Source of the DNA: Blastocatellia bacterium
Lineage (GTDB): Bacteria; Acidobacteriota; Blastocatellia; HR10
DNA length: 64,000 nt
Reading direction: 5' to 3'
Assembly: GCA_025055075.1 (NCBI GenBank)
Contig: JANWYV010000020.1
Location: 1-64,000 of the forward strand
The notes under the pieces were generated by a model that had not been told where the DNA came from, did not search any database, and worked only from the letters and a program-made list of their open reading frames with translations. A program made the position numbers and the translations under genes. How positions within the stretch are numbered: position 1 is the first letter of the stretch; every line of letters starts with the position of its first letter. Positions 1-64,000 of this stretch are shown here, one piece after another.

Positions 1-192
1 ATCGATGAACGTGATCCCACTGCGACACGCCGCCGTGTTCTGAAACCCCGGATCGTACACCATCAACCCAAAATCCCCCTCCCCCACCTTCACCCGCCGA
101 AACTCCATCGCCCGCACCGCCCCCTCCTCAATCGGCACCTCATAACTCCGCCCCGTCCGATTGTCGATCACCGTCAAGGTATCTTTCGCCAT
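1..192 (-). CDS. gltA: Citrate synthase, N-terminal part (runs off the window)
   Basis: Only the first 64 codons are inside the window. The protein begins MAKDTLTVIDNRTGRSYEVP and continues into a stretch reading GDFGLMVYDPGF, QNTAACRSGITFID, which is the conserved N-terminal domain of bacterial type II citrate synthase (oxaloacetate plus acetyl-CoA to citrate, cytoplasmic, TCA cycle entry). The ATG at 192-190 is preceded by GGAGG at normal spacing, so the start is firm. It is divergent from the NuoE-like operon across 441 bases. A partial sigma-54-type promoter lies 66 bases upstream of the start codon. The catalytic residues lie outside the window. Confidence 0.9.
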   Translation of the reverse strand, partial: MAKDTLTVIDNRTGRSYEVPIEEGAVRAMEFRRVKVGEGDFGLMVYDPGFQNTAACRSGITFID

Positions 193-257
193 AAGTCCTC
201 CTTTCCCGAGCGGCCCGCGCGGTCGCTCGAAAGAAAAATTTCCCATGAGGGTTCATG

Positions 258-275
258 AAGCAATTCTTGTTCCAC
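258..275 (-). promoter_or_regulatory. Candidate sigma-54 promoter of citrate synthase
   Basis: On the minus strand the site reads TGGAACAAGAATTGCT: GG at 273-272, exactly ten bases, GC at 261-260, with TTGCT fully matching the -12 element and two differences in the -24 element. Transcription would start near 248, about 56 bases before the ATG. The site was found by eye. One GG-N10-GC match is expected by chance fairly often, so support comes from its position and from the other sites in this window. Confidence 0.45.
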
Positions 276-416
276 ATCTCTCCCCAATCCTCTCTTGGTC
301 GCCGCGGAAGCGCCCAAGGTGTCTTATGTGCTCACCTCGCTTGACCTACGAGAGCGGAGGGGTAATCGGGAGCGCTGCGGCCGCGCCTCTGAGCTGGGGC
401 ATTTAGCCGATCCGAC

Positions 417-430
417 GGGGAGAAATCCCC
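417..430. promoter_or_regulatory. Palindrome GGGGAGAAATCCCC, candidate activator site
   Basis: Arms GGGGA and TCCCC flank GAAA. Its centre is about 150 bases from the -24 element facing gltA and about 170 bases from the one facing the NuoE-like operon. A nearly identical palindrome (14534-14546) lies about 127 bases before another sigma-54-like promoter. The distances suit enhancer-binding proteins. Function is inferred. Confidence 0.4.
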
Positions 431-478
431 CATCATCCGGCCAAGAGCACCGGCCTGCCGCAGGCCTCTTCGCGAAGG

Positions 479-591
479 AGGGGATTGCGACTTTTCCCAC
501 AGGGACGGGCTGTTTTCCGCAGCGAGGGACAAGGCGTCAACGGGACGGGCTTCTAACTCCTTGTGGCTCAGGGCCAAAATCGCAATCCCCT
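479..591. repeat. 12-base inverted repeat flanking an 89-base spacer
   Basis: AGGGGATTGCGA at 479-490 is exactly inverted as TCGCAATCCCCT at 580-591, ending two bases before the -24 GG of the downstream promoter. Inside the spacer, GGGACGGGCT occurs twice (502-511 and 542-551). The bases at 590-602, CCTGTGGCACAGG, are a palindrome overlapping the -24 element. Together these could be regulator sites or a DNA loop anchor. Confidence 0.55.
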
Positions 592-592
592 G

Positions 593-608
593 TGGCACAG
601 GCTTTGCT
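593..608 (+). promoter_or_regulatory. Strong candidate sigma-54 promoter of the NuoE/F/GltB operon
   Basis: TGGCACAGGCTTTGCT has GG at 594-595, ten bases, GC at 606-607, with six of seven -24 consensus bases and all five of TTGCW. Transcription would start near 619, only about 15 bases before the ATG at 634. The intervening bases still contain GGGAG and TTGGGG, which could serve as a ribosome binding site. Confidence 0.65.
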
Positions 609-633
609 TCTCCCAAAATGGGGAGTTGGGGAT

Positions 634-1110
634 ATGCGAGAGGTCGAAGCCATTATCGAGCGGTACGGAGCCGAGCGGCGACACGTGATCGCCATGTTGC
701 AGGATATTCAGGCGCAGTTCCATTACTTGCCGCGAGAGGCGCTTCTTGAGGTCGCGGCTCGTGCGCGTATCCCCTTGATCGACCTCTACAGCATCGCGAC
801 CTTCTACAACTGTTTCTCGCTCGTTCCCCGAGGGGAACATGTCATTCGGGTGTGCTTGGGCACGGCGTGTCACTTGAAGGGAGGAGCGCGTCTGGTCGAA
901 GCCTTGGAGCGAGAGCTGGGAGTGCGCGAAGGGGAGATGACTCCAGATGGGCAATTCTCGTTTGAGACAGTCCGATGCGTCGGGGCATGCGCTTTAGCGC
1001 CACTTGTCATCATTGACGGACGCTACTATCCCAAGATGGGGCAGCGGAAGCTGACGCAGGTGCTCGCACGATTGCGCCGTGCTCGCCCGGCGGAGGAGAT
1101 CGTTCGATGA
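634..1110 (+). CDS. nuoE: NuoE/HndA-like [2Fe-2S] electron-transfer subunit
   Basis: A 158-residue member of the thioredoxin-like [2Fe-2S] family (complex I 24 kDa subunit, HndA, HydC). The four cluster ligands are visible as CLGTAC in the middle and CVGAC near the C-terminus. It passes electrons to or from the NuoF-like partner encoded next. The open frame runs upstream to 295, but only ATG 634 has a nearby ribosome binding site and leaves a normal family length beginning MREVEAIIERYG. It overlaps the next gene by ATGA, so translation is probably coupled. There is no membrane arm of complex I here, so this is a soluble enzyme module and not respiratory complex I. Confidence 0.88.
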   Translation: MREVEAIIERYGAERRHVIAMLQDIQAQFHYLPREALLEVAARARIPLIDLYSIATFYNCFSLVPRGEHVIRVCLGTACHLKGGARLVEALERELGVREGEMTPDGQFSFETVRCVGACALAPLVIIDGRYYPKMGQRKLTQVLARLRRARPAEEIVR

Positions 1111-2954
1111 AGATTCGAACGCTCGAGCAACTGAGGGCGCTGGAAGAGGAGCTTCGCGCGGCGCGCGATCACAAACCGTGCGTGCGCGTGTGCGGAGGGA
1201 CCGGCTGCCGCGCTCGTGGGAGCGAAGAGGTGCTGGCTCGCTTCAAGGCGCTCTTGCAGGAAACGGGATTGGCCGAATCGGTGGAATTGAAATTCACTGG
1301 ATGTCACGGGTTGTGCGAACGCGGTCCTTTGGTCTCGCTCACTCCTCACGAGGTCTTCTATCAAGGCGTCGAGGCCGATGATGTGCGCGCGATCGTCACG
1401 GAGACGCTCACGAACGGTACGCTCATTGAGCGATTGCTCGCTCAGGATCCGGTGACGGGGCGGCGCGTTCGACGAGAGCAGGAGATCCCCTTCTACCGGC
1501 GGCAGCATCGAATCGTGTTGCGCTTCAACGGCATTATTGATCCGACCGACATTCGCGAATACATCGCGCTTGGGGGGTATCGGGCCCTGGGCACGGTCCT
1601 GACGCGCCTGAGCCCAGAGGAAGTGATCGCGATCGTCGAACGCTCTGGGCTGCGCGGGCGTGGAGGAGCGGGATTCCCAACGGGGAGGAAATGGCGATTG
1701 GCGCGCGCGGCTCCAGGTTCGCGCAAGTATGTGATCTGCAACGGGGACGAGGGCGATCCTGGCGCCTTCATGGATCGCAGTGTGCTCGAAGGCAATCCGC
1801 ACAGCGTCATCGAAGGGATGATCATCGGCGCTTACGCCGTCGGTGCGGCGCAGGGGATCATCTATGTGCGCGAAGAATACCCTCTGGCCGTTCAAACGTT
1901 GGAAACGGCACTCGCCCAAGCGCGCGCGTATGGGTTCCTCGGCGAGGAGATTTTCAGCTCCGCATTCTCCTTCGATATTGAGATCGTGCGCGGCGCTGGA
2001 GCTTTCGTCGCCGGAGAGGAGACGGCCTTGATCGCCGCCGTTGAGGGAAAGGTGAGCGAGCCGCGGCAACGCCCGCCGTATCCCGTGCATCGGGGAGTGT
2101 GGGGATACCCCACCGTCATCAACAACGTCGAGACGTGGGCCAATGTCCCCATCATCATCGAGCAAGGCCCCGAATGGTTCGCGAGCTTGGGGACGACGAC
2201 GAGCAAGGGGACGAAGATCTTTTCGCTCGTGGGCAAGGTCATGAACACGGGGCTCATTGAAATCCCGATGGGAATGACGCTCCGAGAGCTCATCGAGGAG
2301 ATCGGCGGCGGAACGCCTCCTCCGCGAGAGACCAAGGCCGTGCAGATCGGGGGGCCCTCGGGCGGTTGTTTGCCCAAGGACCTTTTCGATCTTCCCATTG
2401 ATTACGAGAGCTTGACCGAAGCGGGCGCGATGATGGGCTCGGGCGGTCTGATCGTCATGGACGATCAGACCTGCATGGTGGATGTCGCGCGATACTTCAT
2501 GGACTTCTTGCGCGATGAATCCTGCGGAAAATGCCTCCCGTGTCGCGAAGGAACCAACCGCATGTATGAGCTGCTCACGGCGATCTGCGAGGGGCGCGCG
2601 ACCGAGGCCGATCTCACCTTGCTCGAAGAGCTGGCTCAGGTCGTGAAGGAAACGTCGCTCTGCGGGCTCGGCCAGACGGCGCCGAATCCCGTGCTCACGA
2701 CGTTGCGTTATTTCCGTCCCGAGTACGAGGCGCACATCCGAGAACGGCGTTGTCCGGCCGGTGTGTGTAAGGCCCTCATTCGCTATGTGATCAATGCCGA
2801 GCGCTGCACGGGATGTTTGGCGTGCCTGTCCCCGTGCCCGCAACAAGCCATTCAGGGGCAACTCAAGCAGCCTCATGTCATTGACCAAGAGCGCTGCATC
2901 AAGTGCGGCATGTGCTATGAGGTCTGCCAATTCGGAGCTGTGGAGATCATATGA
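1107..2954 (+). CDS. nuoF: NuoF/HndC-like NAD(P)H-binding flavoprotein with extra ferredoxin domains
   Basis: 615 residues. The N-terminal ~90 residues are a thioredoxin-like [2Fe-2S] domain (CVRVCGGTGC, then CHGLC). The central NuoF domain carries the FMN/NADH-binding glycine-rich motif GRGGAGFPTGRKW near residue 182 and the [4Fe-4S] ligands SCGKCLPC near 472. The C-terminal ~50 residues are a 2x[4Fe-4S] ferredoxin (CTGCLACLSPCP and CIKCGMCYEVC). This layout is that of HydB, HndC and related soluble, sometimes electron-bifurcating, enzymes and differs from respiratory NuoF, which lacks both ends. It overlaps both neighbours by ATGA. Whether it bifurcates electrons cannot be read from the sequence. 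Confidence 0.9.
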   Translation: MKIRTLEQLRALEEELRAARDHKPCVRVCGGTGCRARGSEEVLARFKALLQETGLAESVELKFTGCHGLCERGPLVSLTPHEVFYQGVEADDVRAIVTETLTNGTLIERLLAQDPVTGRRVRREQEIPFYRRQHRIVLRFNGIIDPTDIREYIALGGYRALGTVLTRLSPEEVIAIVERSGLRGRGGAGFPTGRKWRLARAAPGSRKYVICNGDEGDPGAFMDRSVLEGNPHSVIEGMIIGAYAVGAAQGIIYVREEYPLAVQTLETALAQARAYGFLGEEIFSSAFSFDIEIVRGAGAFVAGEETALIAAVEGKVSEPRQRPPYPVHRGVWGYPTVINNVETWANVPIIIEQGPEWFASLGTTTSKGTKIFSLVGKVMNTGLIEIPMGMTLRELIEEIGGGTPPPRETKAVQIGGPSGGCLPKDLFDLPIDYESLTEAGAMMGSGGLIVMDDQTCMVDVARYFMDFLRDESCGKCLPCREGTNRMYELLTAICEGRATEADLTLLEELAQVVKETSLCGLGQTAPNPVLTTLRYFRPEYEAHIRERRCPAGVCKALIRYVINAERCTGCLACLSPCPQQAIQGQLKQPHVIDQERCIKCGMCYEVCQFGAVEII

Positions 2955-3670
2955 CGCGCCTCTACATTAACGGCATCGAAGTGGATGTCGAGGAGGGAAT
3001 GACCCTCCTGGAGGTGGCCGAGCATCTGGGCATCGAGATCCCTACGCTCTGCTTTCATCCGGGGTTGAGCCCGTATGGAGCGTGCCGCCTTTGCGTCGTT
3101 GAGTTGAGCGATGGTCGGCTCGTCTCTGCGTGCACCTATCCTGTCCAAGAGGGGTTGCGGGTGCGCACACACTCGCCACGCGTCCGACGGGCTCGCCAGA
3201 TGCTGATCGAGCTGCTCCTTTCGATCTGTCCGAGCTCGAAACGGCTTCAGGATCTGGCTACCGAGCATCAGGTCGAGCGCGTACGCTTTTCGATCCGCGA
3301 CGAGCGATGTATCTTCTGCGGCCTTTGCGTCCGAATGTGCGCCGAACAGATGATGGCTCATGCCATCGGGTTCGTCAGTCGCGGATACCGACGCCGGATC
3401 ACGACCCCCTTTGATATGACGTCGGAGGTGTGCCGCCGGTGTGGCGGATGTCTCTACATTTGCCCGGTGTGCGAGCTGCGGTGCCAAGGGTCAGAGGCCC
3501 CAAGCGCCGTCTGCGGCTCGTGCGCAACTCCGGCTCCGACATGCCTCCCTGTGTACGAGGATCTCGCGTGTTACATGGGGGCGGCGGGCGAATGCGGGAC
3601 ATGCGTGAGAGGACCGCAGACGCCTGATCTTCGCCTGTTGGATCTTAAAGGAAGGAGGGAGAGCGTATGA
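2951..3670 (+). CDS. NuoG/HoxU-like iron-sulfur subunit with cysteine-rich tail
   Basis: 239 residues. It begins with a plant-type [2Fe-2S] ferredoxin domain as at the N-terminus of NuoG and HydA (CFHPGLSPYGACRLC, then a Cys in VSACTYP), followed by ferredoxin-like motifs CIFCGLCVRMC and CRRCGGCLYICPVC. The last ~60 residues hold further cysteines (CGSCATPAPTC, CGTCV) with no obvious family match. No hydrogenase or formate-dehydrogenase catalytic domain follows, so it probably links the NuoEF pair to the FMN protein encoded next. It overlaps its neighbours on both sides by four bases. The role is inferred from operon order. Confidence 0.82.
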   Translation: MTRLYINGIEVDVEEGMTLLEVAEHLGIEIPTLCFHPGLSPYGACRLCVVELSDGRLVSACTYPVQEGLRVRTHSPRVRRARQMLIELLLSICPSSKRLQDLATEHQVERVRFSIRDERCIFCGLCVRMCAEQMMAHAIGFVSRGYRRRITTPFDMTSEVCRRCGGCLYICPVCELRCQGSEAPSAVCGSCATPAPTCLPVYEDLACYMGAAGECGTCVRGPQTPDLRLLDLKGRRESV

Positions 3671-5301
3671 GCTTCTCACGATTGAATGCCTCGGCGGCGA
3701 CGCTCACGAAGAATCGCACGGAGGGAGCGATCGTCTCCCTGAGTGGGATGTGCGCAACGTGCCTGGATGGATGCATCGGGATGTGCGAGATCGGGAAATC
3801 AGCGTACCGCGGGGCCGAAGTCATCTATCCGCAGCCGTTCGGGATCATCACGGCGGCTTCGGAGAAGCGGTATCCGGTCGATCTGTCGCACTTCACGATC
3901 CTCGGGACGGTCGTGGGAGCCTGGGGGGTACCGCCCGATCCCGACGTCGCGATCTTCCCGGCCGTCTCGCTGGAGCGGCGCATCGGTCGGGACAAAGGGA
4001 TCAAGGTGAAGCTGCCGATCATCATCCCTGGATTGGGTTCAACGGCCATCGCGAAGAACAATTGGGAAGGTCTGGCCATCGGCGCTGCCATCGCGGGCAT
4101 CCCCCTCACCATCGGCGAGAACATCTGTGGAATGGATGAAGCGGCGGAATTCAAGAACGGACGCGTCGTGCGCTCTCCGGAGATGATCCGCCGGGTGAAA
4201 CTCTACAAAGAGTGGCAGCAGGACGGATACGGAGCAATCATCGTGCAAGCCAATGTGGAAGACACACGGCTCGGCGTTCACGAATACGTCATCTCGGAAT
4301 TGGGAGTGGAAGCCGTCGAGTTGAAATGGGGGCAAGGGGCCAAGGACATCGGCGGCGAGGTGAAGATCAAGGATCTGGCGAAGGCGCAACTGTTGAAGCG
4401 TCGCGGCTACATTGTGCTGCCAGATCCCGAGGATCCGGAGGTCATTGAAGCATTCCGGCGAGGCTCGTTCCATGAATTCGAGCGCCACTCGCGCATCGGT
4501 ATGGTGGATGAGGAGAGCTTCGTGCGACGGGTCGAAGAGCTGCGGCGCGCGGGAGCGAAGTACGTCTTCCTGAAGACGGGAGCGTATCGGCCCGCCGATC
4601 TGGCGCGCGCGCTGAAGTTCTCTTCGCTCGCGGGCATTGATCTGCTCACGGTGGATGCTGCGGGCGGGGGGACCGGCATGAGCCCTTGGCGCATGATGAA
4701 CGAATGGGGCATTCCGCCGGTCGAGTTGCACTCACTACTCTATCGGTATGCTGACCAACTGGCGCAGCGGGGTGAATACGTGCCCGATATCGCGATCGCC
4801 GGCGGATTCGCATTCGAGGACCAGATCTTCAAGGGCTTGGCTCTAGGCGCTCCTTATTTCAAACTCATCGGCATGGCGCGCGCACCGCTGGCGGCGGCGA
4901 TGGTGGGCAAAACCATCGGACGAAGCATCGAGGAAGGCGACCTTCCCGTTTATATCGCTCGCTTCGGAGAGACAGTGGAGGAGATCTTCATCACGGCGCC
5001 GGAGCTCAAGCGACGGTTCGGCGCGGATTTCAAGCGGATTCCCCCAGGAGCCATCGGCTTGTACACGTATTTGCAGCGCCTGGCCCAAGGCTTGCGACAG
5101 CTCATGTGCGGGAGCCGAAAATTCGCCCTTGACTATATCAGCCGTGACGACATTGCGGCGCTCACCGAAGAAGCCGCCCGCATCAGCGGCATCCCATACG
5201 TTATGGACGTTGACCGAGCGGTGGCCGAGCGGATCCTCAATGGCTCCCCAGTTTCTCAATCGCTCGCCGAGCACAGGGTCGGCCACCAGGGGATGAGATA
5301 A
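3667..5301 (+). CDS. Stand-alone glutamate-synthase FMN domain protein (GltB-like)
   Basis: 544 residues matching the FMN/glutamate-forming domain of glutamate synthase large subunit, seen in GLGSTAIAKNNWEGLAIG, KWGQGAKDIGGEVK and VDAAGGGTGMSPWR. The N-terminal glutaminase domain of GltB is absent and no GltD follows. A cysteine cluster near residue 30 (CATCLDGCIGMC) is a likely iron-sulfur site. The start ATG has a strong GGAGGGAG and overlaps the previous stop. Electron supply from the three upstream subunits is inferred from the operon. The substrate is unknown: ammonia-dependent glutamate formation, or another reaction of this FMN-barrel family. Confidence 0.85.
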   Translation: MSFSRLNASAATLTKNRTEGAIVSLSGMCATCLDGCIGMCEIGKSAYRGAEVIYPQPFGIITAASEKRYPVDLSHFTILGTVVGAWGVPPDPDVAIFPAVSLERRIGRDKGIKVKLPIIIPGLGSTAIAKNNWEGLAIGAAIAGIPLTIGENICGMDEAAEFKNGRVVRSPEMIRRVKLYKEWQQDGYGAIIVQANVEDTRLGVHEYVISELGVEAVELKWGQGAKDIGGEVKIKDLAKAQLLKRRGYIVLPDPEDPEVIEAFRRGSFHEFERHSRIGMVDEESFVRRVEELRRAGAKYVFLKTGAYRPADLARALKFSSLAGIDLLTVDAAGGGTGMSPWRMMNEWGIPPVELHSLLYRYADQLAQRGEYVPDIAIAGGFAFEDQIFKGLALGAPYFKLIGMARAPLAAAMVGKTIGRSIEEGDLPVYIARFGETVEEIFITAPELKRRFGADFKRIPPGAIGLYTYLQRLAQGLRQLMCGSRKFALDYISRDDIAALTEEAARISGIPYVMDVDRAVAERILNGSPVSQSLAEHRVGHQGMR

Positions 5302-5485
5302 CCGCCGCTCTGGAGCGGCCTCGCAAAACGTCCGGGAGTAGGCCAGACAGGTGAAGGTTGACTGAGATCCCAGCGCGGGAAGCATTGTTGCCTTTCACAG
5401 GATACCCCGACTAAAATTACGCGCTTTGCCACAATGGGCATGGCGCACGTAGCGCCTCTGGCCCTCAGCCACGAGGAGGCGGGTT

Positions 5486-5926
5486 ATGGGGACAAAGCGA
5501 TCTTGGGCATTGCTCAGCGGCTGGATGCTTTTGGCCGGATTGGCGATGGTCATCGTCTCTGCTTCAGAGGAGACCGAGATGCGATTCGTCCAACGACGTA
5601 CCGCCCCGTTAGGGCTAGCGCGCGTCAAGCTCACTGGCAAGTGGGGCTACATTGATCGAACGGGGCGGATCGTGATCAATCCCCAGTTCGAAGAGGCGGG
5701 CGATTTCTCTGAAGGCTTGGCCCGCGTCAAGACTGGTGGAAAATGGGGCTACATTGATCGAACGGGGCGGTTCCTCGTCAACCCACAGTTTGAGGAAGCT
5801 GGGGACTTCTCCCAAGGCCTGGCGCGGGTGAAGCTCGGGGGGAAATGGGGTTATGTGAATCGTCAAGGGGAGGTCGTCATCCCTCCTCAATTCAGCGAAG
5901 CGAGTGATTTCTCTCGCTCTCCGTGA
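5486..5926 (+). CDS. Short WG-repeat protein with signal peptide
   Basis: 146 residues. The N-terminus (MGTKRSWALLSGWMLLAGLA) looks like a secretion signal. It is followed by three WG repeats of the form LARVK-GGKWGYIDRTGR-VNPQFEEAGDFS. The third repeat ends abruptly in SRSP and stop, where other WG proteins continue for several more repeats, so the gene may be truncated or decayed at its 3' end. GAGGAGG precedes the ATG. The repeats probably form a beta-rich extracytoplasmic domain. No specific function is known. Confidence 0.7.
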   Translation: MGTKRSWALLSGWMLLAGLAMVIVSASEETEMRFVQRRTAPLGLARVKLTGKWGYIDRTGRIVINPQFEEAGDFSEGLARVKTGGKWGYIDRTGRFLVNPQFEEAGDFSQGLARVKLGGKWGYVNRQGEVVIPPQFSEASDFSRSP

Positions 5927-6225
5927 AAGACTGAGGTTCTTTTAGGAGAGCAAAGGGCCGCACCGAGTGAGGGGTTCGAAGACGGTTTTGAGCGCGACTT
6001 GAAGACCGCAAGGAAAGCGGATCATCCGATGCTTCACTACGATGAACAAACGCCTCAGAAGCTGAATGCCCATAGCGTTCTTCCTTACCAGCTCAGAAAG
6101 CGTTGCACGGATGCCTGGACCTAGCGAGCATTGCCTCACCGAGAATGACCCCCGAGGAGTCCATCTGTGCCCGAGAATGGAAGATAGCAATTTCTCCCAA
6201 GGTGGGGGATATGCCCCAGCGAGCG

Positions 6226-6247
6226 GAGGAGAGCTCGCGCTCTCCTC
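6226..6247. repeat. Perfect 9-bp stem-loop
   Basis: GAGGAGAGC pairs with GCTCTCCTC around a TCGC loop. It is strong enough to act as a terminator hairpin, although no T-run follows on the plus strand. It may end transcripts coming from the WG-repeat gene. Confidence 0.5.
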
Positions 6248-6341
6248 TCTTGACCTTTATCTCGTCACATCCAACGACTTAGCGAAGCATTCGAGGCGAA
6301 AGCGGCGATGGTATAATTCTTGCTTGAAGGGAGATCTGATC

Positions 6342-6360
6342 GGAGACTCAAGGAGTCTCC
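6342..6360. repeat. Perfect 8-bp stem-loop downstream of a TATAAT
   Basis: GGAGACTC, loop AAG, GAGTCTCC. A TATAAT at 6312-6317 lies 25 bases upstream, so a plus-strand transcript starting near 6324 would open with this hairpin. It also lies about 80 bases past the stop of the sensor kinase on the minus strand and could terminate it. Confidence 0.45.
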
Positions 6361-6438
6361 CCACAACGGATGGCTTGTGAAGACCGGAGCGAGAAGCCAG
6401 GGATGTGGTTTGCCGAGGATGGTTGGCGTGGAGATGGT

Positions 6439-8223
6439 TCAACGCCCCTCGTGACCCCGCATGGGGGAGGAGGATGTCTCCCCAGATCGCTCCGAATCCG
6501 GAGAAGGATCAGAAGAGGAGAGCACGACCAAATGCGAGATGCGATGCGTTGGTGGTGCTTGCAAGGGCAGCGTAACGGTGAAGGTGCTCCCCTTGCCTAC
6601 CTCGCTGGTGACGGTGATCGTCCCCCCATACCCGGTGACGATCCGTTGACAGGTCGCCAATCCCAAGCCTGTTCCGCGCTTTTTCGTCGTGAAGAAAGGG
6701 CGGAAGATCTTGTCCAGGTTCTCCGGCGGGATGCCCTCTCCATCATCGGTGACCGAGAGCTTGATCGCCCGCTCTTGGGGATCATAGCTCGTTCGGACGA
6801 GGATATGGCCGTGATCGCGCACGGCTTGGATCGCGTTGAGCAAGAGGTTGAGGACGACCTTCTGCAATTCGTCCGGATCGATGATGAGAGAGGGCAGCTC
6901 GGGAGCCGGGTGAAATTCCAGTACGATGTGATTATTCGCCAATTGAACGCGCGTTGCCGAGACCACATGTTCGATCAACCGGTTCACATCGGTTTGAACG
7001 TGACTTGGAGGACGCGGGCGCGCATAGTCGAGCAAATCAGTAATGATGCGATTGATGCGTTGAATCTCCTCCAGGACATGACGCAAGATCGAACGATGCG
7101 GATTATCCTCGGGAAGGTCGTCCAAGATGATCTCCAAGGCACCTTTTATCCCCGCCAACGGGTTCTTCACTTCGTGAGCGAGACCGGCAGCCATCTCCCC
7201 GATCAACGCGAGCTGTTCGGCGCGCGCCATGCGGCGCTCCAGGAGGACTTGTTCGGTGATGTCGGAGACGACGTGTACTGTTCCATATGCGCGCCCTTCT
7301 TCATCCAAAAGCGGGTCCACTGTGACACGCAAGATTTGACCATTTGGGCGTTCGATGACCTCAGTGACCTGACACGGCACTTGGGCTGTCGCCCGCAGAT
7401 CGGCGCAATCGGGCAGGGGATTATCCCGCCCGAGCATGAGCATGCAACAGTGATTTTGCAGGATGTGCTCTTTGGGCACCCCGAGCAAGCGGCTGAATGC
7501 ATCATTGGTTTGAACGACGCGCAAATCGCGGGTGTGAACGGAAATGCCATCCCGAATGGCATTGAAGGTGCTCTCCCAGAGCTTGCGCACGCGGAGGTTC
7601 TCCTCGAAGAGGCGCGCGTTCTCGATCGCGATGCCCAGCTGGTGGCCGATAGCTTCGAGCAGGTCCACATCGCTGGTGATCTCTCGCTGGGGATCATAGG
7701 TGGCCGTCACGAGCACACCGATCGCCCGCCCGTGTGCGAGCAAAGGAACGCACGCCATAGCATGCACGCCCGACTGACGCACGATCGGGCGCGTGATCTG
7801 CGGATCTGTGGCCGCATCGCGCAAGACCAGAGGTTCACCGCTCACGAAGACGCGTCCGGCCACACCTTCACCAGGTTTCAGGCGATCCACTCCCGCGATG
7901 TATTCGGACGAGACCCCCTGGGCCGCGCGAACCCGCAATTCTCCCGCCTCTGCATCGAAGAGCATGATCAAGGCCATATCGGTCGAGAGGACTTCGGTGA
8001 TCGTCCGCAATACTTCCTGAAGCAGGGGGTCGAGCTCTCGCGCACGACTGAGCGCAGCGGCCAAGGAGCTGAGCGCCGTCAGCTTCTTCAGCGTGCGCGT
8101 GACCTCCTCGGGGCATCCCACTTGATCGGATGTGCGGCCGAGTTCTTCCCGACCCTCGACTGGCGAGGAGGGCGGCACGCGACGGGAAACGCCTTGCTGC
8201 CTTCTGGCTTTCTTGATCGCCAT
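6439..8223 (-). CDS. Sensor histidine kinase with GAF and PAS domains (NtrB type)
   Basis: 594 residues and no membrane segment, so cytoplasmic. Order: a GAF domain (about 45-190), a PAS domain (about 200-310), then the dimerization/phosphoacceptor helix GLAHEVKNPLAG with His near 350, and an HATPase domain with N-box NLLLNAI and G-boxes DDGEGIPP and GTGLGLA. It autophosphorylates and passes phosphate to a response regulator, here surely the divergent sigma-54 activator. The PAS part contains CCMLML and a Cys further on, which might bind a cofactor. The frame extends to a GTG at 8241, but ATG 8223 starts a more normal sequence. The last ~40 residues are Ser/Pro-rich and probably disordered. 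The signal sensed is unknown. Confidence 0.88.
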   Translation of the reverse strand: MAIKKARRQQGVSRRVPPSSPVEGREELGRTSDQVGCPEEVTRTLKKLTALSSLAAALSRARELDPLLQEVLRTITEVLSTDMALIMLFDAEAGELRVRAAQGVSSEYIAGVDRLKPGEGVAGRVFVSGEPLVLRDAATDPQITRPIVRQSGVHAMACVPLLAHGRAIGVLVTATYDPQREITSDVDLLEAIGHQLGIAIENARLFEENLRVRKLWESTFNAIRDGISVHTRDLRVVQTNDAFSRLLGVPKEHILQNHCCMLMLGRDNPLPDCADLRATAQVPCQVTEVIERPNGQILRVTVDPLLDEEGRAYGTVHVVSDITEQVLLERRMARAEQLALIGEMAAGLAHEVKNPLAGIKGALEIILDDLPEDNPHRSILRHVLEEIQRINRIITDLLDYARPRPPSHVQTDVNRLIEHVVSATRVQLANNHIVLEFHPAPELPSLIIDPDELQKVVLNLLLNAIQAVRDHGHILVRTSYDPQERAIKLSVTDDGEGIPPENLDKIFRPFFTTKKRGTGLGLATCQRIVTGYGGTITVTSEVGKGSTFTVTLPLQAPPTHRISHLVVLSSSDPSPDSERSGETSSSPMRGHEGR

Positions 8224-8359
8224 AACGTTTGCGACCTTCACAAGGGTAGCGCGCTTCAGGAGACGTGGTCAAGACGACAAGGCCTGGGCGCCCCTTATGC
8301 CCGGATCAATGTTCCTCCCAGTCCCTTCGCGAGCTGGAAATCCTCAGGAGGAGAGGAGC

Positions 8360-9787
8360 ATGGCGAAATCAAAGATCCTCATCGTGGACGATGAAGACTT
8401 GCTTCGATGGTCGCTTCGCATGAAATTGGAGCAATGGGGTCATGAAACCCTCGAAGCGGAGACGGCGAAGCAAGCGCTTCGCGTGTTCGCAGAAGAGATG
8501 CCGGACCTGGTCCTCTTGGACATTAAGCTGCCGGATGGTTCCGGCATTGATGTCATGCAGAAGATAAAGGAGCAGGACCCCAATGCTCCGGTCATCATCA
8601 TCACAGCCAACACGACGGTGGATAACGCCGTCGCGGCCTTGCGACTTGGGGCGTTCGACTTCATTTGCAAGCCGATCAACTACGGCGAGCTGGAAGCGGC
8701 CGTTCGTAACGCCCTGGAGACGAGCCGCTTACGCGACACGCTGCGGCGCGTTCAATCCTTCCCGAAGAAACGTTTCAGCTTCGACATGATCGTCGGCGAA
8801 TCGCCTCAGATGAAGGAGCTGCTGGCGATCGTCAAACGCGTGGCCGAGAGCGAAGCCTCGTGCGTCGTCCTACAAGGTGAATCCGGCGTGGGCAAGGACC
8901 TCATCGCCAAAGCGATTCACTACCAGAGTCGCCGCGCCGATTTCCCCTTCGTGGCCGTCAATTGCGCGGCGATCCCAGAGACGCTCATGGAGACCGAGCT
9001 TTTCGGGCATGAGAAGGGGGCTTTCACCGACGCGCGCGTGCAAAAGAAAGGCGTCTTCGAACTGGCCGACGGTGGGACGATCCTACTCGATGAGATCGGC
9101 GAGCTGCCGCTCGGATTGCAAGCGAAGTTGTTGCGCGTGATCGAGGAACAACAATTCCGACGCGTTGGGGGCGTTCGCAACATTAATGTGGACGTGCGCA
9201 TTATCGCCAGCTCCAACCGAAATCTCGAAGAGGAGGTCAAAGAAGGGCGCTTCCGCGCCGATCTCTTTTATCGGCTGAGCGTCGTGCAAATCACGATCCC
9301 CCCGCTGCGAGAGCGCAAAGAGGACATCTTACTCATCGCTGAGCATCTCATCAAGAGCTTCAACGTGAAGATGAAGAAGAACATCCTCGGCTTAGCTCCG
9401 GAGACCAAGCGCCTCTTCCTCGAATATCACTGGCCGGGAAACGTCCGCGAGTTGAAGAATACGATTGAGCACGCCATGATCTTCGAAGACTCGCCGTATC
9501 TCACGCCGAAATACCTGCACGAACGAATCCTGCGCCCATCCGCTTACGCGGTCGGTTTCACGCGCAAGGACGAAAATCCCTCCGCGCTCTTGGCGAATCT
9601 CGTGGGCAAGCTCACATTGGAAGAAGTCGAACGAGATATGATCCGCCATGCCTTGGAAGCAACTGGCTGGAATCAGACGCGCGCCGCCGATCTGCTCGGC
9701 ATCTCGCGCGATGCGATTCGATACAAGATCAAGAAATACAAGCTCGCCCGATCTCGGGCTCTTCCGGGCGAAGCTCGAACCATGTGA
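8360..9787 (+). CDS. Sigma-54-dependent response regulator (NtrC family)
   Basis: 475 residues. A receiver domain has the acidic pocket VDDED and phosphoacceptor Asp54 in VLLDIKLPDG. The AAA+ domain shows Walker A GESGVGKD near residue 173 and the sigma-54 contact loop as GAFTDA near 219 (GAFTGA is commonest, GAFTDA a known variant). A Fis-type helix-turn-helix (NQTRAADLLGISRDAIRYKI) ends the protein. The start at 8360 follows GGAGGAGAGGAG; upstream open frame is not coding. It remodels sigma-54 polymerase when phosphorylated, presumably by the divergent kinase. Several sigma-54-like promoters in this window are candidate targets. Confidence 0.93.
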   Translation: MAKSKILIVDDEDLLRWSLRMKLEQWGHETLEAETAKQALRVFAEEMPDLVLLDIKLPDGSGIDVMQKIKEQDPNAPVIIITANTTVDNAVAALRLGAFDFICKPINYGELEAAVRNALETSRLRDTLRRVQSFPKKRFSFDMIVGESPQMKELLAIVKRVAESEASCVVLQGESGVGKDLIAKAIHYQSRRADFPFVAVNCAAIPETLMETELFGHEKGAFTDARVQKKGVFELADGGTILLDEIGELPLGLQAKLLRVIEEQQFRRVGGVRNINVDVRIIASSNRNLEEEVKEGRFRADLFYRLSVVQITIPPLRERKEDILLIAEHLIKSFNVKMKKNILGLAPETKRLFLEYHWPGNVRELKNTIEHAMIFEDSPYLTPKYLHERILRPSAYAVGFTRKDENPSALLANLVGKLTLEEVERDMIRHALEATGWNQTRAADLLGISRDAIRYKIKKYKLARSRALPGEARTM

Positions 9788-10094
9788 AAAGATCGTCGGT
9801 TCGCGAAGTCGCGAGCCCTCCTCGCCTCTTTGCTTGGAAGGACGGACGTCCGACATCGGTCGTCTCCGTTGAGGGCGCCCGTAGTGGAAGCTTAGGTGAT
9901 TTCGATTCGTTGGAGGTTCGCCTTTCGAGTGGAGCGAATGAGGTGATTTCGGCGATCTCGCTCGGCCGCCCTCATGTCGTCCCTGCTTCACCGGCGCTGC
10001 TCACGCGACATCGAACGGAGATGCGAACCACTTTCCCAAGCGACCTCCTTGACAAATGCCGCGTGCGCCTTTTACTATGTGCATTTCGGTGAGC
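9788..10094. other. 307-base gap before the tRNA pair
   Basis: I see no gene between the response regulator and tRNA-Val. Its last 50 bases hold the tRNA promoter. The rest shows no repeat or structure that I could support. Confidence 0.5.
10049..10078 (+). promoter_or_regulatory. Sigma-70-type promoter of the tRNA-Val/tRNA-Asp unit
   Basis: TTGACA at 10049-10054, 18-base spacer, TACTAT at 10073-10078. Transcription would start about ten bases before the first tRNA. Confidence 0.7.
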
Positions 10095-10169
10095 GGGCGG
10101 TTAGCTCAGCGGTAGAGCGCCTGCCTTACAAGCAGGGGGTCACTGGTTCGAGTCCGGTACCGCCCACCA
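10095..10169 (+). tRNA. tRNA-Val (anticodon TAC)
   Basis: 75 bases with encoded CCA. The acceptor GGGCGGT pairs with ACCGCCC, the D arm is AGCTCAGCGGTAGAGC, the anticodon loop CTTACAA gives TAC (reads GTA), and the T arm contains GGTTCGAGTCC. It shares a promoter with the following tRNA-Asp. Confidence 0.96.
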
Positions 10170-10222
10170 CGCGAGGCGGGACGGAAGGCCCCCGAGCTCG
10201 AAGGTGCGGTCTTTGAATCGGT

Positions 10223-10301
<79 letters not shown>

Positions 10302-10364
10302 CTTTCTCTTCTCGATGTAGTGCCCCTCGCGATGACATGATGCGTCTCGTCGTTTCCCTCACAT

Positions 10365-10380
10365 TGGGTGTTTTACCCCA
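10365..10380. promoter_or_regulatory. Imperfect palindrome TGGGTGTTTTACCCCA, candidate activator site
   Basis: Arms TGGGT and ACCC(C)A flank a T-run. The site is centred about 133 bases before the -24 element of the sigma-54-like promoter at 10504. Read on the minus strand (GGGGTAAAACACCC) it resembles the G4/C4 palindromes at 417 and 14534. A regulatory role is inferred. Confidence 0.3.
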
Positions 10381-10503
10381 CCTTGTGGAGCGAAGATGCT
10401 CGTTCCTTGGCCTTCCCGTGAAGAAGCGCGCAGATCGGCATCTTCTTTGAAAGTCGTGGCAAAGCGCGTTCTGCAGGAGATCTCGCGAAGAGGAGAGAGG
10501 CTT

Positions 10504-10519
10504 CGGCATACAATTTGCA
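10504..10519 (+). promoter_or_regulatory. Candidate sigma-54 promoter before the HemA-like gene and resB
   Basis: CGGCATACAATTTGCA: GG at 10505-10506, ten bases, GC at 10517-10518. The -12 element TTGCA is perfect and the -24 element partial. Transcription would start near 10530, about 38 bases before the ATG at 10568, leaving room for a perfect Shine-Dalgarno. Confidence 0.45.
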
Positions 10520-10567
10520 AGAGCCATGAGAGCTGGAGGAAACTGTGAAGGCGGAGGTGAGGAAACG

Positions 10568-10810
10568 ATGCGACGAACGAGCCAAGTGATCGAAGACCTC
10601 CGGAAGTGGCTGGCGGAGATCGCGGAGGAGCAGTTTCAGCGCCATCGCCGATGGCTGCGTGGACTGGCTCCGGAGCAAGAACGGATGATCCAGAAGCAGC
10701 TTCTTCCTTCTGTGGTCGACCGCCTAGCGCTCGCCTGCGCGCACGAGCGGTTGTGGCTTGATTCCCCCTTCGATGTGGGAGAAGGGGCAAACAAGCAGGG
10801 ACTCCCTTGA
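10568..10810 (+). CDS. Small protein resembling the glutamyl-tRNA reductase dimerization domain
   Basis: 80 residues. The start is fixed by GGAGGTGA, a full anti-Shine-Dalgarno match, seven bases before ATG 10568. The pattern VIEDLRKWLAEIAEEQFQR, RHRRWLRGLAPEQERMI, then a Leu/Val-rich helix ending ERLWL, closely follows the C-terminal helical dimerization domain of HemA (I--LR--AE-I---EL-R, L-L--EE---IE, LL-P-T-RL). The catalytic and NADPH domains are missing. The gene is followed directly by resB; hemA and resB-type genes are often neighbours, so this may be a hemA relic or a free-standing regulator of GluTR. The assignment is from pattern only. Confidence 0.5.
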   Translation: MRRTSQVIEDLRKWLAEIAEEQFQRHRRWLRGLAPEQERMIQKQLLPSVVDRLALACAHERLWLDSPFDVGEGANKQGLP

Positions 10811-10848
10811 GCGAAGGGTCGAGACTGTTCTGATCCTTCGGAGGAACA

Positions 10849-12384
10849 ATGATGAACGAATCAAGGCGCGAACCGATCGAACAAGAAGGCGCGAGCCCGC
10901 AAGAGCCGTCGGCGAGCCCAGCGGCAGTGTCGGCGCTGGGAACTGTGGATCGGTTCCTCCGTTGGCTCAGCTCACTGCAGGTGGGAATCGCCCTCATGCT
11001 GATTCTCATTGTGGCGGCGATCGTTGGCACCCTCATCCCACAGCACAATATGGAAGAATTCGACCGATTCTACGCACGACTGACGCCGGCTGAACGCGCC
11101 CTCTATGATCACCTAGGGCTCTTCGATGTGTACCATTCCTGGTGGTTCACGGCGGCGGTCTTTCTCTTCGCCCTGAACCTCGTGTTGTGCTCGATTGATC
11201 GCCTTCCGATGACGCTTCAATATCTGCGCGAGCCTAAGGTCTCGGCCACCCCGCTCTTCGCCCAGTCGCAACCGTTTTACGAGATGCTCTTGGTCGCTCG
11301 CCATTCGGCGGACGTTGTAGATCGGCTCACTCATCTCTTCGCCCGGTTCGGATGGCGACCGCGCCAGACGGTGAATACGCCGTTTCCAACCGTCTTCGGC
11401 GAGCGGGGGGTGTGGAGCCGATGGAACTTCTTCCTCGTGCATGGTTCGCTCCTTGTGATCCTCGGGGCGGCTTTCGTCGGTGCGCGATGGGGATATGAAG
11501 GGACGATGATCCTCTCGCCGGGCACGCGAACCCAATCGCTGACTCTACCAGGTTCGCGCTGGCGCGGCATCCCGGAACGCCAGATGCCATTGCCCTTCAC
11601 CGTCCGATGCGAATCATTGCGCGTGGCATTGAAAAACCCGCGCGGTCCGCTCGTGCCGCAGAATGTCATCAACTGGTACACGGACATCGTAATCGAAGAG
11701 GCGGGCAATGAGCGAAGGGCGACCATCGCCGTGAATAAGCCATTCGATTATCGCGGGTACCGCTTCTTTCAATCAGGGACGGGACGTCCGGGCGATGCCA
11801 GCCGTATCACGCTCGTGATTCGCTCCGAGATGGGACCGGAGCGCACCTTCTCTCTCGCGAAGAACCAAGCTGTAACTGTACCCGAGCTCGGCGAGGTTCG
11901 CTTCCTTCGCTTCGCTGGCGATTTTCGAGGATCTTCCGCCTCGGGATCAGATGGCTATGAGAATCCAGCGGCGGAGCTTGAGGTCACCTTGGCTTCAGGG
12001 GAGCGGCATGTGTTCTGGGTCTTTCCTGAAACGCCCGGACGATGGGAGACGACGCGCGGGACGGTATGGGAAGGATACCCTTCAGGATATCGCTTCGTCC
12101 TCAAGGATTTCGACAAGGTGAGCTTCGAGCACATCCTTCACGTACAATACGACCCCGGCGTCGGCGCCATCTACGTGGGCTTCGCCTTGCTCGCCCTCTC
12201 GCTCTCCATCGTCTTCTTCTCCGCTCACGAGCGCGTCTGGGCCGTCCTGGAACCAGAAGGGTCCGACCTCAAGATCCATCTCGCCGCTCATGCGAATCGA
12301 AATGAGGAGCGCCTGAGAGAGCGTTTTCACGCGCTTGTGCGCGAGCTTTCGGAAGAGATCGCCGCGCGCCCACCGACTCAATAG
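10849..12384 (+). CDS. resB: ResB/Ccs1-like cytochrome c biogenesis protein
   Basis: 511 residues. Four membrane segments are visible: LQVGIALMLILIVAAIVGTL, WWFTAAVFLFALNLVLC, FFLVHGSLLVILGAAFVG, and GAIYVGFALLALSLSIVFF near the C-terminus. A large domain of roughly 250 residues lies between the third and fourth, outside the cytoplasm. This is the ResB fold of system II cytochrome c maturation, which works with ResC/CcsA to deliver heme to apocytochrome. No ResC/CcsA is encoded next to it. GGAGG precedes the start (ATGATG, either is usable). The oxidase gene at 22363 has a CxxCH that would need this machinery. Confidence 0.88.
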   Translation: MMNESRREPIEQEGASPQEPSASPAAVSALGTVDRFLRWLSSLQVGIALMLILIVAAIVGTLIPQHNMEEFDRFYARLTPAERALYDHLGLFDVYHSWWFTAAVFLFALNLVLCSIDRLPMTLQYLREPKVSATPLFAQSQPFYEMLLVARHSADVVDRLTHLFARFGWRPRQTVNTPFPTVFGERGVWSRWNFFLVHGSLLVILGAAFVGARWGYEGTMILSPGTRTQSLTLPGSRWRGIPERQMPLPFTVRCESLRVALKNPRGPLVPQNVINWYTDIVIEEAGNERRATIAVNKPFDYRGYRFFQSGTGRPGDASRITLVIRSEMGPERTFSLAKNQAVTVPELGEVRFLRFAGDFRGSSASGSDGYENPAAELEVTLASGERHVFWVFPETPGRWETTRGTVWEGYPSGYRFVLKDFDKVSFEHILHVQYDPGVGAIYVGFALLALSLSIVFFSAHERVWAVLEPEGSDLKIHLAAHANRNEERLRERFHALVRELSEEIAARPPTQ

Positions 12385-13622
12385 ACGAATTCCCGTACAT
12401 CGTAGAGGCTGATTCTCGGTCGCTCTAGGGAAGAGGCGAATCGCATCCCCTCACGGATGCGCCGAATCTGCTGCTTCAGCTCTTGGGGAGTGAGCGCGCG
12501 AATGCCAAAGGCGCGCGCTTTCTCCTCGTAGTCCGATCCCGGATGGACATAGAGTGGCGAGAGGTAGATGATATCCTCACGACCGAGGGGCATCTCATTA
12601 AGCAAAGCGATCGTCTCTCGGACGTGCGGTTCGAAGAAGATGTCCCCTCCCAAGCCGATGAGGATGATGACCCCAACCGAGAGCCCAGCCGCCTTGATGC
12701 GAGAGACGACCTCGAGCGCCTCGCGCGCCGTGCCCGGTTTGTTCACGAAGCGCAGCAGCTCATCATGCCCGCTCTCGACGCCCAGGTAGAGGCGTTTGAC
12801 ATGCCACGATTTGAGGGCGGCGAAGTCCTCGACGGTCTTGCGCATCCCGCTGTAGGCGTCCAGGAATGAGTAGATACCGTCCAGTGCTCCCTCCCGCTCG
12901 TTCGATCTCGCTTCGAAGGAAAAGGCCTCGTGAATGATCTCCAGAAGGCGCACGAGTCGTTCCTGAGGGATGATGAGGGCGTTCGCATCGGCGAGAAAGA
13001 GCGAGCGCCGAAGGGTGATGGAATCCCCAAGGAATTCCCGCACGGCTGCGATGTGGCGGCGCACCTCATCATCGGTCTTGATCCGAAATCGGCGATCGCG
13101 ATAGAAATCGCAGAACGCGCATTTATTCCAGTGACAGCCTTCAGTGACTTGAAGCACGAGGGCGAGATACTGATCAGGCGGAAGGATGCTGACGGGCTTG
13201 TAAACGGAGAGAAATCGCTCTCGATCGCGGGCATAGGCATAGATATCCCACGCGAGGATCCGTTCCAGCCAGCACTCAAGGTCCTCCTCCGAGAGCGCCC
13301 TCCCCTTCCCAAAGACTTCGATGCGCACGCGACCTCGACGAAAGGCCACAACGATCTCATTCACCTTCGACCACAATTCGGCCAAAAACGCGCGCGCCTC
13401 TTCCTCCGTGAGGACGCGGATGCGCTTGGGAGCCCAAGGTGCTCCCTCGTCATGCCACTTCTCCAGGACGATCCCGCTCAACCCCCGGACGAAGGTGTGC
13501 CCGTCTCGGTACGCCGCGTACAGTCGTCCCGCGCGATCGAAAGAGAAGACGAACCGACCGTCATCCATGATCGAAAGTGAGTGCGATTTGGCACTGATCA
13601 TGAGGGCGTTCGTATCGTACAC
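12378..13622 (-). CDS. Radical SAM protein of unknown function
   Basis: 414 residues. The radical SAM cluster motif is CHWNKCAFC near residue 160, that is CX4CX2C, one residue longer than the canonical CX3CX2C. After it come typical barrel elements (LFLADANALIIPQ, LYLGVESGHDELL, and VGVIILIGLGGD), as in the Elp3/MiaB/NifB-type family. The first ~150 residues are a separate domain with no name I can give. GTG 13622 is chosen over ATG 13601 because AAGGAGGAACC sits at perfect spacing before the GTG. The gene converges on resB with a 7-base overlap. The substrate is unknown. Confidence 0.82.
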   Translation of the reverse strand: MYDTNALMISAKSHSLSIMDDGRFVFSFDRAGRLYAAYRDGHTFVRGLSGIVLEKWHDEGAPWAPKRIRVLTEEEARAFLAELWSKVNEIVVAFRRGRVRIEVFGKGRALSEEDLECWLERILAWDIYAYARDRERFLSVYKPVSILPPDQYLALVLQVTEGCHWNKCAFCDFYRDRRFRIKTDDEVRRHIAAVREFLGDSITLRRSLFLADANALIIPQERLVRLLEIIHEAFSFEARSNEREGALDGIYSFLDAYSGMRKTVEDFAALKSWHVKRLYLGVESGHDELLRFVNKPGTAREALEVVSRIKAAGLSVGVIILIGLGGDIFFEPHVRETIALLNEMPLGREDIIYLSPLYVHPGSDYEEKARAFGIRALTPQELKQQIRRIREGMRFASSLERPRISLYDVREFVY

Positions 13623-13745
13623 GGTTCCTCCTTGGCGTCGAGCTTCCTTTCGGAAGGATATCAGGAGATCCCATCCTTCGCCACCTGAGGACGAATCGGC
13701 GCGAATCCCGGTCGCCGTGCGCCGCTTTCCACGGCCGCGACATGA

Positions 13746-13751
13746 TATAAT
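13746..13751 (+). promoter_or_regulatory. TATAAT box directly before the Crp/Fnr gene
   Basis: A perfect -10 hexamer with a poor -35 region. The start of transcription would fall near 13758, almost on the ATG at 13760. This suggests a leaderless or nearly leaderless mRNA, or translation from the in-frame ATG at 13790. Confidence 0.55.
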
Positions 13752-13759
13752 CTTCGGCC

Positions 13760-14467
13760 ATGCAGAGGGGATTGGACATTCCGACCCGCATGAACACGCT
13801 GCGCAAGGTCACCTTCTTCTCGACGCTCAGCGAACTGATGCTGCGCGCCTTGGCCGAGGCTTGTCGGCCGAGGCAGTATCAAAAGGGTGAGATCCTCTTC
13901 CTCGAAGGAGAACCGTGCCCGGGACTCTTCGTGGTGCACTCGGGCGCAGTGAAGATTTTCAAGACTTCGCCTGGAGGGCGCGAGCAGGTGCTGACGATCG
14001 AATCCGAAGGGCGCCCGATCGCAGAACTCGCCGTCTTGGACGAAGGTCCCTACCCGGCTTCCGCCATGGCCGTCGAAGATACGACGGTCCTGCTCATTCC
14101 CAAAAGCGATTTTCATCGGCTCTGCCGTCAGCATCCGGAGATCGCCTTCGGCATCATCCGCTCACTCGCTGGACGGTTTCGGCGACTCGTGGGCTTGATC
14201 GAAGCCCTCGCTTTCTTGGAAGTCGGGCAACGTCTAGCCCGATGGCTCTTGGAAAAGGCCCGTCATGAAGGAAAGCGAACTCCCCGTGGCCTGGAATTCG
14301 CCCTCGACGTGACGCATCACGAATTGGCCGCGCAGATTGGGACAGTACGCGAGCTGGTCTCTCGAACGCTCCGTCGCTTCCAGCAGCAAGGACTGCTCGC
14401 CATTGAGAACCGCACGATCGTCCTTCTCGACCTGGACCGCTTGCAGCAAGAAGCGGAAGGGGAATGA
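13760..14467 (+). CDS. Crp/Fnr family transcriptional regulator
   Basis: 235 residues. The N-terminal cyclic-nucleotide-binding-type beta barrel (about 30-140) has the turn EGEPCPGLFVVHSGAVKIF. The C-terminal winged helix-turn-helix reads THHELAAQIGTVRELVSRTLRRF, the Crp recognition-helix pattern (here VRELVSR). No N-terminal Fnr-type cysteine set is present, so an oxygen-sensing cluster is unlikely. The gene is divergent from the radical SAM gene. A TATAAT lies just before the first ATG, and no Shine-Dalgarno is seen for either 13760 or the in-frame ATG 13790. Ligand and targets are unknown. Confidence 0.9.
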   Translation: MQRGLDIPTRMNTLRKVTFFSTLSELMLRALAEACRPRQYQKGEILFLEGEPCPGLFVVHSGAVKIFKTSPGGREQVLTIESEGRPIAELAVLDEGPYPASAMAVEDTTVLLIPKSDFHRLCRQHPEIAFGIIRSLAGRFRRLVGLIEALAFLEVGQRLARWLLEKARHEGKRTPRGLEFALDVTHHELAAQIGTVRELVSRTLRRFQQQGLLAIENRTIVLLDLDRLQQEAEGE

Positions 14468-14533
14468 ATCTCCTCCTCTGGAAGCGCCCTGAGCCAAATT
14501 CGTGCCCGCTCCACAATGCTTAGGAAGGCGGCG

Positions 14534-14546
14534 GGGGAAAATCCCC
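14534..14546. promoter_or_regulatory. Palindrome GGGGAAAATCCCC, candidate activator site
   Basis: Arms GGGGA and TCCCC flank AAA, nearly the same as the palindrome at 417-430. It is centred about 127 bases before the -24 element at 14667, a typical distance for a sigma-54 enhancer site. The role is inferred. Confidence 0.4.
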
Positions 14547-14665
14547 ACTCGGTGCTGATTTTCGCGCAAAGCGCGTCGTCTGGCAGGAGGCCTTCCTCCG
14601 AAGACGAACACCCCAAGTTGTGAAAAATCAAGGCGAAGGGGGATGAGGGCTTCCCCTCCCTGCTT

Positions 14666-14682
14666 TGGTACGCCGCTTGCAT
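14666..14682 (+). promoter_or_regulatory. Strong candidate sigma-54 promoter with no gene directly after it
   Basis: TGGTACGCCGCTTGCAT matches the consensus at all but one base (T for C, a common variant). GG at 14667-14668, ten bases, GC at 14679-14680. Transcription would start near 14692. The next coding start is 343 bases away and has its own promoter. Confidence 0.6.
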
Positions 14683-14691
14683 AATCCAAAA

Positions 14692-14808
14692 GTGGACATC
14701 ATCCTGGGATCTTTGACATCGGCCGCCTGGTGGCGCAGGCCGACCTCGCCTTGCATGCCTTCCACAAAGACCTCACCACAAAATGGCCCGGCCACCAGGG
14801 GCCTTTTT
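14692..14808 (+). ncRNA. Candidate small RNA from the sigma-54-like promoter
   Basis: The predicted transcript is about 117 bases. It contains a hairpin CGGCC-GCC-TGGT-GGC-GCA-GGCCG near 14723-14747 and ends in the intrinsic terminator at 14785-14808. The loop side CCTGGTGGC of the first hairpin is complementary to GCCACCAGG inside the terminator hairpin, so the two structures could compete, as in an attenuator. No ORF with a ribosome binding site lies in it. I recognise no RNA family. It could be a free small RNA or an attenuated leader. Confidence 0.35.
14785..14808 (+). terminator. Intrinsic terminator
   Basis: GGCCC (14785-14789) pairs with GGGCC (14799-14803) around a short loop and is followed by TTTTT (14804-14808). 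It is the only clear stem plus T-run in the gap. Confidence 0.6.
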
Positions 14809-14977
14809 CTATGCGCGCGACCGATCTCTCCATGGTGTTCGATCGCAGACAGCTAATCGGTGCTCAAGCGCACTGGAACAAGCGATATATCCCGCTCGTT
14901 CAGAAGGCCCACCTTTCCCTATTGGAAAGGAACCAACAAAAGGTGCACGGTTTGAGCTTTTGGGATCTCCGCGACCT

Positions 14978-15007
14978 TTGCCGCGTTCTCCCATTTTCGG
15001 ATATTCT
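14978..15007 (+). promoter_or_regulatory. Sigma-70-type promoter of the alanine dehydrogenase operon
   Basis: TTGCCG (14978-14983), 18-base spacer, TATTCT (15002-15007). The predicted start near 15014 leaves room for AGGAAAG before the ATG at 15035. Confidence 0.5.
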
Positions 15008-15034
15008 TGTCTCTGTTCTGAGGAAAGCGGGCGT

Positions 15035-16183
15035 ATGATCGTGGGCATTCCTAAGGAGCGACTGATTCTCAAAGGGGTTGAGGAGAAGCGCGTGAGCCTC
15101 TCGCCAGCCGGAGTCCGCGAATTGACGGCGCTCGGCGCCGAAGTCGTGGTGACGGCTGGAGCTGGCCTCGGAGCGGGATTCACTGACGAGGAATATCGGG
15201 CTGTCGGCGCGCGCATCGTGTATTCGAATGAAGAGACGATTCGGCGAGCTGATCTCATCCTCAAGGTGCAACGTCCGACCTCCGACGAATGGGAGTTCTT
15301 CGAGGAGCGCTCGGCGTTGATGGCCTTTTTGCATCTGGCCGTCGCCCCGAAAGAGTTCCTTCGCGCGCTTGTGGAGAAGCGAATCACGGCGATCGGCTTC
15401 GAGATCGTCCAGGAGCCAGATGGTACCCTCCCGATCTTGAGATCCTCAAGCGAGATCGCGGGGAAGATGGCCGTTCAAATCGCCGGTCGCCTCCTGGAGA
15501 GCACATTCGGAGGGCGTGGGATTTTGCTCGGGGGGATCCCAGGAATTCCTCCAGCAGATGTGGTGATCCTCGGTGGAGGAACTCTCGGCTATTACGCCGC
15601 GCGGTCGTTCCTCGGCATCGGAGCCAGCGTCTACATCCTCGACAAGGATATGAAGCGGCTCATGGAATTGGACAAGCTCTTCGAGGGGAAAGTCGTGACG
15701 GCCCTGGCGACGGCGAGCAATATTGAGAAATTCGTGGCCTTCGCCGATGTCCTCATCGGAGCTGTGCTCGTGCCCGGACAGCGTGCCCCTGTGCTCGTCA
15801 CCAAGGAGATGGTCCAACGAATGCGTCCGGGGAGCTTGATCATGGATTTCTCCATTGATCAAGGGGGCTGCGTGGAGACTTCGACGTTGACGCCGAGCGA
15901 GGATTTCTTGTTCACGAGCTATGGGGTGACTCACTTCTGCGCGCCGAACGTGCCGGCTATGGTGGCGCGCACGTCCACACACGCGTTGACCAACGCCGTG
16001 CTCCCGTACTTGCGGGAGATCGTTCAGAGTGGGCTTCTGTCCGCGCTCAAGCGAAACAGTGCGTTGCGGCGCGGCCTCTACGCATTTGCCGGATACCTCA
16101 CGCACGCCCTTCCGTTTCCGGCCCTTCCGCAAGCCGACTTGGAACGCATGGTGGAGGACGCCGATGATGCACTGGATGGATGA
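15035..16183 (+). CDS. ald: Alanine dehydrogenase
   Basis: 382 residues, close to the usual ~370. It catalyses reversible NAD-dependent deamination of L-alanine to pyruvate and ammonia. Family marks in order: KER-EEKRVSLSPAGV (substrate Arg), LILKVQRP (Lys) and FLHLA (catalytic His), SSEIAGKMAVQ, nucleotide-binding VVILGGGTLGYYAA, DFSIDQGGCVETS and the C-terminal block APNVPAMVARTSTHALTNAVLPYL. The open frame begins earlier at 14783, but ATG 15035 has AGGAAAG before it and matches family starts. Proton-translocating transhydrogenase alpha subunits are related; the length and motifs favour alanine dehydrogenase. Pyruvate made here could feed PFOR in the same operon. Confidence 0.88.
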   Translation: MIVGIPKERLILKGVEEKRVSLSPAGVRELTALGAEVVVTAGAGLGAGFTDEEYRAVGARIVYSNEETIRRADLILKVQRPTSDEWEFFEERSALMAFLHLAVAPKEFLRALVEKRITAIGFEIVQEPDGTLPILRSSSEIAGKMAVQIAGRLLESTFGGRGILLGGIPGIPPADVVILGGGTLGYYAARSFLGIGASVYILDKDMKRLMELDKLFEGKVVTALATASNIEKFVAFADVLIGAVLVPGQRAPVLVTKEMVQRMRPGSLIMDFSIDQGGCVETSTLTPSEDFLFTSYGVTHFCAPNVPAMVARTSTHALTNAVLPYLREIVQSGLLSALKRNSALRRGLYAFAGYLTHALPFPALPQADLERMVEDADDALDG

Positions 16184-17567
16184 ATACCGAAAGCGGCGCG
16201 TGACGGCAGAGGAAGCAGTAGCGCTGGTGAAGTCCGGGGACCGTCTCTTCGTGAGCGGGAATGCCGCGACTCCCCTGGTCCTCTTGGAGGCGTTGGCGGC
16301 ACGCGCTCATGAGTTGGAGCGCGTCGAAGTGACGCACGTCCTATTGGTAGGGGAGGATCCGCTCTCCCGTCCGGAGACGCGGGATCGTTTTCGACACAAC
16401 TCGCTCTTTGTCGGGCCGGCAGATCGCGCGGCCGTCAACGAAGGGCGTGCTGACTATGTCCCGATTCACCTTCATGAGATTCCCCGCCTCTTTAAGAGCG
16501 GCCGTCTGCCTCTGGATGTGGCACTCATTCAGACGACGCCCCCGGACGAGCACGGCTTCATGAGCTTGGGCGTGGAGTGTCTGGCAACGATGGCGGCCAT
16601 CGCGAGCGCGCGCATCATCCTCGCCCAGGTCAACGACCAAATGCCTCGCACGCTCGGCGATTGCTTCGTGCACGTCTCGCGCATCACGCGGCTGTGCGAA
16701 GTCTCCTGCCCGTTGCCCGAACTCCCACGTTCGAACTTCACCGAAGTGGAGCGGCGCATCGGCGAATATGTGGCTGAATTGGTCGAGGACGGCGCGACGC
16801 TGCAGCTCGGCATCGGGAGCATTCCGGACGCCGTGCTCGTCGCCTTACGAGGCAAGCGCGATTTGGGCATCCATACGGAGATGGTCTCCGATGGGATCAT
16901 GGAAGCCATTGAGGCCGGCGTCATCACCGGCGCGCGTAAGACGATCCATCCGGGCAAAGTCGTTTGCACCTTCGCTTTCGGGAGCCGACGCCTCTACGAG
17001 TATTTGGACAACAATCCGCTCTTTGAGTTTCACCCGTGCGATTATACAAACGATCCGTTCATCATCGCGCGCAACGAGAAGATGGTCGCGATCAACTCGG
17101 CGATCGAGGTGGATCTGACCGGACAGGTCTGTTCCGACTCGATCGGGACGCAGATTTATTCGGGTTTTGGCGGGCAGCTCGACTTCGTGCGCGGCGCCGC
17201 GCACGCCCCCGGCGGAAAGCCGATCATCGCCATGCCTTCGACAGCGCGCGGGGAGACGGTCTCGCGTATCGTTCCACTCTTGAAACCTGGAGCAGGAGTT
17301 GTGACCACGCGCGCGGACGTACATTATGTGGTCACCGAATACGGGATCGCGGACCTGCACGGGAAGAACCTGCGGGAACGCGCCCAAGCGCTCATCCGTA
17401 TCGCTCATCCGAAATTCCGCGAGGAATTAGCCCGCGCCGCGCGCGAGCGTCGGTTGCTGCCTCCTCTCTTCCACTTCGGGGAGATGCCGCGTGTTCCCGA
17501 AGAACCTGCAGCGTCTCCCACACATGCTTCTGAATCTTCGCCATCTGAAGGAGAAAGAACGCCATGA
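16164..17567 (+). CDS. Acetyl-CoA hydrolase/CoA-transferase family protein
   Basis: 467 residues of the 4-hydroxybutyrate CoA-transferase / acetyl-CoA hydrolase family. The catalytic glutamate is in GIHTEMVSDGIMEA. The C-terminal part has GGQLDFVRGA and VTEYGIADLHGKNLRERA, typical of this family. It moves CoA between acetyl-CoA or a similar thioester and a carboxylate. GGAGG six bases before ATG 16164 sets the start (ATG 16167 is also possible), so the gene overlaps the alanine dehydrogenase end by about 20 bases. It overlaps the PFOR start by ATGA. It may recycle acetyl-CoA formed by PFOR to acetate or exchange CoA with succinate; the substrate cannot be told. Confidence 0.85.
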   Translation: MMHWMDEYRKRRVTAEEAVALVKSGDRLFVSGNAATPLVLLEALAARAHELERVEVTHVLLVGEDPLSRPETRDRFRHNSLFVGPADRAAVNEGRADYVPIHLHEIPRLFKSGRLPLDVALIQTTPPDEHGFMSLGVECLATMAAIASARIILAQVNDQMPRTLGDCFVHVSRITRLCEVSCPLPELPRSNFTEVERRIGEYVAELVEDGATLQLGIGSIPDAVLVALRGKRDLGIHTEMVSDGIMEAIEAGVITGARKTIHPGKVVCTFAFGSRRLYEYLDNNPLFEFHPCDYTNDPFIIARNEKMVAINSAIEVDLTGQVCSDSIGTQIYSGFGGQLDFVRGAAHAPGGKPIIAMPSTARGETVSRIVPLLKPGAGVVTTRADVHYVVTEYGIADLHGKNLRERAQALIRIAHPKFREELARAARERRLLPPLFHFGEMPRVPEEPAASPTHASESSPSEGERTP

Positions 17568-20500
17568 GGCCATCATCCCGACCATTGGTGACGCTCGACG
17601 GCAATGAGGCCGTCGCCTCCATCGCTTATCAGCTTAATGAAGTCATCGCCATCTATCCCATCACGCCGTCCTCGCCGATGGGCGAGCTGGCCGACCAATG
17701 GGCGTCCGAAGGACGACCAAACCTTTGGGGCACGGTGCCCACTGTCATCGAGATGCAGAGCGAAGGAGGAGCGGCCGGCACCGTGCACGGCGCCTTGCAA
17801 GCAGGCGCTTTGACGACGACCTTCACCTCGGCGCAAGGCCTGCTTCTGATGATCCCCAACATGTACAAGATCGCTGGGGAACTGACGGCGACGGTCTTCC
17901 ACGTGGCGGCGCGTTCGCTAGCTACACACGCTCTCTCGATCTTCGGCGATCACAGTGATGTTATGGCCGCGCGCGCGACCGGATTCGCGCTCTTGGCCTC
18001 CGGCTCCGTGCAAGAGGCCATGGACATGACGCTCATCGCGCAGGCGGCGACGTTGGAGGCGCGCATTCCTTTCCTTCATTTCTTCGATGGCTTTCGCACC
18101 TCTCACGAAGTGATGAAGGTGGAGATGCTCACGCCCGATGATCTTCGGGCGATGATTGACGACGAGCTGGTGCGCGCGCACCGCGAGCGCGCCCTCTCGC
18201 CGGATCGTCCCTGTATTCGCGGGACGGCGCAGAATCCGGACGTATATTTTCAGAGCCGCGAGGCTGTGAACCCCTTCTACCGCGCCTGTCCGACGATCGT
18301 CCAGAACGTGATGGAGAAGTTCGCTCGTGTGGTCGGACGGCACTATCACCTCTTCGACTACGTCGGTGCTCCTGACGCTGATCGAGTGCTCGTGCTGATG
18401 GGTTCGGGCGCGGAGGCCGCACACGAGACGGTCGAACACTTGCTCGCGCGTGGCGAAGCCGTGGGCCTCGTAAAGGTCCGCTTGTATCGTCCTTTCTCCG
18501 TCGCGCACTTCATTGCCGCTTTGCCTTCGACGGTGCGCGTTCTGGCTGTTTTAGATCGCACGAAGGAGCCAGGCAGCATCGGCGAGCCGCTCTACTTGGA
18601 CGTCGTCACGGCCGTGCACGAAGCAATGGCCGAGGGACAAGCTCCCTTCGCCGCGCTTCCGCGCATCCTCGGCGGCCGCTACGGCCTCGCCTCGAAGGAG
18701 TTCACTCCAGCCATGATCAAGGGCATCTTCGACGAGATGAAGAAGGCCCATCCGAAGAATCACTTCACCATCGGGATCCACGACGATGTCACGCACACGA
18801 GCCTCGAATATGATCCGACCTTCTCCACCGAGGATCCGCAAACCGTGCGCGCCGTCTTCTACGGCCTGGGGGCTGATGGGACGGTGAGCGCCAACCGGAA
18901 TTCGATCAAGATCATCGGGGAGCACACGGACTACTACGCGCAAGGCTACTTCGTCTACGACTCGAAGAAGGCGGGCTCGATGACCATTTCTCACTTGCGC
19001 TTCGGTCCACGGCCGATTCGCTCGACATATCTCATCACGCGGGCCAACTTCGTCGCCTGTCATCAATTTCCGTTCTTGGAGCGGATCAACGTCCTGAAGG
19101 TCGCCGAGCCGGGGGCGACATTCCTGCTCAACAGCCCGTATGGGCCGGAGGAAGTCTGGGATCATCTCCCCCGCACGATCCAACGCGAGATCATCGAGAA
19201 GGGACTTCGCTTCTTTGTCATTGATGCTTATCGGGTTGCTCGCGAAGCGGGCTTAGGCGGACGCATCAATACGATCATGCAGGCATGCTTCTTCGCGCTC
19301 ACGACCGGTGAATACCCGAACTCTGCCGCGCGTTCAGACGATCGCGGGGGATACCTGAAAGGCGCCCTCTCGCTCGACCAAGCGCTCGCGTCCATGCGTG
19401 AAGCGATCGTGCAAACCTATGGCAAGCGTGGCCCGGCGATTGTGGAAAAGAACCTCGCGGCCGTTGATCGTGCCTTGGAGAATCTCCACGAGGTTCGCGT
19501 CCCCGGGCGCGTGACGAGTGCTTTCGACCTTCGTCCGCCGGTGCCTCCGGAGGCGCCAGAATTCGTCCGTCGCGTGACGGCGCGAATGATCGCTGGTGAG
19601 GGCGACGAATTGCCCGTGAGCGCCTTTCCACCGGACGGCACATATCCGAGCGGCACAACGCGGTGGGAGAAGCGAAACATCGCCACGGAGGTCCCCGTGT
19701 GGGATGAAGACCTCTGCATCCAGTGCGGCAAGTGCGTGCTCGTCTGCCCACATTCGGTCATCCGGGCGAAGGTGTATGATCCGGCGCTCTTGGCCGAAGC
19801 TCCGCCCACCTTCAAATCGGCACCGGCACGATGGATCGAATTCAAGGGCTGGCGCTACACGCTGCAGGTCGCTCCGGAGGATTGCACCGGATGCGCCCTC
19901 TGCGTCGAAGTCTGCCCGGCCAAGAGCAAGAGCGAGCCTCGCCATAAAGCGATCAACATGCAGCCGCAGGCCCCGCTTCGCGAGACGGAGCGCGCGAATT
20001 GGGAATTCTTCCTCCGCTTGCCAGAGGTGGACCGACAGAAGCTCCATTTCGGTCAAGTGAAAGACATCCAGCTTCTAGAGCCGCTCTTTGAGTTCTCCGG
20101 GGCCTGCGCCGGATGCGGCGAGACGCCCTACATCAAATTGCTCACACAGCTTTTCGGCGATCGCCTGCTGATCGCGAATGCGACGGGTTGTTCTTCGATC
20201 TACGGCGGGAACCTCCCCACGACGCCCTACACGTTCAATCGCGAGGGGCGCGGACCGACCTGGTCGAATTCGCTCTTCGAAGATAATGCGGAATTCGGTC
20301 TTGGGATGCGCTTGGCCTTGGACCAACAGGCAGCATATGCGCGTCTTCTCCTGCGTCGCCTGGCCTCGGAGATCGGCGAAGCCTTGGTCGAAGCATTGTT
20401 GGAAGCTGATCAATCCACCGAGGAAGGGATTGCGCGCCAGCGCGAGCGGGTTCGCCTGTTGAAGGAGCACTTGGTCACGCTCCCCCATCCGGAGGCCCGT

Positions 20501-21211
20501 CAACTGCTGAGCGTCGCCGATGCCCTCGTGCGCAAGAGTGTGTGGATCATCGGCGGTGATGGATGGGCCTACGACATCGGATATGGCGGATTGGATCATG
20601 TCTTGGCCTCTGGGCACAACGTCAATATCCTCGTGCTCGATACGGAAGTCTATTCGAACACCGGCGGACAGATGTCCAAAGCCACGCCTCGAGGCGCTGT
20701 AACGAAATTCGCCGCCGGCGGGAAGCCAACGCCGAAGAAGGACCTCGCGCTCATGGCCATGACCTATGGCACGGTCTACGTCGCCCGCGTCGCCATGGGC
20801 GCCAACGACACGCATACGGTGAAAGCGTTTCTGGAGGCCGAAGCGTACGAAGGGCCCTCGCTCATCATCGCCTACAGCCACTGCATCGCTCATGGGTACG
20901 ATCTGCGCTTCGGCATGGAGCAACAGAAGGCCGCTGTCCTCTCCGGCTATTGGCCCCTGATGCGCTATCATCCCGATCGGCTCAAGGAGGGGAAAAATCC
21001 CCTCGTCCTCGATTCTAAGGCGCCCAGCCTCCCCTTACGCCAATATGTCTACAATGAGACGCGCTATACGATGCTCGTCCACAGCCGACCAGAAGCTGCT
21101 CGAACCTTGCTCGAATTAGCTGAGAAGGACGTGCGCGCGCGCTGGCGACTCTACGAACACCTGGCGAACCTCCCCGTCGAGGAGTGGATGAAGGAGGTGC
21201 GCTATGCCTGA
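17564..21211 (+). CDS. nifJ: Pyruvate:ferredoxin (flavodoxin) oxidoreductase, single chain
   Basis: 1215 residues, the normal length for single-chain PFOR. It oxidises pyruvate with CoA to acetyl-CoA, CO2 and reduced ferredoxin, using thiamine diphosphate and three [4Fe-4S] clusters. The N-terminal domain starts [18 protein letters not shown] and has [11 protein letters not shown]. The inserted ferredoxin domain shows [12 protein letters not shown] and [12 protein letters not shown]. The TPP domain has [10 protein letters not shown] and [19 protein letters not shown], followed by [12 protein letters not shown]. It overlaps the genes before and after. A palindromic GGGGAAAAATCCCC inside the gene (20989-21002) encodes EGKNPL and is probably chance. 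Confidence 0.97.
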
Positions 21212-22211
21212 TCTCACGACGACCTATCTCGGCCTGACGCTTCGGAACCCGCTCGTCGTCTCCTCCTCCCCGTTGTGCGAGAGCGTGGATAACATCCGCC
21301 GCATGGAGGAAGCGGGGGCGGCCGCCGTCGTGCTTCACTCTCTTTTTGAGGAGCAGATCAATATCGAGAGCGAACTCCTGGACCGGTATCTCTCGCACGG
21401 TGCGGAGTGCTATGCAGAAGCCCTCAGCTACTTCCCCGATATGGCGTCCTACAGGCTCGGGCCGGAAGAATATCTCGAACATATCCGCCGCGCAAAAGCG
21501 GCCGTGAGCATCCCGATCATCGGAAGCCTCAATGGAGTAACCCCGAGCGGATGGATCCGCTACGCGAAAGCGATCGAGGAGGCTGGGGCGGACGCTCTGG
21601 AGCTGAACATCTACTACATCCCGACCAACCCGAATCTCACGAGCGCCGAAGTCGAGCGCCGATACATCGAGTTGGTGCGCGCGGTGAAAGCGAGCGTCAC
21701 TATCCCCGTCGCCGTCAAGCTCGGCCACTTTTTCACCGCTTTCGCGAACGTAGCGCAACAGTTGGATGAAGCGGGAGCGAACGCGCTCGTCCTCTTCAAT
21801 CGCTTCTACCAGCCCGATTTCGACGTGGAGCGGCTGGAGGTCGTTCCGACACTGACCCTTAGTCGTTCGTACGAACTGCTTTTGCGTCTCCACTGGGTCG
21901 CCATCCTCTACGGGCGCATCCGCGCGGATCTGGCCGTCACTGGAGGCGTCCACACCGTCTACGACGTCCTGAAGGCCATCATGGCGGGGGCCAATGTCGC
22001 GATGATGACATCGGCGCTCTTGAAGTACGGCATCGGATATTTACGAACGGTTTTGGCCGATCTTCGGCAGTGGATGGAGGAGCACGAATACGGGTCGCTC
22101 CACCAAATGCGGGGGAGCCTGAGCCAACAACGCGTGGCCGAACCCGCGGCCTTCGAGAGAGCGAATTATCTCCGCGTGCTCAGCTCCTACGCTTGGCGGT
22201 TGCCGGAATGA
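21204..22211 (+). CDS. Dihydroorotate-dehydrogenase-like FMN barrel protein
   Basis: 335 residues. It starts [20 protein letters not shown], as in class 1 dihydroorotate dehydrogenase, and ends with the phosphate-binding barrel strand [20 protein letters not shown] and MTSALLKYG. It overlaps the end of PFOR by eight bases and has its own GGAGGTG. This paralog is often found next to nifJ-type PFOR in other bacteria, so it may take part in a ferredoxin-linked reaction and not in pyrimidine synthesis. No other pyr gene is close. The substrate is unproven. Confidence 0.85.
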
Positions 22212-22362
22212 GGTGAAGCGAAAGCGTGCAGGAATCCTGAAACCTTTGGGGCGTCGCGGGATCATATAGGGATGTGAACCTCACCATTACACAGCGGAGT
22301 TCGCTCGCGGAGGGCCGATTGGACGCGGGACCTCTGAGAGCGACGAGAAAGGAGGGTCAGCG

Positions 22363-23739
22363 ATGCATTACCCATGGTGGTATGTCCCTTTCCTCACCGC
22401 TCCCATGCTCATCGCCATCATCTCCGTCCTCCATGTCCTCGTCGCCCACTACGCCGTCGGCGGCGGACTCTTTCTCGCCGTTGAGACGCAGTACGCCTAT
22501 CGGCAGAACCATCGCGAATATCTGGCGTACCTAAAGGAACACGCCTGGTTCTTCATCCTGATCACCGTCGTCTACGGCGCGATCACGGGCGTCGGCATTT
22601 GGTGGACGATTGGCGTCGCGTCACCCCTGGCGACGCAAACCCTCATCCACATCTTCGTCTTCGGATGGGCGATGGAGTACGTCTTCTTCGTCCTAGAGAT
22701 CGTCTCGGCGTTCATTTTCTACTACTTCTGGGGACGGCTCGACCCGAAGACGCATGTGCGTATAGGATGGATCTACGCCGGATCGGCGTGGATGAGCCTT
22801 GTCTTGATCACCGGGATCACGGCCTTCATGTTACATTCGGGCCGATGGCCGGAGGAGCGCACGTTCTGGACGGGCTTCCTGAACCCACAGTTCATCCCGC
22901 AAGTCCTCGCGCGAACGGGTGGAGCATTCCTGCTCGCCTCGCTCTACGTCTATCTGCACGCCGCTTTCAAGGTGAAGGATCCCGCTCTGCGTGATCTGAT
23001 CGCCGCGCGATCGACCCGACCGGCACTCCTTGGCTCTCTATTGATCATCCTGGGAGGGATCGGATGGTATCTCACCCTCCCGGAATCGGCGAAGGCCGCC
23101 CTCGCCGCCGCGAGTACGTTGAACATCCTCGTCGTGCTCATCTTCGCCGTTACGATCGCCGTGTTCTTTATGTTCTATCTCGGCCCCTATCGAAATCCGG
23201 GATGGCTCTCGCCTGGATTCGCCATCCTCTTTTTCACCTTCGGGCTCACGGCGATCACTACTGGCGAATACATCCGCGAGGCCGTGCGGAAGCCCTACAT
23301 CATCTACAACGTCGTTCTGGGTAATCAGATTTACGCGGAGAAGGTGCCGGAGCTTCGCCGAACTGGTTATCTCGAAGGAGGAACTTGGACGAAGGCGTGG
23401 GTGAGACACCACTATCCTCAAGTCTTGAACGACGAGCGCATTGATCCTAAGCGATTGCTCACACTCCCAGAAGAGGATCAGGTGAAGCTTGGCGAAGTCC
23501 TCTTCCTCTACCACTGCAATGACTGTCACTCAGGACGACGTGGTTTCTCCGCTGTCGGGCAGTTGATCCGCGGTTGGACGCCGGACATGGTACGCACAGT
23601 CGTCAAGCATCCGGAGAAGGCCCATTTCTTCATGCCCCCTTGGGCTGGCACATCCGAAGAAGCGGAGCTGCTCACGAAATATCTCATTCGGATCGCCCAG
23701 CCGCGCCCGGCTGGGATGTACTTCGGAGAGGAGAAATAG
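22363..23739 (+). CDS. bd-type oxidase subunit I-like protein with fused cytochrome c domain
   Basis: 458 residues. About eight membrane segments follow the CydA pattern (first: VLHVLVAHYAVGGGLFLAVE with candidate heme-ligand His). After the membrane part comes a soluble tail with one CxxCH (CNDCH, near 385-389) and a candidate Met ligand in FFMPPWAG, so a covalently bound heme c outside the cytoplasm. Canonical quinol-oxidising CydA has a Q-loop and no heme c. A cytochrome c domain points to oxidases of the bd superfamily that may accept electrons from c-type cytochromes. GGAGG precedes the ATG. The next gene, 10 bases on, is its partner. Confidence 0.82.
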   Translation: MHYPWWYVPFLTAPMLIAIISVLHVLVAHYAVGGGLFLAVETQYAYRQNHREYLAYLKEHAWFFILITVVYGAITGVGIWWTIGVASPLATQTLIHIFVFGWAMEYVFFVLEIVSAFIFYYFWGRLDPKTHVRIGWIYAGSAWMSLVLITGITAFMLHSGRWPEERTFWTGFLNPQFIPQVLARTGGAFLLASLYVYLHAAFKVKDPALRDLIAARSTRPALLGSLLIILGGIGWYLTLPESAKAALAAASTLNILVVLIFAVTIAVFFMFYLGPYRNPGWLSPGFAILFFTFGLTAITTGEYIREAVRKPYIIYNVVLGNQIYAEKVPELRRTGYLEGGTWTKAWVRHHYPQVLNDERIDPKRLLTLPEEDQVKLGEVLFLYHCNDCHSGRRGFSAVGQLIRGWTPDMVRTVVKHPEKAHFFMPPWAGTSEEAELLTKYLIRIAQPRPAGMYFGEEK

Positions 23740-23749
23740 GAGGCGGCTT

Positions 23750-24886
23750 ATGGATCCCACGACCTTGATCGGACCCTCGAGCCCATTGGGATATCCCGCT
23801 CCGTATTGGTTCCTCGTCGCGTTCAAAGTCCTGGGATTTACGCTCCACATGATCCCCATGCATATCTGGTACGCGGGAGTGCTGCTGGCTATGCTCCTTC
23901 AGTGGCGTGGAGGAGAGGAGGCGCAGCGGCTCTCGCGACGCTTGATGCGACCGATGCCGATTTTGATCGCCCTCGGAATCAATTTCGGCATCGTTCCCCT
24001 ACTCTTCACCCAAGTCGCCTACTACAAGGTCTTCTACCCGGCGACGATCTTGATGGCTTGGCCCTGGGTGAGCATCATCGTGCTCCTCACGCTCGCCTAC
24101 TACGGCGTATACATTTACGTCTCTGGACTGCGTACCGAGAGCGCCACGATCGCGCGCTGGCGACAAGGCGTCGGCTGGATGACAGCCGCGTTTTTCCTCA
24201 TCATTGGCTTCTTCTTCTCGAACGCTTTCAGCTTGATGACTAACCTGCGCGCGTGGCCTGATCTGTGGCTCCGTGACAGCATCAGCGGTGCGCCACTCGG
24301 AACCGTCTTGAATACCGGGGATCCGACGCTCTGGCCGCGTTGGCTCATGATGTTCGCCTTGGCCCTGACGACGACGGCGGTCTTCATCGTCGTGGACGCT
24401 GAATGGTTCGCCGTTCGAGAGGGGGCCAGCTATCGCATCAGCGCTCGACGCATTGCCTTCATCGTTTCCACGATCGGGGTGATCGGATTCGCCATCACCG
24501 GCTCTTGGTATGTCTTCGGAACATGGCCTGTGGAATTGCAAGAGAAAATGCTCCATAGTCCGCTGCGCGTGCTCACGGGATTAACGGCGCTCAGCCCCGG
24601 AGCGCCTTGGCTCTTGATCCTTTGGCAGTGGCGAAAGGGAGGGACGCGGGTGCTTGCTGCGGTGACTGCCCTAGCTCAAGTCCTCGTGCTCGCCCTCAAT
24701 GCCATCAGCCGTCAGATCGTGCAAAACGCGGAGCTCAGCCGATTCCTAGACGTCACGGCGGAACCCGTTCGGATCGAATGGAGCCCCTTGATCCTCTTTC
24801 TCCTGCTCTTCATCATGGGACTTGGTATAGTCGCCTGGATGCTCAGTAGGCTCAGGGTGATCGGGAGCGCGAGCGGGAGCGCATAA
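23750..24886 (+). CDS. Second CydA-like membrane subunit of the bd-like oxidase
   Basis: 378 residues with about nine hydrophobic segments. The N-terminus (FKVLGFTLHMIPMHIWYAGVLLAMLLQW) resembles the first helix of CydA with candidate His ligands, while the rest is divergent. It does not look like CydB. GAGG lies before the ATG and the gap to the preceding gene is 10 bases, so one transcript. Together the two proteins would form a heterodimer in which both halves are CydA-related. Which hemes each binds needs alignment. Confidence 0.75.
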   Translation: MDPTTLIGPSSPLGYPAPYWFLVAFKVLGFTLHMIPMHIWYAGVLLAMLLQWRGGEEAQRLSRRLMRPMPILIALGINFGIVPLLFTQVAYYKVFYPATILMAWPWVSIIVLLTLAYYGVYIYVSGLRTESATIARWRQGVGWMTAAFFLIIGFFFSNAFSLMTNLRAWPDLWLRDSISGAPLGTVLNTGDPTLWPRWLMMFALALTTTAVFIVVDAEWFAVREGASYRISARRIAFIVSTIGVIGFAITGSWYVFGTWPVELQEKMLHSPLRVLTGLTALSPGAPWLLILWQWRKGGTRVLAAVTALAQVLVLALNAISRQIVQNAELSRFLDVTAEPVRIEWSPLILFLLLFIMGLGIVAWMLSRLRVIGSASGSA

Positions 24887-24937
24887 GTGCGTCGCGCTCG
24901 CGAAGAAGGAAGACCATACCTCCGCCGCGGTCGGGGA

Positions 24938-24966
24938 TTGCCAAAAGGGTGAAGTTTTGCTAAAAA
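24938..24966 (+). promoter_or_regulatory. Promoter of tRNA-Glu(TTC)
   Basis: TTGCCA (24938-24943), 17-base spacer, TAAAAA (24961-24966), with the tRNA beginning 12 bases later. Confidence 0.55.
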
Positions 24967-24977
24967 TACATCCTGAC

Positions 24978-25056
24978 GTCGCCGTGGTGAAGCCAGGTCT
25001 AACACACTGGTCTTTCAAGCCAGGATTCGCGGGTTCAAATCCCGCCGGCGACGCCA
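24978..25056 (+). tRNA. tRNA-Glu (anticodon TTC)
   Basis: 79 bases with encoded CCA. The acceptor GTCGCCG pairs with CGGCGAC, the anticodon loop CTTTCAA gives TTC, and the T arm is GCGGGTTCAAATCCCGC. Confidence 0.95.
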
Positions 25057-25254
25057 CCGATGTTTGGTGAACTGGTTGATTCCCCATGACCTTCTGATCT
25101 GGCCCTCTCACCCCAACCTATCACGCGCCGCCTTTCTGATACCACCACGGTGTTACGGCCTTGGGACATAAAGAACTGGCCGGAGGCTGGCCATGAGCTG
25201 ATGAAGCGCTCCGTAAAATTTCTATCCGGGGAATTTGAGCTCGATAGCATGGGT

Positions 25255-25333
25255 TGGTGCCGCTAGCGGGGCTTGAACCCGCACTCTCAGGCTTGAGAGG
25301 CCTGCGTGTTAACCACTTACACCATAGCGGCAC
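25255..25333 (-). tRNA. tRNA-Glu (anticodon CTC)
   Basis: 79 bases on the minus strand with encoded CCA. The acceptor GTGCCGC pairs with GCGGCAC, the anticodon loop CTCTCAA gives CTC (reads GAG), and the T arm is GCGGGTTCAAGCCCCGC. It faces the other glutamate tRNA, with 198 bases between them in which I see no gene. Confidence 0.95.
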
Positions 25334-25348
25334 CCATTTCGGGAGAAA

Positions 25349-25377
25349 ATTTTAGCGTCTCATCTCTTGTTCGTCAA
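25349..25377 (-). promoter_or_regulatory. Promoter of tRNA-Glu(CTC)
   Basis: On the minus strand TTGACG (25377-25372), 17 bases, TAAAAT (25354-25349). Transcription would begin about 8-10 bases before the tRNA. Confidence 0.7.
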
Positions 25378-25556
25378 TGCGCCTACAAAGCCCCCACAAA
25401 ACGATCACCCCATGCCACACTCTCGTGCTAGCAGGCGAGAACGTTCCCTGAAGGCTCTTTTGGCGCCTCACGAGGCGATGAGACCTGCTGCTGCTTAAGG
25501 CTCCTCTTTCACCCGGCCCCGCGAAGCTCCATGGGAGTTAGAAGCTCTCCAAATTA

Positions 25557-26054
25557 TCAGCTATGAGACTGCGAGAGCTTGTACCCGATTTTTCGCAGCA
25601 ACTCCTTCCGCTTCGCCTTCTCTTCCTCCCCCTCAACCCCCTTGGAGGCGAACCCATCTATGACACCGAGAATTCCTCGCCCTTGCTCGGTCTCCACGAG
25701 AATGATCTGGGTGGGATTAGCCGTCGCGCAGTGAATCGTGCATACTTCCTGACACGCTTTGATCGCATTGAGGACATTGATCGGATACCCTTCCCGCAAT
25801 ACGATCACGAACGTATGCCCAGCGCTCAATTGGCGCGCGTTTCGGACCGCTGCCTCCGTGAGTTCGGCGTCATTGCCTTCGAACCGGATCAGGCATGGTC
25901 CAGAAGCCTCACAGAATGCCACGCCGAACCTGATGTGCGGCGAGCTGGTCGCCATGATCTCGTACAGATCTTCGACGGTCTTAATGAAATGCGCATGCCC
26001 GACGATGATGTTGCATCCGGATGGGATTTCCAAAGGGACGACCTTCAGCTCCAT
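25557..26054 (-). CDS. Adenosine-specific kinase family protein
   Basis: 165 residues of the small adenosine-specific kinase family known mainly from archaea and thermophilic bacteria. Recognisable blocks are NIIVGHAHFIKTVEDLYE, GVAFCEASGPCLIR, VRNARQLSAGHTFVIVL and a C-terminal GRGILGVIDGFASKGVE. The start at 26054 has GGAGG very close. It follows the Tes-like radical SAM gene in the same direction after 64 bases and may share its transcript. A physiological link between the two is not evident. Confidence 0.85.
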   Translation of the reverse strand: MELKVVPLEIPSGCNIIVGHAHFIKTVEDLYEIMATSSPHIRFGVAFCEASGPCLIRFEGNDAELTEAAVRNARQLSAGHTFVIVLREGYPINVLNAIKACQEVCTIHCATANPTQIILVETEQGRGILGVIDGFASKGVEGEEEKAKRKELLRKIGYKLSQSHS

Positions 26055-26118
26055 ATCCTCCCCCTCCGCTCGAAGATAGAGCCATATTCTGCCCGAGCGC
26101 GAAGGTTGGAAGCAAGCC

Positions 26119-27738
26119 TCACACCTTCAGGACGGTCCTCGTCACCATCGGTTCCTTCCCGGCGAGATATGCCTCCAACGGGATCGAGAAGCTCTGCTCG
26201 ATCTTCTCGCGGAATGTGATCCCAGAGTTATACGTGCAGAAGGGATAGATGCGCCCATCGGGAGCCGAATAATGGATGACGCAACGCATGACGCGATCGA
26301 GTTGGTAGTTGTAGGCATCCATGAAATGCATCCCAGCGACCATGAGCGTTCGATAGGTGAGCTGCTGTTCATTCTTTCCGCGCCCGATGCGCTTATCCAC
26401 AAGTCCTTCGAGGGTTCGGAGGAACTTCACATAGGTCAATCCTGGTGGTGCCGCCTCCGGACGGAAGAATCGCTGCAGGACGACATACGCTGTCATTGCC
26501 CGCAGCTTCTTGGAAGGGAGCTGACGGATCCGTGGTGCCCACTCACGAAACGCTCGCAGCATTCCCTCCACATCCACGAAGCGCGTGACGGGGATCGCCG
26601 TCTTCGTCCGCGCGTCCACAAAGAGATACGTCGCCAGCGAACAATGCGGATGACAGCTCAGGGCGATCGTCTCCTCTCCTTGCAGGGCGCTCAAGAACTG
26701 CGAGAATGAGACGGTGCATGGTGTGGGATACCAATCATGATAGGTGTCCACGATTCCGGTTTGTTCGGCCAAGTCTTTCACCAAGTCGGTGAGCGTATAC
26801 CGCATTTGCTCCCGTTTCTTTTGCGCAATTCGCCCGGTGAACGTCACCGGCTGATACGTGATGCCCGACGCGACATCAATATTCTCGATGGCGAAGTGCA
26901 AGATGCGACCGACCTCATGATCGTTTACCCCGCGCGCGATCGTCGGGACGAAGACGATCTTCAATCCCGCCCGACGGGCGGCTTCGATGGCTCGCTGTTT
27001 CAGCTCCCAGAGCGGCTGCCCGCGCGTCTTGCGATAGACCTCGTCACTCACGCCGTCGAACTGGAGATAAAGTGTATGTAATCCGGCCTCGGCACATCTC
27101 TCAGCGAAGCCAGGCTCGGTAGCGAATCGGAGGCCGTTTGTGGCGACCTGAATGTGCGAGAACCCCAGATCTCGCGCCATCCGCACGGCCTCAATGAAAT
27201 GGGGATAAATCGTAGGCTCCCCGCCCGAGAATTGAATGACACGGGCCGCAACCGGGCGCATCTCGCGCAGTTGCCGCAGCATCCGATAGACCTGCTCCAG
27301 CGAGGGCTCGTAGACGTAGCCCGCCACGTTCGCGTTGGCGAAGCAGACGGGACAGGTCAAGTTGCAACGGTTCGTCAGGTCAATGTTGGCCAAGCCCGTA
27401 TGGCTCAAATGCATCTGACAGAGACCACAATCCTGTGGGCAAAGCACGGCATCCGGCACGGCTGGGTTGGAGACGCCTCGCCCCCCCTCAAATGCCCACT
27501 CCTCGGCCTTCAGATAAAGGCGAACATCAGACCAAACGATGTCGCGAAACTCGCCGTGCTCCGAGCATCGTTTCTCCATCATCACCCGTCCCTCGTGCTC
27601 GAAGATGCGTGCAGGGATGACGCGACAACACTCCGGACAGAGAGACTCGACGAGCTTCGGTAATCCCTTCGGCAGCGGAGCCACTGGCGCCCCGCAGTAG
27701 GTTCTCCAAGCCCTCTCTCGCACGACGCTTCTTGCCAT
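26119..27738 (-). CDS. Radical SAM enzyme related to tetraether/membrane-spanning lipid synthases (Tes/MJ0619 type)
   Basis: 539 residues. An N-terminal zinc-ribbon-like region has SLCPECCRVIPARI and RCSEHGEF, then CPQDCGLCQMHLSHT, then the SAM cluster motif NRCNLTCPVCF (CX3CX2C) followed by QFSGGEPTIYP. This cysteine layout and wording (LCPEC-RVIPARI, CGLC--H---T-LA-IDLTNRCNL) is that of the MJ0619/Tes family, which joins lipid tails carbon-to-carbon in archaeal tetraethers; bacterial relatives are linked to membrane-spanning lipids. ATG 27738 with GGGAGGAGG is the start; the open frame upstream to 28026 is not coding. A partial sigma-54-like promoter lies 46 bases upstream of the start. The lipid role here is inferred. 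Confidence 0.75.
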   Translation of the reverse strand: MARSVVRERAWRTYCGAPVAPLPKGLPKLVESLCPECCRVIPARIFEHEGRVMMEKRCSEHGEFRDIVWSDVRLYLKAEEWAFEGGRGVSNPAVPDAVLCPQDCGLCQMHLSHTGLANIDLTNRCNLTCPVCFANANVAGYVYEPSLEQVYRMLRQLREMRPVAARVIQFSGGEPTIYPHFIEAVRMARDLGFSHIQVATNGLRFATEPGFAERCAEAGLHTLYLQFDGVSDEVYRKTRGQPLWELKQRAIEAARRAGLKIVFVPTIARGVNDHEVGRILHFAIENIDVASGITYQPVTFTGRIAQKKREQMRYTLTDLVKDLAEQTGIVDTYHDWYPTPCTVSFSQFLSALQGEETIALSCHPHCSLATYLFVDARTKTAIPVTRFVDVEGMLRAFREWAPRIRQLPSKKLRAMTAYVVLQRFFRPEAAPPGLTYVKFLRTLEGLVDKRIGRGKNEQQLTYRTLMVAGMHFMDAYNYQLDRVMRCVIHYSAPDGRIYPFCTYNSGITFREKIEQSFSIPLEAYLAGKEPMVTRTVLKV

Positions 27739-27794
27739 AGGCCTCCTCCCACTCCATATCTTGGGCAAAAAGACTCCTTGACACATTTCTTGAA

Positions 27795-27811
27795 AGCAAA
27801 TTTCGGGCCGA
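27795..27811 (-). promoter_or_regulatory. Candidate sigma-54 promoter of the Tes-like gene
   Basis: Minus strand CGGCCCGAAATTTGCT: GG at 27809-27808, ten bases, GC at 27797-27796. TTGCT is perfect and the -24 box has two differences. Start near 27784, leaving a 46-base leader that contains the ribosome binding site. Confidence 0.4.
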
Positions 27812-27869
27812 AGCGGTGCGCTCTCGGATCGCGAATAAGCTACGTAGGAGCAAGGACTTCGCGTGAATA

Positions 27870-27908
27870 CGGGAAAGACGCGCGGCTCCTCCGGAGCGAG
27901 ATTTCCCG
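27870..27908. repeat. Nested inverted repeats between the Tes-like gene and thiC
   Basis: CGGGAAA (27870-27876) is inverted as TTTCCCG (27902-27908), and inside lies GCTCC-TCC-GGAGC. It could be a protein site for either divergent gene. It is upstream of both promoters, so not part of either predicted leader. Confidence 0.4.
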
Positions 27909-27945
27909 CATCCGCTGCGTCAAAAAGCGCACATGGATGCTCGCC

Positions 27946-29852
<1,907 letters not shown>

Positions 29853-29905
29853 GAGATATATCTGACGCCGTGAAGGACCTTCCGACGGTCGCGCAGGATC
29901 GCGCC

Positions 29906-30400
29906 TCAGGAGGCTTCTCCCCCTTCCAGTTCTTGCGGCAGGGTGATGAGTTTGATGATCTCAAACCGGCGTTTGCGCGCCGGCGTGTGAACGATCACCT
30001 CATCGCCCTCTCGTTTCCCTAAGAGGCTCGAACCAATGGGAGAAGAGACGGAGATGACCCCGCGCTCGGGATCCACCTCATCGCCGAGCGCTAGCCGATA
30101 GGTCACCTCCTCACCCGTGTCCAGATCCAAGAGCGTGACCGTCGAACCGTAGGCCACCCGATCCCGAGGAAGCGCGCTCACGTTGAGCATCGAGAGATCG
30201 GAGAGTTGCTTGCGAATCTGCGCGATGCGCGCGCGCACGAATTCCTGACGCTGAAGGGCCGCCTGATACTCCGCATTCTCCCGCAAGTCGCCATGTGCCA
30301 GAGCCCTCTGTAACTCCTTGGGCAGTTCGAATTTCAACTCATTCTCCAAAGCACGCAGTTCGGCCTCAAGCCGTTCCTTGAGCTTTGTGAGCACGTCCAT
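29906..30400 (-). CDS. greA: Transcription elongation factor GreA/GreB family
   Basis: About 164 residues. It has an N-terminal coiled coil with the acidic tip GDLRENAEYQAA, which reaches the polymerase active site to trigger cleavage of backtracked RNA, and a C-terminal FKBP-like domain (GSTVTLLDLDTGEE, VSSPIGSSLLGKREGDEV). The start is uncertain: GGAGG ends only one base before ATG 30400, whereas the in-frame GTG 30394 has seven-base spacing; a GTG at 30409 also exists. The N-terminal helix is shorter at its beginning than in E. coli GreA. It converges on thiC. Confidence 0.9.
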   Translation of the reverse strand: MDVLTKLKERLEAELRALENELKFELPKELQRALAHGDLRENAEYQAALQRQEFVRARIAQIRKQLSDLSMLNVSALPRDRVAYGSTVTLLDLDTGEEVTYRLALGDEVDPERGVISVSSPIGSSLLGKREGDEVIVHTPARKRRFEIIKLITLPQELEGGEAS

Positions 30401-30426
30401 TCCTCCCACGCTGATTTTTCATCTTA

Positions 30427-30454
30427 AGTATAGCCCGCCCGCGCGGAAATTCAA
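30427..30454 (-). promoter_or_regulatory. Promoter of greA
   Basis: Minus strand TTGAAT (30454-30449), 16 bases, TATACT (30432-30427). It fits a start of transcription near 30420. Confidence 0.65.
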
Positions 30455-30489
30455 GAGGACGTTCGCTTCCTCAAACGAGAACGGGCGGC

Positions 30490-30519
30490 TTGTCGCTGCT
30501 TTGCCGCCTCCGCTATAGT
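30490..30519 (+). promoter_or_regulatory. Promoter of the 2-oxoacid dehydrogenase operon
   Basis: TTGTCG (30490-30495), 18 bases, TATAGT (30514-30519). Leader of about 125 bases to the ATG at 30651, in which I see no clear riboswitch. Confidence 0.5.
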
Positions 30520-30650
30520 AATAGGCGACTTCGCGAGGACGGCATGACGCCACGCCTTTATGAGCGAAGCAGGGGAAGCTGGGCCTGCGGAGCGCGGTCT
30601 TTCGACCCGCTCTTCAACCTCGTTTTTCTTTCACACGGAGAGGGCCACGT

Positions 30651-31679
30651 ATGGAAGCGACGCTGACCCGCGAACAACTCCTGGACATGTACTACTACAT
30701 GAAACTGACCCGGATGGTGGAGGAACGCCTGCAACGCCTCTACCGACAGGGGAAGATCGTGGGAGGGCTCTATCGCAGTCTCGGACAAGAGGGCGAGTCC
30801 GTCGCCAGCGCCTATGCCCTCGAAGAGGGAGATTTCTTGGCGGTGATGATCCGGAATCTGGGCGCGCTCTTTGTGCGCGGCGTCCGCCCTTGGGAGATTT
30901 TCACTCAGTACATGGGCAAAGGAACGAGTCCAACACGCGGCAAGGATAACATCGTTCACTTTGGGAGCGTAGAGCGCGGCATCATCCCTCCGATCAGCCA
31001 CCTCGGCGATCTCATCCCGGTAATGGCTGGCATCGCGCTGGCTTCGAAGATGCAACGAAAGCGTTCGGTTGCTCTCACCTATATCGGCGACGGCGGAACG
31101 AGCACAGGGGCGTTCCACGAAGGATTGAACTTCGCTGCCGTCTTAAAGCTTCCTCTGATCGTCATTGCCGAAGATAATGGGTATGCCTACTCGACGCCCA
31201 AGCATAAGCAAATGGCCATCGAGAACATCGCCGATCGCGCGATCGGATACGGGATCTTCGGCGAGACAGTGGACGGCAACGATGTCATCGCCGTGTATCA
31301 GGCCACGCGCCGCGCTATCCAACGAGCGCGCGAGGGCCTGGGGCCGACCTTGCTCGAGGTCAAGACCTTTCGCATGCGCGGACACGCCGAACACGACGAC
31401 GCGTGGTATGTTCCTCGCGAGCTGCTCGAATATTGGCAGAAGCGCGATCCGATCCTGCGCTTGGAGACCTATCTGAAAGAGCATGGCATGGCCGACGAGA
31501 CCGATTTCGAAGCGATCACTCGTCGCATCGAGGAGGAGATCGAGGCCGATCTTCAATATGCGGAGCAATCGCCAATGCCCGACCCGCGGATCGCCTTAGA
31601 AGATGTGTATGCCGAAGCCCCTTCCGTTCTGGAAGGGGCTCCTCGACCGCGTGAGCACGCGGCGAAGACGCGATCTTGA
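30651..31679 (+). CDS. pdhA: 2-oxoacid (pyruvate/branched-chain) dehydrogenase E1 alpha
   Basis: 342 residues. The thiamine-diphosphate motif GDGGTSTGAFHEGLNFAAV ... EDNGYAYST is complete, and RMRGHAEHDD is the family's substrate-loop block. It decarboxylates the oxoacid and reductively acylates lipoate on E2. First gene of an operon with E1 beta, E2, LipB-NUDIX and LptFG. Sequence alone does not separate pyruvate from branched-chain oxoacids; the organism already has PFOR for pyruvate, so either is possible. GGAGAGGG lies before the ATG. Confidence 0.88.
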   Translation: MEATLTREQLLDMYYYMKLTRMVEERLQRLYRQGKIVGGLYRSLGQEGESVASAYALEEGDFLAVMIRNLGALFVRGVRPWEIFTQYMGKGTSPTRGKDNIVHFGSVERGIIPPISHLGDLIPVMAGIALASKMQRKRSVALTYIGDGGTSTGAFHEGLNFAAVLKLPLIVIAEDNGYAYSTPKHKQMAIENIADRAIGYGIFGETVDGNDVIAVYQATRRAIQRAREGLGPTLLEVKTFRMRGHAEHDDAWYVPRELLEYWQKRDPILRLETYLKEHGMADETDFEAITRRIEEEIEADLQYAEQSPMPDPRIALEDVYAEAPSVLEGAPRPREHAAKTRS

Positions 31680-31695
31680 GGAGGCACCGTCACCT

Positions 31696-32670
31696 ATGCC
31701 CGTGTTGACTTATTTGGAGGCTATTCGCCAGGGACTCTGGGAAGAAATGGAGCGCGATGAGCGTGTCTTCCTGCTCGGTGAAGACATCGGCGTCTACGGC
31801 GGCGCCTTCAAGGTCACCGAGGGTTTCCTCGAGCGCTTCGGCGAAGAGCGCGTCATTGATACGCCGATCTCGGAAGCGGCCATCGTGGGCGCGGCCATCG
31901 GAGCGGCGCTGGTGGGATTGCGCCCAGTCGCTGAGATGCAATTCATTGATTTCATCTCTATCGCTTTCGACCAATTGACGAATTTTGCCGCGAAGTGCCG
32001 ATATCGCTGGGGGGCGGGCGTCCCCATCGTCGTGCGCGGCCCTTGTGGCGGCGGCGTGCACGGTGGCCCCTTTCATTCGCAGAACGTCGAGGCGTATTTC
32101 TTCCACACGCCTGGGCTGAAGATCGTGGAGCCCGCTACGCCATACGATGCCAAGGGCCTCATCAAGGCCGCCATCCGGGATGAGGACCCCGTGCTCTATT
32201 TCGAGCACAAGTATCTCTACCGCCGCATCCGAGGGGAAGTGCCCGAGGGGGACTACATCGTTCCCATCGGGAAGGCGGACATCAAGCGCCCTGGTCGGGA
32301 TGTCACCATTCTGACCTACGGATGGATGCTCCACAAGTCGCTCGAAGCGGCGGAGCTTGTCGCGCAGGAGGGCATTGAAGTCGAGGTCGTGGATTTGCGG
32401 ACGCTCCTCCCCCTCGATGACGAGACGATCCTCAGCTCAGTGGCCAAAACGGGTCGTGCCGTCATCGTTCACGAAGACACGCGCACGGGAGGGATCGCCG
32501 GAGAGCTCGCCATGCGCATTAACGAGCGCATCTTCGAGTATCTTGAAGCGCCCGTCGTTCGCGTCACGGCTCCGGACACGCCAATCCCGTTCAGTCCCCC
32601 GTTGGAGGAATTCTTCCTCCCTCAAGTGGAGGAGATCGTTCAAGCCATCCGATGGGTCGCCAACTATTGA
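31696..32670 (+). CDS. pdhB: 2-oxoacid dehydrogenase E1 beta
   Basis: 324 residues. It begins PVLTYLEAIRQGLWEEMERD and has LLGEDIGVYGGAFKVTEGF, DTPISEAAIVGAAIGAA and DLRTLLPLDDETI, all standard for E1 beta. It forms the alpha2-beta2 E1 with the preceding gene. ATG 31696 is preceded by GAGGAGG; the earlier in-frame start at 31603 would overlap E1 alpha and is not used. Confidence 0.93.
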   Translation: MPVLTYLEAIRQGLWEEMERDERVFLLGEDIGVYGGAFKVTEGFLERFGEERVIDTPISEAAIVGAAIGAALVGLRPVAEMQFIDFISIAFDQLTNFAAKCRYRWGAGVPIVVRGPCGGGVHGGPFHSQNVEAYFFHTPGLKIVEPATPYDAKGLIKAAIRDEDPVLYFEHKYLYRRIRGEVPEGDYIVPIGKADIKRPGRDVTILTYGWMLHKSLEAAELVAQEGIEVEVVDLRTLLPLDDETILSSVAKTGRAVIVHEDTRTGGIAGELAMRINERIFEYLEAPVVRVTAPDTPIPFSPPLEEFFLPQVEEIVQAIRWVANY

Positions 32671-32721
32671 TCAAGGAGGAAGGCCGAGGAGCGCGTTCGC
32701 GCGCTCCAAAGGAGGTGTGGC

Positions 32722-34086
32722 ATGAAAGTCGAAGTCATCATGCCTCAAATGGGTGAGAGCATCGCCGAGGGAACAGTCACCAAATGGCTCAAGAAGCCAG
32801 GTGAGCACGTCCGTCGTGATGAACCGCTCTTTGAGATCTCCACGGATAAAGTGGATGCGGAGATCCCTTCACCGGCCGAAGGAGTTTTGGCCGAGGTGCT
32901 CGTCCATGAAGGGGAGACCGTCCCCATTCAAACTGTCGTCGCTTATATCGAGACGGATAAGGAAGCCGTCGAGGCTCCGCCGCGCGAGGTGAGCGAACGT
33001 GCGACTCCGGTGGCAGAAGCGACACCGCGGAGAGAACCGACGCCCGAACCGGCGCGCGTCGCCCCTTCCGCTGCCGAAGAGCCATCCATGCGCGAGATCA
33101 TCATTCCCCCTCATCCGTGGGAGAAGCAAAAGCAAGAAATCCGTATCACCATCCCGGCCGAGCGCCTTGAGCGAAAGGCTGTGCGTTCATCGCCGGTCGT
33201 GGAGAAGCTGGCCCAAGAGTACGGTATTGATCTCACGCAGATCGAGGGGACGGGCCGCGGCGGACGCGTCACCAAGCGCGACGTCCTGCGATACCTGGAG
33301 GAGCGCGCTGCTCGGCCGTCAGAGGCGCGTCCGCAGCCGATCGAGGCCCCGGAATTGGAGACGCCGCTCTATCCTCCCTATCTCCCCGGAGAGCGCGTCG
33401 AGATCGTCCCGATGAGCGTCATGCGCAAGAAGATCGCCGAACACATGGTCTACAGCAAACGCGTCGCTCCCCATGTGACGACGTTCTTCGAGATCGACAT
33501 GACGCGCGTCAGCCGATTGCGAGATCAGCTACAACCGGATTTCGAACAGCGCCATGGCGTCAAACTCACGTATTTACCGTTCATCGTCCAGGCTTGCGTG
33601 AGCGCGCTCAAAGCCTTCCCGATTCTGAACGCTTCGATCGCCGACGACAAGATCGTCTACAAGAAGGACATCAACATCGGCATCGCCGTCGCCTTGGAGT
33701 GGGGCCTCATCGTCCCCGTCATTAAAAACGCGGATGCGCTCAGTCTCGTTGGATTGGCCAAAGCGATTCACGATCTGGCTACGCGCGCGCGGAACAAGCA
33801 GCTCAAACCGGAGGAGGTCCAGGGAGGGACGTTCACCATCACGAATCCGGGCGTCTTCGGCTCGCTTTTCGGAACTCCGGTGATCAATCAGCCCCAGGTC
33901 GCCATTCTCGGGGTCGGGCGCATCGCTAAGCGCCCCGTCGTCGTGGAGGATGACGCCATTGCGATTCGCGCGATGGCATATTTCTCCCTCTCCTTCGACC
34001 ATCGGCTCATTGATGGGGCTGTCGCCGATCAATTCATGGCGCACATCAAACGAACGCTCGAATCGTTCGAGCTGACGGGAGCTTGA
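32722..34086 (+). CDS. pdhC: Dihydrolipoamide acyltransferase E2
   Basis: 454 residues. A lipoyl domain (1-80) has the modified Lys near 43 in EISTDKVDAEIPSP. A Pro/Glu/Arg-rich linker follows, then a peripheral-subunit-binding domain (about 155-195, SSPVVEKLAQEYGIDLTQI, GTGRGGRVTKRDV) and the catalytic domain with the signature DHRLIDGAVADQF near the C-terminus. It transfers the acyl group from lipoate to CoA. AAAGGAGGTG before the ATG is a near-perfect ribosome site. No E3 (dihydrolipoamide dehydrogenase) is encoded in the window. The lipB gene follows immediately. Confidence 0.94.
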   Translation: MKVEVIMPQMGESIAEGTVTKWLKKPGEHVRRDEPLFEISTDKVDAEIPSPAEGVLAEVLVHEGETVPIQTVVAYIETDKEAVEAPPREVSERATPVAEATPRREPTPEPARVAPSAAEEPSMREIIIPPHPWEKQKQEIRITIPAERLERKAVRSSPVVEKLAQEYGIDLTQIEGTGRGGRVTKRDVLRYLEERAARPSEARPQPIEAPELETPLYPPYLPGERVEIVPMSVMRKKIAEHMVYSKRVAPHVTTFFEIDMTRVSRLRDQLQPDFEQRHGVKLTYLPFIVQACVSALKAFPILNASIADDKIVYKKDINIGIAVALEWGLIVPVIKNADALSLVGLAKAIHDLATRARNKQLKPEEVQGGTFTITNPGVFGSLFGTPVINQPQVAILGVGRIAKRPVVVEDDAIAIRAMAYFSLSFDHRLIDGAVADQFMAHIKRTLESFELTGA

Positions 34087-34091
34087 GGCCC

Positions 34092-35288
34092 ATGGCGGTC
34101 CGCGACCGACCAGATGACCAGATGCCTCTCGCCGACGCGCGCACATGTCACGTTCGACGACTGGGACTGGTCGAGTACGAAGACGGCCTCGAAGCGCAAT
34201 CTCTGTTGGCGACGGCCCGGAAGGCCGACCTCATCCCGGATCAGCTACTGCTGCTCGAACATCCCCATGTGGTGACCATCGGGCGAAGGACGCGCCATTT
34301 GGGCGGGAACATGAACGATCATTTCCGCGTCTCTCCCGAGGTGCTCGCGCACTACGATGTGGAGCAATATGAGACGGATCGCGGAGGAGCTGTCACCTAT
34401 CACGGCCCGGGACAACTGGTCGTTTATCCGATCCTGAAGCTCGTTGGGCGCCGCCGCGACGTCCACCGATACTTGCGCGATTTGGAAGAGGTCATTATCC
34501 GTACCCTCGATGATTTCGGAATCACGGCGGAGCGAATTTTCGGACAGACGGGGGTTTGGGTAGGGCGCCAGAAGATCGCTTCCATTGGCGTTCATCTCTC
34601 CCATTGGGTCACGACGCATGGGCTGGCCCTCAACGTCAATACGGATCTTCGATTCTTCGACCTCATCGTCCCGTGTGGACTCCCGGACGTGCAAATGACC
34701 TCGATGGCGAAACTCCTCGGAGCTTCGGTCTCGATGGAGCACGTGCAGGAGCGCTTACTTGTCCATTTCCAAGAGGTCTTCGACTGTCATCTCATCGAGC
34801 GCCCCATCGAGATGGAATCCGTCCAAGTGCTCCTGCGCACGCTGGAGGGAGAGTATCTTCTTCTGAAACGCACTGAGCGCGATGGTGGATTTTGGCAACC
34901 CGTCACGGGATTGATCGAATTCGGTGAATCGCCTGTGGAAGCCGCCCTTCGGGAAGTTCGAGAGGAGACGGGGCTGGACCTCGCCGATGCCACTCCGCCT
35001 GGCGGTTCGTCGCTCTCCCCCCTCCCCTATGTGCATGCTTTCGCGTTCTCGTCCACCGATCCCCTTCCCTCCTTCATTCGCGAGTACTCCTTCCTGGCCG
35101 TCCTTCCGATGCGTCCGGCGATCCGCATCAACCCACTGGAGCATGACGCCTTCCGATTCGAAAAGGTGACCACGGCGCTCGCCCTCGTGCGATGGAAGGG
35201 AAACCGTCGCGCGCTGATTTTGAGCGAACGCTTCTGCACGACCGGCAGCGTTCACCCGGCGAATGCGCCTCAGGCCTTGCGCCTATGA
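34092..35288 (+). CDS. lipB: Octanoyltransferase LipB fused to a NUDIX hydrolase
   Basis: 398 residues. Residues ~15-230 are LipB: GGAVTYHGPGQLVVYP, the Lys of RQKIASIGVH and the acyl-accepting Cys in IVPCGLPDVQMTSM. It transfers octanoyl from acyl carrier protein to the lipoyl domain of E2, encoded just before. Residues ~245-390 form a NUDIX domain with a complete box, GLIEFGESPVEAAL followed by REVREETGLDLA, so probably an active diphosphatase. The reading frame is continuous with no internal stop, so the fusion is real in this sequence. ATG 34092 lies just after the E2 stop. The NUDIX substrate is unknown. Confidence 0.88.
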   Translation: MAVRDRPDDQMPLADARTCHVRRLGLVEYEDGLEAQSLLATARKADLIPDQLLLLEHPHVVTIGRRTRHLGGNMNDHFRVSPEVLAHYDVEQYETDRGGAVTYHGPGQLVVYPILKLVGRRRDVHRYLRDLEEVIIRTLDDFGITAERIFGQTGVWVGRQKIASIGVHLSHWVTTHGLALNVNTDLRFFDLIVPCGLPDVQMTSMAKLLGASVSMEHVQERLLVHFQEVFDCHLIERPIEMESVQVLLRTLEGEYLLLKRTERDGGFWQPVTGLIEFGESPVEAALREVREETGLDLADATPPGGSSLSPLPYVHAFAFSSTDPLPSFIREYSFLAVLPMRPAIRINPLEHDAFRFEKVTTALALVRWKGNRRALILSERFCTTGSVHPANAPQALRL

Positions 35289-37831
35289 CGCGGCGAATCG
35301 AGCGGTACCTCTTGGTCGAGATCACCCCCTACTTCGTCCTCGCTCTCCTCGTCCTCACGGTCCTGGTGCTCGCTAGTCAAATGGCCCAGTTCGCCGAACT
35401 CTTCGTGAAGCGCGACGTTCCTCCGATGCTCGTGCGGACGCTGCTCGCCTCTCTCATTCCGCGCATCCTCGTACTCACGCTTCCACTCTCACTGCTTGTC
35501 GCCGTGATGACCGGGCTCAGCCGTCTACATGGCGATCATGAACTGGCGGTCCTATTCACGAGTGGGATCGGCCGACGACATCTCCTCGCTCCGTTGCTCC
35601 TTTTGGCTCTTCCGACAAGCGCCGTGACTTTCTATCTGGCGGCTTTCGATATGCCGCACGCAATACGCCGCGTGAAGGAGATCCGAGCAGAGTTGATCCT
35701 GCAAGGGATTCGCCTTCAGGTGAAACCCCGCACTTTTGATGATCGGTTCGCGGGCATGATCCTCTACATCGGCGAGGTGGATCGGCAAGCAGATCTGTGG
35801 CGTTATCTCTTCCTCGCTCTCGAAGGACAGCGCACCGATCCGAATTCGGCCATTGGTCCTACGCTCATCACGGCTTCCCGCGGTCGCTTGGAGCTCGGGA
35901 AGACGCCTGAGGATTCGCGCCTGAGTTTGTACGATGGTATCGTTCACCGACGTCTTCGCACTGACAATGGCTCCCGCTACGAAGTGGAAGCTTTCGAGCG
36001 CACGACGATTCGCTTTGATGCTCAATCGCGAGAGGCCGAGCAACTTCGCACGGAATTGGAAACGGGTACGGTCCCGGTGCGGAGCAAAATCCAAGAGATG
36101 ACGCTTCCCGAGTTGTGGGCTGCACGGCACGATCCGCTCCTCGGCCGGCGAGCCCTCACGGAATTTCATAAGCGCGTGGCCGTGAGCGCTTCCCCCCTCG
36201 TCCTCGTCGCGGTGGGTGTTGCCTTAGCGACGACCCGACGGCGAGGGGGACGCAGCTATGGCTTCTGGCTCAGCCTCTTGTTGGCGGCCATCTATTACCT
36301 CTTGCTGCTCGGTGGAGAGAATCTGGCTCGCGCCGGACGCCTTCCGCCTTTCGTCGCCTTATGGCTAGGGAACATCGCCATGGCGAGCTATAGCGCTCTC
36401 CGATTATCGGAGCGCTTCTCCCTAACTCGAACGATCGAGCGAATAGCTGAGCGGCTTCGGTTGACCTCGACGGCTTCTCCCCCGCTTCGCGCTCAGATCG
36501 CTCTGACATGGGATGCGCTGCGAGCGCGCGCGCAGCAGGTCGAACAGAAGATGCTCCATCGCTTGTCTCGCCTCTTCCGCCCACGCGCAAAAATTCTCCC
36601 ATTTCCAACGCATCTCGGATCGGTGACCGAGCTTCCTCTGCGCCTTCCGATCGGCGACCGATACATCGCCCTCCGATTCCTCAGCCTTTACCTGACGACC
36701 CTCGTTGGCCTCTGGACGCTCTTCATCATCTTCACGGTCTTCGAACTATCGTCGGACATCCTCACGAATCAGATCCCGGCCCGCTTCGTGGCCGAATATC
36801 TCGTCGCCCTCACACCCTCGGTGCTCAGTTATCTCGCTCCTCCCTCTGCGCTGATGGCCGCATTGGTGAGCATGAGCATCCTGAGCCAATCGGGGGAACT
36901 CACGGCTTTGCGGGCGGCTGGGATCTCGATTCCCCGCACGGCGATTCCCATCCTCGTCGCGAGCGCGCTTTTGGCGGGCGCTGTCGCCATTTGGCAGGAG
37001 CATGTCGTGCCACGGGCCAACGCGCGGCAGGAGCTGCTGCGCTTCTACATCAAAAAAGGGCGCTTTCCTGCGGCTGTGGAGCTCTCGCCCACGATGGTGA
37101 ATTGGATGGTCGTCTGGCCGAATAGGAGAGAGGCGATCGCCGAACCTTCGTCTGAAGCATCGAGTTTCCCTCCGATGACTCGCGCCGTTTCCGGAAGCCG
37201 CGCCCAGATGCCTCGACGCATCTTGCACTTCGCTTCCCTCGACCGCGCGGCGCGACGCTTGAACACCCTCTTGATTCTCGATCTCTCCCCCGATCGCTTC
37301 CTGGTGCGTCGTCGTCTGGAGGCCGAGTTCGCCAAGTGGGATGAAGCGCGCGCGGCGTGGCACTTGTCGCGCGTTTCCGTTTGGGACTTCGAGGGCGCTC
37401 ACCTTCTCTCCGAGCGACACCTCGATCAGCTCTGGCTCGACGACGAAGGCGAATCGGAACTCCTTACGCTCCCACCTCGAAAACCGGAGGCCATGACCTC
37501 CCGAGAACTACGCGCGCAAATTCGCATCCTCACCGAACGCGGACTCGATCCCACGGATCTTCGCATCGCCGTGGAACGGAGATCCGCCAATGCCGCCGCA
37601 GTCTTCATCATGGCGCTCTTTGGCCTCCCCTTTGGGGCGACCTTCGGTCGGAAGGGCGCTCGTCACGCGATCGGTCTTGGGATTGCGATCGGTTTGCTGT
37701 ATTGGCTCGCCCTCGGCCTCTTCGAACAACTGGGACGATACGAGTATTTCTCTCCCCGAGTGGCCGCGTGGAGTCCGAACGGATTCCTGCTGGCCCTCGG
37801 CCTCTACCTCCTCTTTCGCGTTCGGACGTGA
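35285..37831 (+). CDS. lptF: LptF-LptG fusion, lipopolysaccharide export permease
   Basis: 848 residues, twice the usual permease length. The first half (about 1-385) is one LptF/LptG family permease: MTRRIERYLLVEITPYFVLALLVLTVLV, three more membrane helices, and a periplasmic beta-jellyroll between. The second half (about 440-848) repeats the plan, starting GDRYIALRFLSLYLTTLVGLWTLFIIFTVF and ending with helices IGLGIAIGLLYWLALGLFEQLG and GFLLALGLYLLFRV. Normally two separate genes make a heterodimer that extracts LPS with LptB. The linker is Arg-rich and cytoplasmic. ATGA overlap with the LipB-NUDIX stop. Confidence 0.88.
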   Translation: MTRRIERYLLVEITPYFVLALLVLTVLVLASQMAQFAELFVKRDVPPMLVRTLLASLIPRILVLTLPLSLLVAVMTGLSRLHGDHELAVLFTSGIGRRHLLAPLLLLALPTSAVTFYLAAFDMPHAIRRVKEIRAELILQGIRLQVKPRTFDDRFAGMILYIGEVDRQADLWRYLFLALEGQRTDPNSAIGPTLITASRGRLELGKTPEDSRLSLYDGIVHRRLRTDNGSRYEVEAFERTTIRFDAQSREAEQLRTELETGTVPVRSKIQEMTLPELWAARHDPLLGRRALTEFHKRVAVSASPLVLVAVGVALATTRRRGGRSYGFWLSLLLAAIYYLLLLGGENLARAGRLPPFVALWLGNIAMASYSALRLSERFSLTRTIERIAERLRLTSTASPPLRAQIALTWDALRARAQQVEQKMLHRLSRLFRPRAKILPFPTHLGSVTELPLRLPIGDRYIALRFLSLYLTTLVGLWTLFIIFTVFELSSDILTNQIPARFVAEYLVALTPSVLSYLAPPSALMAALVSMSILSQSGELTALRAAGISIPRTAIPILVASALLAGAVAIWQEHVVPRANARQELLRFYIKKGRFPAAVELSPTMVNWMVVWPNRREAIAEPSSEASSFPPMTRAVSGSRAQMPRRILHFASLDRAARRLNTLLILDLSPDRFLVRRRLEAEFAKWDEARAAWHLSRVSVWDFEGAHLLSERHLDQLWLDDEGESELLTLPPRKPEAMTSRELRAQIRILTERGLDPTDLRIAVERRSANAAAVFIMALFGLPFGATFGRKGARHAIGLGIAIGLLYWLALGLFEQLGRYEYFSPRVAAWSPNGFLLALGLYLLFRVRT

Positions 37832-37834
37832 GGA

Positions 37835-38395
37835 TTACTTCACGCGTTCGAGATAAACCCCTTCGGCCGTATCCACGCGGACGATATCACCGGGTTCGAC
37901 AAAGGGAGGAACTTGAATGACCAACCCCGTCTCCAGCGTCGCCGGTTTGTTGACGGCGGTTACGGTAGCGCCTTTCAAACTGGGCTCCGTCTCAACGACA
38001 CGGAGATCCACGGTAGGGGGCAACTCAACGCCCATCGGCTTCCCTTGATAGAACACGACCTTCAGGCGCAGATTCGGGATGAGGAACTTCACAGCATCCC
38101 CCAAAAGCTCCTCATCGAGCGCGATCTGCTCGAAGGTCTCTGTGTTCATGAAGTGATAGCTCGTCCCATCCTGATAGAGGTACTCGAACTCTTGTTCCTC
38201 CAAGACGGCCTTCTCCACCGTATCGGTCGAGCGGAAGCGATGCTCGAACGAGATCCCCGTCCGCAGATTCCGCAGCTTCGTTTGCACCATCGCGCGCCAA
38301 TTCCCCGGCGTCACGTGTCGAAAGTCGAGAACCAGACACGGATCGCCTTCGTGAATGATGATCATCCCGCGCCGGATACGCGTCGCTTGTATCAT
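37835..38395 (-). CDS. efp: Elongation factor P
   Basis: 186 residues, normal length, with KOW-like, OB and C-terminal OB domains. It relieves ribosome stalling at proline stretches. The loop that normally carries the modified Lys34 (PGKGQA) or Arg reads TPGNWRAM, so an Asn (N32) sits at the usual modification position; an Arg follows two residues later. The C-terminal signature [25 protein letters not shown] is intact. ATG 38395 with GGAGGA is the start. It converges on LptFG with three bases between. Whether any residue of this loop is modified is unknown. Confidence 0.93.
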
Positions 38396-38435
38396 CGCAT
38401 GTCCTCCGGAATCGTGAGCCTTTTCGAGGAGATCA

Positions 38436-38464
38436 AAATTAGCGCACGCCTTTGGCTCGGTCAA
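38436..38464 (-). promoter_or_regulatory. Promoter of efp
   Basis: Minus strand TTGACC (38464-38459), 17 bases, TAATTT (38441-38436). It overlaps the -35 region of the divergent purL promoter. Confidence 0.6.
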
Positions 38465-38479
38465 GATTTCCGCTATAAT
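38452..38479 (+). promoter_or_regulatory. Promoter of purL
   Basis: TTGGCT (38452-38457), 16 bases, TATAAT (38474-38479). Start near 38486, about 33 bases before the ATG. It overlaps the efp promoter, so the two may exclude each other. Confidence 0.6.
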
Positions 38480-38518
38480 CTCGCCTTTAGAGCGATCATC
38501 ACCAAGAGCGCGGAAGAT

Positions 38519-40759
38519 ATGAGCGATCTCACGCCAGAGGAGTACGCACGGATCGTCGAGCGATTGGGTCGAGACCCCAACCCTGTGGAGTTGGGGATGC
38601 TCGCAGCGATGTGGTCGGAACATTGTTCGTACAAATCGTCGAAGGTGCATCTCCGACGCTTACCGACCTCCGGGCCTCGCGTCCTCCAAGGACCGGGTGA
38701 GAACGCCGGAGTCGTGGACATCGGCGATGGATGGTGCATCGTCTTCAAGATCGAGTCGCACAATCACCCGAGCTTCATCGAACCGTATCAAGGGGCGGCG
38801 ACGGGAGTGGGGGGAATTTTGCGCGACATCTTCACGATGGGCGCGCGTCCCATCGCCGTCTTGGACTCGCTGCGGTTCGGCCCGCTCACGGATCCTCGTA
38901 ATCGCGCGATCATGGACGGCGTCGTACGTGGCATCGCCGATTACGGGAACTGTTTCGGCGTCCCCACTGTCGGCGGTGAGGTCTTCTTCGCCGAGTGTTA
39001 CGCGCGGAATCCTTTGGTGAACGCCATGGCCGTCGGCCTGGCGCGGCGCGAGCAGATCTTCTACGCGCGCGCCAGTGGTCCCGGCAACACGGTCCTCTAT
39101 GTCGGCGCAAAAACCGGACGCGATGGCATTCACGGAGCGCGCATGGCTTCGGCCGAATTCACAGAATCGGCACTGGAACAACGTCCGGCCGTCCAAGTGG
39201 GCGATCCGTTTATGGAGAAGCTCCTGTTGGAAGCCTGTTTGGAAGCCCTGCGCACCAACGCCATCGTCGGTCTTCAAGATATGGGGGCGGCTGGCCTCAC
39301 CTGCGCCAGTTGCGAAATGGGCGCGCGCGCCCACACGGGCATCGAACTCGATCTCGATCGCGTGCCGCAACGCGAAGCTGGCATGTCCGCCTATGAGATT
39401 CTCCTTTCGGAATCCCAAGAGCGCATGTTACTCGTCGTTCGTGCCGGCCATGAACGCGAGGTGAAGGAGATCTTCGCGAAATGGGGATTGGACGCTGTCG
39501 AGATCGGGCGCGTGACCGACGATGGCCGATTGCGCGTGTTCCATCGAGGACATCTTGTCGCCGATCTCCCCAATCGTCTTTTGGCTGAAGAAGCTCCCGT
39601 CTATCACCGCCCGATGAAGCCAGTCGCAACTGGAGATGAGGTGGAATGGGATCGGGTTCATGCTGAACCGGCGCCGCTTGAAGAGGTCCTTCGCCAGATG
39701 CTCCGCTCGCCGAACCTCGCTTCGAAGCAATGGGTCTACCGCCAGTACGATCACATGGTGCGGACGAACACGATCCTGCTGCCCGGGGCCGACGCCGCTG
39801 TGCTCCGAATCAAGGAGACGCGCAAAGCGATCGCGCTGACGCTAGATGGCAACGGAAGATATTGCCACCTGAACCCACGCGCGGGCGCTCGATTGGCCGT
39901 TGCCGAAGCTTGTCGCAATCTCGTCGTGACCGGCGCTCTTCCTATCGCCTGCACGAATTGCTTGAATTTCGCGTCTCCGGAGCGCCCCGAGGTCATGTGG
40001 GCATTCAGCGAGGTCATTGACGGCATGGCCGAGGCGTGCGCGGTGTTCGAGACGCCCGTGACGGGGGGAAACGTGAGCTTCTATAACGAGACCGAAGGAC
40101 GCGGCGTCTATCCAACGCCGGTCATCGGCATGCTCGGCCTCATTGAAGGCGTGAATTACTTCCCCGCGAATCACGGGGACGTCGAGCGGAGGAATCGTCC
40201 CTCGTTGCCAATCACGCCGTGGTTTAAAACCGAAGGCGATCTCATCGTCCTGCTCGGCCGCACGGGCGATGATCTGGGCGGTAGTGAATACCTAGCCTGG
40301 ATACATGGACTCGTCGGGGGAGGCGTGCCGAGGCTCGATCTCCAATTGGAACGCGCCGTTCAACGCGCGTGCTTGAGGGCCATCGCTGAGGGAATCATCA
40401 AGTCCGCGCACGATTGTTCGGATGGAGGCTTGGCCATCGCGCTGGTCGAATGCTGTTTCTCCAGCCATCGGCGCGAGGCCATCGGTGCTGATCTCGTTTT
40501 GACGACCGAAGGTGTTCGCTCGCCGATTTCGCTACTTTTCAGCGAAACGCCCTCGCGCATCCTTGTGACGCTTGAACCTGAGCATTTGCCGACACTGGAA
40601 CGCATCGCTGGTGAATTTCGCATCCCTTACGCCGTCCTCGGGCGCGTCGGGGGATCTCACTTCAGGGTGACGATTGATGGGAATATGGTCATCAGCATCC
40701 CAGTCCATGAACTCGAAGCTATCTGGCAGAACGTCCTTCCTGAATATCTCGGCCCATGA
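38519..40759 (+). CDS. purL: Phosphoribosylformylglycinamidine synthase subunit PurL
   Basis: 746 residues, the size of the Bacillus-type large subunit that works with separate PurQ and PurS (not in the window). It makes formylglycinamidine ribotide in purine synthesis. Marks include [19 protein letters not shown] near the N-terminus, [62 protein letters not shown] and [10 protein letters not shown]. The open frame extends to 37913, antisense to efp, but ATG 38519 lies just downstream of the promoter and fits family starts. The ribosome site is weak (GGAAG). Confidence 0.95.
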
Positions 40760-40879
40760 GTGGCCCATCGAGTGAGAAGATCCGCGCGGTTCGCTCCATA
40801 GAAGAGCTTGCTTCTCCGATAATGCTCCCAAAGCCCTTCTGTGCGATCGTCGAGCGCGGGGAATTTACGAGAGGATCTT

Positions 40880-40955
40880 TGGTGGCCAGGGACGGAATCG
40901 AACCGCCGACACAGGGATTTTCAGTCCCCTGCTCTACCGACTGAGCTACCTGGCC
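40880..40955 (-). tRNA. tRNA-Phe (anticodon GAA)
   Basis: 76 bases on the minus strand with encoded CCA. It begins GGCCAGGTAGCTCAGTCGG, the anticodon loop CTGAAAA gives GAA, and the T arm is GCGGTTCGATTCCGT. It stands alone between purL and recO. Confidence 0.96.
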
Positions 40956-40970
40956 ACATACACGAGCTAT

Positions 40971-41000
40971 AGCTTAATGGGAGAAGGGGCTGGCTGTCAA
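40971..41000 (-). promoter_or_regulatory. Promoter of tRNA-Phe
   Basis: Minus strand TTGACA (41000-40995), 18 bases, TAAGCT (40976-40971), with the start some ten bases before the tRNA. Confidence 0.5.
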
Positions 41001-41060
41001 CTCGACGAAACGAGAATCCGGGAATGATCCGGCACCGCGGCGTGCCGCCGAGATACAGCG

Positions 41061-41798
41061 ATGGCCGTGAAGGAAAGCGAAGCGTTCGTCTTGATGACTT
41101 ATCCGCTCGCGGAGGCGGATAAGATCGTTGTTCTCTTCACTCGCCTTTACGGGAAGATTCGTGCTGTCGCTCGCGGCGCGCGTCGGCCGAAGAGCCGATT
41201 CGGAGCATGCTTGGAGCCTCTCTCGGAGATCTTCGCCTCTTTCTTTGAGAAGGAGGCACGGGAACTCGCCGTATTGAGACGGTGTGAGCTTCTATGCTCG
41301 CCGTTTGAGCGCGCGGCGACCCCCGAGGGCGAAGCCTTCCTCTATCACGTGGCGGAGCTTGTGGATGCTTTCCAGCCGCCGTCGGAACCCCACCCTTCCG
41401 TTTATCGGCTGATTCGGGCGGCGCGGGATGCTTTTCTCCAAGGAGCGCCACTTCTTCCCCTGGCCGTGTATGTCGAGATGTGGATGCTGAAACTTAGCGG
41501 CTTCTTCGCCCCTCTGGAAGCATGCGCTGCTTGCGGAAGGGCTTTTCGCTCCGAGGATCCCGTATGGATCGCTCGCGATGGAACGCCTCGATGCGAGCGC
41601 TGCGGCGCGGCTCTCGGTGGGCATGTGATTTCTGCTCACTACCGTTCGCTCCTTGCGGAGATGCTCAAACGTCCGCCGAATGAGTGGGCGTCTCTTCCCA
41701 TATCGCAGGAAGCTCTCCATCTTCATCGCCTCCTCACGCGACTCCTCCAGGATGTTCTTGAACGTGAGCTGAAGACCAAGCTATTATTGAATGTTTGA
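41061..41798 (+). CDS. recO: DNA repair protein RecO
   Basis: 245 residues. An N-terminal OB fold (ESEAFVLMTYPLAEADKIVVLFT, KIRAVARGARRPKSRFGACLEPL) is followed by a helical domain with a zinc site, CAACGRAF and CERCGAAL. It loads RecA with RecR at single-strand gaps. No good ribosome site precedes ATG 41061, and no alternative start looks better. Confidence 0.93.
   Translation: MAVKESEAFVLMTYPLAEADKIVVLFTRLYGKIRAVARGARRPKSRFGACLEPLSEIFASFFEKEARELAVLRRCELLCSPFERAATPEGEAFLYHVAELVDAFQPPSEPHPSVYRLIRAARDAFLQGAPLLPLAVYVEMWMLKLSGFFAPLEACAACGRAFRSEDPVWIARDGTPRCERCGAALGGHVISAHYRSLLAEMLKRPPNEWASLPISQEALHLHRLLTRLLQDVLERELKTKLLLNV
41758..41787 (+). promoter_or_regulatory. Promoter of ppdK inside the recO 3' end
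   Basis: TTGAAC (41758-41763), 18 bases, TATTAT (41782-41787). Start near 41794, so the ppdK mRNA would begin just before the inverted repeat at 41800. Confidence 0.55.
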
Positions 41799-41799
41799 A

Positions 41800-41854
41800 T
41801 TTCGAGGGCACGGAGAGAGGAGAAGGAACACGCGTGACGGACACGCCCTCGAAA
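41800..41854 (+). promoter_or_regulatory. Stem-loop at the 5' end of the ppdK leader
   Basis: TTTCGAGGGC (41800-41809) is exactly inverted as GCCCTCGAAA (41845-41854), a 10-bp stem closing a 35-base loop. Placed at the start of the predicted leader it could protect the mRNA or bind a regulator. It leaves the ribosome site GGAGGGGGAGG near 41875 free. Confidence 0.5.
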
Positions 41855-41888
41855 CTCAGAGAAGAATCTTTGTGGAGGGGGAGGCAAT

Positions 41889-44603
41889 ATGGGGAAAAAA
41901 TACGTCTATTTCTTCGGGAATGGTCAGGCGGAAGGTTCGGCCCGGTTGAAAGATCTCCTCGGGGGAAAGGGGGCGGGACTCGCAGAGATGACTAACGCGG
42001 GACTGCCGGTCCCTCCGGGATTCACGATCACGACCGAAGTGTGTCGCATCTTCTATGAGAATGAGGGCCGCCTGCCGGTGGAGATCGAGCAAGAGATTCA
42101 GGACGCGTTGCGACGACTAGAGGAGATACGCGGAGAGCGATTGGGGGATCCGGAGCGCCCCCTTTTAGTCTCAGTACGCTCCGGTGCGAAGTTCAGCATG
42201 CCGGGGATGATGGACACGATCTTGAATCTCGGCTTGAACGATGTGACCGTCCAAGCCCTTGCCCGCCGCACGCAGAATCCTCGTTTCGCTTACGATTGCT
42301 ATCGCCGATTCGTCCAGATGTTCGGCAACGTCGTCCTCGGCGTCGAGAAAAGGAAGTTCGAAGAGGTGCTCGAGGCGAAGAAGCGGGCACGAGGTGTGCG
42401 ACAGGATACGGAGCTGACGGCCGAGGATCTCAAGGAGCTGGTGCAGGAGTTCAAAGGCCTCATCACGGAAGAAACGGGGCGCGTTTTTCCCGAGGACCCG
42501 CATGAACAACTGCGGCAGGCGCGCGATGCCGTCTTCCGCTCGTGGAATAATGAGCGAGCGATCACGTATCGGCAGATCCACAACATCCCGCACGATCTCG
42601 GCACGGCGGTGAACGTCCAGGCGATGGTCTTCGGCAATATGGGCGAGACGAGCGGCTCGGGCGTCGGATTCACGCGCAATCCGGCAACGGGAGAGAAGGA
42701 ACTGTTCGGAGAATTCCTACCGAATGCGCAAGGTGAGGACGTCGTCGCAGGGATTCGGACGCCGCTTCCCTTGGAGAAGCTGCGGGAAATCCTCCCCGAC
42801 GTCTACCATCAACTGGAGGAGATCGCCGAGCGTCTCGAACGCCATTACCGCGACGTGCAAGACTTCGAGTTCACGGTTCAAGAGGGGAAACTCTTCATGC
42901 TGCAGACGCGAAGCGCTAAACGCACGGGGCTGGCGGCCATTCGTATTGCCTGCGACATGGTGGACGAAGGATTGGTGACGCCAGAGGAATCGCTGCGACT
43001 CATCGAAGCGCCGACGCTGAATCAACTCCTGCATCCCACGTTCGATCCGGTGAAGCGAAAGGAATTTCGCGTTATCGGCCGGGGATTAGCTTCTTCGCCC
43101 GGAGCCGCAGCCGGACGCATCGCCTTCACAGCGCATCGCGCGGTCGAATTGCGGCGACAGGGCGAGCGCGTCGTGCTCGTGCGGATGGAGACATCGCCCG
43201 ATGACATCTCCGGCATGCAAGCCTCCGAAGGTTTTCTGACGGCGCGCGGCGGCGCCACTTCACACGCGGCCGTCGTCGGGCGCCAGATGGGTAAGCCGGC
43301 TGTCGTTGGCTGCGGAGCACTCATCATTGATGAAGAGGCGGGCACGGCTCGCCTGGGCGATGTCCTCCTTCGCGAGGGCGACTTTATCTCCATAGATGGG
43401 ACGACGGGCGAGATCTTGCTGGGCGACGTTCCCAAGGTCGAATCGGAGATCGTGCGCGTGTTGAATGGAACGCTGGCGCCGGAGCAATCGAAGGTCTATC
43501 AATATTTCAAACGGGTGATGGACACGGCGCGCGAGGTCAAACGGCTTGGCGTCCGCGCCAACGCCGATACGCCGGAAGATGCCCGCTTGGCGCGAGCCTT
43601 CGGCGCGGAAGGGATCGGTCTGGCGCGCACGGAGCACATGTTCTTCGCGCCGGATCGGCTTCCGCACATGCAAGCGATGATCCTCGCCCGCACGGAGGCG
43701 GAGCGACGCGACGCGCTCGCGCGCTTGCTCCCCATGCAGCGGGAGGATTTCGCAGCGATCTTCCGCGTCATGGATGGATACCCGGTCACGATCCGACTGC
43801 TCGATCCTCCGCTGCACGAATTCCTGCCCAAACGGGAACAGCTCATGGTGGAGATCGCCGTCCTGCGGGCGAAGGGAGAGACCGAGGGTCTGGAAGAAAA
43901 GGAACAGCTGCTGGCGCGCGTCGAGGAATTGCACGAATTCAATCCGATGCTCGGGTTGCGTGGCTGCCGGCTTGGGATCCTCTATCCGGAGGTCACCGAG
44001 ATGCAGGCGCGCGCGATCTTCGAGGCCGCCTGTCAGGTCGCGCGCGAGGGCATTCGCGTGCTGCCGGAGATCATGGTGCCGCTGGTCGGCGCGGCGCGCG
44101 AATTCGAAGCGCAACGCGAGATCATTGATCGTGTTGCTGAGGAGGTCATGGGCGAGACGGGTGTGCACATTTCGTATCTGGTGGGGACGATGATCGAATT
44201 GCCGCGCGCCGCGCTCACCGCTGGTGAGATCGCGCGCTCGGCTGAATTCTTCAGCTTCGGCACGAACGATCTCACTCAAACGACCTTCGGCTTCTCTCGT
44301 GACGACACGGTGGCTGTCATCGAGGCCTATTTGAGTCGCGGGATCCTGGAGACCGATCCCTTCCTCATCCTCGATCGCGCGGGCGTGGGCGAGCTCATGA
44401 AGATAGGCGTGGAACGCGGACGCGCCACGCGCGCGAATTTGAAGACGGGCATTTGCGGTGAGCATGGAGGCGAGCCGAATTCCATCGAATTCTGCCACCG
44501 CATTGGCCTGGACTACGTCAGCTGTTCGCCGTATCGCGTGCCCATCGCCATGCTCGCCGCTGCGCAAGCGGCCGTCACGGAACTGGCCGCCGTCTTGGAA
44601 TGA
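41889..44603 (+). CDS. ppdK: Pyruvate, phosphate dikinase
   Basis: 904 residues, normal length. It interconverts pyruvate, ATP and phosphate with phosphoenolpyruvate, AMP and PPi. The N-terminal nucleotide-binding domain (LLGGKGAGLAEMTNAGLPVPPGF), the swivelling domain with catalytic His in GGATSHAAVVGRQMGK, and the C-terminal barrel with TGICGEHGGEP (catalytic Cys) are all present. It links the PFOR/alanine dehydrogenase pyruvate pool to gluconeogenesis or, in reverse, to PPi-dependent ATP gain. Preceded by a strong ribosome site. Confidence 0.97.
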   Translation: MGKKYVYFFGNGQAEGSARLKDLLGGKGAGLAEMTNAGLPVPPGFTITTEVCRIFYENEGRLPVEIEQEIQDALRRLEEIRGERLGDPERPLLVSVRSGAKFSMPGMMDTILNLGLNDVTVQALARRTQNPRFAYDCYRRFVQMFGNVVLGVEKRKFEEVLEAKKRARGVRQDTELTAEDLKELVQEFKGLITEETGRVFPEDPHEQLRQARDAVFRSWNNERAITYRQIHNIPHDLGTAVNVQAMVFGNMGETSGSGVGFTRNPATGEKELFGEFLPNAQGEDVVAGIRTPLPLEKLREILPDVYHQLEEIAERLERHYRDVQDFEFTVQEGKLFMLQTRSAKRTGLAAIRIACDMVDEGLVTPEESLRLIEAPTLNQLLHPTFDPVKRKEFRVIGRGLASSPGAAAGRIAFTAHRAVELRRQGERVVLVRMETSPDDISGMQASEGFLTARGGATSHAAVVGRQMGKPAVVGCGALIIDEEAGTARLGDVLLREGDFISIDGTTGEILLGDVPKVESEIVRVLNGTLAPEQSKVYQYFKRVMDTAREVKRLGVRANADTPEDARLARAFGAEGIGLARTEHMFFAPDRLPHMQAMILARTEAERRDALARLLPMQREDFAAIFRVMDGYPVTIRLLDPPLHEFLPKREQLMVEIAVLRAKGETEGLEEKEQLLARVEELHEFNPMLGLRGCRLGILYPEVTEMQARAIFEAACQVAREGIRVLPEIMVPLVGAAREFEAQREIIDRVAEEVMGETGVHISYLVGTMIELPRAALTAGEIARSAEFFSFGTNDLTQTTFGFSRDDTVAVIEAYLSRGILETDPFLILDRAGVGELMKIGVERGRATRANLKTGICGEHGGEPNSIEFCHRIGLDYVSCSPYRVPIAMLAAAQAAVTELAAVLE

Positions 44604-44613
44604 TGCGCCGAAC

Positions 44614-44641
44614 GACCTCCCGCGCTCTCGGGCGGGAGGTC
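44614..44641 (+). terminator. Hairpin after ppdK, terminator-like
   Basis: GACCTCCCGC (44614-44623) pairs with GCGGGAGGTC (44632-44641), 10 bp, loop of eight. It is followed by a C/T-rich stretch without a clean T-run, so termination may be partial with read-through into waaA. Confidence 0.45.
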
Positions 44642-44663
44642 TCCCCTTTCCCGACCACCGCAC

Positions 44664-45983
44664 ATGGGCTATGCGCTTTACAATCTGCTGCTCCTTCTGG
44701 CGACCGTGTTCCTCCTCCCGTCTTTGATCGCGGCGATTGCAAGAGGAGAGCGCCGAGGATGGCGCGAGCGCTTCGGTTTCCCTCCACGGCTTCCGCTGGA
44801 GAAGCCGGTCCTGTGGATTCACGGGGTCTCGGTCGGCGAGATCCTCGCGGCCGAGCCGCTCGTCGAAGCCCTCGTCGCCTCGGCCGAGGGTCCTCCGGCA
44901 TTTCAACTCGTGCTCTCGACGGTGACCGAGACGGGGCAACAGATCGCGCGCCGCCGCTATGGGGCTCGAGCGCGAATCATCTATTTTCCGTTCGACTGGC
45001 CTCTTTCCGTCGCGCACGCGCTGAAGCGGGTGCATCCGAATCTAGTCCTCATCCTCGAGACGGAGATTTGGCCGAATTTTTTGCGCGCGTGCTCCCGACG
45101 CCACATCCCCATTGTGCTCGTCAGTGGACGACTCTCGGGTCGCTCGTTCCGCCGATACCGATGGATCCGTCCGTTCATACGGCGCGTTCTCGAGAACTTC
45201 CGCCTTCTGCTCATGCAGAGCGAGGAAGATGCCCGCCGGATGCGGGCGTTAGGCGCTCCCCCAGAACGCGTGCATGTCGTCGGGAATTTGAAATGGGACG
45301 CGCGCCCTCCGACCGATGAGGCGGCGAAAGCGGAAGAGTTAGCGCGCAGCCTCGGACTCTCTGCCGAACGACCGCTCATTATCGCTGGGAGCACGGCGCC
45401 GGGCGAAGAAGCCCTGCTGCTGCGCGCGTTCGCGATCCTTCGAGCCGAGCATACGAGTCTTCACGCCGCGCGTCTCCTGTTGGCTCCCCGACGTCCGGAA
45501 CGTTTCGACGAAGTGGAAGAGCTGCTGCGGAAATCGGGCGTGTCGTTCATCCGCCGTACGCGCGCTCACGATCGAGAGGAGATCGAGCGGGCGGCAGTCA
45601 TTCTTTTGGACACGATTGGGGAGCTGGCCGCTCTTTATCGGATGGCTGCCGTGGTGGTGATCGGAGGGAGCTTCTCTACGGCTCTCGCCCACAATGTGAT
45701 CGAACCGCTTGTGCGCGGCGCGTGCGTGATCGTCGGCCCGCGATATAGTGATCCGAATTTCCCGGCTTATGAGGCTTGCGTGTGGCGCATCCCTGCTCAA
45801 GCGCACCCGGAAGCGCTCGCTCACGCTCTCGCTCAGGCGATTGGCCGATTCCTCCTCGACGATCGGTGGCGAGCGCGCTTTCGGGAAGCCGCACAGCGCT
45901 TTCTCGCGCAGCATCGCGGGACGACGGAGCGCATCCTCGCCCATCTCGAACCGATCTTCGCCGAGTCAGGGATAAAGAGATGA
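44664..45983 (+). CDS. waaA: 3-deoxy-D-manno-octulosonic acid (Kdo) transferase
   Basis: 439 residues. An N-terminal membrane anchor (YALYNLLLLLATVFLLPSLI) is followed by two glycosyltransferase folds. WIHGVSVGEILAAEPLVEAL and LILETEIWPNFLRAC are the WaaA signatures. It attaches Kdo to lipid A precursor at the inner membrane. There is no clear ribosome site before ATG 44664; the hairpin upstream contains GGGAGG but too far away. Its stop overlaps the lpxK start. Confidence 0.93.
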   Translation: MGYALYNLLLLLATVFLLPSLIAAIARGERRGWRERFGFPPRLPLEKPVLWIHGVSVGEILAAEPLVEALVASAEGPPAFQLVLSTVTETGQQIARRRYGARARIIYFPFDWPLSVAHALKRVHPNLVLILETEIWPNFLRACSRRHIPIVLVSGRLSGRSFRRYRWIRPFIRRVLENFRLLLMQSEEDARRMRALGAPPERVHVVGNLKWDARPPTDEAAKAEELARSLGLSAERPLIIAGSTAPGEEALLLRAFAILRAEHTSLHAARLLLAPRRPERFDEVEELLRKSGVSFIRRTRAHDREEIERAAVILLDTIGELAALYRMAAVVVIGGSFSTALAHNVIEPLVRGACVIVGPRYSDPNFPAYEACVWRIPAQAHPEALAHALAQAIGRFLLDDRWRARFREAAQRFLAQHRGTTERILAHLEPIFAESGIKR

Positions 45984-47044
45984 TCGAACGGCTGTTGCGA
46001 CTCCCGCGACCGATCCGAAAAGGCCTGGCCCTGTTGTTCAAGCTTGGCGTCGCCTTTCGGCTCGCGCTGTACAAGGCGGGCTACGTGAAGCCCAAGCGCG
46101 CCCGCGCTTTCACTATTAGCGTTGGGAATCTCACCGTCGGAGGAACGGGAAAGACACCGCTGGTTGAATACATTGCCCGCCTGCTTTTAGCAGAAGGCTA
46201 TCGTCCCTCTGTGATCAGTCGGGGATATGGCCGGCGCTCTCGTGCCCCTCTCGTGCTCGTCTCTGATGGTGCCCGTGTGCAAGCGACGGTCTTCGACGCC
46301 GGCGACGAGCCGCTCCTTCTGGCCCGTCGTCTCCCAGGAGTCGTCATCGCCGTTGGCGCTGGCCGCCATACCGTCGCGCGTCACCTTGACGATTGGTTTC
46401 AGCCAGACGTTCACATCCTCGACGATGCGTTTCAACATTTGGCGCTCGATCGAGATCTCAATCTGTTGCTCATTGATGCCCTCGATCCTTTCGGGGGCGA
46501 GGAGCTGCTTCCGCTCGGGCGCTTGCGCGAGCCCCTTAGCGAGATCGCGCGGGCTTCAGCCATTGTCGTCACGCGAGCGGATCATCCGTTCGATCAGCTC
46601 TCCCTCGAAGCGCGCCTACGGGAATTGGCCGGTCCGATCCCAATCTTCTACAGCTATCATGAGATCGTCGAACTCTTCGCCCCCCGCACCGGCGACACCC
46701 TCTTTCCGCAGAAACTCTATGGGCGTACGATCGGTGCCTTTTGCGCAGTGGGGAATCCCCATCTCTTCCGGCATGACCTGGCGCACTATCGCGCTCGGAT
46801 CGCGTACTTTCGGTCCTTCCGCGATCACCATTGGTATGCACCGCGGGATCTCGCGCGCGTGTTCAAAGAGGCAGAATCCGCTGGCGCCGAATTCCTCGTG
46901 ACGACGGAGAAGGATTGGGTTCGACTGGATGCTCTTCCGCTGCCAGAGACCCTTCCGCTTTATGTCGCACGGATTGAAGCCCGATTTGAGGACGCTGAGG
47001 CTTTCCGAACGTTCCTCGTTCGCCACCTGAGGGCTCGCGCCTGA
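45980..47044 (+). CDS. lpxK: Tetraacyldisaccharide 4'-kinase LpxK
   Basis: 354 residues. It phosphorylates the lipid A disaccharide at 4'. The P-loop is VGNLTVGGTGKTPLVEY near residue 50, followed by SRGYGRRS and the DDAFQHL motif. An N-terminal amphipathic segment would bind the inner membrane. ATG 45980 overlaps the waaA stop as ATGA; the longer open frame from 45776 lies inside waaA and is not used. Confidence 0.94.
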   Translation: MIERLLRLPRPIRKGLALLFKLGVAFRLALYKAGYVKPKRARAFTISVGNLTVGGTGKTPLVEYIARLLLAEGYRPSVISRGYGRRSRAPLVLVSDGARVQATVFDAGDEPLLLARRLPGVVIAVGAGRHTVARHLDDWFQPDVHILDDAFQHLALDRDLNLLLIDALDPFGGEELLPLGRLREPLSEIARASAIVVTRADHPFDQLSLEARLRELAGPIPIFYSYHEIVELFAPRTGDTLFPQKLYGRTIGAFCAVGNPHLFRHDLAHYRARIAYFRSFRDHHWYAPRDLARVFKEAESAGAEFLVTTEKDWVRLDALPLPETLPLYVARIEARFEDAEAFRTFLVRHLRARA

Positions 47045-47061
47045 GGGGACGAATGGTCCCC
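47045..47061. terminator. Hairpin between convergent lpxK and ctpA
   Basis: GGGGAC, loop GAATG, GTCCCC fills most of the 21-base gap and may stop transcripts from both sides. No T-run. Confidence 0.45.
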
Positions 47062-47065
47062 CCCA

Positions 47066-48307
47066 TCACTTCTTCCGAAGGATCTCAATGGCCTTCTTCA
47101 AGGGGAGATCTTCCGAAGGCGGCTGAGCTGGCGGTTGCGCCAACGGCTCCTCAGGAGGCAACTCCTCCCGTTCCTCGAGTTCCTCCAGTGCCAGACCACG
47201 GTCCGGTCGTGGTACTTCAACGGTCGGGACGATGCCACTGGTCGCCGACGTACTCCCCATGATGGGTTTGCCCGAGGGAGTCGCATATTTCACGACGGTG
47301 ATGTAGAGTCCACCACCATCTCGTAACGGGAAGAGCTTCTGCTCGCCTCCGGCCCCGAACGTTCGCTCCCCCACGAGCTCGCCGCGTTTGTTCTCCAAGA
47401 CGGCCGCGGCAACGACCTCCGCCGCTCCGGCCGTGCTCCGATCAATCAACACGGCCAATTCTCCAGAATAGAGCTGCCGTTTGGGATCCGCCGTGAAGGT
47501 TTGCAAAGTTCGTCCCTCTCGCCCGATCGTCTTCGCCAGCGTGCCCGAGCCGATGAAATAGTTTGCGACAGTGAGCGCTTCGGTCAAAGTCCCCGTGGCG
47601 ACCCCCCGCAAGTCCAGAATTAATCGAGTCGCCCCTTGAGCGATCAAGCGCTCTAACTCTTCGCGAATGCGAAGCGACTCTCCTTCATCGAGGGTGGCAA
47701 GCTTAAGATACCCCATTCCTCGCTCGAGGATCTTCGCCTCGGGCTTCGGACGCGGGAAGCGATCGAGTTTGAATTTGAACGTCTCCGATCGTCCTTCGCG
47801 GAACACCTTCAGCTCGATGTCTTTCCCAACAGGTCCAACCAGCAATTCCCGAGCCTCGTAGAGACTCATATCGCGCGTCGCGCGCGTCCCAATGTACTCG
47901 ATGATATCGCCGGAGCGAAGACCAGCGATCTCGGCGGGAGATCCTTTCACGACGGAGACCACATAAGCGTATCCGGCGACCTTGGAGAGGATCAGACCGC
48001 TCTCGGCCTCAGCCTCCGCGCGCCCTCCGTTCAATCGTCGGACCTGCTCCGGCGTCAGGTAGGCGCTATAGGGATCCAAGCCCTCGGCCAACCCCCGCAG
48101 AGCGCCCACGCGCACCTTCTCGAGATCAGGTTCGTCCACGTAATCGTTGATGATGCGCGCGAGGACTTCTTGAAAGATCGTCAGCTGCGAGTAAGGGTCG
48201 TTATAGCTGGCGATCACCCCACTGCGGGGCAGCAATCCCCCGATCACCACGTAGAGGGCGACGACGACCGAGACAATCAGGACGCTCACCTTAAATTTCA
48301 TCGCCAT
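47066..48307 (-). CDS. ctpA: C-terminal processing protease (S41 family)
   Basis: 413 residues. A signal anchor (VSVLIVSVVVALYVVIGGLL) puts it in the periplasm. A PDZ domain (GYAYVVSVVKGSPAEIAGLRSGDIIEYIG) selects C-termini. The catalytic Ser/Lys pair lies in DRSTAGAAEVVAAAVLENKRGELVGE. The C-terminus is Pro/Glu-rich. ATG 48307 with GAGGAG is taken; ATG 48301 is two codons in. It is divergent from the beta-oxidation operon. Confidence 0.92.
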   Translation of the reverse strand: MAMKFKVSVLIVSVVVALYVVIGGLLPRSGVIASYNDPYSQLTIFQEVLARIINDYVDEPDLEKVRVGALRGLAEGLDPYSAYLTPEQVRRLNGGRAEAEAESGLILSKVAGYAYVVSVVKGSPAEIAGLRSGDIIEYIGTRATRDMSLYEARELLVGPVGKDIELKVFREGRSETFKFKLDRFPRPKPEAKILERGMGYLKLATLDEGESLRIREELERLIAQGATRLILDLRGVATGTLTEALTVANYFIGSGTLAKTIGREGRTLQTFTADPKRQLYSGELAVLIDRSTAGAAEVVAAAVLENKRGELVGERTFGAGGEQKLFPLRDGGGLYITVVKYATPSGKPIMGSTSATSGIVPTVEVPRPDRGLALEELEEREELPPEEPLAQPPAQPPSEDLPLKKAIEILRKK

Positions 48308-48329
48308 GCGCGCGCTCCTCACCCACGGC

Positions 48330-48341
48330 TTCGAATTCGAA
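48330..48341. promoter_or_regulatory. Perfect palindrome TTCGAATTCGAA in the ctpA leader
   Basis: A 12-base perfect palindrome between the predicted ctpA start of transcription (near 48357) and its ATG. The position suits an operator. The binding protein is unknown. Confidence 0.4.
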
Positions 48342-48363
48342 CTTTGCTCCATCATGCGGAGCA

Positions 48364-48393
48364 ATGGTACACCACATGGCGAGGTCCCGGCAA
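48364..48393 (-). promoter_or_regulatory. Promoter of ctpA
   Basis: Minus strand TTGCCG (48393-48388), 18 bases, TACCAT (48369-48364). Confidence 0.5.
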
Positions 48394-48463
48394 CTGCGGA
48401 CGAGCAGCCGAAGAACGGTGCGCCCTCCCTCTCGATGCAGCGGTCTTTGATTCTCTCAGCCGC

Positions 48464-48493
48464 TTGCCTCAGGACTTTGGGACCGACTATAGT
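48464..48493 (+). promoter_or_regulatory. Promoter of the beta-oxidation operon
   Basis: TTGCCT (48464-48469), 18 bases, TATAGT (48488-48493). Start near 48500, 41 bases before the fadD ATG. Confidence 0.55.
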
Positions 48494-48540
48494 AGAGCAG
48501 CACAACGTAGGGCGAAGGACCTGATGGAGCGGGCACGGTG

Positions 48541-50340
48541 ATGACATCTGCGGAGCCAATGACGCTCAATGAGCTTTTCGACGGTGCGCTCGCGCGCTAT
48601 GGATCGAAGCCCGACGTTCTGAACTATCGCTCTCAAGGTCGATGGATCGCCCTCTCGGCCCCTGCGCTCGCCGAACAAGTGCGCGCGCTCGCCTTTGGAT
48701 TTTACGCTGAAGGTGTTCGTCCGGGCGATCGCGTCGCGATGTTATCGGAGAACCGCGTGGAGTGGACGCTCTCGGACCTGGCGCTTCTGGCGTTGGGCGC
48801 CGTGGATGTGCCGATTCACGCGACACAAGCTCCGGCGCAAGTCGCGCACATCCTGCGCGATTCGGGAGCGCGCTTGCTCCTGATCTCGACCGGCGAGCAG
48901 TGGCGGCGCGTGCGCGAGGCGATCTCTCGTGTGGAATCGGTGGAGAAGATCATCGCGTTCGATCCCATCGCGGACGAACGGGTGCTCCCTTTCTCTCAGC
49001 TCTTCGAGCATGGGCGCCAATGGGCGGTGCGCGAGCCGGAGCTTTATGAGCGCTTGCGTCGCGCTGTTCGCCCGACGGATTTGGCGACACTGCTTTACAC
49101 TTCAGGAACGACGGGCGAACCGAAAGGGGTGATGCTCACCCATGGGAACATCGCCTCGAATGTCACGGCGGCCATGCGCGTCCTCAGCTATTCCGCTAAC
49201 GATGTCGTCCTTTCCATCCTCCCGCTCTCGCACAGCTTCGAGCGAATGGCGTTCTATTGCTATCTGCACAGCGGGATGAGCATCCATTACGCCGAATCCT
49301 TCGATAAAGTGGCCGAGAATTTGCGGGATGTCCGTCCGACGGTCTTGGTTGGCGTACCGCGTCTCTTCGAGAAGATGCGCGAGCGAATTCTGGAAGCGAG
49401 CCTGGCACTTCCTGCGTTCAAACGCCACCTCGTGCTTTGGGGATTGCGCACGGGCGAATGGTATCAGCGCACATGGCGAACTGTGGGTGTCGTCCCTCCG
49501 TGGCGACGATGGTCGTACTCGGCAGCCCGGCGCTTGGTCCTCTCGCGCATTCTCCACCAGCTTGGATTGGACCGCATCCGCTCACTTATCAGCGGAGGGG
49601 CTGCGCTCGCCCCCGATGTGGCATATTTCTTCCTGGGCCTGGGTCTGGAGATCCTCCAGGGCTATGGTCTCACGGAGACCTCGCCCGTCGTCACGGTGAA
49701 TCCCCCTGGCGCGAACAAGATCGGGACGGTCGGTCGCCCCATCCCCGGTGTCGAAGTCAAGATCGCCGATGACGGTGAGATCCTCGTGCGCGGCCCGAAC
49801 GTCATGCTCGGATACTACAATCGCCCGGAGGAAACAGCCGCGGCTTTCACCGAGGATGGTTGGCTGCGCACCGGCGATGTGGGGTTCCTGGATGCGGACG
49901 GCTATTTGACGATCACGGACCGAAAGAAAGACTTGCTCAAGACGAGCGGGGGGAAGTACGTGGCGCCGCAAGCGCTCGAGAATCGGCTCGTGGCCAGTCC
50001 GTGGATCGCTCAGGCTGTCGTTGTGGGAGATGAACGGAAATTCCCAGCCGCGCTCATCGTCCCCAATTTCGCTGTGCTCCGACGGTACGCCGAAGAACGA
50101 GGCATTCCGTTTCGAGAGGAGCGCGAGCTGTGCGCGCATCCGGAGATTCAACGTCTCTACGAGGAGGAGGTGGAGCGCCTGATGGCGGACTTCTCGCCCT
50201 ATGAACGGGTGAAGAAGATCGCCTTGCTGGAGCGCGAATTCACCATCGCCGAAGAAGAACTGACGCCGACGCTGAAAGTGCGTCGTCGCGTCATCGCGGA
50301 GAAATACCGAGATGTCATCGAACGCCTGTACGCGGAGTGA
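48541..50340 (+). CDS. fadD: Long-chain acyl-CoA synthetase
   Basis: 599 residues, AMP-forming adenylation family. The P-loop-like motif LLYTSGTTGEPKGVMLTHGN is followed by QGYGLTETSPVV and LRTGDVGFLDADGYLTITDRKKD with the catalytic C-terminal Lys region. It activates fatty acids to acyl-CoA with ATP. ATG 48541 is preferred to the adjacent GTG 48538. First gene of the operon with FadN-, thiolase- and acyl-CoA-dehydrogenase-like genes; six bases separate it from the next. Confidence 0.93.
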   Translation: MTSAEPMTLNELFDGALARYGSKPDVLNYRSQGRWIALSAPALAEQVRALAFGFYAEGVRPGDRVAMLSENRVEWTLSDLALLALGAVDVPIHATQAPAQVAHILRDSGARLLLISTGEQWRRVREAISRVESVEKIIAFDPIADERVLPFSQLFEHGRQWAVREPELYERLRRAVRPTDLATLLYTSGTTGEPKGVMLTHGNIASNVTAAMRVLSYSANDVVLSILPLSHSFERMAFYCYLHSGMSIHYAESFDKVAENLRDVRPTVLVGVPRLFEKMRERILEASLALPAFKRHLVLWGLRTGEWYQRTWRTVGVVPPWRRWSYSAARRLVLSRILHQLGLDRIRSLISGGAALAPDVAYFFLGLGLEILQGYGLTETSPVVTVNPPGANKIGTVGRPIPGVEVKIADDGEILVRGPNVMLGYYNRPEETAAAFTEDGWLRTGDVGFLDADGYLTITDRKKDLLKTSGGKYVAPQALENRLVASPWIAQAVVVGDERKFPAALIVPNFAVLRRYAEERGIPFREERELCAHPEIQRLYEEEVERLMADFSPYERVKKIALLEREFTIAEEELTPTLKVRRRVIAEKYRDVIERLYAE

Positions 50341-50346
50341 GTCATC

Positions 50347-52752
50347 ATGGCGAAGAGGAGAATCAAGAGAGCGACAGTGCTGGGTGCGGGAGTGATGGGA
50401 GCTCAGATCGCCGCGCATTTGGCGAACGCCGGGATCGAGGTCCTGCTACTCGATATCGTCCCAACGTCTCTCACTGAAGAGGAGCGGGCGCGAGGTCTGA
50501 CGCTGGAGAGCCCGGAGGTGCGCAATCGGATCGCGCGCTTGGGACTGGAACGAGCGAAGCAGCTTCATCCGCCCGCTTTCTTCGATCTGGATCGAGCGCG
50601 CCTCATCACGGTGGGGAATTTTGAGGACGATCTGGCGAAAGTCGCCGAGGCCGATTGGATCATCGAGGCTGTCGTCGAGGATCGGGAGATCAAGCGAGCG
50701 CTTTTCCAGCGTTTGGAACCTCATCGGCGCTCTGATGCCATCGTCAGCTCGAACACCTCGGGCATTCCAATCGCGCAATTGCAAGAGGGGCTGTCGGAAG
50801 GTTTTCGACGGCATTTCCTGGGCACGCACTTTTTCAATCCTCCTCGGTACATGAGACTCGTCGAAGTGATCCCGACGCCGGAGACCGATCCAGAGGTCGT
50901 GCACACGATCGCCGATGTTTGCGATCGCATTCTCGGCAAGGGCGTCGTCTTCGCCAAAGACACGCCGAATTTCATCGCCAATCGTATCGGCACTTTTTCC
51001 TTCCTCTGCACGCTCCGCGCGATGTTGGAACATGAGTTGACCATTGAGGAGGTGGATGCGGTAACGGGGCCAGCCATTGGTCATCCGAAGAGCGCGACTT
51101 TTCGGACGGCCGATCTCGCTGGTCTCGATGTCCTCGCGCGCGTGGTCGAGAATATCGCCGCGAATGTACCGCACGATGAACGCCGGGAGATCTTCGCCCT
51201 TCCCGATTTCGTATTGGAGATGATCCGCCGCGGATGGGTCGGAGAAAAGGCTGGGCAGGGCTTCTACCGCCGGGATCCGGCGAGTCGGGAGATCTTCGCC
51301 CTCGACTACCGGACGCTCGAATACCGGCCGCGTCAGAAGACGTCTCTTCCTGCGCTCGAGATGGCGCGCACGATCGAAGATGTGCGGGAGCGCTTGCGGA
51401 CGCTCGTTCGCGGCTCGGATCGCGTGGGACGGTTCCTCTGGACGATCGTGAGTGAGACGTTGCTCTATGCGGCCCATCGAATTCCGGAGATCGCCGATGA
51501 CATCGTGCAAGTGGATCGCGCGATGAAGTGGGGCTTCAATTGGGAACTCGGCCCCTTCGAGACGTGGGATGCGCTCGGTGTCCGCTGGATGGTCGAACGG
51601 TTGGAGCGCGAAGGTCGCGCGATTCCGCCGCTTGTGCAAGCGTTGCTCGAGTCGGGAAACGAGACCTTCTATCGTGAGGATGACGGACGCCAGCGCTACT
51701 TCGATATGGCGAGTGCGACCTATCGCGAGATCGAATTGCCGCCCGGCGTTCTGTTGCTCTCCTCGCTGAAGGCGCAACGGCGCATCATCCGCTCGAATCC
51801 GGGCGCAAGTCTCATTGATCTCGGCGATGGCGTCGTTTGTTTGGAGTTCCACTCGAAGATGAACACGATCGGCGCCGATACGGTCCAGCTCTTGCAGTAC
51901 GCACTCGAACAAGTAGCTCGCGATTTCGAGGGCTTGGTCATCGGCAATCAAGGCGAACATTTCTCGGCGGGCGCGAATCTCGTGTTGTTGTTGCTGGCCG
52001 CCGAGGAAGGAGAGTGGGAAGAGCTGGACGCGATGATTCGTGCCTTTCAACAGGTCAATCTCGCGCTGAAATACGCCGAGAAGCCGGTGGTCGTGGCGCC
52101 GTTTGGCTTGACGCTTGGCGGAGGCTGCGAAATCACATTGCACGCGCCGAAAGTGCGGGCGGCTGCCGAGACGTACATCGGGCTCGTCGAGACGAGCGTC
52201 GGCCTGATCCCCGCCGGAGGGGGAACGAAGGAGATGCTGCTTCGTATGCTCGAGCGCGCACCCCGTGGAGACTCGGTGGATTTGTTCCCCTATGTCCGGC
52301 AAGCTTTCGAGACGATCGCTCTGGCGAAGGTCTCCGGCAGCGCTCACGAGGCGAAGAAGTTGGGACTGCTGCGTCCGACTGATGCCATCACGATGAATCG
52401 CGATCGGCTCATCGCCGATGCGAAGGAGACCGTGCTGGCGCTCGCGCGCGAGGGATATGAGCCGCCGAGTCCACCCGCCGAGATTCCCGTACTCGGCGAG
52501 CCGGGCCTGGCCGCGCTCAAGCTGGGTATTCATTTGGCTCAGCGGGCTGGACAGATCACCGAGTACGATGCCCATATCGGGCGCAAACTCGCCTGGGTGC
52601 TTTGCGGCGGTGATCTCCGAGCGCCGCGTTCGGTGAGCGAGACGTATTTGCTCGATCTCGAGCGCGAGGCCTTTCTCTCACTGCTCGGCGAGCCGAAGAC
52701 GCGCGAGCGTATTCGGCACATGCTCACTGAGGGGAAGCCGCTCAGGAATTGA
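50347..52752 (+). CDS. fadN: 3-hydroxyacyl-CoA dehydrogenase / enoyl-CoA hydratase fusion (FadN order)
   Basis: 801 residues. The NAD-dependent dehydrogenase comes first (Rossmann [21 protein letters not shown], then [12 protein letters not shown] and [15 protein letters not shown]), and the crotonase domain is at the C-terminus (about 495-800; [32 protein letters not shown]). This order is that of Bacillus FadN and the reverse of E. coli FadB. It carries out hydration of enoyl-CoA and oxidation of 3-hydroxyacyl-CoA. GGAGTGA before the ATG. Confidence 0.93.
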
Positions 52753-52774
52753 GCGATCGAGAAAGGAGGGAGCT

Positions 52775-53956
52775 ATGCGCGAAGCCGTGATCGTCTCCGC
52801 CGTGCGAACGGCCGTTGGAAAAGCGCACAAAGGGACATTACGCCATGTGCGCCCGGACGATATGGCGGCTGCTGTCCTCACGGAAGCTGTGCAGCGCGTC
52901 CCCGGATTGCGCCCGGAGGACATTGATGACGTCATCCTGGGATGCGCCATGCCGGAAGGCGAACAAGGCATGAACGTCGCGCGGATTGCGGCGCTGCGCG
53001 CGGGTTTTCCCTACACGGTGCCCGCGATGACGGTGAACCGCTTCTGCTCCTCGGGCCTGCAGACGATCGCCCTCGCGACGGAACGGATCGCCGCGGGATT
53101 CGCCGATGTCATCTTAGCTGGGGGGACGGAATCCATGTCCCTCGTCCCAATGGGGGGGTATAAGATCGCGCCCAATCCCTACCTCATCGAGCATTATCCG
53201 GACGTGTATCTGAGCATGGGCTTGACGGCCGAGAATCTCGTGCGGAAATACGGCATCTCCCGTGAAGAGCAGGATCGGTTCGCGCTGCGAAGCCATGAGC
53301 GCGCCATCGCCGCTATAGATGCGGGGAAGTTCAAAGAGGAGATTGTTCCTCTTCGCGTCCCCATCGAGGAGATGGACGAGCGCGGTCGCCCGCGCGTGCA
53401 TGAGATCCTCTTCGACACGGATGAAGGTCCGCGTCGCGATACCTCGCTCGAAGCGTTGGCGAAGCTCAAGCCCGTTTTCCACGTTGAGGGGACGATCACC
53501 GCCGGTAATTCCTCTCAGATGAGCGACGGAGCAGCAGCCGTCGTCGTCATGTCGCGCGAGAAGGCGGACGCCTTGGGCGTTCGGCCCCTAGGGAAGCTCG
53601 TCGCCTACGCGGTTGCTGGCGTTCCTCCCGAAGAGATGGGGATCGGCCCGGTCGCGGCGATTCCCAAGGCGCTGCGTATGGCGGGATTGAGTTTGGACGA
53701 CGTGGATCTGATCGAGCTGAACGAGGCTTTCGCCGCCCAAGCATTGGCCGTCATCAAGCTCCTGGAGTTGGATGTGAACAAGGTCAATGTCAACGGGGGC
53801 GCGATCGCCCTCGGCCATCCGCTCGGCTGCACGGGAGCGAAACTGACGGCGACCTTGCTCTACGAGATGCGGCGGCGCGGTGCTCGCTACGGCATGGTCA
53901 CCATGTGCATCGGTGGTGGCATGGGCGCCGCGGGAATCTTCGAGCGCGTGGAATGA
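52775..53956 (+). CDS. fadA: Acetyl-CoA acyltransferase (thiolase)
   Basis: 393 residues, standard thiolase length. Active-site Cys in [15 protein letters not shown], His in [15 protein letters not shown], second Cys in [16 protein letters not shown]. It cleaves 3-ketoacyl-CoA to acetyl-CoA and a shorter acyl-CoA. AAAGGAGGG before the ATG; 22 bases after fadN. Confidence 0.95.
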
Positions 53957-53979
53957 GTCCATTCCAGGAGGAAACAGCT

Positions 53980-55761
53980 ATGACGAGAGAGGATGAGCGC
54001 GTGAAAGGGGGAAGCTTTTTGATCCGGGAGGCATCCCCTGAGGATGTGTTCACCCCCGAGGATTTCAGCGAAGAGCACCGGATGATCGCTCGCACCGCTG
54101 AGGAATTCATGGAGCGCGAGGTCGTGCCCAACGCCGAAGAGATCGAACATCAAAACTTGGAATTGATGGCCGAGCTACTGCGACGCGCGGCCGACGTGGG
54201 CTTGCTCGCCGCCGAGATCCCCGAGCGCTATGGTGGACTCGGACTGGACAAGGTGAGCGCGATGATCATCTCCGAAAAGGTCGCCGCCAATAGTTCCTTC
54301 GCCGTTTCGTACGGTGGACATACGGGGATCGGCACAGCGCCCATCGTCCTCTTCGGTACGGTGGAGCAGAAACGGAAATATCTCCCCAAGCTCGCCAGCG
54401 GCGAATGGCTCTCGGCCTACGCCCTGACCGAACCGGAGGCGGGTTCGGATGCGCTGGCCGGAAAGACGCGCGCGGATTTGGCCCCCGACGGCCGCCATTA
54501 TCTTTTGAACGGTTCAAAGATCTGGATCACGAACGCCGGGTTCGCCCATCTCTTCATCACCTTCGCGAAAGTCGGCGGCGAACACTTCTCTTGCTTCATC
54601 GTTCCCCGAGATACGCCGGGCCTGACCATTGGTCAGGAGGAGAGGAAGATGGGCATTAAAGGCTCCTCGACGCGCGCCCTACTGTTTGAGAACGCGCGCG
54701 TGCCGGTCGAGAATCTGCTCGGTGAGATCGGCAAAGGGCATAAGATCGCGTTCAACGTCCTGAATCTCGGTCGACTTCGATTGGGCGCCAGTTGCGTCGG
54801 CGGCTGTAAGATCGGTCTGACGACGGCGCTCCAATACGCGAAACAGCGTCGCCAATTCGGTCGTCCCATCTGCGAATTCGGCCTCATCAAACACAAGCTC
54901 TCGGAGATGGCCATTCGGACGTGGGTGGCCGAGAGCGCCGTCTATCGCACAGCAGGCCTCATTGATGCTGCGCTCTCCGGACTCGATGAGGACGATCAAC
55001 CCGCTCGCATGCAGGCCGTCGAAGAATATGCCATCGAGTGCGCGATCAATAAAGTCGTTGGCAGCGAATTCGCCAATTATGTCGCCGATGAAGCCGTGCA
55101 GATCTTCGGCGGGAACGGCTACAGCGCGGAGTATCCCGTCGAACGCGCCTATCGCGATGCCCGCATCAATCGCATCTTCGAAGGGACGAACGAAATCAAC
55201 CGCTTGCTCATCACCGGGATGCTCATGCGGCGCGCGCTCTCGGGACATCTCCCCTTGCTTGGGGCGATCCAGCGCGTGACGCAAGAGGTGCTCGCTCCCG
55301 CGATGCCGGAACCGGAGGCCGAAGGCCTTCTGGAACGCGAGAAGCGCATCGTCGCGCAAGCAAAGAAGGTCGCGCTCTTGGTCGCCGGAGTGGCGGCTCA
55401 GAAGTACCGAGAGCAATTGGCCGAAGAGCAAGAGATCGTCGCGGCCATCAGCGATATGGTCATCGAAATCTTCCTCATGGAGAGCGCTCTGCTGCGCGCG
55501 CTGAAGCTGAGCGCCCGACGTGGCGCGGACTCGTGCTCTGTCCAATTGGATATCGCGCGCACATATGTTCACGACGCGATGGGACGGATCGAGCTACTCG
55601 CTCGTCAAGCCGTGAGCGCGTTGGCTGAAGGCGACGAGCTGCGGATGCAACTGGCGGCATTGCGCCGCTTCACCAAGTTCACTCCGATGAACACAGTCGC
55701 CGCACGACGCCGCATCGCCGACGCCTTCATTCAAGCCGGACGATACATGCTCAACGACTGA
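53980..55761 (+). CDS. Acyl-CoA dehydrogenase, long form
   Basis: 593 residues, the ~590-residue class with a C-terminal extension related to VLCAD. FAD- and substrate-binding blocks are ALTEPEAGSDALAGKT, WITNAGFAHLFI, MGIKGSSTRALLFENARVP and IFGGNGYSAEYPVERAYRD, followed by catalytic-Glu block IFEGTNEINRL. It makes trans-2-enoyl-CoA and passes electrons to electron-transfer flavoprotein (no etf genes in the window). ATG 53980 with AGGAGG is chosen; it closes the beta-oxidation operon. Confidence 0.94.
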   Translation: MTREDERVKGGSFLIREASPEDVFTPEDFSEEHRMIARTAEEFMEREVVPNAEEIEHQNLELMAELLRRAADVGLLAAEIPERYGGLGLDKVSAMIISEKVAANSSFAVSYGGHTGIGTAPIVLFGTVEQKRKYLPKLASGEWLSAYALTEPEAGSDALAGKTRADLAPDGRHYLLNGSKIWITNAGFAHLFITFAKVGGEHFSCFIVPRDTPGLTIGQEERKMGIKGSSTRALLFENARVPVENLLGEIGKGHKIAFNVLNLGRLRLGASCVGGCKIGLTTALQYAKQRRQFGRPICEFGLIKHKLSEMAIRTWVAESAVYRTAGLIDAALSGLDEDDQPARMQAVEEYAIECAINKVVGSEFANYVADEAVQIFGGNGYSAEYPVERAYRDARINRIFEGTNEINRLLITGMLMRRALSGHLPLLGAIQRVTQEVLAPAMPEPEAEGLLEREKRIVAQAKKVALLVAGVAAQKYREQLAEEQEIVAAISDMVIEIFLMESALLRALKLSARRGADSCSVQLDIARTYVHDAMGRIELLARQAVSALAEGDELRMQLAALRRFTKFTPMNTVAARRRIADAFIQAGRYMLND

Positions 55762-55806
55762 GCCTTCTTCTCGCCAGAGACCGATGCCTGCGAAAGACGC
55801 AGCTTC

Positions 55807-55825
55807 GGACTCCGTGCGAGAGTCC
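55807..55825. repeat. Stem-loop between convergent operons
   Basis: GGACTC, seven-base loop, GAGTCC lies in the 133-base gap between the acyl-CoA dehydrogenase and the D-aminoacylase, which converge. It may take part in termination, but no T-run follows. Confidence 0.35.
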
Positions 55826-55894
55826 GTGGCGACTTCGCCTCTGCAAGTGCGGCGATGAACGACGGTTCACTGAAGCAAAGGGCGACGACATCGT

Positions 55895-57529
55895 TCATGC
55901 CTTTGAGTCACGGCGCACGGGTCGCGCCGGCCCTCTGAGCACGCGACCGGGCTTCTCTCCGGTGAGCGCGGCATTCCGGATCACCAGCACGCCGTTTACG
56001 AGCAGATGCACGACTCCTACCGAATACCGATGCGGATCGGTGTAGGTCGCCAGGTCTTGGATCCTCTCGGGATCGAAGACGACGATGTCGGCGTACATCC
56101 CTTCGCGAATCACCCCGCGCTCGAACTGCCCGATCTGCGCCGCTGAGAGCGACGTCATTCTTCGAATCGCTTCTTCCAGCGTCAAGACCTTCAACTCTCG
56201 CACATAGCGCGCGAGCACGCGCGGGAACGCCCCATAACTTCGAGGATGGGGGAAGCCCTCGCCATATCCCACCAGATCACCATCGGTCTCGAACATGGCC
56301 CACGGATGCTGCATGATGCGTTTCACGTCCTCTTCATCCATGCTGTGGTAGATGGCGCTGAACCCGCCCGCCAGTTGCAGTTCGATCACGACTTGAATCC
56401 CGGATTCGATGGTCGGCGGCAATCCTCGATCGCGCACCATATCCGCCAGCGTCTTCCCGTTATATTGCGGAGCCGAAGGCACAGTGCGAAATTGGATGCT
56501 GCGTAAGTCCTGACCGGCACGCTCGCGAAAGATCGCGCGCATCTCCCGTTCGATTCGGGCGCGCGTTTGAGGATCCGCAATCCGTTCGGCGAATGCTCTC
56601 GCTCCTCCGGCCAAAGCCCATTGGGGAAAGAGAATGCTCGAGCCCGTGCTCGACGCCGTGTAAGGATAGAGGTCGTGTTTGATATCGAGGCCTTCGGCGC
56701 GCGCAGCATCAATCAGTTCGAGCGTCCGACGGCTCCAACCGAATTGCGCGGCACCGACGACCTTGTGGTGATTGATCTGCGCCGGAATTCCCGCCTCGCG
56801 GGCGATGCGAATCGTCTCCTCCACCGAACGAATAAGCCCAGGCCCCTCATCGCGCATGTGGGTGACGTAAATCCCTCCATACCGCGCGGCGACTTTCGCT
56901 AGCTCGATGATCTCTTCGGTCGTAGCGTAGAACGCTGGAACGTAGAGCAATCCCGTCGAGAGACCAAGCGCACCCTGCTTCATGCTCTCTTCGACGAGCG
57001 CTTTCATCCGCTCCAGCTCCGATGGCGTGGGCGCACGATTCTCCAGCCCGAGCACCTGTTTCCGAATCCACGTATGCCCGGCGAAAAAGCCGACGTTCGG
57101 AGCGATCTTCAGCGAGGCGGCGTATGCGTCGAGCGGCCACGGTTGATCGCCACTGTGCAAGGACGCGAGGATGGTCGTGATGCCTTGACGAAGGAAGTTC
57201 TCCGCGAGCGGATATTCGTGGATATTCGTCGCGATGTGGGCGTGATGATCAATGAAGCCTGGCGCGATGATGAGCCCATCAGCCTCGAGCACCACAGCAG
57301 CTTGATCGGCCGGAATCCCCGACCGGTCCACGCGCGCGATTCGATCCCCCCGAATGGCCACATCTGCCCGAAAGCGGGGCGCTCCAGTTCCATCCACGAC
57401 GATCCCGCCGCGAATGAGAATGTCGTAAGGACGCTCGACAAACGCCGGTGACACGGCGCTGATGGGCACGATCCCGACCAGGACACTTATAGCGAATCGG
57501 CAAATCCACATGCCGGGCGATCTCCGCAT
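55895..57529 (-). CDS. N-acyl-D-amino-acid deacylase (D-aminoacylase), exported
   Basis: 544 residues of the amidohydrolase superfamily. A signal peptide (MWICRFAISVLVGIVPISAVS) indicates export. The fold starts DILIRGGIVVDGTGAPRFRADVAI and has the metal site GFIDHHAHI, then THMRDEGPGLIRSVEE, NHHKVVG, and DGDLVGYGEGFPHPRSYGAFPRVL near the C-terminus, which is the D-aminoacylase signature. It hydrolyses N-acyl-D-amino acids or related compounds. ATG 57529 follows GGGAGGAAGAGG; a longer frame to 57622 has no such site. Confidence 0.88.
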   Translation of the reverse strand: MRRSPGMWICRFAISVLVGIVPISAVSPAFVERPYDILIRGGIVVDGTGAPRFRADVAIRGDRIARVDRSGIPADQAAVVLEADGLIIAPGFIDHHAHIATNIHEYPLAENFLRQGITTILASLHSGDQPWPLDAYAASLKIAPNVGFFAGHTWIRKQVLGLENRAPTPSELERMKALVEESMKQGALGLSTGLLYVPAFYATTEEIIELAKVAARYGGIYVTHMRDEGPGLIRSVEETIRIAREAGIPAQINHHKVVGAAQFGWSRRTLELIDAARAEGLDIKHDLYPYTASSTGSSILFPQWALAGGARAFAERIADPQTRARIEREMRAIFRERAGQDLRSIQFRTVPSAPQYNGKTLADMVRDRGLPPTIESGIQVVIELQLAGGFSAIYHSMDEEDVKRIMQHPWAMFETDGDLVGYGEGFPHPRSYGAFPRVLARYVRELKVLTLEEAIRRMTSLSAAQIGQFERGVIREGMYADIVVFDPERIQDLATYTDPHRYSVGVVHLLVNGVLVIRNAALTGEKPGRVLRGPARPVRRDSKA

Positions 57530-57641
57530 ATGCCTCTTCCTCCCATCAACATGCGCATTGGGCCGAGGGAATAAAAGCTGGCGTCGAGGCTTCTCGCAAG
57601 GGAGCAAGCCCGAATCTCGCACATATTATTTTCGCCGCCGC

Positions 57642-57679
57642 GCGCCGGCGCTCCTTCTGTTCCTCCCGGGCGCCGGCGG
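57642..57679. repeat. GC-rich inverted repeat after the DUF4175 gene
   Basis: GCGCCGGCGC (57642-57651) and GCGCCGGCG (57670-57678) are both self-complementary and complementary to each other. They lie just past the stop of the DUF4175 gene on the minus strand and may terminate it. No T-run. Confidence 0.35.
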
Positions 57680-57706
57680 ATGATGACGTTGAGACCACGC
57701 ACTCGC

Positions 57707-60700
57707 TTACTTCGGCTGGCGGGCGAGGCGGCGATAATATTCTTCGACCAGGCGCCGGTACTCTGGCGGAACAGCCATTTCCTCGGCCAGTCGCAGCCGA
57801 TCCGCTCCCAGACGCTCCTGCTGCCGACGACTCAATTCCCATTCCAAGCGTCGAAGTGGATCGAGCACCTGGCGCTTCAACCGCTCGATCTCCTCCGGAT
57901 CGTGGAACAATCGCGCTTCATCGAGGCGTCGCAGTTCGGCGATGATCCGATTGACGTCATCCACAAGATCGCGCAAGGGCATGAGGCGACGCAATTCCTC
58001 GGCTTCCTCCACGCGTTCATCGAGTTCGCGCCGAAGCTGTCGAAGGGCCTCGCCGAGATCGCGGCCCTGCGAGGGCGACGGTCTCCCGAAAGCGGTGGCA
58101 TCGGCTGTGGAATCCCGAGCTGGACCGCGACTCCCCAGAGGGTTCACGCGCACTTCTCCCGTGCGTTGTCCGCCCGAAGGCTCTCGCGAAGATTCCGGCG
58201 TCGCCGATGCTCGCTCTCCCGAGCGATCTGCCCGTCCCCGCTGATCGCCCGCGCGCGAAGTCCCTTGTGCCGAAGCGCGCGATTCGCCTCGCGACTCTTC
58301 TCCGCGGGGACGAGCATTCCCGCGCTCGGCCGACAATCGGTCGCTGAGCGACTGGAGATTTTCGGCCAGGCGGCGCGCACGCTCTTGAGCCTCGGCCAAA
58401 CGCTCATCGGGCGATCGCGATCCCGCGTTGCGCGCCGCCTCATCGAGTCGGCGGGCGACTTCGCCGAGCGCTCGAGCGATCGCACGCTCGCGCTCGGCGG
58501 CATATTCGAGCCACCGATTTTCGAGCAACTGAATTCCCTGCTCGATCTGCTCGGGCACGCGCTCGCGCTGAATCGTCTCAGCAGCCGCCGAGAGCCCTCT
58601 CGCCGCAGCGGCGTCATTCTCCTGCCGCGCTCGTCGCGCGGCGTCTTCGATCTGTTGTCTCAAGCGAGAGACCTCTTCGGCGAGCGCCGATTTCCGATCG
58701 CGGAGCGACGGTCGCGCGGCCTCCAAGGGAGCGCGATCGGATTCACGAGCGAGGCGTTCGACTTCGCGCGCGATCCGCTCCTGATGCTCGCGCGCTTCGC
58801 GAGCGCGGTCTCGCAGCCGACGAATCTCTTCAGCCAACTGCGAACGCTGGGCCGATTGGAGCTGACGCCGCGCCGCCTGCAGATGTTCCAAGGCTTGCGC
58901 TCGATGCGCCGTGGCCTCGCGGCCATCCGATGCGCTGCGCGCGCGCTGCATCTCGCGCGCTGCTCGTTCCAATTGCTGCCGAACCTGCTCCAAGCGCGCG
59001 TCGCGCCGTTCCCGCGTCAATCGTTCGAGCTGTCGCGCCAGCTCGCGCACTTGCTCGGCCATCTGCCCGTCGTCCCCAGAGCCCCCACCGGAGGCCCCTT
59101 GCCGCAAGCGCTGCTCCAGAAGCCGCTGCTGCCGCTCGGCCAACTCCCGCAACCGTCGCTCCAGCTCCTCCAGTTGCCGATCGCGCGCTTGTCCGCGATC
59201 CCGCTGGATCGTCTCGTACTGGTTCTTCATCTTGTCCAGCTCCAGCTCGAAGAGATCAGCCAGATCCTGCGCGCGCGCATTGCCTCCATTTTGTCCGCGA
59301 TCGGCGAACGCGACCTGGATCTCTCGAAAGATGGCATCGGCGCGCAGAAGTTGCTGGTAGGCTCGCTGCTCAAAAGGCAGGGCTTCCTTGAGACGGCGCG
59401 CTCGCAATTCCTCGATGGCGCGTCCCATCTCCCCCACGGCCGCGCTCAAGGCATCGAAGAGCTTTTTGAAATCCTCCATCTCCTCCAAGCCCTCGCCGAG
59501 TCGCCGTCGCATGCGATCCACGACCGTCTGCACATCCTCGCGCAGCTTCGACTGCGCCAGCTCGAGCGTATTCACGTTCTCTCGAAATTCCTCGGCCGAG
59601 ACGCGATCCTTCTCCCGAAGGACGCGCCAGGTCGCCGCGATGATCTCTTTCTGTCGTTCGGCGAACGCGCTCTCGCGCTCTCCCATCCCTTGGCCCGTGG
59701 GCGTTTGCTGCGCCTGGCGGAATCGCCGATCGAACGGTCGGACTTCGAGGAAGTAGATATCGCTCGTCGCAACGCCAGGACCAGTCGCCGTATTGTTGTC
59801 ACGGGCGGTGACGTAATAGCTGACCACGTCGCCGGGTTGCAAGTTCCACTCTTCGAGGAAGAACGTGTGCGATCCAGTGATGGATCGCGAGGGCGTGCCG
59901 CGGGATTGATAGAGCGTCACCGTTTGCTCCGGCCCGCCATTGACCGAATAACGAAGCTCCACACGCGCGATCCCGTAATCGTCTTCGGCGCGCGCTTCGG
60001 TGAAGACCTCCTGGATGGCCGTCACCTTCATATCGCGCCCCGGCTTCTCGATGGCGATCGTCGGAGGAGCATCCTCCAACGCTTCGATCGAATACTCGCG
60101 CGAGGCGGCATAGGCCTCTCCCGCGAGAGGTTGCACCCGAACGTGGTACCGAGCGTTCTTAGAGATGATGAAGGAAGCGGTGAAGCTCGACGACGTTCCG
60201 CTCGGCGCCATCGCCAGCGTGCTCCCATCATCGAAGACGAGCTGCGCTTCCCGCACGCGCCCGTTGAGCTGGGCCGTCACCGTCACGCGCGTTCCCTTCA
60301 AGGCCGCGATGTCCCCACCGTCCTCGACTTTGTGCGAAGGTTGTCCCGTATACGCCGGATAGACATAGAGCAACTCGAGCCGACTCACGCGTGGCCAATC
60401 TACAACCTCCAGACGAAAAGTCGGCGAGTGGATGGCGCGCGCCGTCACATAGTATTCGATCGAACGTTGGACGTTCGCGAAGAGAAAACGGAAAGTGCGG
60501 GGCTCCGAAGCCTCCATCGGTTGCTCCTGCCAATTCGATTCGCCTTCCGATCGGAAGACAATACGCGCCGAGTCAGCCTCGAAATTCTGTAGTGTGGCGG
60601 TCACGACCTGATCGAGGCCGCGTGGGATACGCGCATCACCAGGATACACGCGAATCGCCGGGTCTGGGGCCACGGCGATTCCCCCCGGCACATAGAGTCG

Positions 60701-61288
60701 CCCCAGGCCGATACGCAGCGCTTCCGGTCCGATGGCGAGGAGCATCGCGAAGAGTGCAAGAGGCGCTACCGCCAGAAGCGCGCGAAGGCGCAACCGGCGC
60801 GTCGAAAGCACGCTCTCTTCGCGCACCATCGAACACTGCGCGAGCGCGTCGGCGAGCAATCGGTGGACGAGCGCGGGAGAAAAGCCTTGCACGGGTTCCG
60901 ACGAGCGCGCCGAAGCTGCGATCGAAGCCCCCGCGACAGCCGCGCCCGATCGAGAGAGAATCTCGATGGCCGTCACCAACCGATCTTCAAGAAGAGGCTC
61001 GCGCTCCTCGATGAAGCGCGCGAAGGTCACCTCGTCGGGAATTCGGCGTAGCGGTCGCCACACGAAAGCGTAGACGATCCCGAGCACGACGAACGCCGTA
61101 GCTACGCGGAGCGTTGTCAGAACCTCCGGCGCTACGGGCACGCGCGCCGCCATGAGCCCGGCGAAGGTGAACCACCCAACGAGCGCCGAGCCAGCAAGAG
61201 CTGCCTGTCGCAGCCAGTATCCCCACAGCCATCGCCGACGCAGGCGATGGACGAACTGAAGCAACATCTCCGATGAAGGCATGGTCAT
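57707..61288 (-). CDS. DUF4175-like large membrane-anchored coiled-coil protein
   Basis: 1193 residues. Three hydrophobic segments lie in the first ~200 residues (ALAGSALVGWFTFAGLMAA, ATAFVVLGIVYAFVW, ALLAVAPLALFAMLLAIG). A beta-rich extracytoplasmic region of about 330 residues follows. From about 570 to the end the protein is almost all Arg/Glu/Ala/Leu/Gln helix, a very long coiled coil. This plan matches DUF4175 proteins encoded with BatA/DUF58/MoxR clusters. ATG 61288 overlaps the stop of the previous gene (ATGA) and follows GGAGGAAGG. The 970-residue open frame on the plus strand is its shadow. The exact role is unknown; envelope maintenance is inferred from the neighbours. Confidence 0.8.
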   Translation of the reverse strand: MTMPSSEMLLQFVHRLRRRWLWGYWLRQAALAGSALVGWFTFAGLMAARVPVAPEVLTTLRVATAFVVLGIVYAFVWRPLRRIPDEVTFARFIEEREPLLEDRLVTAIEILSRSGAAVAGASIAASARSSEPVQGFSPALVHRLLADALAQCSMVREESVLSTRRLRLRALLAVAPLALFAMLLAIGPEALRIGLGRLYVPGGIAVAPDPAIRVYPGDARIPRGLDQVVTATLQNFEADSARIVFRSEGESNWQEQPMEASEPRTFRFLFANVQRSIEYYVTARAIHSPTFRLEVVDWPRVSRLELLYVYPAYTGQPSHKVEDGGDIAALKGTRVTVTAQLNGRVREAQLVFDDGSTLAMAPSGTSSSFTASFIISKNARYHVRVQPLAGEAYAASREYSIEALEDAPPTIAIEKPGRDMKVTAIQEVFTEARAEDDYGIARVELRYSVNGGPEQTVTLYQSRGTPSRSITGSHTFFLEEWNLQPGDVVSYYVTARDNNTATGPGVATSDIYFLEVRPFDRRFRQAQQTPTGQGMGERESAFAERQKEIIAATWRVLREKDRVSAEEFRENVNTLELAQSKLREDVQTVVDRMRRRLGEGLEEMEDFKKLFDALSAAVGEMGRAIEELRARRLKEALPFEQRAYQQLLRADAIFREIQVAFADRGQNGGNARAQDLADLFELELDKMKNQYETIQRDRGQARDRQLEELERRLRELAERQQRLLEQRLRQGASGGGSGDDGQMAEQVRELARQLERLTRERRDARLEQVRQQLERAAREMQRARSASDGREATAHRAQALEHLQAARRQLQSAQRSQLAEEIRRLRDRAREAREHQERIAREVERLARESDRAPLEAARPSLRDRKSALAEEVSRLRQQIEDAARRARQENDAAAARGLSAAAETIQRERVPEQIEQGIQLLENRWLEYAAERERAIARALGEVARRLDEAARNAGSRSPDERLAEAQERARRLAENLQSLSDRLSAERGNARPRGEESRGESRASAQGTSRAGDQRGRADRSGERASATPESSREPSGGQRTGEVRVNPLGSRGPARDSTADATAFGRPSPSQGRDLGEALRQLRRELDERVEEAEELRRLMPLRDLVDDVNRIIAELRRLDEARLFHDPEEIERLKRQVLDPLRRLEWELSRRQQERLGADRLRLAEEMAVPPEYRRLVEEYYRRLARQPK

Positions 61289-63387
61289 CGTCCTTCCTCC
61301 TTCGGCGAAGAGATTCCGAGTGTTCCTCGGACTCTCCCCATCGTTCGGTCGGCCAAGACGGCCTCCGAGATCAGCAACAAGAGCGCCGCGAGAAGTAAAG
61401 CGCGCCACATGGTCTGGCGCTCCGCTTGAACGCGTTCTTCACCCGGGTCGGCAGTGCGTCGGCTCATCTCCCTTCCGCCCATCGCCGCCATCATGCGCTC
61501 GCGCTCGGCTTCGTCCATCTTCGTGAGATCCGACTCTCCGGCTTCGACATTGACGGCCACAGGCTCTTCTCCGCCCACGCGTCGTATGCGATAGACGCCG
61601 ATGCGCTCCGGCATGAACCGAGTCGAATCTTCGGATACCTCCTCCCCTCCGCGATGGAGGCGTTCTCCGTCGGGAGCGAAGACGGCGAGTGGAGCGGCGG
61701 GCTCCGCATCCGCGAGAGCGACGTTCTCCCCGACGCGGAAGAAGGACCGCAGCGAGGCGGCCCTCACCGACACGAGCATTTCATGAACGAGCGGCGCATA
61801 AAGCGGTGTGAGCGGCAGATTGCTCCACCGCGCATCCAATCCGAACGCCAGAAGGAGCACCTTTCCGCGTCCGCGCGCGACCTCCAGAATCGCCGGCCAT
61901 CCATCATGGAATCGCGCGAGAACGAGCGGCGAGGCATCGCGCTTCCCTTCGGCCTTTGGCTCCAGTGCAAGCCGCGCATAGCCGGAGAATCGCACGGCGG
62001 AGAAGTTCGCTCGCCGCGGATCGGCGAAAAGGCGGAAGAGCGGATGATCGGTCTCGATCTCGGTCAAGAGAGAGAACGGCTCAGAGCGCTCACCTTCGAT
62101 CCTCACGCCGAGCCAAGGGCCGAATGTTCGATTGAACGTGCTCGCGTTCGTTTGAGGGCCAAGCGCGAGGATCATTCCCCCGCCCGCTGCGACGAACTCG
62201 CGCAGCGCCGTCTCCAAGGCTGAATCGAGCATCGAGGGAGCTGTGACTACGACAGCCTCCGCTCGCTTCACCTCCTCCGGCGTCGCGTCTGCGAGCGCTC
62301 GCACGACGACGCGCCCGGGACCGAACGCTTCATCGGCTAGAAGCGCCTGCTGCACATAGAAACTCGCGCTCTCCGCCAATGCGCGCGATCGCGCGCCTTC
62401 GAGCACGAGTACCGGTCGCGGCGGCTCGCGTCGAATGATCGCGAAGAAGCGATCGTCCTCGGGCAATCGATCGGGATCAAGCTCCACGCGCACGCGATTG
62501 AATCCGGGGTCGAGGGGGAATCCAGCGAACTCGACGGTCGCGACGGTCTCCGGATCGAGCACCAGTCGTTTCTCCTGGACGAGCCGATCGTTGACGAAAA
62601 GGCGAACGGACGATGACGTCGCCGAACGATGGAAATTCCCCACGCGCACGAGGAGTCGTTCCGCGTATTGCGGTGTCGTGACCCGCGCGAGCGCGCGCAC
62701 ATCCAAGATGGCGCGGTTTTCGCCGCCTTCGGAAGCGATGTCCACAGGAACGAGTTTCACATCGGGAGGGAGACGGATCTGGGACTCCGCAGATCGCCAT
62801 CCCGCGCGTTGAAAGTCGGAGATGAGATAGATGACCCTCTCCCCGCCTTCGGCCTCTTCCAGAAGAGAGAGGGCGGCTTGTACTCCTCGCGCATAATCGG
62901 TCGCGCGGAATGTGGGACGAAGCGATCGCACGGCGGCGCGCGCGTTCGCGCGATCGGGTGAGAGGGGCGCGCGCACATCCACGCGCGTGGAGAAGCCGAT
63001 CACGCCGATGCGAGCCCCGAGGGGAGCGTTCGCTATGATCGCCTCCGCCTTCTCGCGCGCTCGTGCGAAGCGCGCATCATAGCGCATGCTGAGCGAACAA
63101 TCCACAAGCAGGACGAGCGCCGCTCCGAAACGCCCTTCCCCGCTGTGACCCCGCAGATACGGGCGCGCGAAGGCGAAGACGAGCAGCAACAGAGCCATCG
63201 CGCGCAACAGGAAGAGGAGCCAATGCCTCAAACGTCTCCGCTTGTGCACGGGTTCTGGCAGTCGTCGCAAGAATAGGACCGACGCGAAAGGGATGCGCTG
63301 CTTCGGCTCCCGCCGCATCAGATGAATGAGCACTGGGATGAGGAGCGAGAGCGCGCCGAGCAAAAACCATGGACTCAGAAACGACAT
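61285..63387 (-). CDS. BatA-type protein with VWA domain
   Basis: 700 residues. It starts MSFLSPWFLLGALSLLIPVLIHLMRREP, the BatA N-terminal double-membrane motif, with a second helix HWLLFLLRAMALLLLVFAFA. A von Willebrand A domain has the metal site DCSLS near residue 95. A glutamine-amidotransferase-like middle part and a final membrane helix (LLLAALLLLISEAVL) follow. Bat proteins are envelope proteins linked to stress tolerance. ATG 63387 has GAGGGG before it. It sits between DUF58 and DUF4175 genes in one direction. Confidence 0.85.
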   Translation of the reverse strand: MSFLSPWFLLGALSLLIPVLIHLMRREPKQRIPFASVLFLRRLPEPVHKRRRLRHWLLFLLRAMALLLLVFAFARPYLRGHSGEGRFGAALVLLVDCSLSMRYDARFARAREKAEAIIANAPLGARIGVIGFSTRVDVRAPLSPDRANARAAVRSLRPTFRATDYARGVQAALSLLEEAEGGERVIYLISDFQRAGWRSAESQIRLPPDVKLVPVDIASEGGENRAILDVRALARVTTPQYAERLLVRVGNFHRSATSSSVRLFVNDRLVQEKRLVLDPETVATVEFAGFPLDPGFNRVRVELDPDRLPEDDRFFAIIRREPPRPVLVLEGARSRALAESASFYVQQALLADEAFGPGRVVVRALADATPEEVKRAEAVVVTAPSMLDSALETALREFVAAGGGMILALGPQTNASTFNRTFGPWLGVRIEGERSEPFSLLTEIETDHPLFRLFADPRRANFSAVRFSGYARLALEPKAEGKRDASPLVLARFHDGWPAILEVARGRGKVLLLAFGLDARWSNLPLTPLYAPLVHEMLVSVRAASLRSFFRVGENVALADAEPAAPLAVFAPDGERLHRGGEEVSEDSTRFMPERIGVYRIRRVGGEEPVAVNVEAGESDLTKMDEAERERMMAAMGGREMSRRTADPGEERVQAERQTMWRALLLAALLLLISEAVLADRTMGRVRGTLGISSPKEEGR

Positions 63388-63397
63388 CGCATGCCCC

Positions 63398-64000
63398 TCA
63401 CTGAAGGCGCGCCCGCCGTCCGAGATAGGTGTAGAGCGCCCAATCGAGCGGTTGCGTCGTGAGCACCCGCTGATACGCGATCCCATGAGCGCGACAAAAG
63501 CGCTCCACCTCATCCAGATGTCGGCGAACGGCCTCGCGATAGTCAGCGCTGAGCGCATCGGGCGCGATGGGAATCTCCTCCCCCGTCTCCATGTCCACGA
63601 AGCGCGCAGCTTCCGTGAACGGGAACTCCACCTCCGAAGCATCCAGGAGGTGAAAGACGATGAGGTCCTGTCCTTGGGCTCGGAGAAGCCGCAAGGCGGA
63701 TCCCAACACATCCGGCGGCTCGTACAGGTCCGAGAGGAGGATGATGATGCCGCGCCGCCGCACGCGCTCGGCGATGCGCCGCAGTGCGTCCGCGATCGCT
63801 GACGTCCCCCCCGGCTTCAGCCGTTCCAACGTGCTCAATAGGAGATGGAGCTGCCCTGGTCGCAATCGCGCCGGAATGTACTCCACAATTCCGCGATCGA
63901 AAGTGATCAAGCCGACAGCGTCGTTCTGTCGCGTCGCCAGATAAGCGAGCGACGCGGCCAGATAACATGCATACTCACGCTTCTCGATGGCCGGCGGTTG
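63398..64000 (-). CDS. DUF58 domain protein, C-terminal part (runs off the window)
   Basis: The last 200 residues are inside the window; the frame is open to base 64000. The visible part reads EKREYACYLAASLAYLATRQNDAVGLITF, then LRPGQLHLLLSTLERLKPGG and RGIIILLSDLYEPPDVLGSALRLLRAQGQDLIVFHLLD, a DUF58 / VWA-like fold. DUF58 proteins are encoded with MoxR ATPases, which would lie beyond the window. Ten bases separate it from the BatA-type gene. Function is inferred from this cluster type. Confidence 0.85.
   Translation of the reverse strand, partial: QPPAIEKREYACYLAASLAYLATRQNDAVGLITFDRGIVEYIPARLRPGQLHLLLSTLERLKPGGTSAIADALRRIAERVRRRGIIILLSDLYEPPDVLGSALRLLRAQGQDLIVFHLLDASEVEFPFTEAARFVDMETGEEIPIAPDALSADYREAVRRHLDEVERFCRAHGIAYQRVLTTQPLDWALYTYLGRRARLQ

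Follow-up and report, generated by a model that had tools for sequence, protein, structure and literature searches.

Introduction

Archaeal tetraether synthase (Tes), also called GDGT-MAS, counts MJ0619 of Methanocaldococcus jannaschii and Saci_0703 among its members, and on the bacterial side a membrane-spanning lipid synthase, Mss, was reportedly described by Sahonero-Canavesi in 2022. brGDGTs are widely used palaeothermometers, the makers and biosynthesis of which are only partly known. In MJ0619, a rubredoxin-like site is formed by C9, C12, C33 and H36, an N-terminal auxiliary cluster is held by C73, C77, C80 and a histidine, and these are followed by the CX3CX2C motif and by a C-terminal auxiliary cluster with the labile ligand M439; the substrate carbon is held by an auxiliary cluster (PMC9433317). 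Tes homologues and a role for them in membrane lipids have already been proposed for other Acidobacteria (Zeng et al. 2022, PMC8941075; Halamka et al., PMC10087280), and Blastocatellia are makers of iso-diabolic acid (PMC12816986; PMC13274423). Here we analyse a bacterial tes gene located in a 64,000-nucleotide stretch of DNA, referred to below as the window.

Results

The tes gene occupies positions 26119-27738 of the window, stop codon included, on the minus strand. It is a complete reading frame of 539 codons that begins with an ATG at 27738 and ends with a stop codon at 26119-26121, and a strong ribosome-binding site, GGGAGGAGG, lies three bases 5' of the ATG (27742-27750, minus strand). 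Reading the same interval on the plus strand is ruled out by the stop codons present there. The 539-residue product scores 582.7 bits (E 5e-175) against the NCBIfam Tes equivalog NF045702, about 130 bits above the curated cut-off of 450. Among solved structures the best match is PDB entry 7tol, the M. jannaschii tetraether synthase MJ0619 (E 9.6e-139), to which the protein is 44.6% identical over 496 columns by BLASTP, and Pfam recognises both the radical SAM family and, at the N-terminus, the 'HMPTM' zinc ribbon PF23545.

All metal ligands of MJ0619 are conserved in the window protein and its relatives. The rubredoxin-like iron site, C34, C37, C58 and H61 (MJ0619 C9, C12, C33 and H36), is encoded by codons 34-61 at 27556-27639 and was identified by alignment and by PF23545. 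The N-terminal auxiliary [4Fe-4S] site follows at codons 100-110 (27409-27441) with the motif C100-P-x-D-C104-G-L-C107-x-x-H110, equivalent to C73, C77, C80 and H83, whereas the radical SAM CX3CX2C cysteines C125, C129 and C132 (C98, C102 and C105) sit within NRCNLTCPVCF at codons 125-132 (27343-27366). In the C-terminal auxiliary cluster region, codons 366-501 at 26236-26643, residues C366, M470, C486 and C501 correspond to C338, M439, C455 and C470 and are invariant across an alignment of 43 sequences. The SAM site is likewise kept, with F133, N135, R239, Q296 and R303 in place of F106, N108, R210, Q268 and R275, the exception being S271 of MJ0619, which is T299 in the window protein. An AlphaFold2 model of the protein (mean pLDDT 89.8) matches the crystal structures 7tom and 7tol with a Z score of 46.3 and an rmsd of 2.0 Å over 481 residues, the next-best fold being MoaA (Z 20.4, 272 residues). 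The initial annotation, which had placed a Tes/MJ0619-like enzyme at exactly this position without giving a strand and had named the N-terminal cysteine pairs, the CGLC--H block and NRCNLTCPVCF, is borne out in its motifs, all of which are present, and supported in its family claim by the curated model score, the ligand conservation, the whole-fold match and the phylogeny described below. The window protein is confirmed as a Tes-type radical SAM enzyme.

The window belongs to a 3.02 Mb genome that is 98.8% complete, and the nearest tes loci come from MAGs named Acidobacteriota, Blastocatellia, HRbin10 and HRbin08; the host is a hot-spring acidobacterium of the Blastocatellia type. All four congeneric genomes searched carry an intact tes of 88-94% identity, whereas the members of the family, order and class that were searched lack such a gene and hold only divergent relatives of up to about 38-40% identity. 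Among 396 acidobacteriotal genomes, 31 give a strong tes match, defined as E 1e-150 or better, and outside the host genus the nearest proteins (56-64%) belong to Solibacteraceae and Terriglobia MAGs. Phylogenetic trees unite all bacterial Tes in one clade (support 100/99), which neighbours Thermoplasmatota and is separate from the archaeal group that contains MJ0619. A few columns are fixed in this clade, such as R166 and K260, positions at which most archaeal sequences carry P and S; none of these columns could be assigned to the lipid pocket from the alignment. Within the clade the window lineage forms an unresolved branch, and a grouping with the Terriglobia Tes, as strict vertical descent would have it, lacks support without being rejected (p-AU 0.098). 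The patchy presence of tes may reflect transfer between bacteria, or loss.

We consider it likely that the window enzyme links two lipid tails, one from each leaflet, through their omega ends, so that a single chain spans the membrane; the tails are most likely of the iso-C15 type. What is observed is the gene, its family and cofactor sites, the predicted fold, the phylogeny and the linkage in relatives; substrate and reaction in the host we infer from MJ0619. Cleavage of SAM at the CX3CX2C cluster would give a 5'-deoxyadenosyl radical that abstracts a hydrogen from the methyl group at the end of the first tail, and the carbon so activated would be bound to a sulfur of an auxiliary [4Fe-4S] cluster, most likely that of the C-terminal region. 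The second tail, turned into a radical with the help of another SAM, would then attack the bound carbon and create an sp3-sp3 carbon-carbon bond; on the model of MJ0619, the two hydrogen abstractions would use two SAM molecules. The natural substrate would most likely be iso-C15-type tails on glycerol-3-phosphate lipids, because iso-C15 and phytanyl tails have like ends (Zeng et al. 2022, PMC8941075) and because coupling at C14 gives the iso-diabolic skeleton: by our own derivation, two 13-methyltetradecanoyl chains joined at C14 would yield 13,16-dimethyl-octacosane, the skeleton of iso-diabolic acid and of brGDGTs. The best reading of the host product is then an iso-diabolic-type membrane-spanning lipid, ester- or ether-linked. 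GGGPS/PcrB was not found in the host genome, making archaeal-type G1P lipids an unlikely substrate, and we set them aside. Counting against tail coupling as the reaction, none of the bacterial Tes homologues has a demonstrated reaction (PMC11868695).

In relatives of the host, tes is linked to genes resembling an ester-to-ether reductase. At three loci, L021 (6001-12117), L022 (6001-11996) and L173 of genome G204 (3955-10129), tes is followed by a protein of about 1,040 aa, carrying two BcrAD_BadFG ATPase domains and a DUF2229, and by a protein of about 430 aa; at the Phycisphaerae locus L049 (926-7509) the same reductase pair precedes tes, so that adjacency is seen in some Terriglobia and in one Phycisphaerae genome. 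At L028 the pair lies 4.4 kb upstream of tes. The type of PlsA homologue validated as the alkyl-ether-forming glycerol ester reductase, Ger, likewise has two activation domains (PMC13274423). The label Ger/PlsA-like rests on the large subunit, since the partner of about 430 aa has no Pfam match above cut-off. Some Ger matches contain an in-frame TGA or TAG; in the one alignment that read through a stop, the stop was located at the C-terminal end, which is nothing unusual. The two genes occur together in 16 of the 396 acidobacteriotal genomes, the reductase only in 5, tes only in 15 and neither in 360 (p 4e-16), so that 16 of the 21 reductase carriers also have tes; counted per genus the figures are 11, 5, 6 and 191 (p 6e-11). 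These p values come from Fisher tests that ignore relatedness, although the genomes with both genes span eight families. The linkage is a new context that emerges from this analysis, and no report of it was found in the literature searched, which took in few subscription journals. A gene for a CDP-alcohol phosphatidyltransferase, a phospholipid head-group enzyme, is also seen near tes at L023, L024, L027, L028, L080, L112 and L119, in several bacterial phyla.

The host genus itself has no full-length Ger of the kind that accompanies tes elsewhere. The best match in the genome search, a PF09989 hit at C45:119854, is a split protein of 31% identity, not of the tes-associated type, and was rejected; the reductase is likewise missing from some of the other acidobacteriotal genomes with tes. 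In a variant of the tail-coupling reading, the host enzyme would use diacyl phospholipids with ester linkages as substrate, and its products would be iso-diabolic tetraesters rather than tetraethers. This variant agrees with the lack of a full-length Ger in the host genus, with the binding of phosphatidic acid in the M. jannaschii Tes site (PMC9433317) and with the occurrence of iso-diabolic tetraesters in K. versatilis (PMC13274423), but in relatives tes accompanies an ether-forming reductase, and the elb-like gene set on host contig C13 makes ether lipids possible. We regard this variant as tentative, at somewhat below an even chance. The C13 set comprises a HAD and fatty acyl reductase protein of 792 aa, a second reductase of 397 aa and two acyl-CoA synthetases, with a PlsC-type acyltransferase and a lipid kinase nearby. 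Elb proteins are required for ether lipids in Myxococcus (PMC9131029).

The host encodes a second relative of Tes, a protein of 689 aa (G000:C6:154002-155462) that is 37% identical to the window enzyme, reaches 323 bits on the Tes model NF045702 (cut-off 450) and belongs to a kind found across the class Blastocatellia, without the N-terminal auxiliary [4Fe-4S] site. Its counterpart in G006, a genome of the same order, is 82% identical and lies at 5795-7948 of locus L165 (G006:C85:31000-50000). On this 19 kb stretch, positions 1489-19001 hold, besides the paralogue, genes for an ElbD-like protein (acyl-CoA synthetase, ACP and acyltransferase), for another acyl-CoA synthetase, for two proteins of the fatty acyl reductase type, for a small radical SAM protein and for a further radical SAM protein that matches a B12 domain weakly and is a candidate lipid methylase or cyclase. 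Host contig C13 holds counterparts of the G006 reductase and of one G006 synthetase gene. The stretch is likely an iso-diabolic/ether lipid cluster of Blastocatellia, and since the class is known for iso-diabolic acid, the class-wide paralogue is a plausible iso-diabolic synthase.

It is possible, if on balance doubtful, that in Blastocatellia the paralogue makes the iso-diabolic acid and the window enzyme makes a second product, for example by condensing diethers to brGDGT or by forming a macrocyclic diether. Such a division of labour would suit the spread of the paralogue across a class known for this acid (PMC12816986), the company it keeps in G006 and the tandem arrangement of Tes and the divergent paralogue in the Solibacteraceae loci L011 (3445-7581, in G419:C173) and L172; against it, the function of the paralogue is itself putative. 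On a broader view, which we hold to be unlikely, tes, the Ger with two ATPase domains and the partner of about 430 aa would form a modular brGDGT-type set across Acidobacteriota and Planctomycetota, while the host lineage would pair the tail-coupling half with an elb-like pathway and a second Tes paralogue, reaching tetraethers by a different route.

The direct neighbours of tes in the host, namely an adenosine-specific kinase, ThiC and 2-oxoacid dehydrogenase-like genes, are not lipid genes. The kinase gene (PF04008; 25557-26054) shares the minus strand with tes, follows it after 64 bases and is probably co-transcribed with it. This adjacency occurs at three congeneric loci and at no other tes locus, and does not imply a role in lipid synthesis; host gene context, limited to ThiC and a kinase whose adjacency is restricted to the genus, was dropped as a functional clue. 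Tes releases 5'-deoxyadenosine, and a tie to the neighbouring adenosine-specific kinase is a speculative thought. Elsewhere in the window, genes at 30651-34086 resemble E1 alpha, E1 beta and E2 of a 2-oxoacid dehydrogenase and could be a branched-chain complex supplying primers for iso-fatty acids, and the region 22363-24886 encodes a protein like cytochrome bd subunit I that carries a cytochrome c domain at its C-terminus and, after it, a protein of 378 aa with no Pfam match.

Do these neighbours speak for a role outside lipid metabolism, such as TrsS-like chemistry or the pterin methylation once assigned to MJ0619, from which the N-terminal zinc ribbon keeps its Pfam name HMPTM? TrsS (NF045646) is indeed the next distinct NCBIfam model, but its score of 355 bits falls below the cut-off of 490, the pterin assignment was rejected on the structure of MJ0619 (PMC9433317), and in relatives it is Ger-like genes that are linked to tes; we find such a role improbable. 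That the gene is a mis-binned archaeal sequence or a decaying transferred copy, as its confinement to the host genus within the class, among the genomes searched, might suggest, is scarcely credible, given that the same flanks (ThiC, a GreA-like factor and 2-oxoacid dehydrogenase-like genes) surround tes in the independent congeneric MAGs L007-L010, which excludes mis-binning, that the congeneric copies are intact, and that the tree places the protein in the bacterial clade.

Discussion

The idea that bacterial Tes makes membrane-spanning lipids is already published. New here are the linkage of tes to the reductase, a hot-spring host lineage that has tes and lacks the reductase, and a paralogue linked to elb-like genes. 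The initial annotation had made its interest in the gene depend on the host being an acidobacterium, which it is, and its proposal of a membrane-spanning lipid enzyme holds as a lead, supported by the linkage and co-occurrence of tes with the reductase pair in relatives. As a close counterpart of the archaeal enzyme, the window Tes is a good candidate for a bacterial route to branched membrane-spanning lipids. A bacterial Tes with every catalytic feature, together with a linked reductase in relatives, turns this suggestion into a two- or three-gene expression test, and bacterial tes could serve as a marker for brGDGT producers in metagenomes. Coming from a hot-spring lineage, this Tes may also be the easiest version for purification and crystallisation.

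How does the enzyme compare with those already described? With the GMGT synthase Gms it would share radical SAM carbon-carbon coupling, which Gms performs on archaeal lipids; Gms has a C-terminal SPASM domain (PMC11186832), whereas a Pfam scan of the window Tes at E 0.001 gives no SPASM match. Mss reportedly has the same catalytic architecture as Tes (PMC13274423) and joins fatty-acid tails, a likeness to the window enzyme taken from the description of Mss. Archaeal Tes agrees with the window protein in domain order, in the four metal sites, in the SAM-binding residues and in fold, and differs from it in that the two are 45% identical, in T299 for S271, in the residues R166 and K260 proper to the bacterial clade, and in the host, in which GGGPS was not found. 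The Tes homologues of Ca. Solibacter usitatus and Ca. Koribacter versatilis (Zeng et al. 2022), likened to it by description, come from the same phylum; their hosts are soil bacteria that belong to other classes and are known to contain brGDGT or iso-diabolic lipids, whereas the window lineage is of the Blastocatellia type and lives in hot springs.
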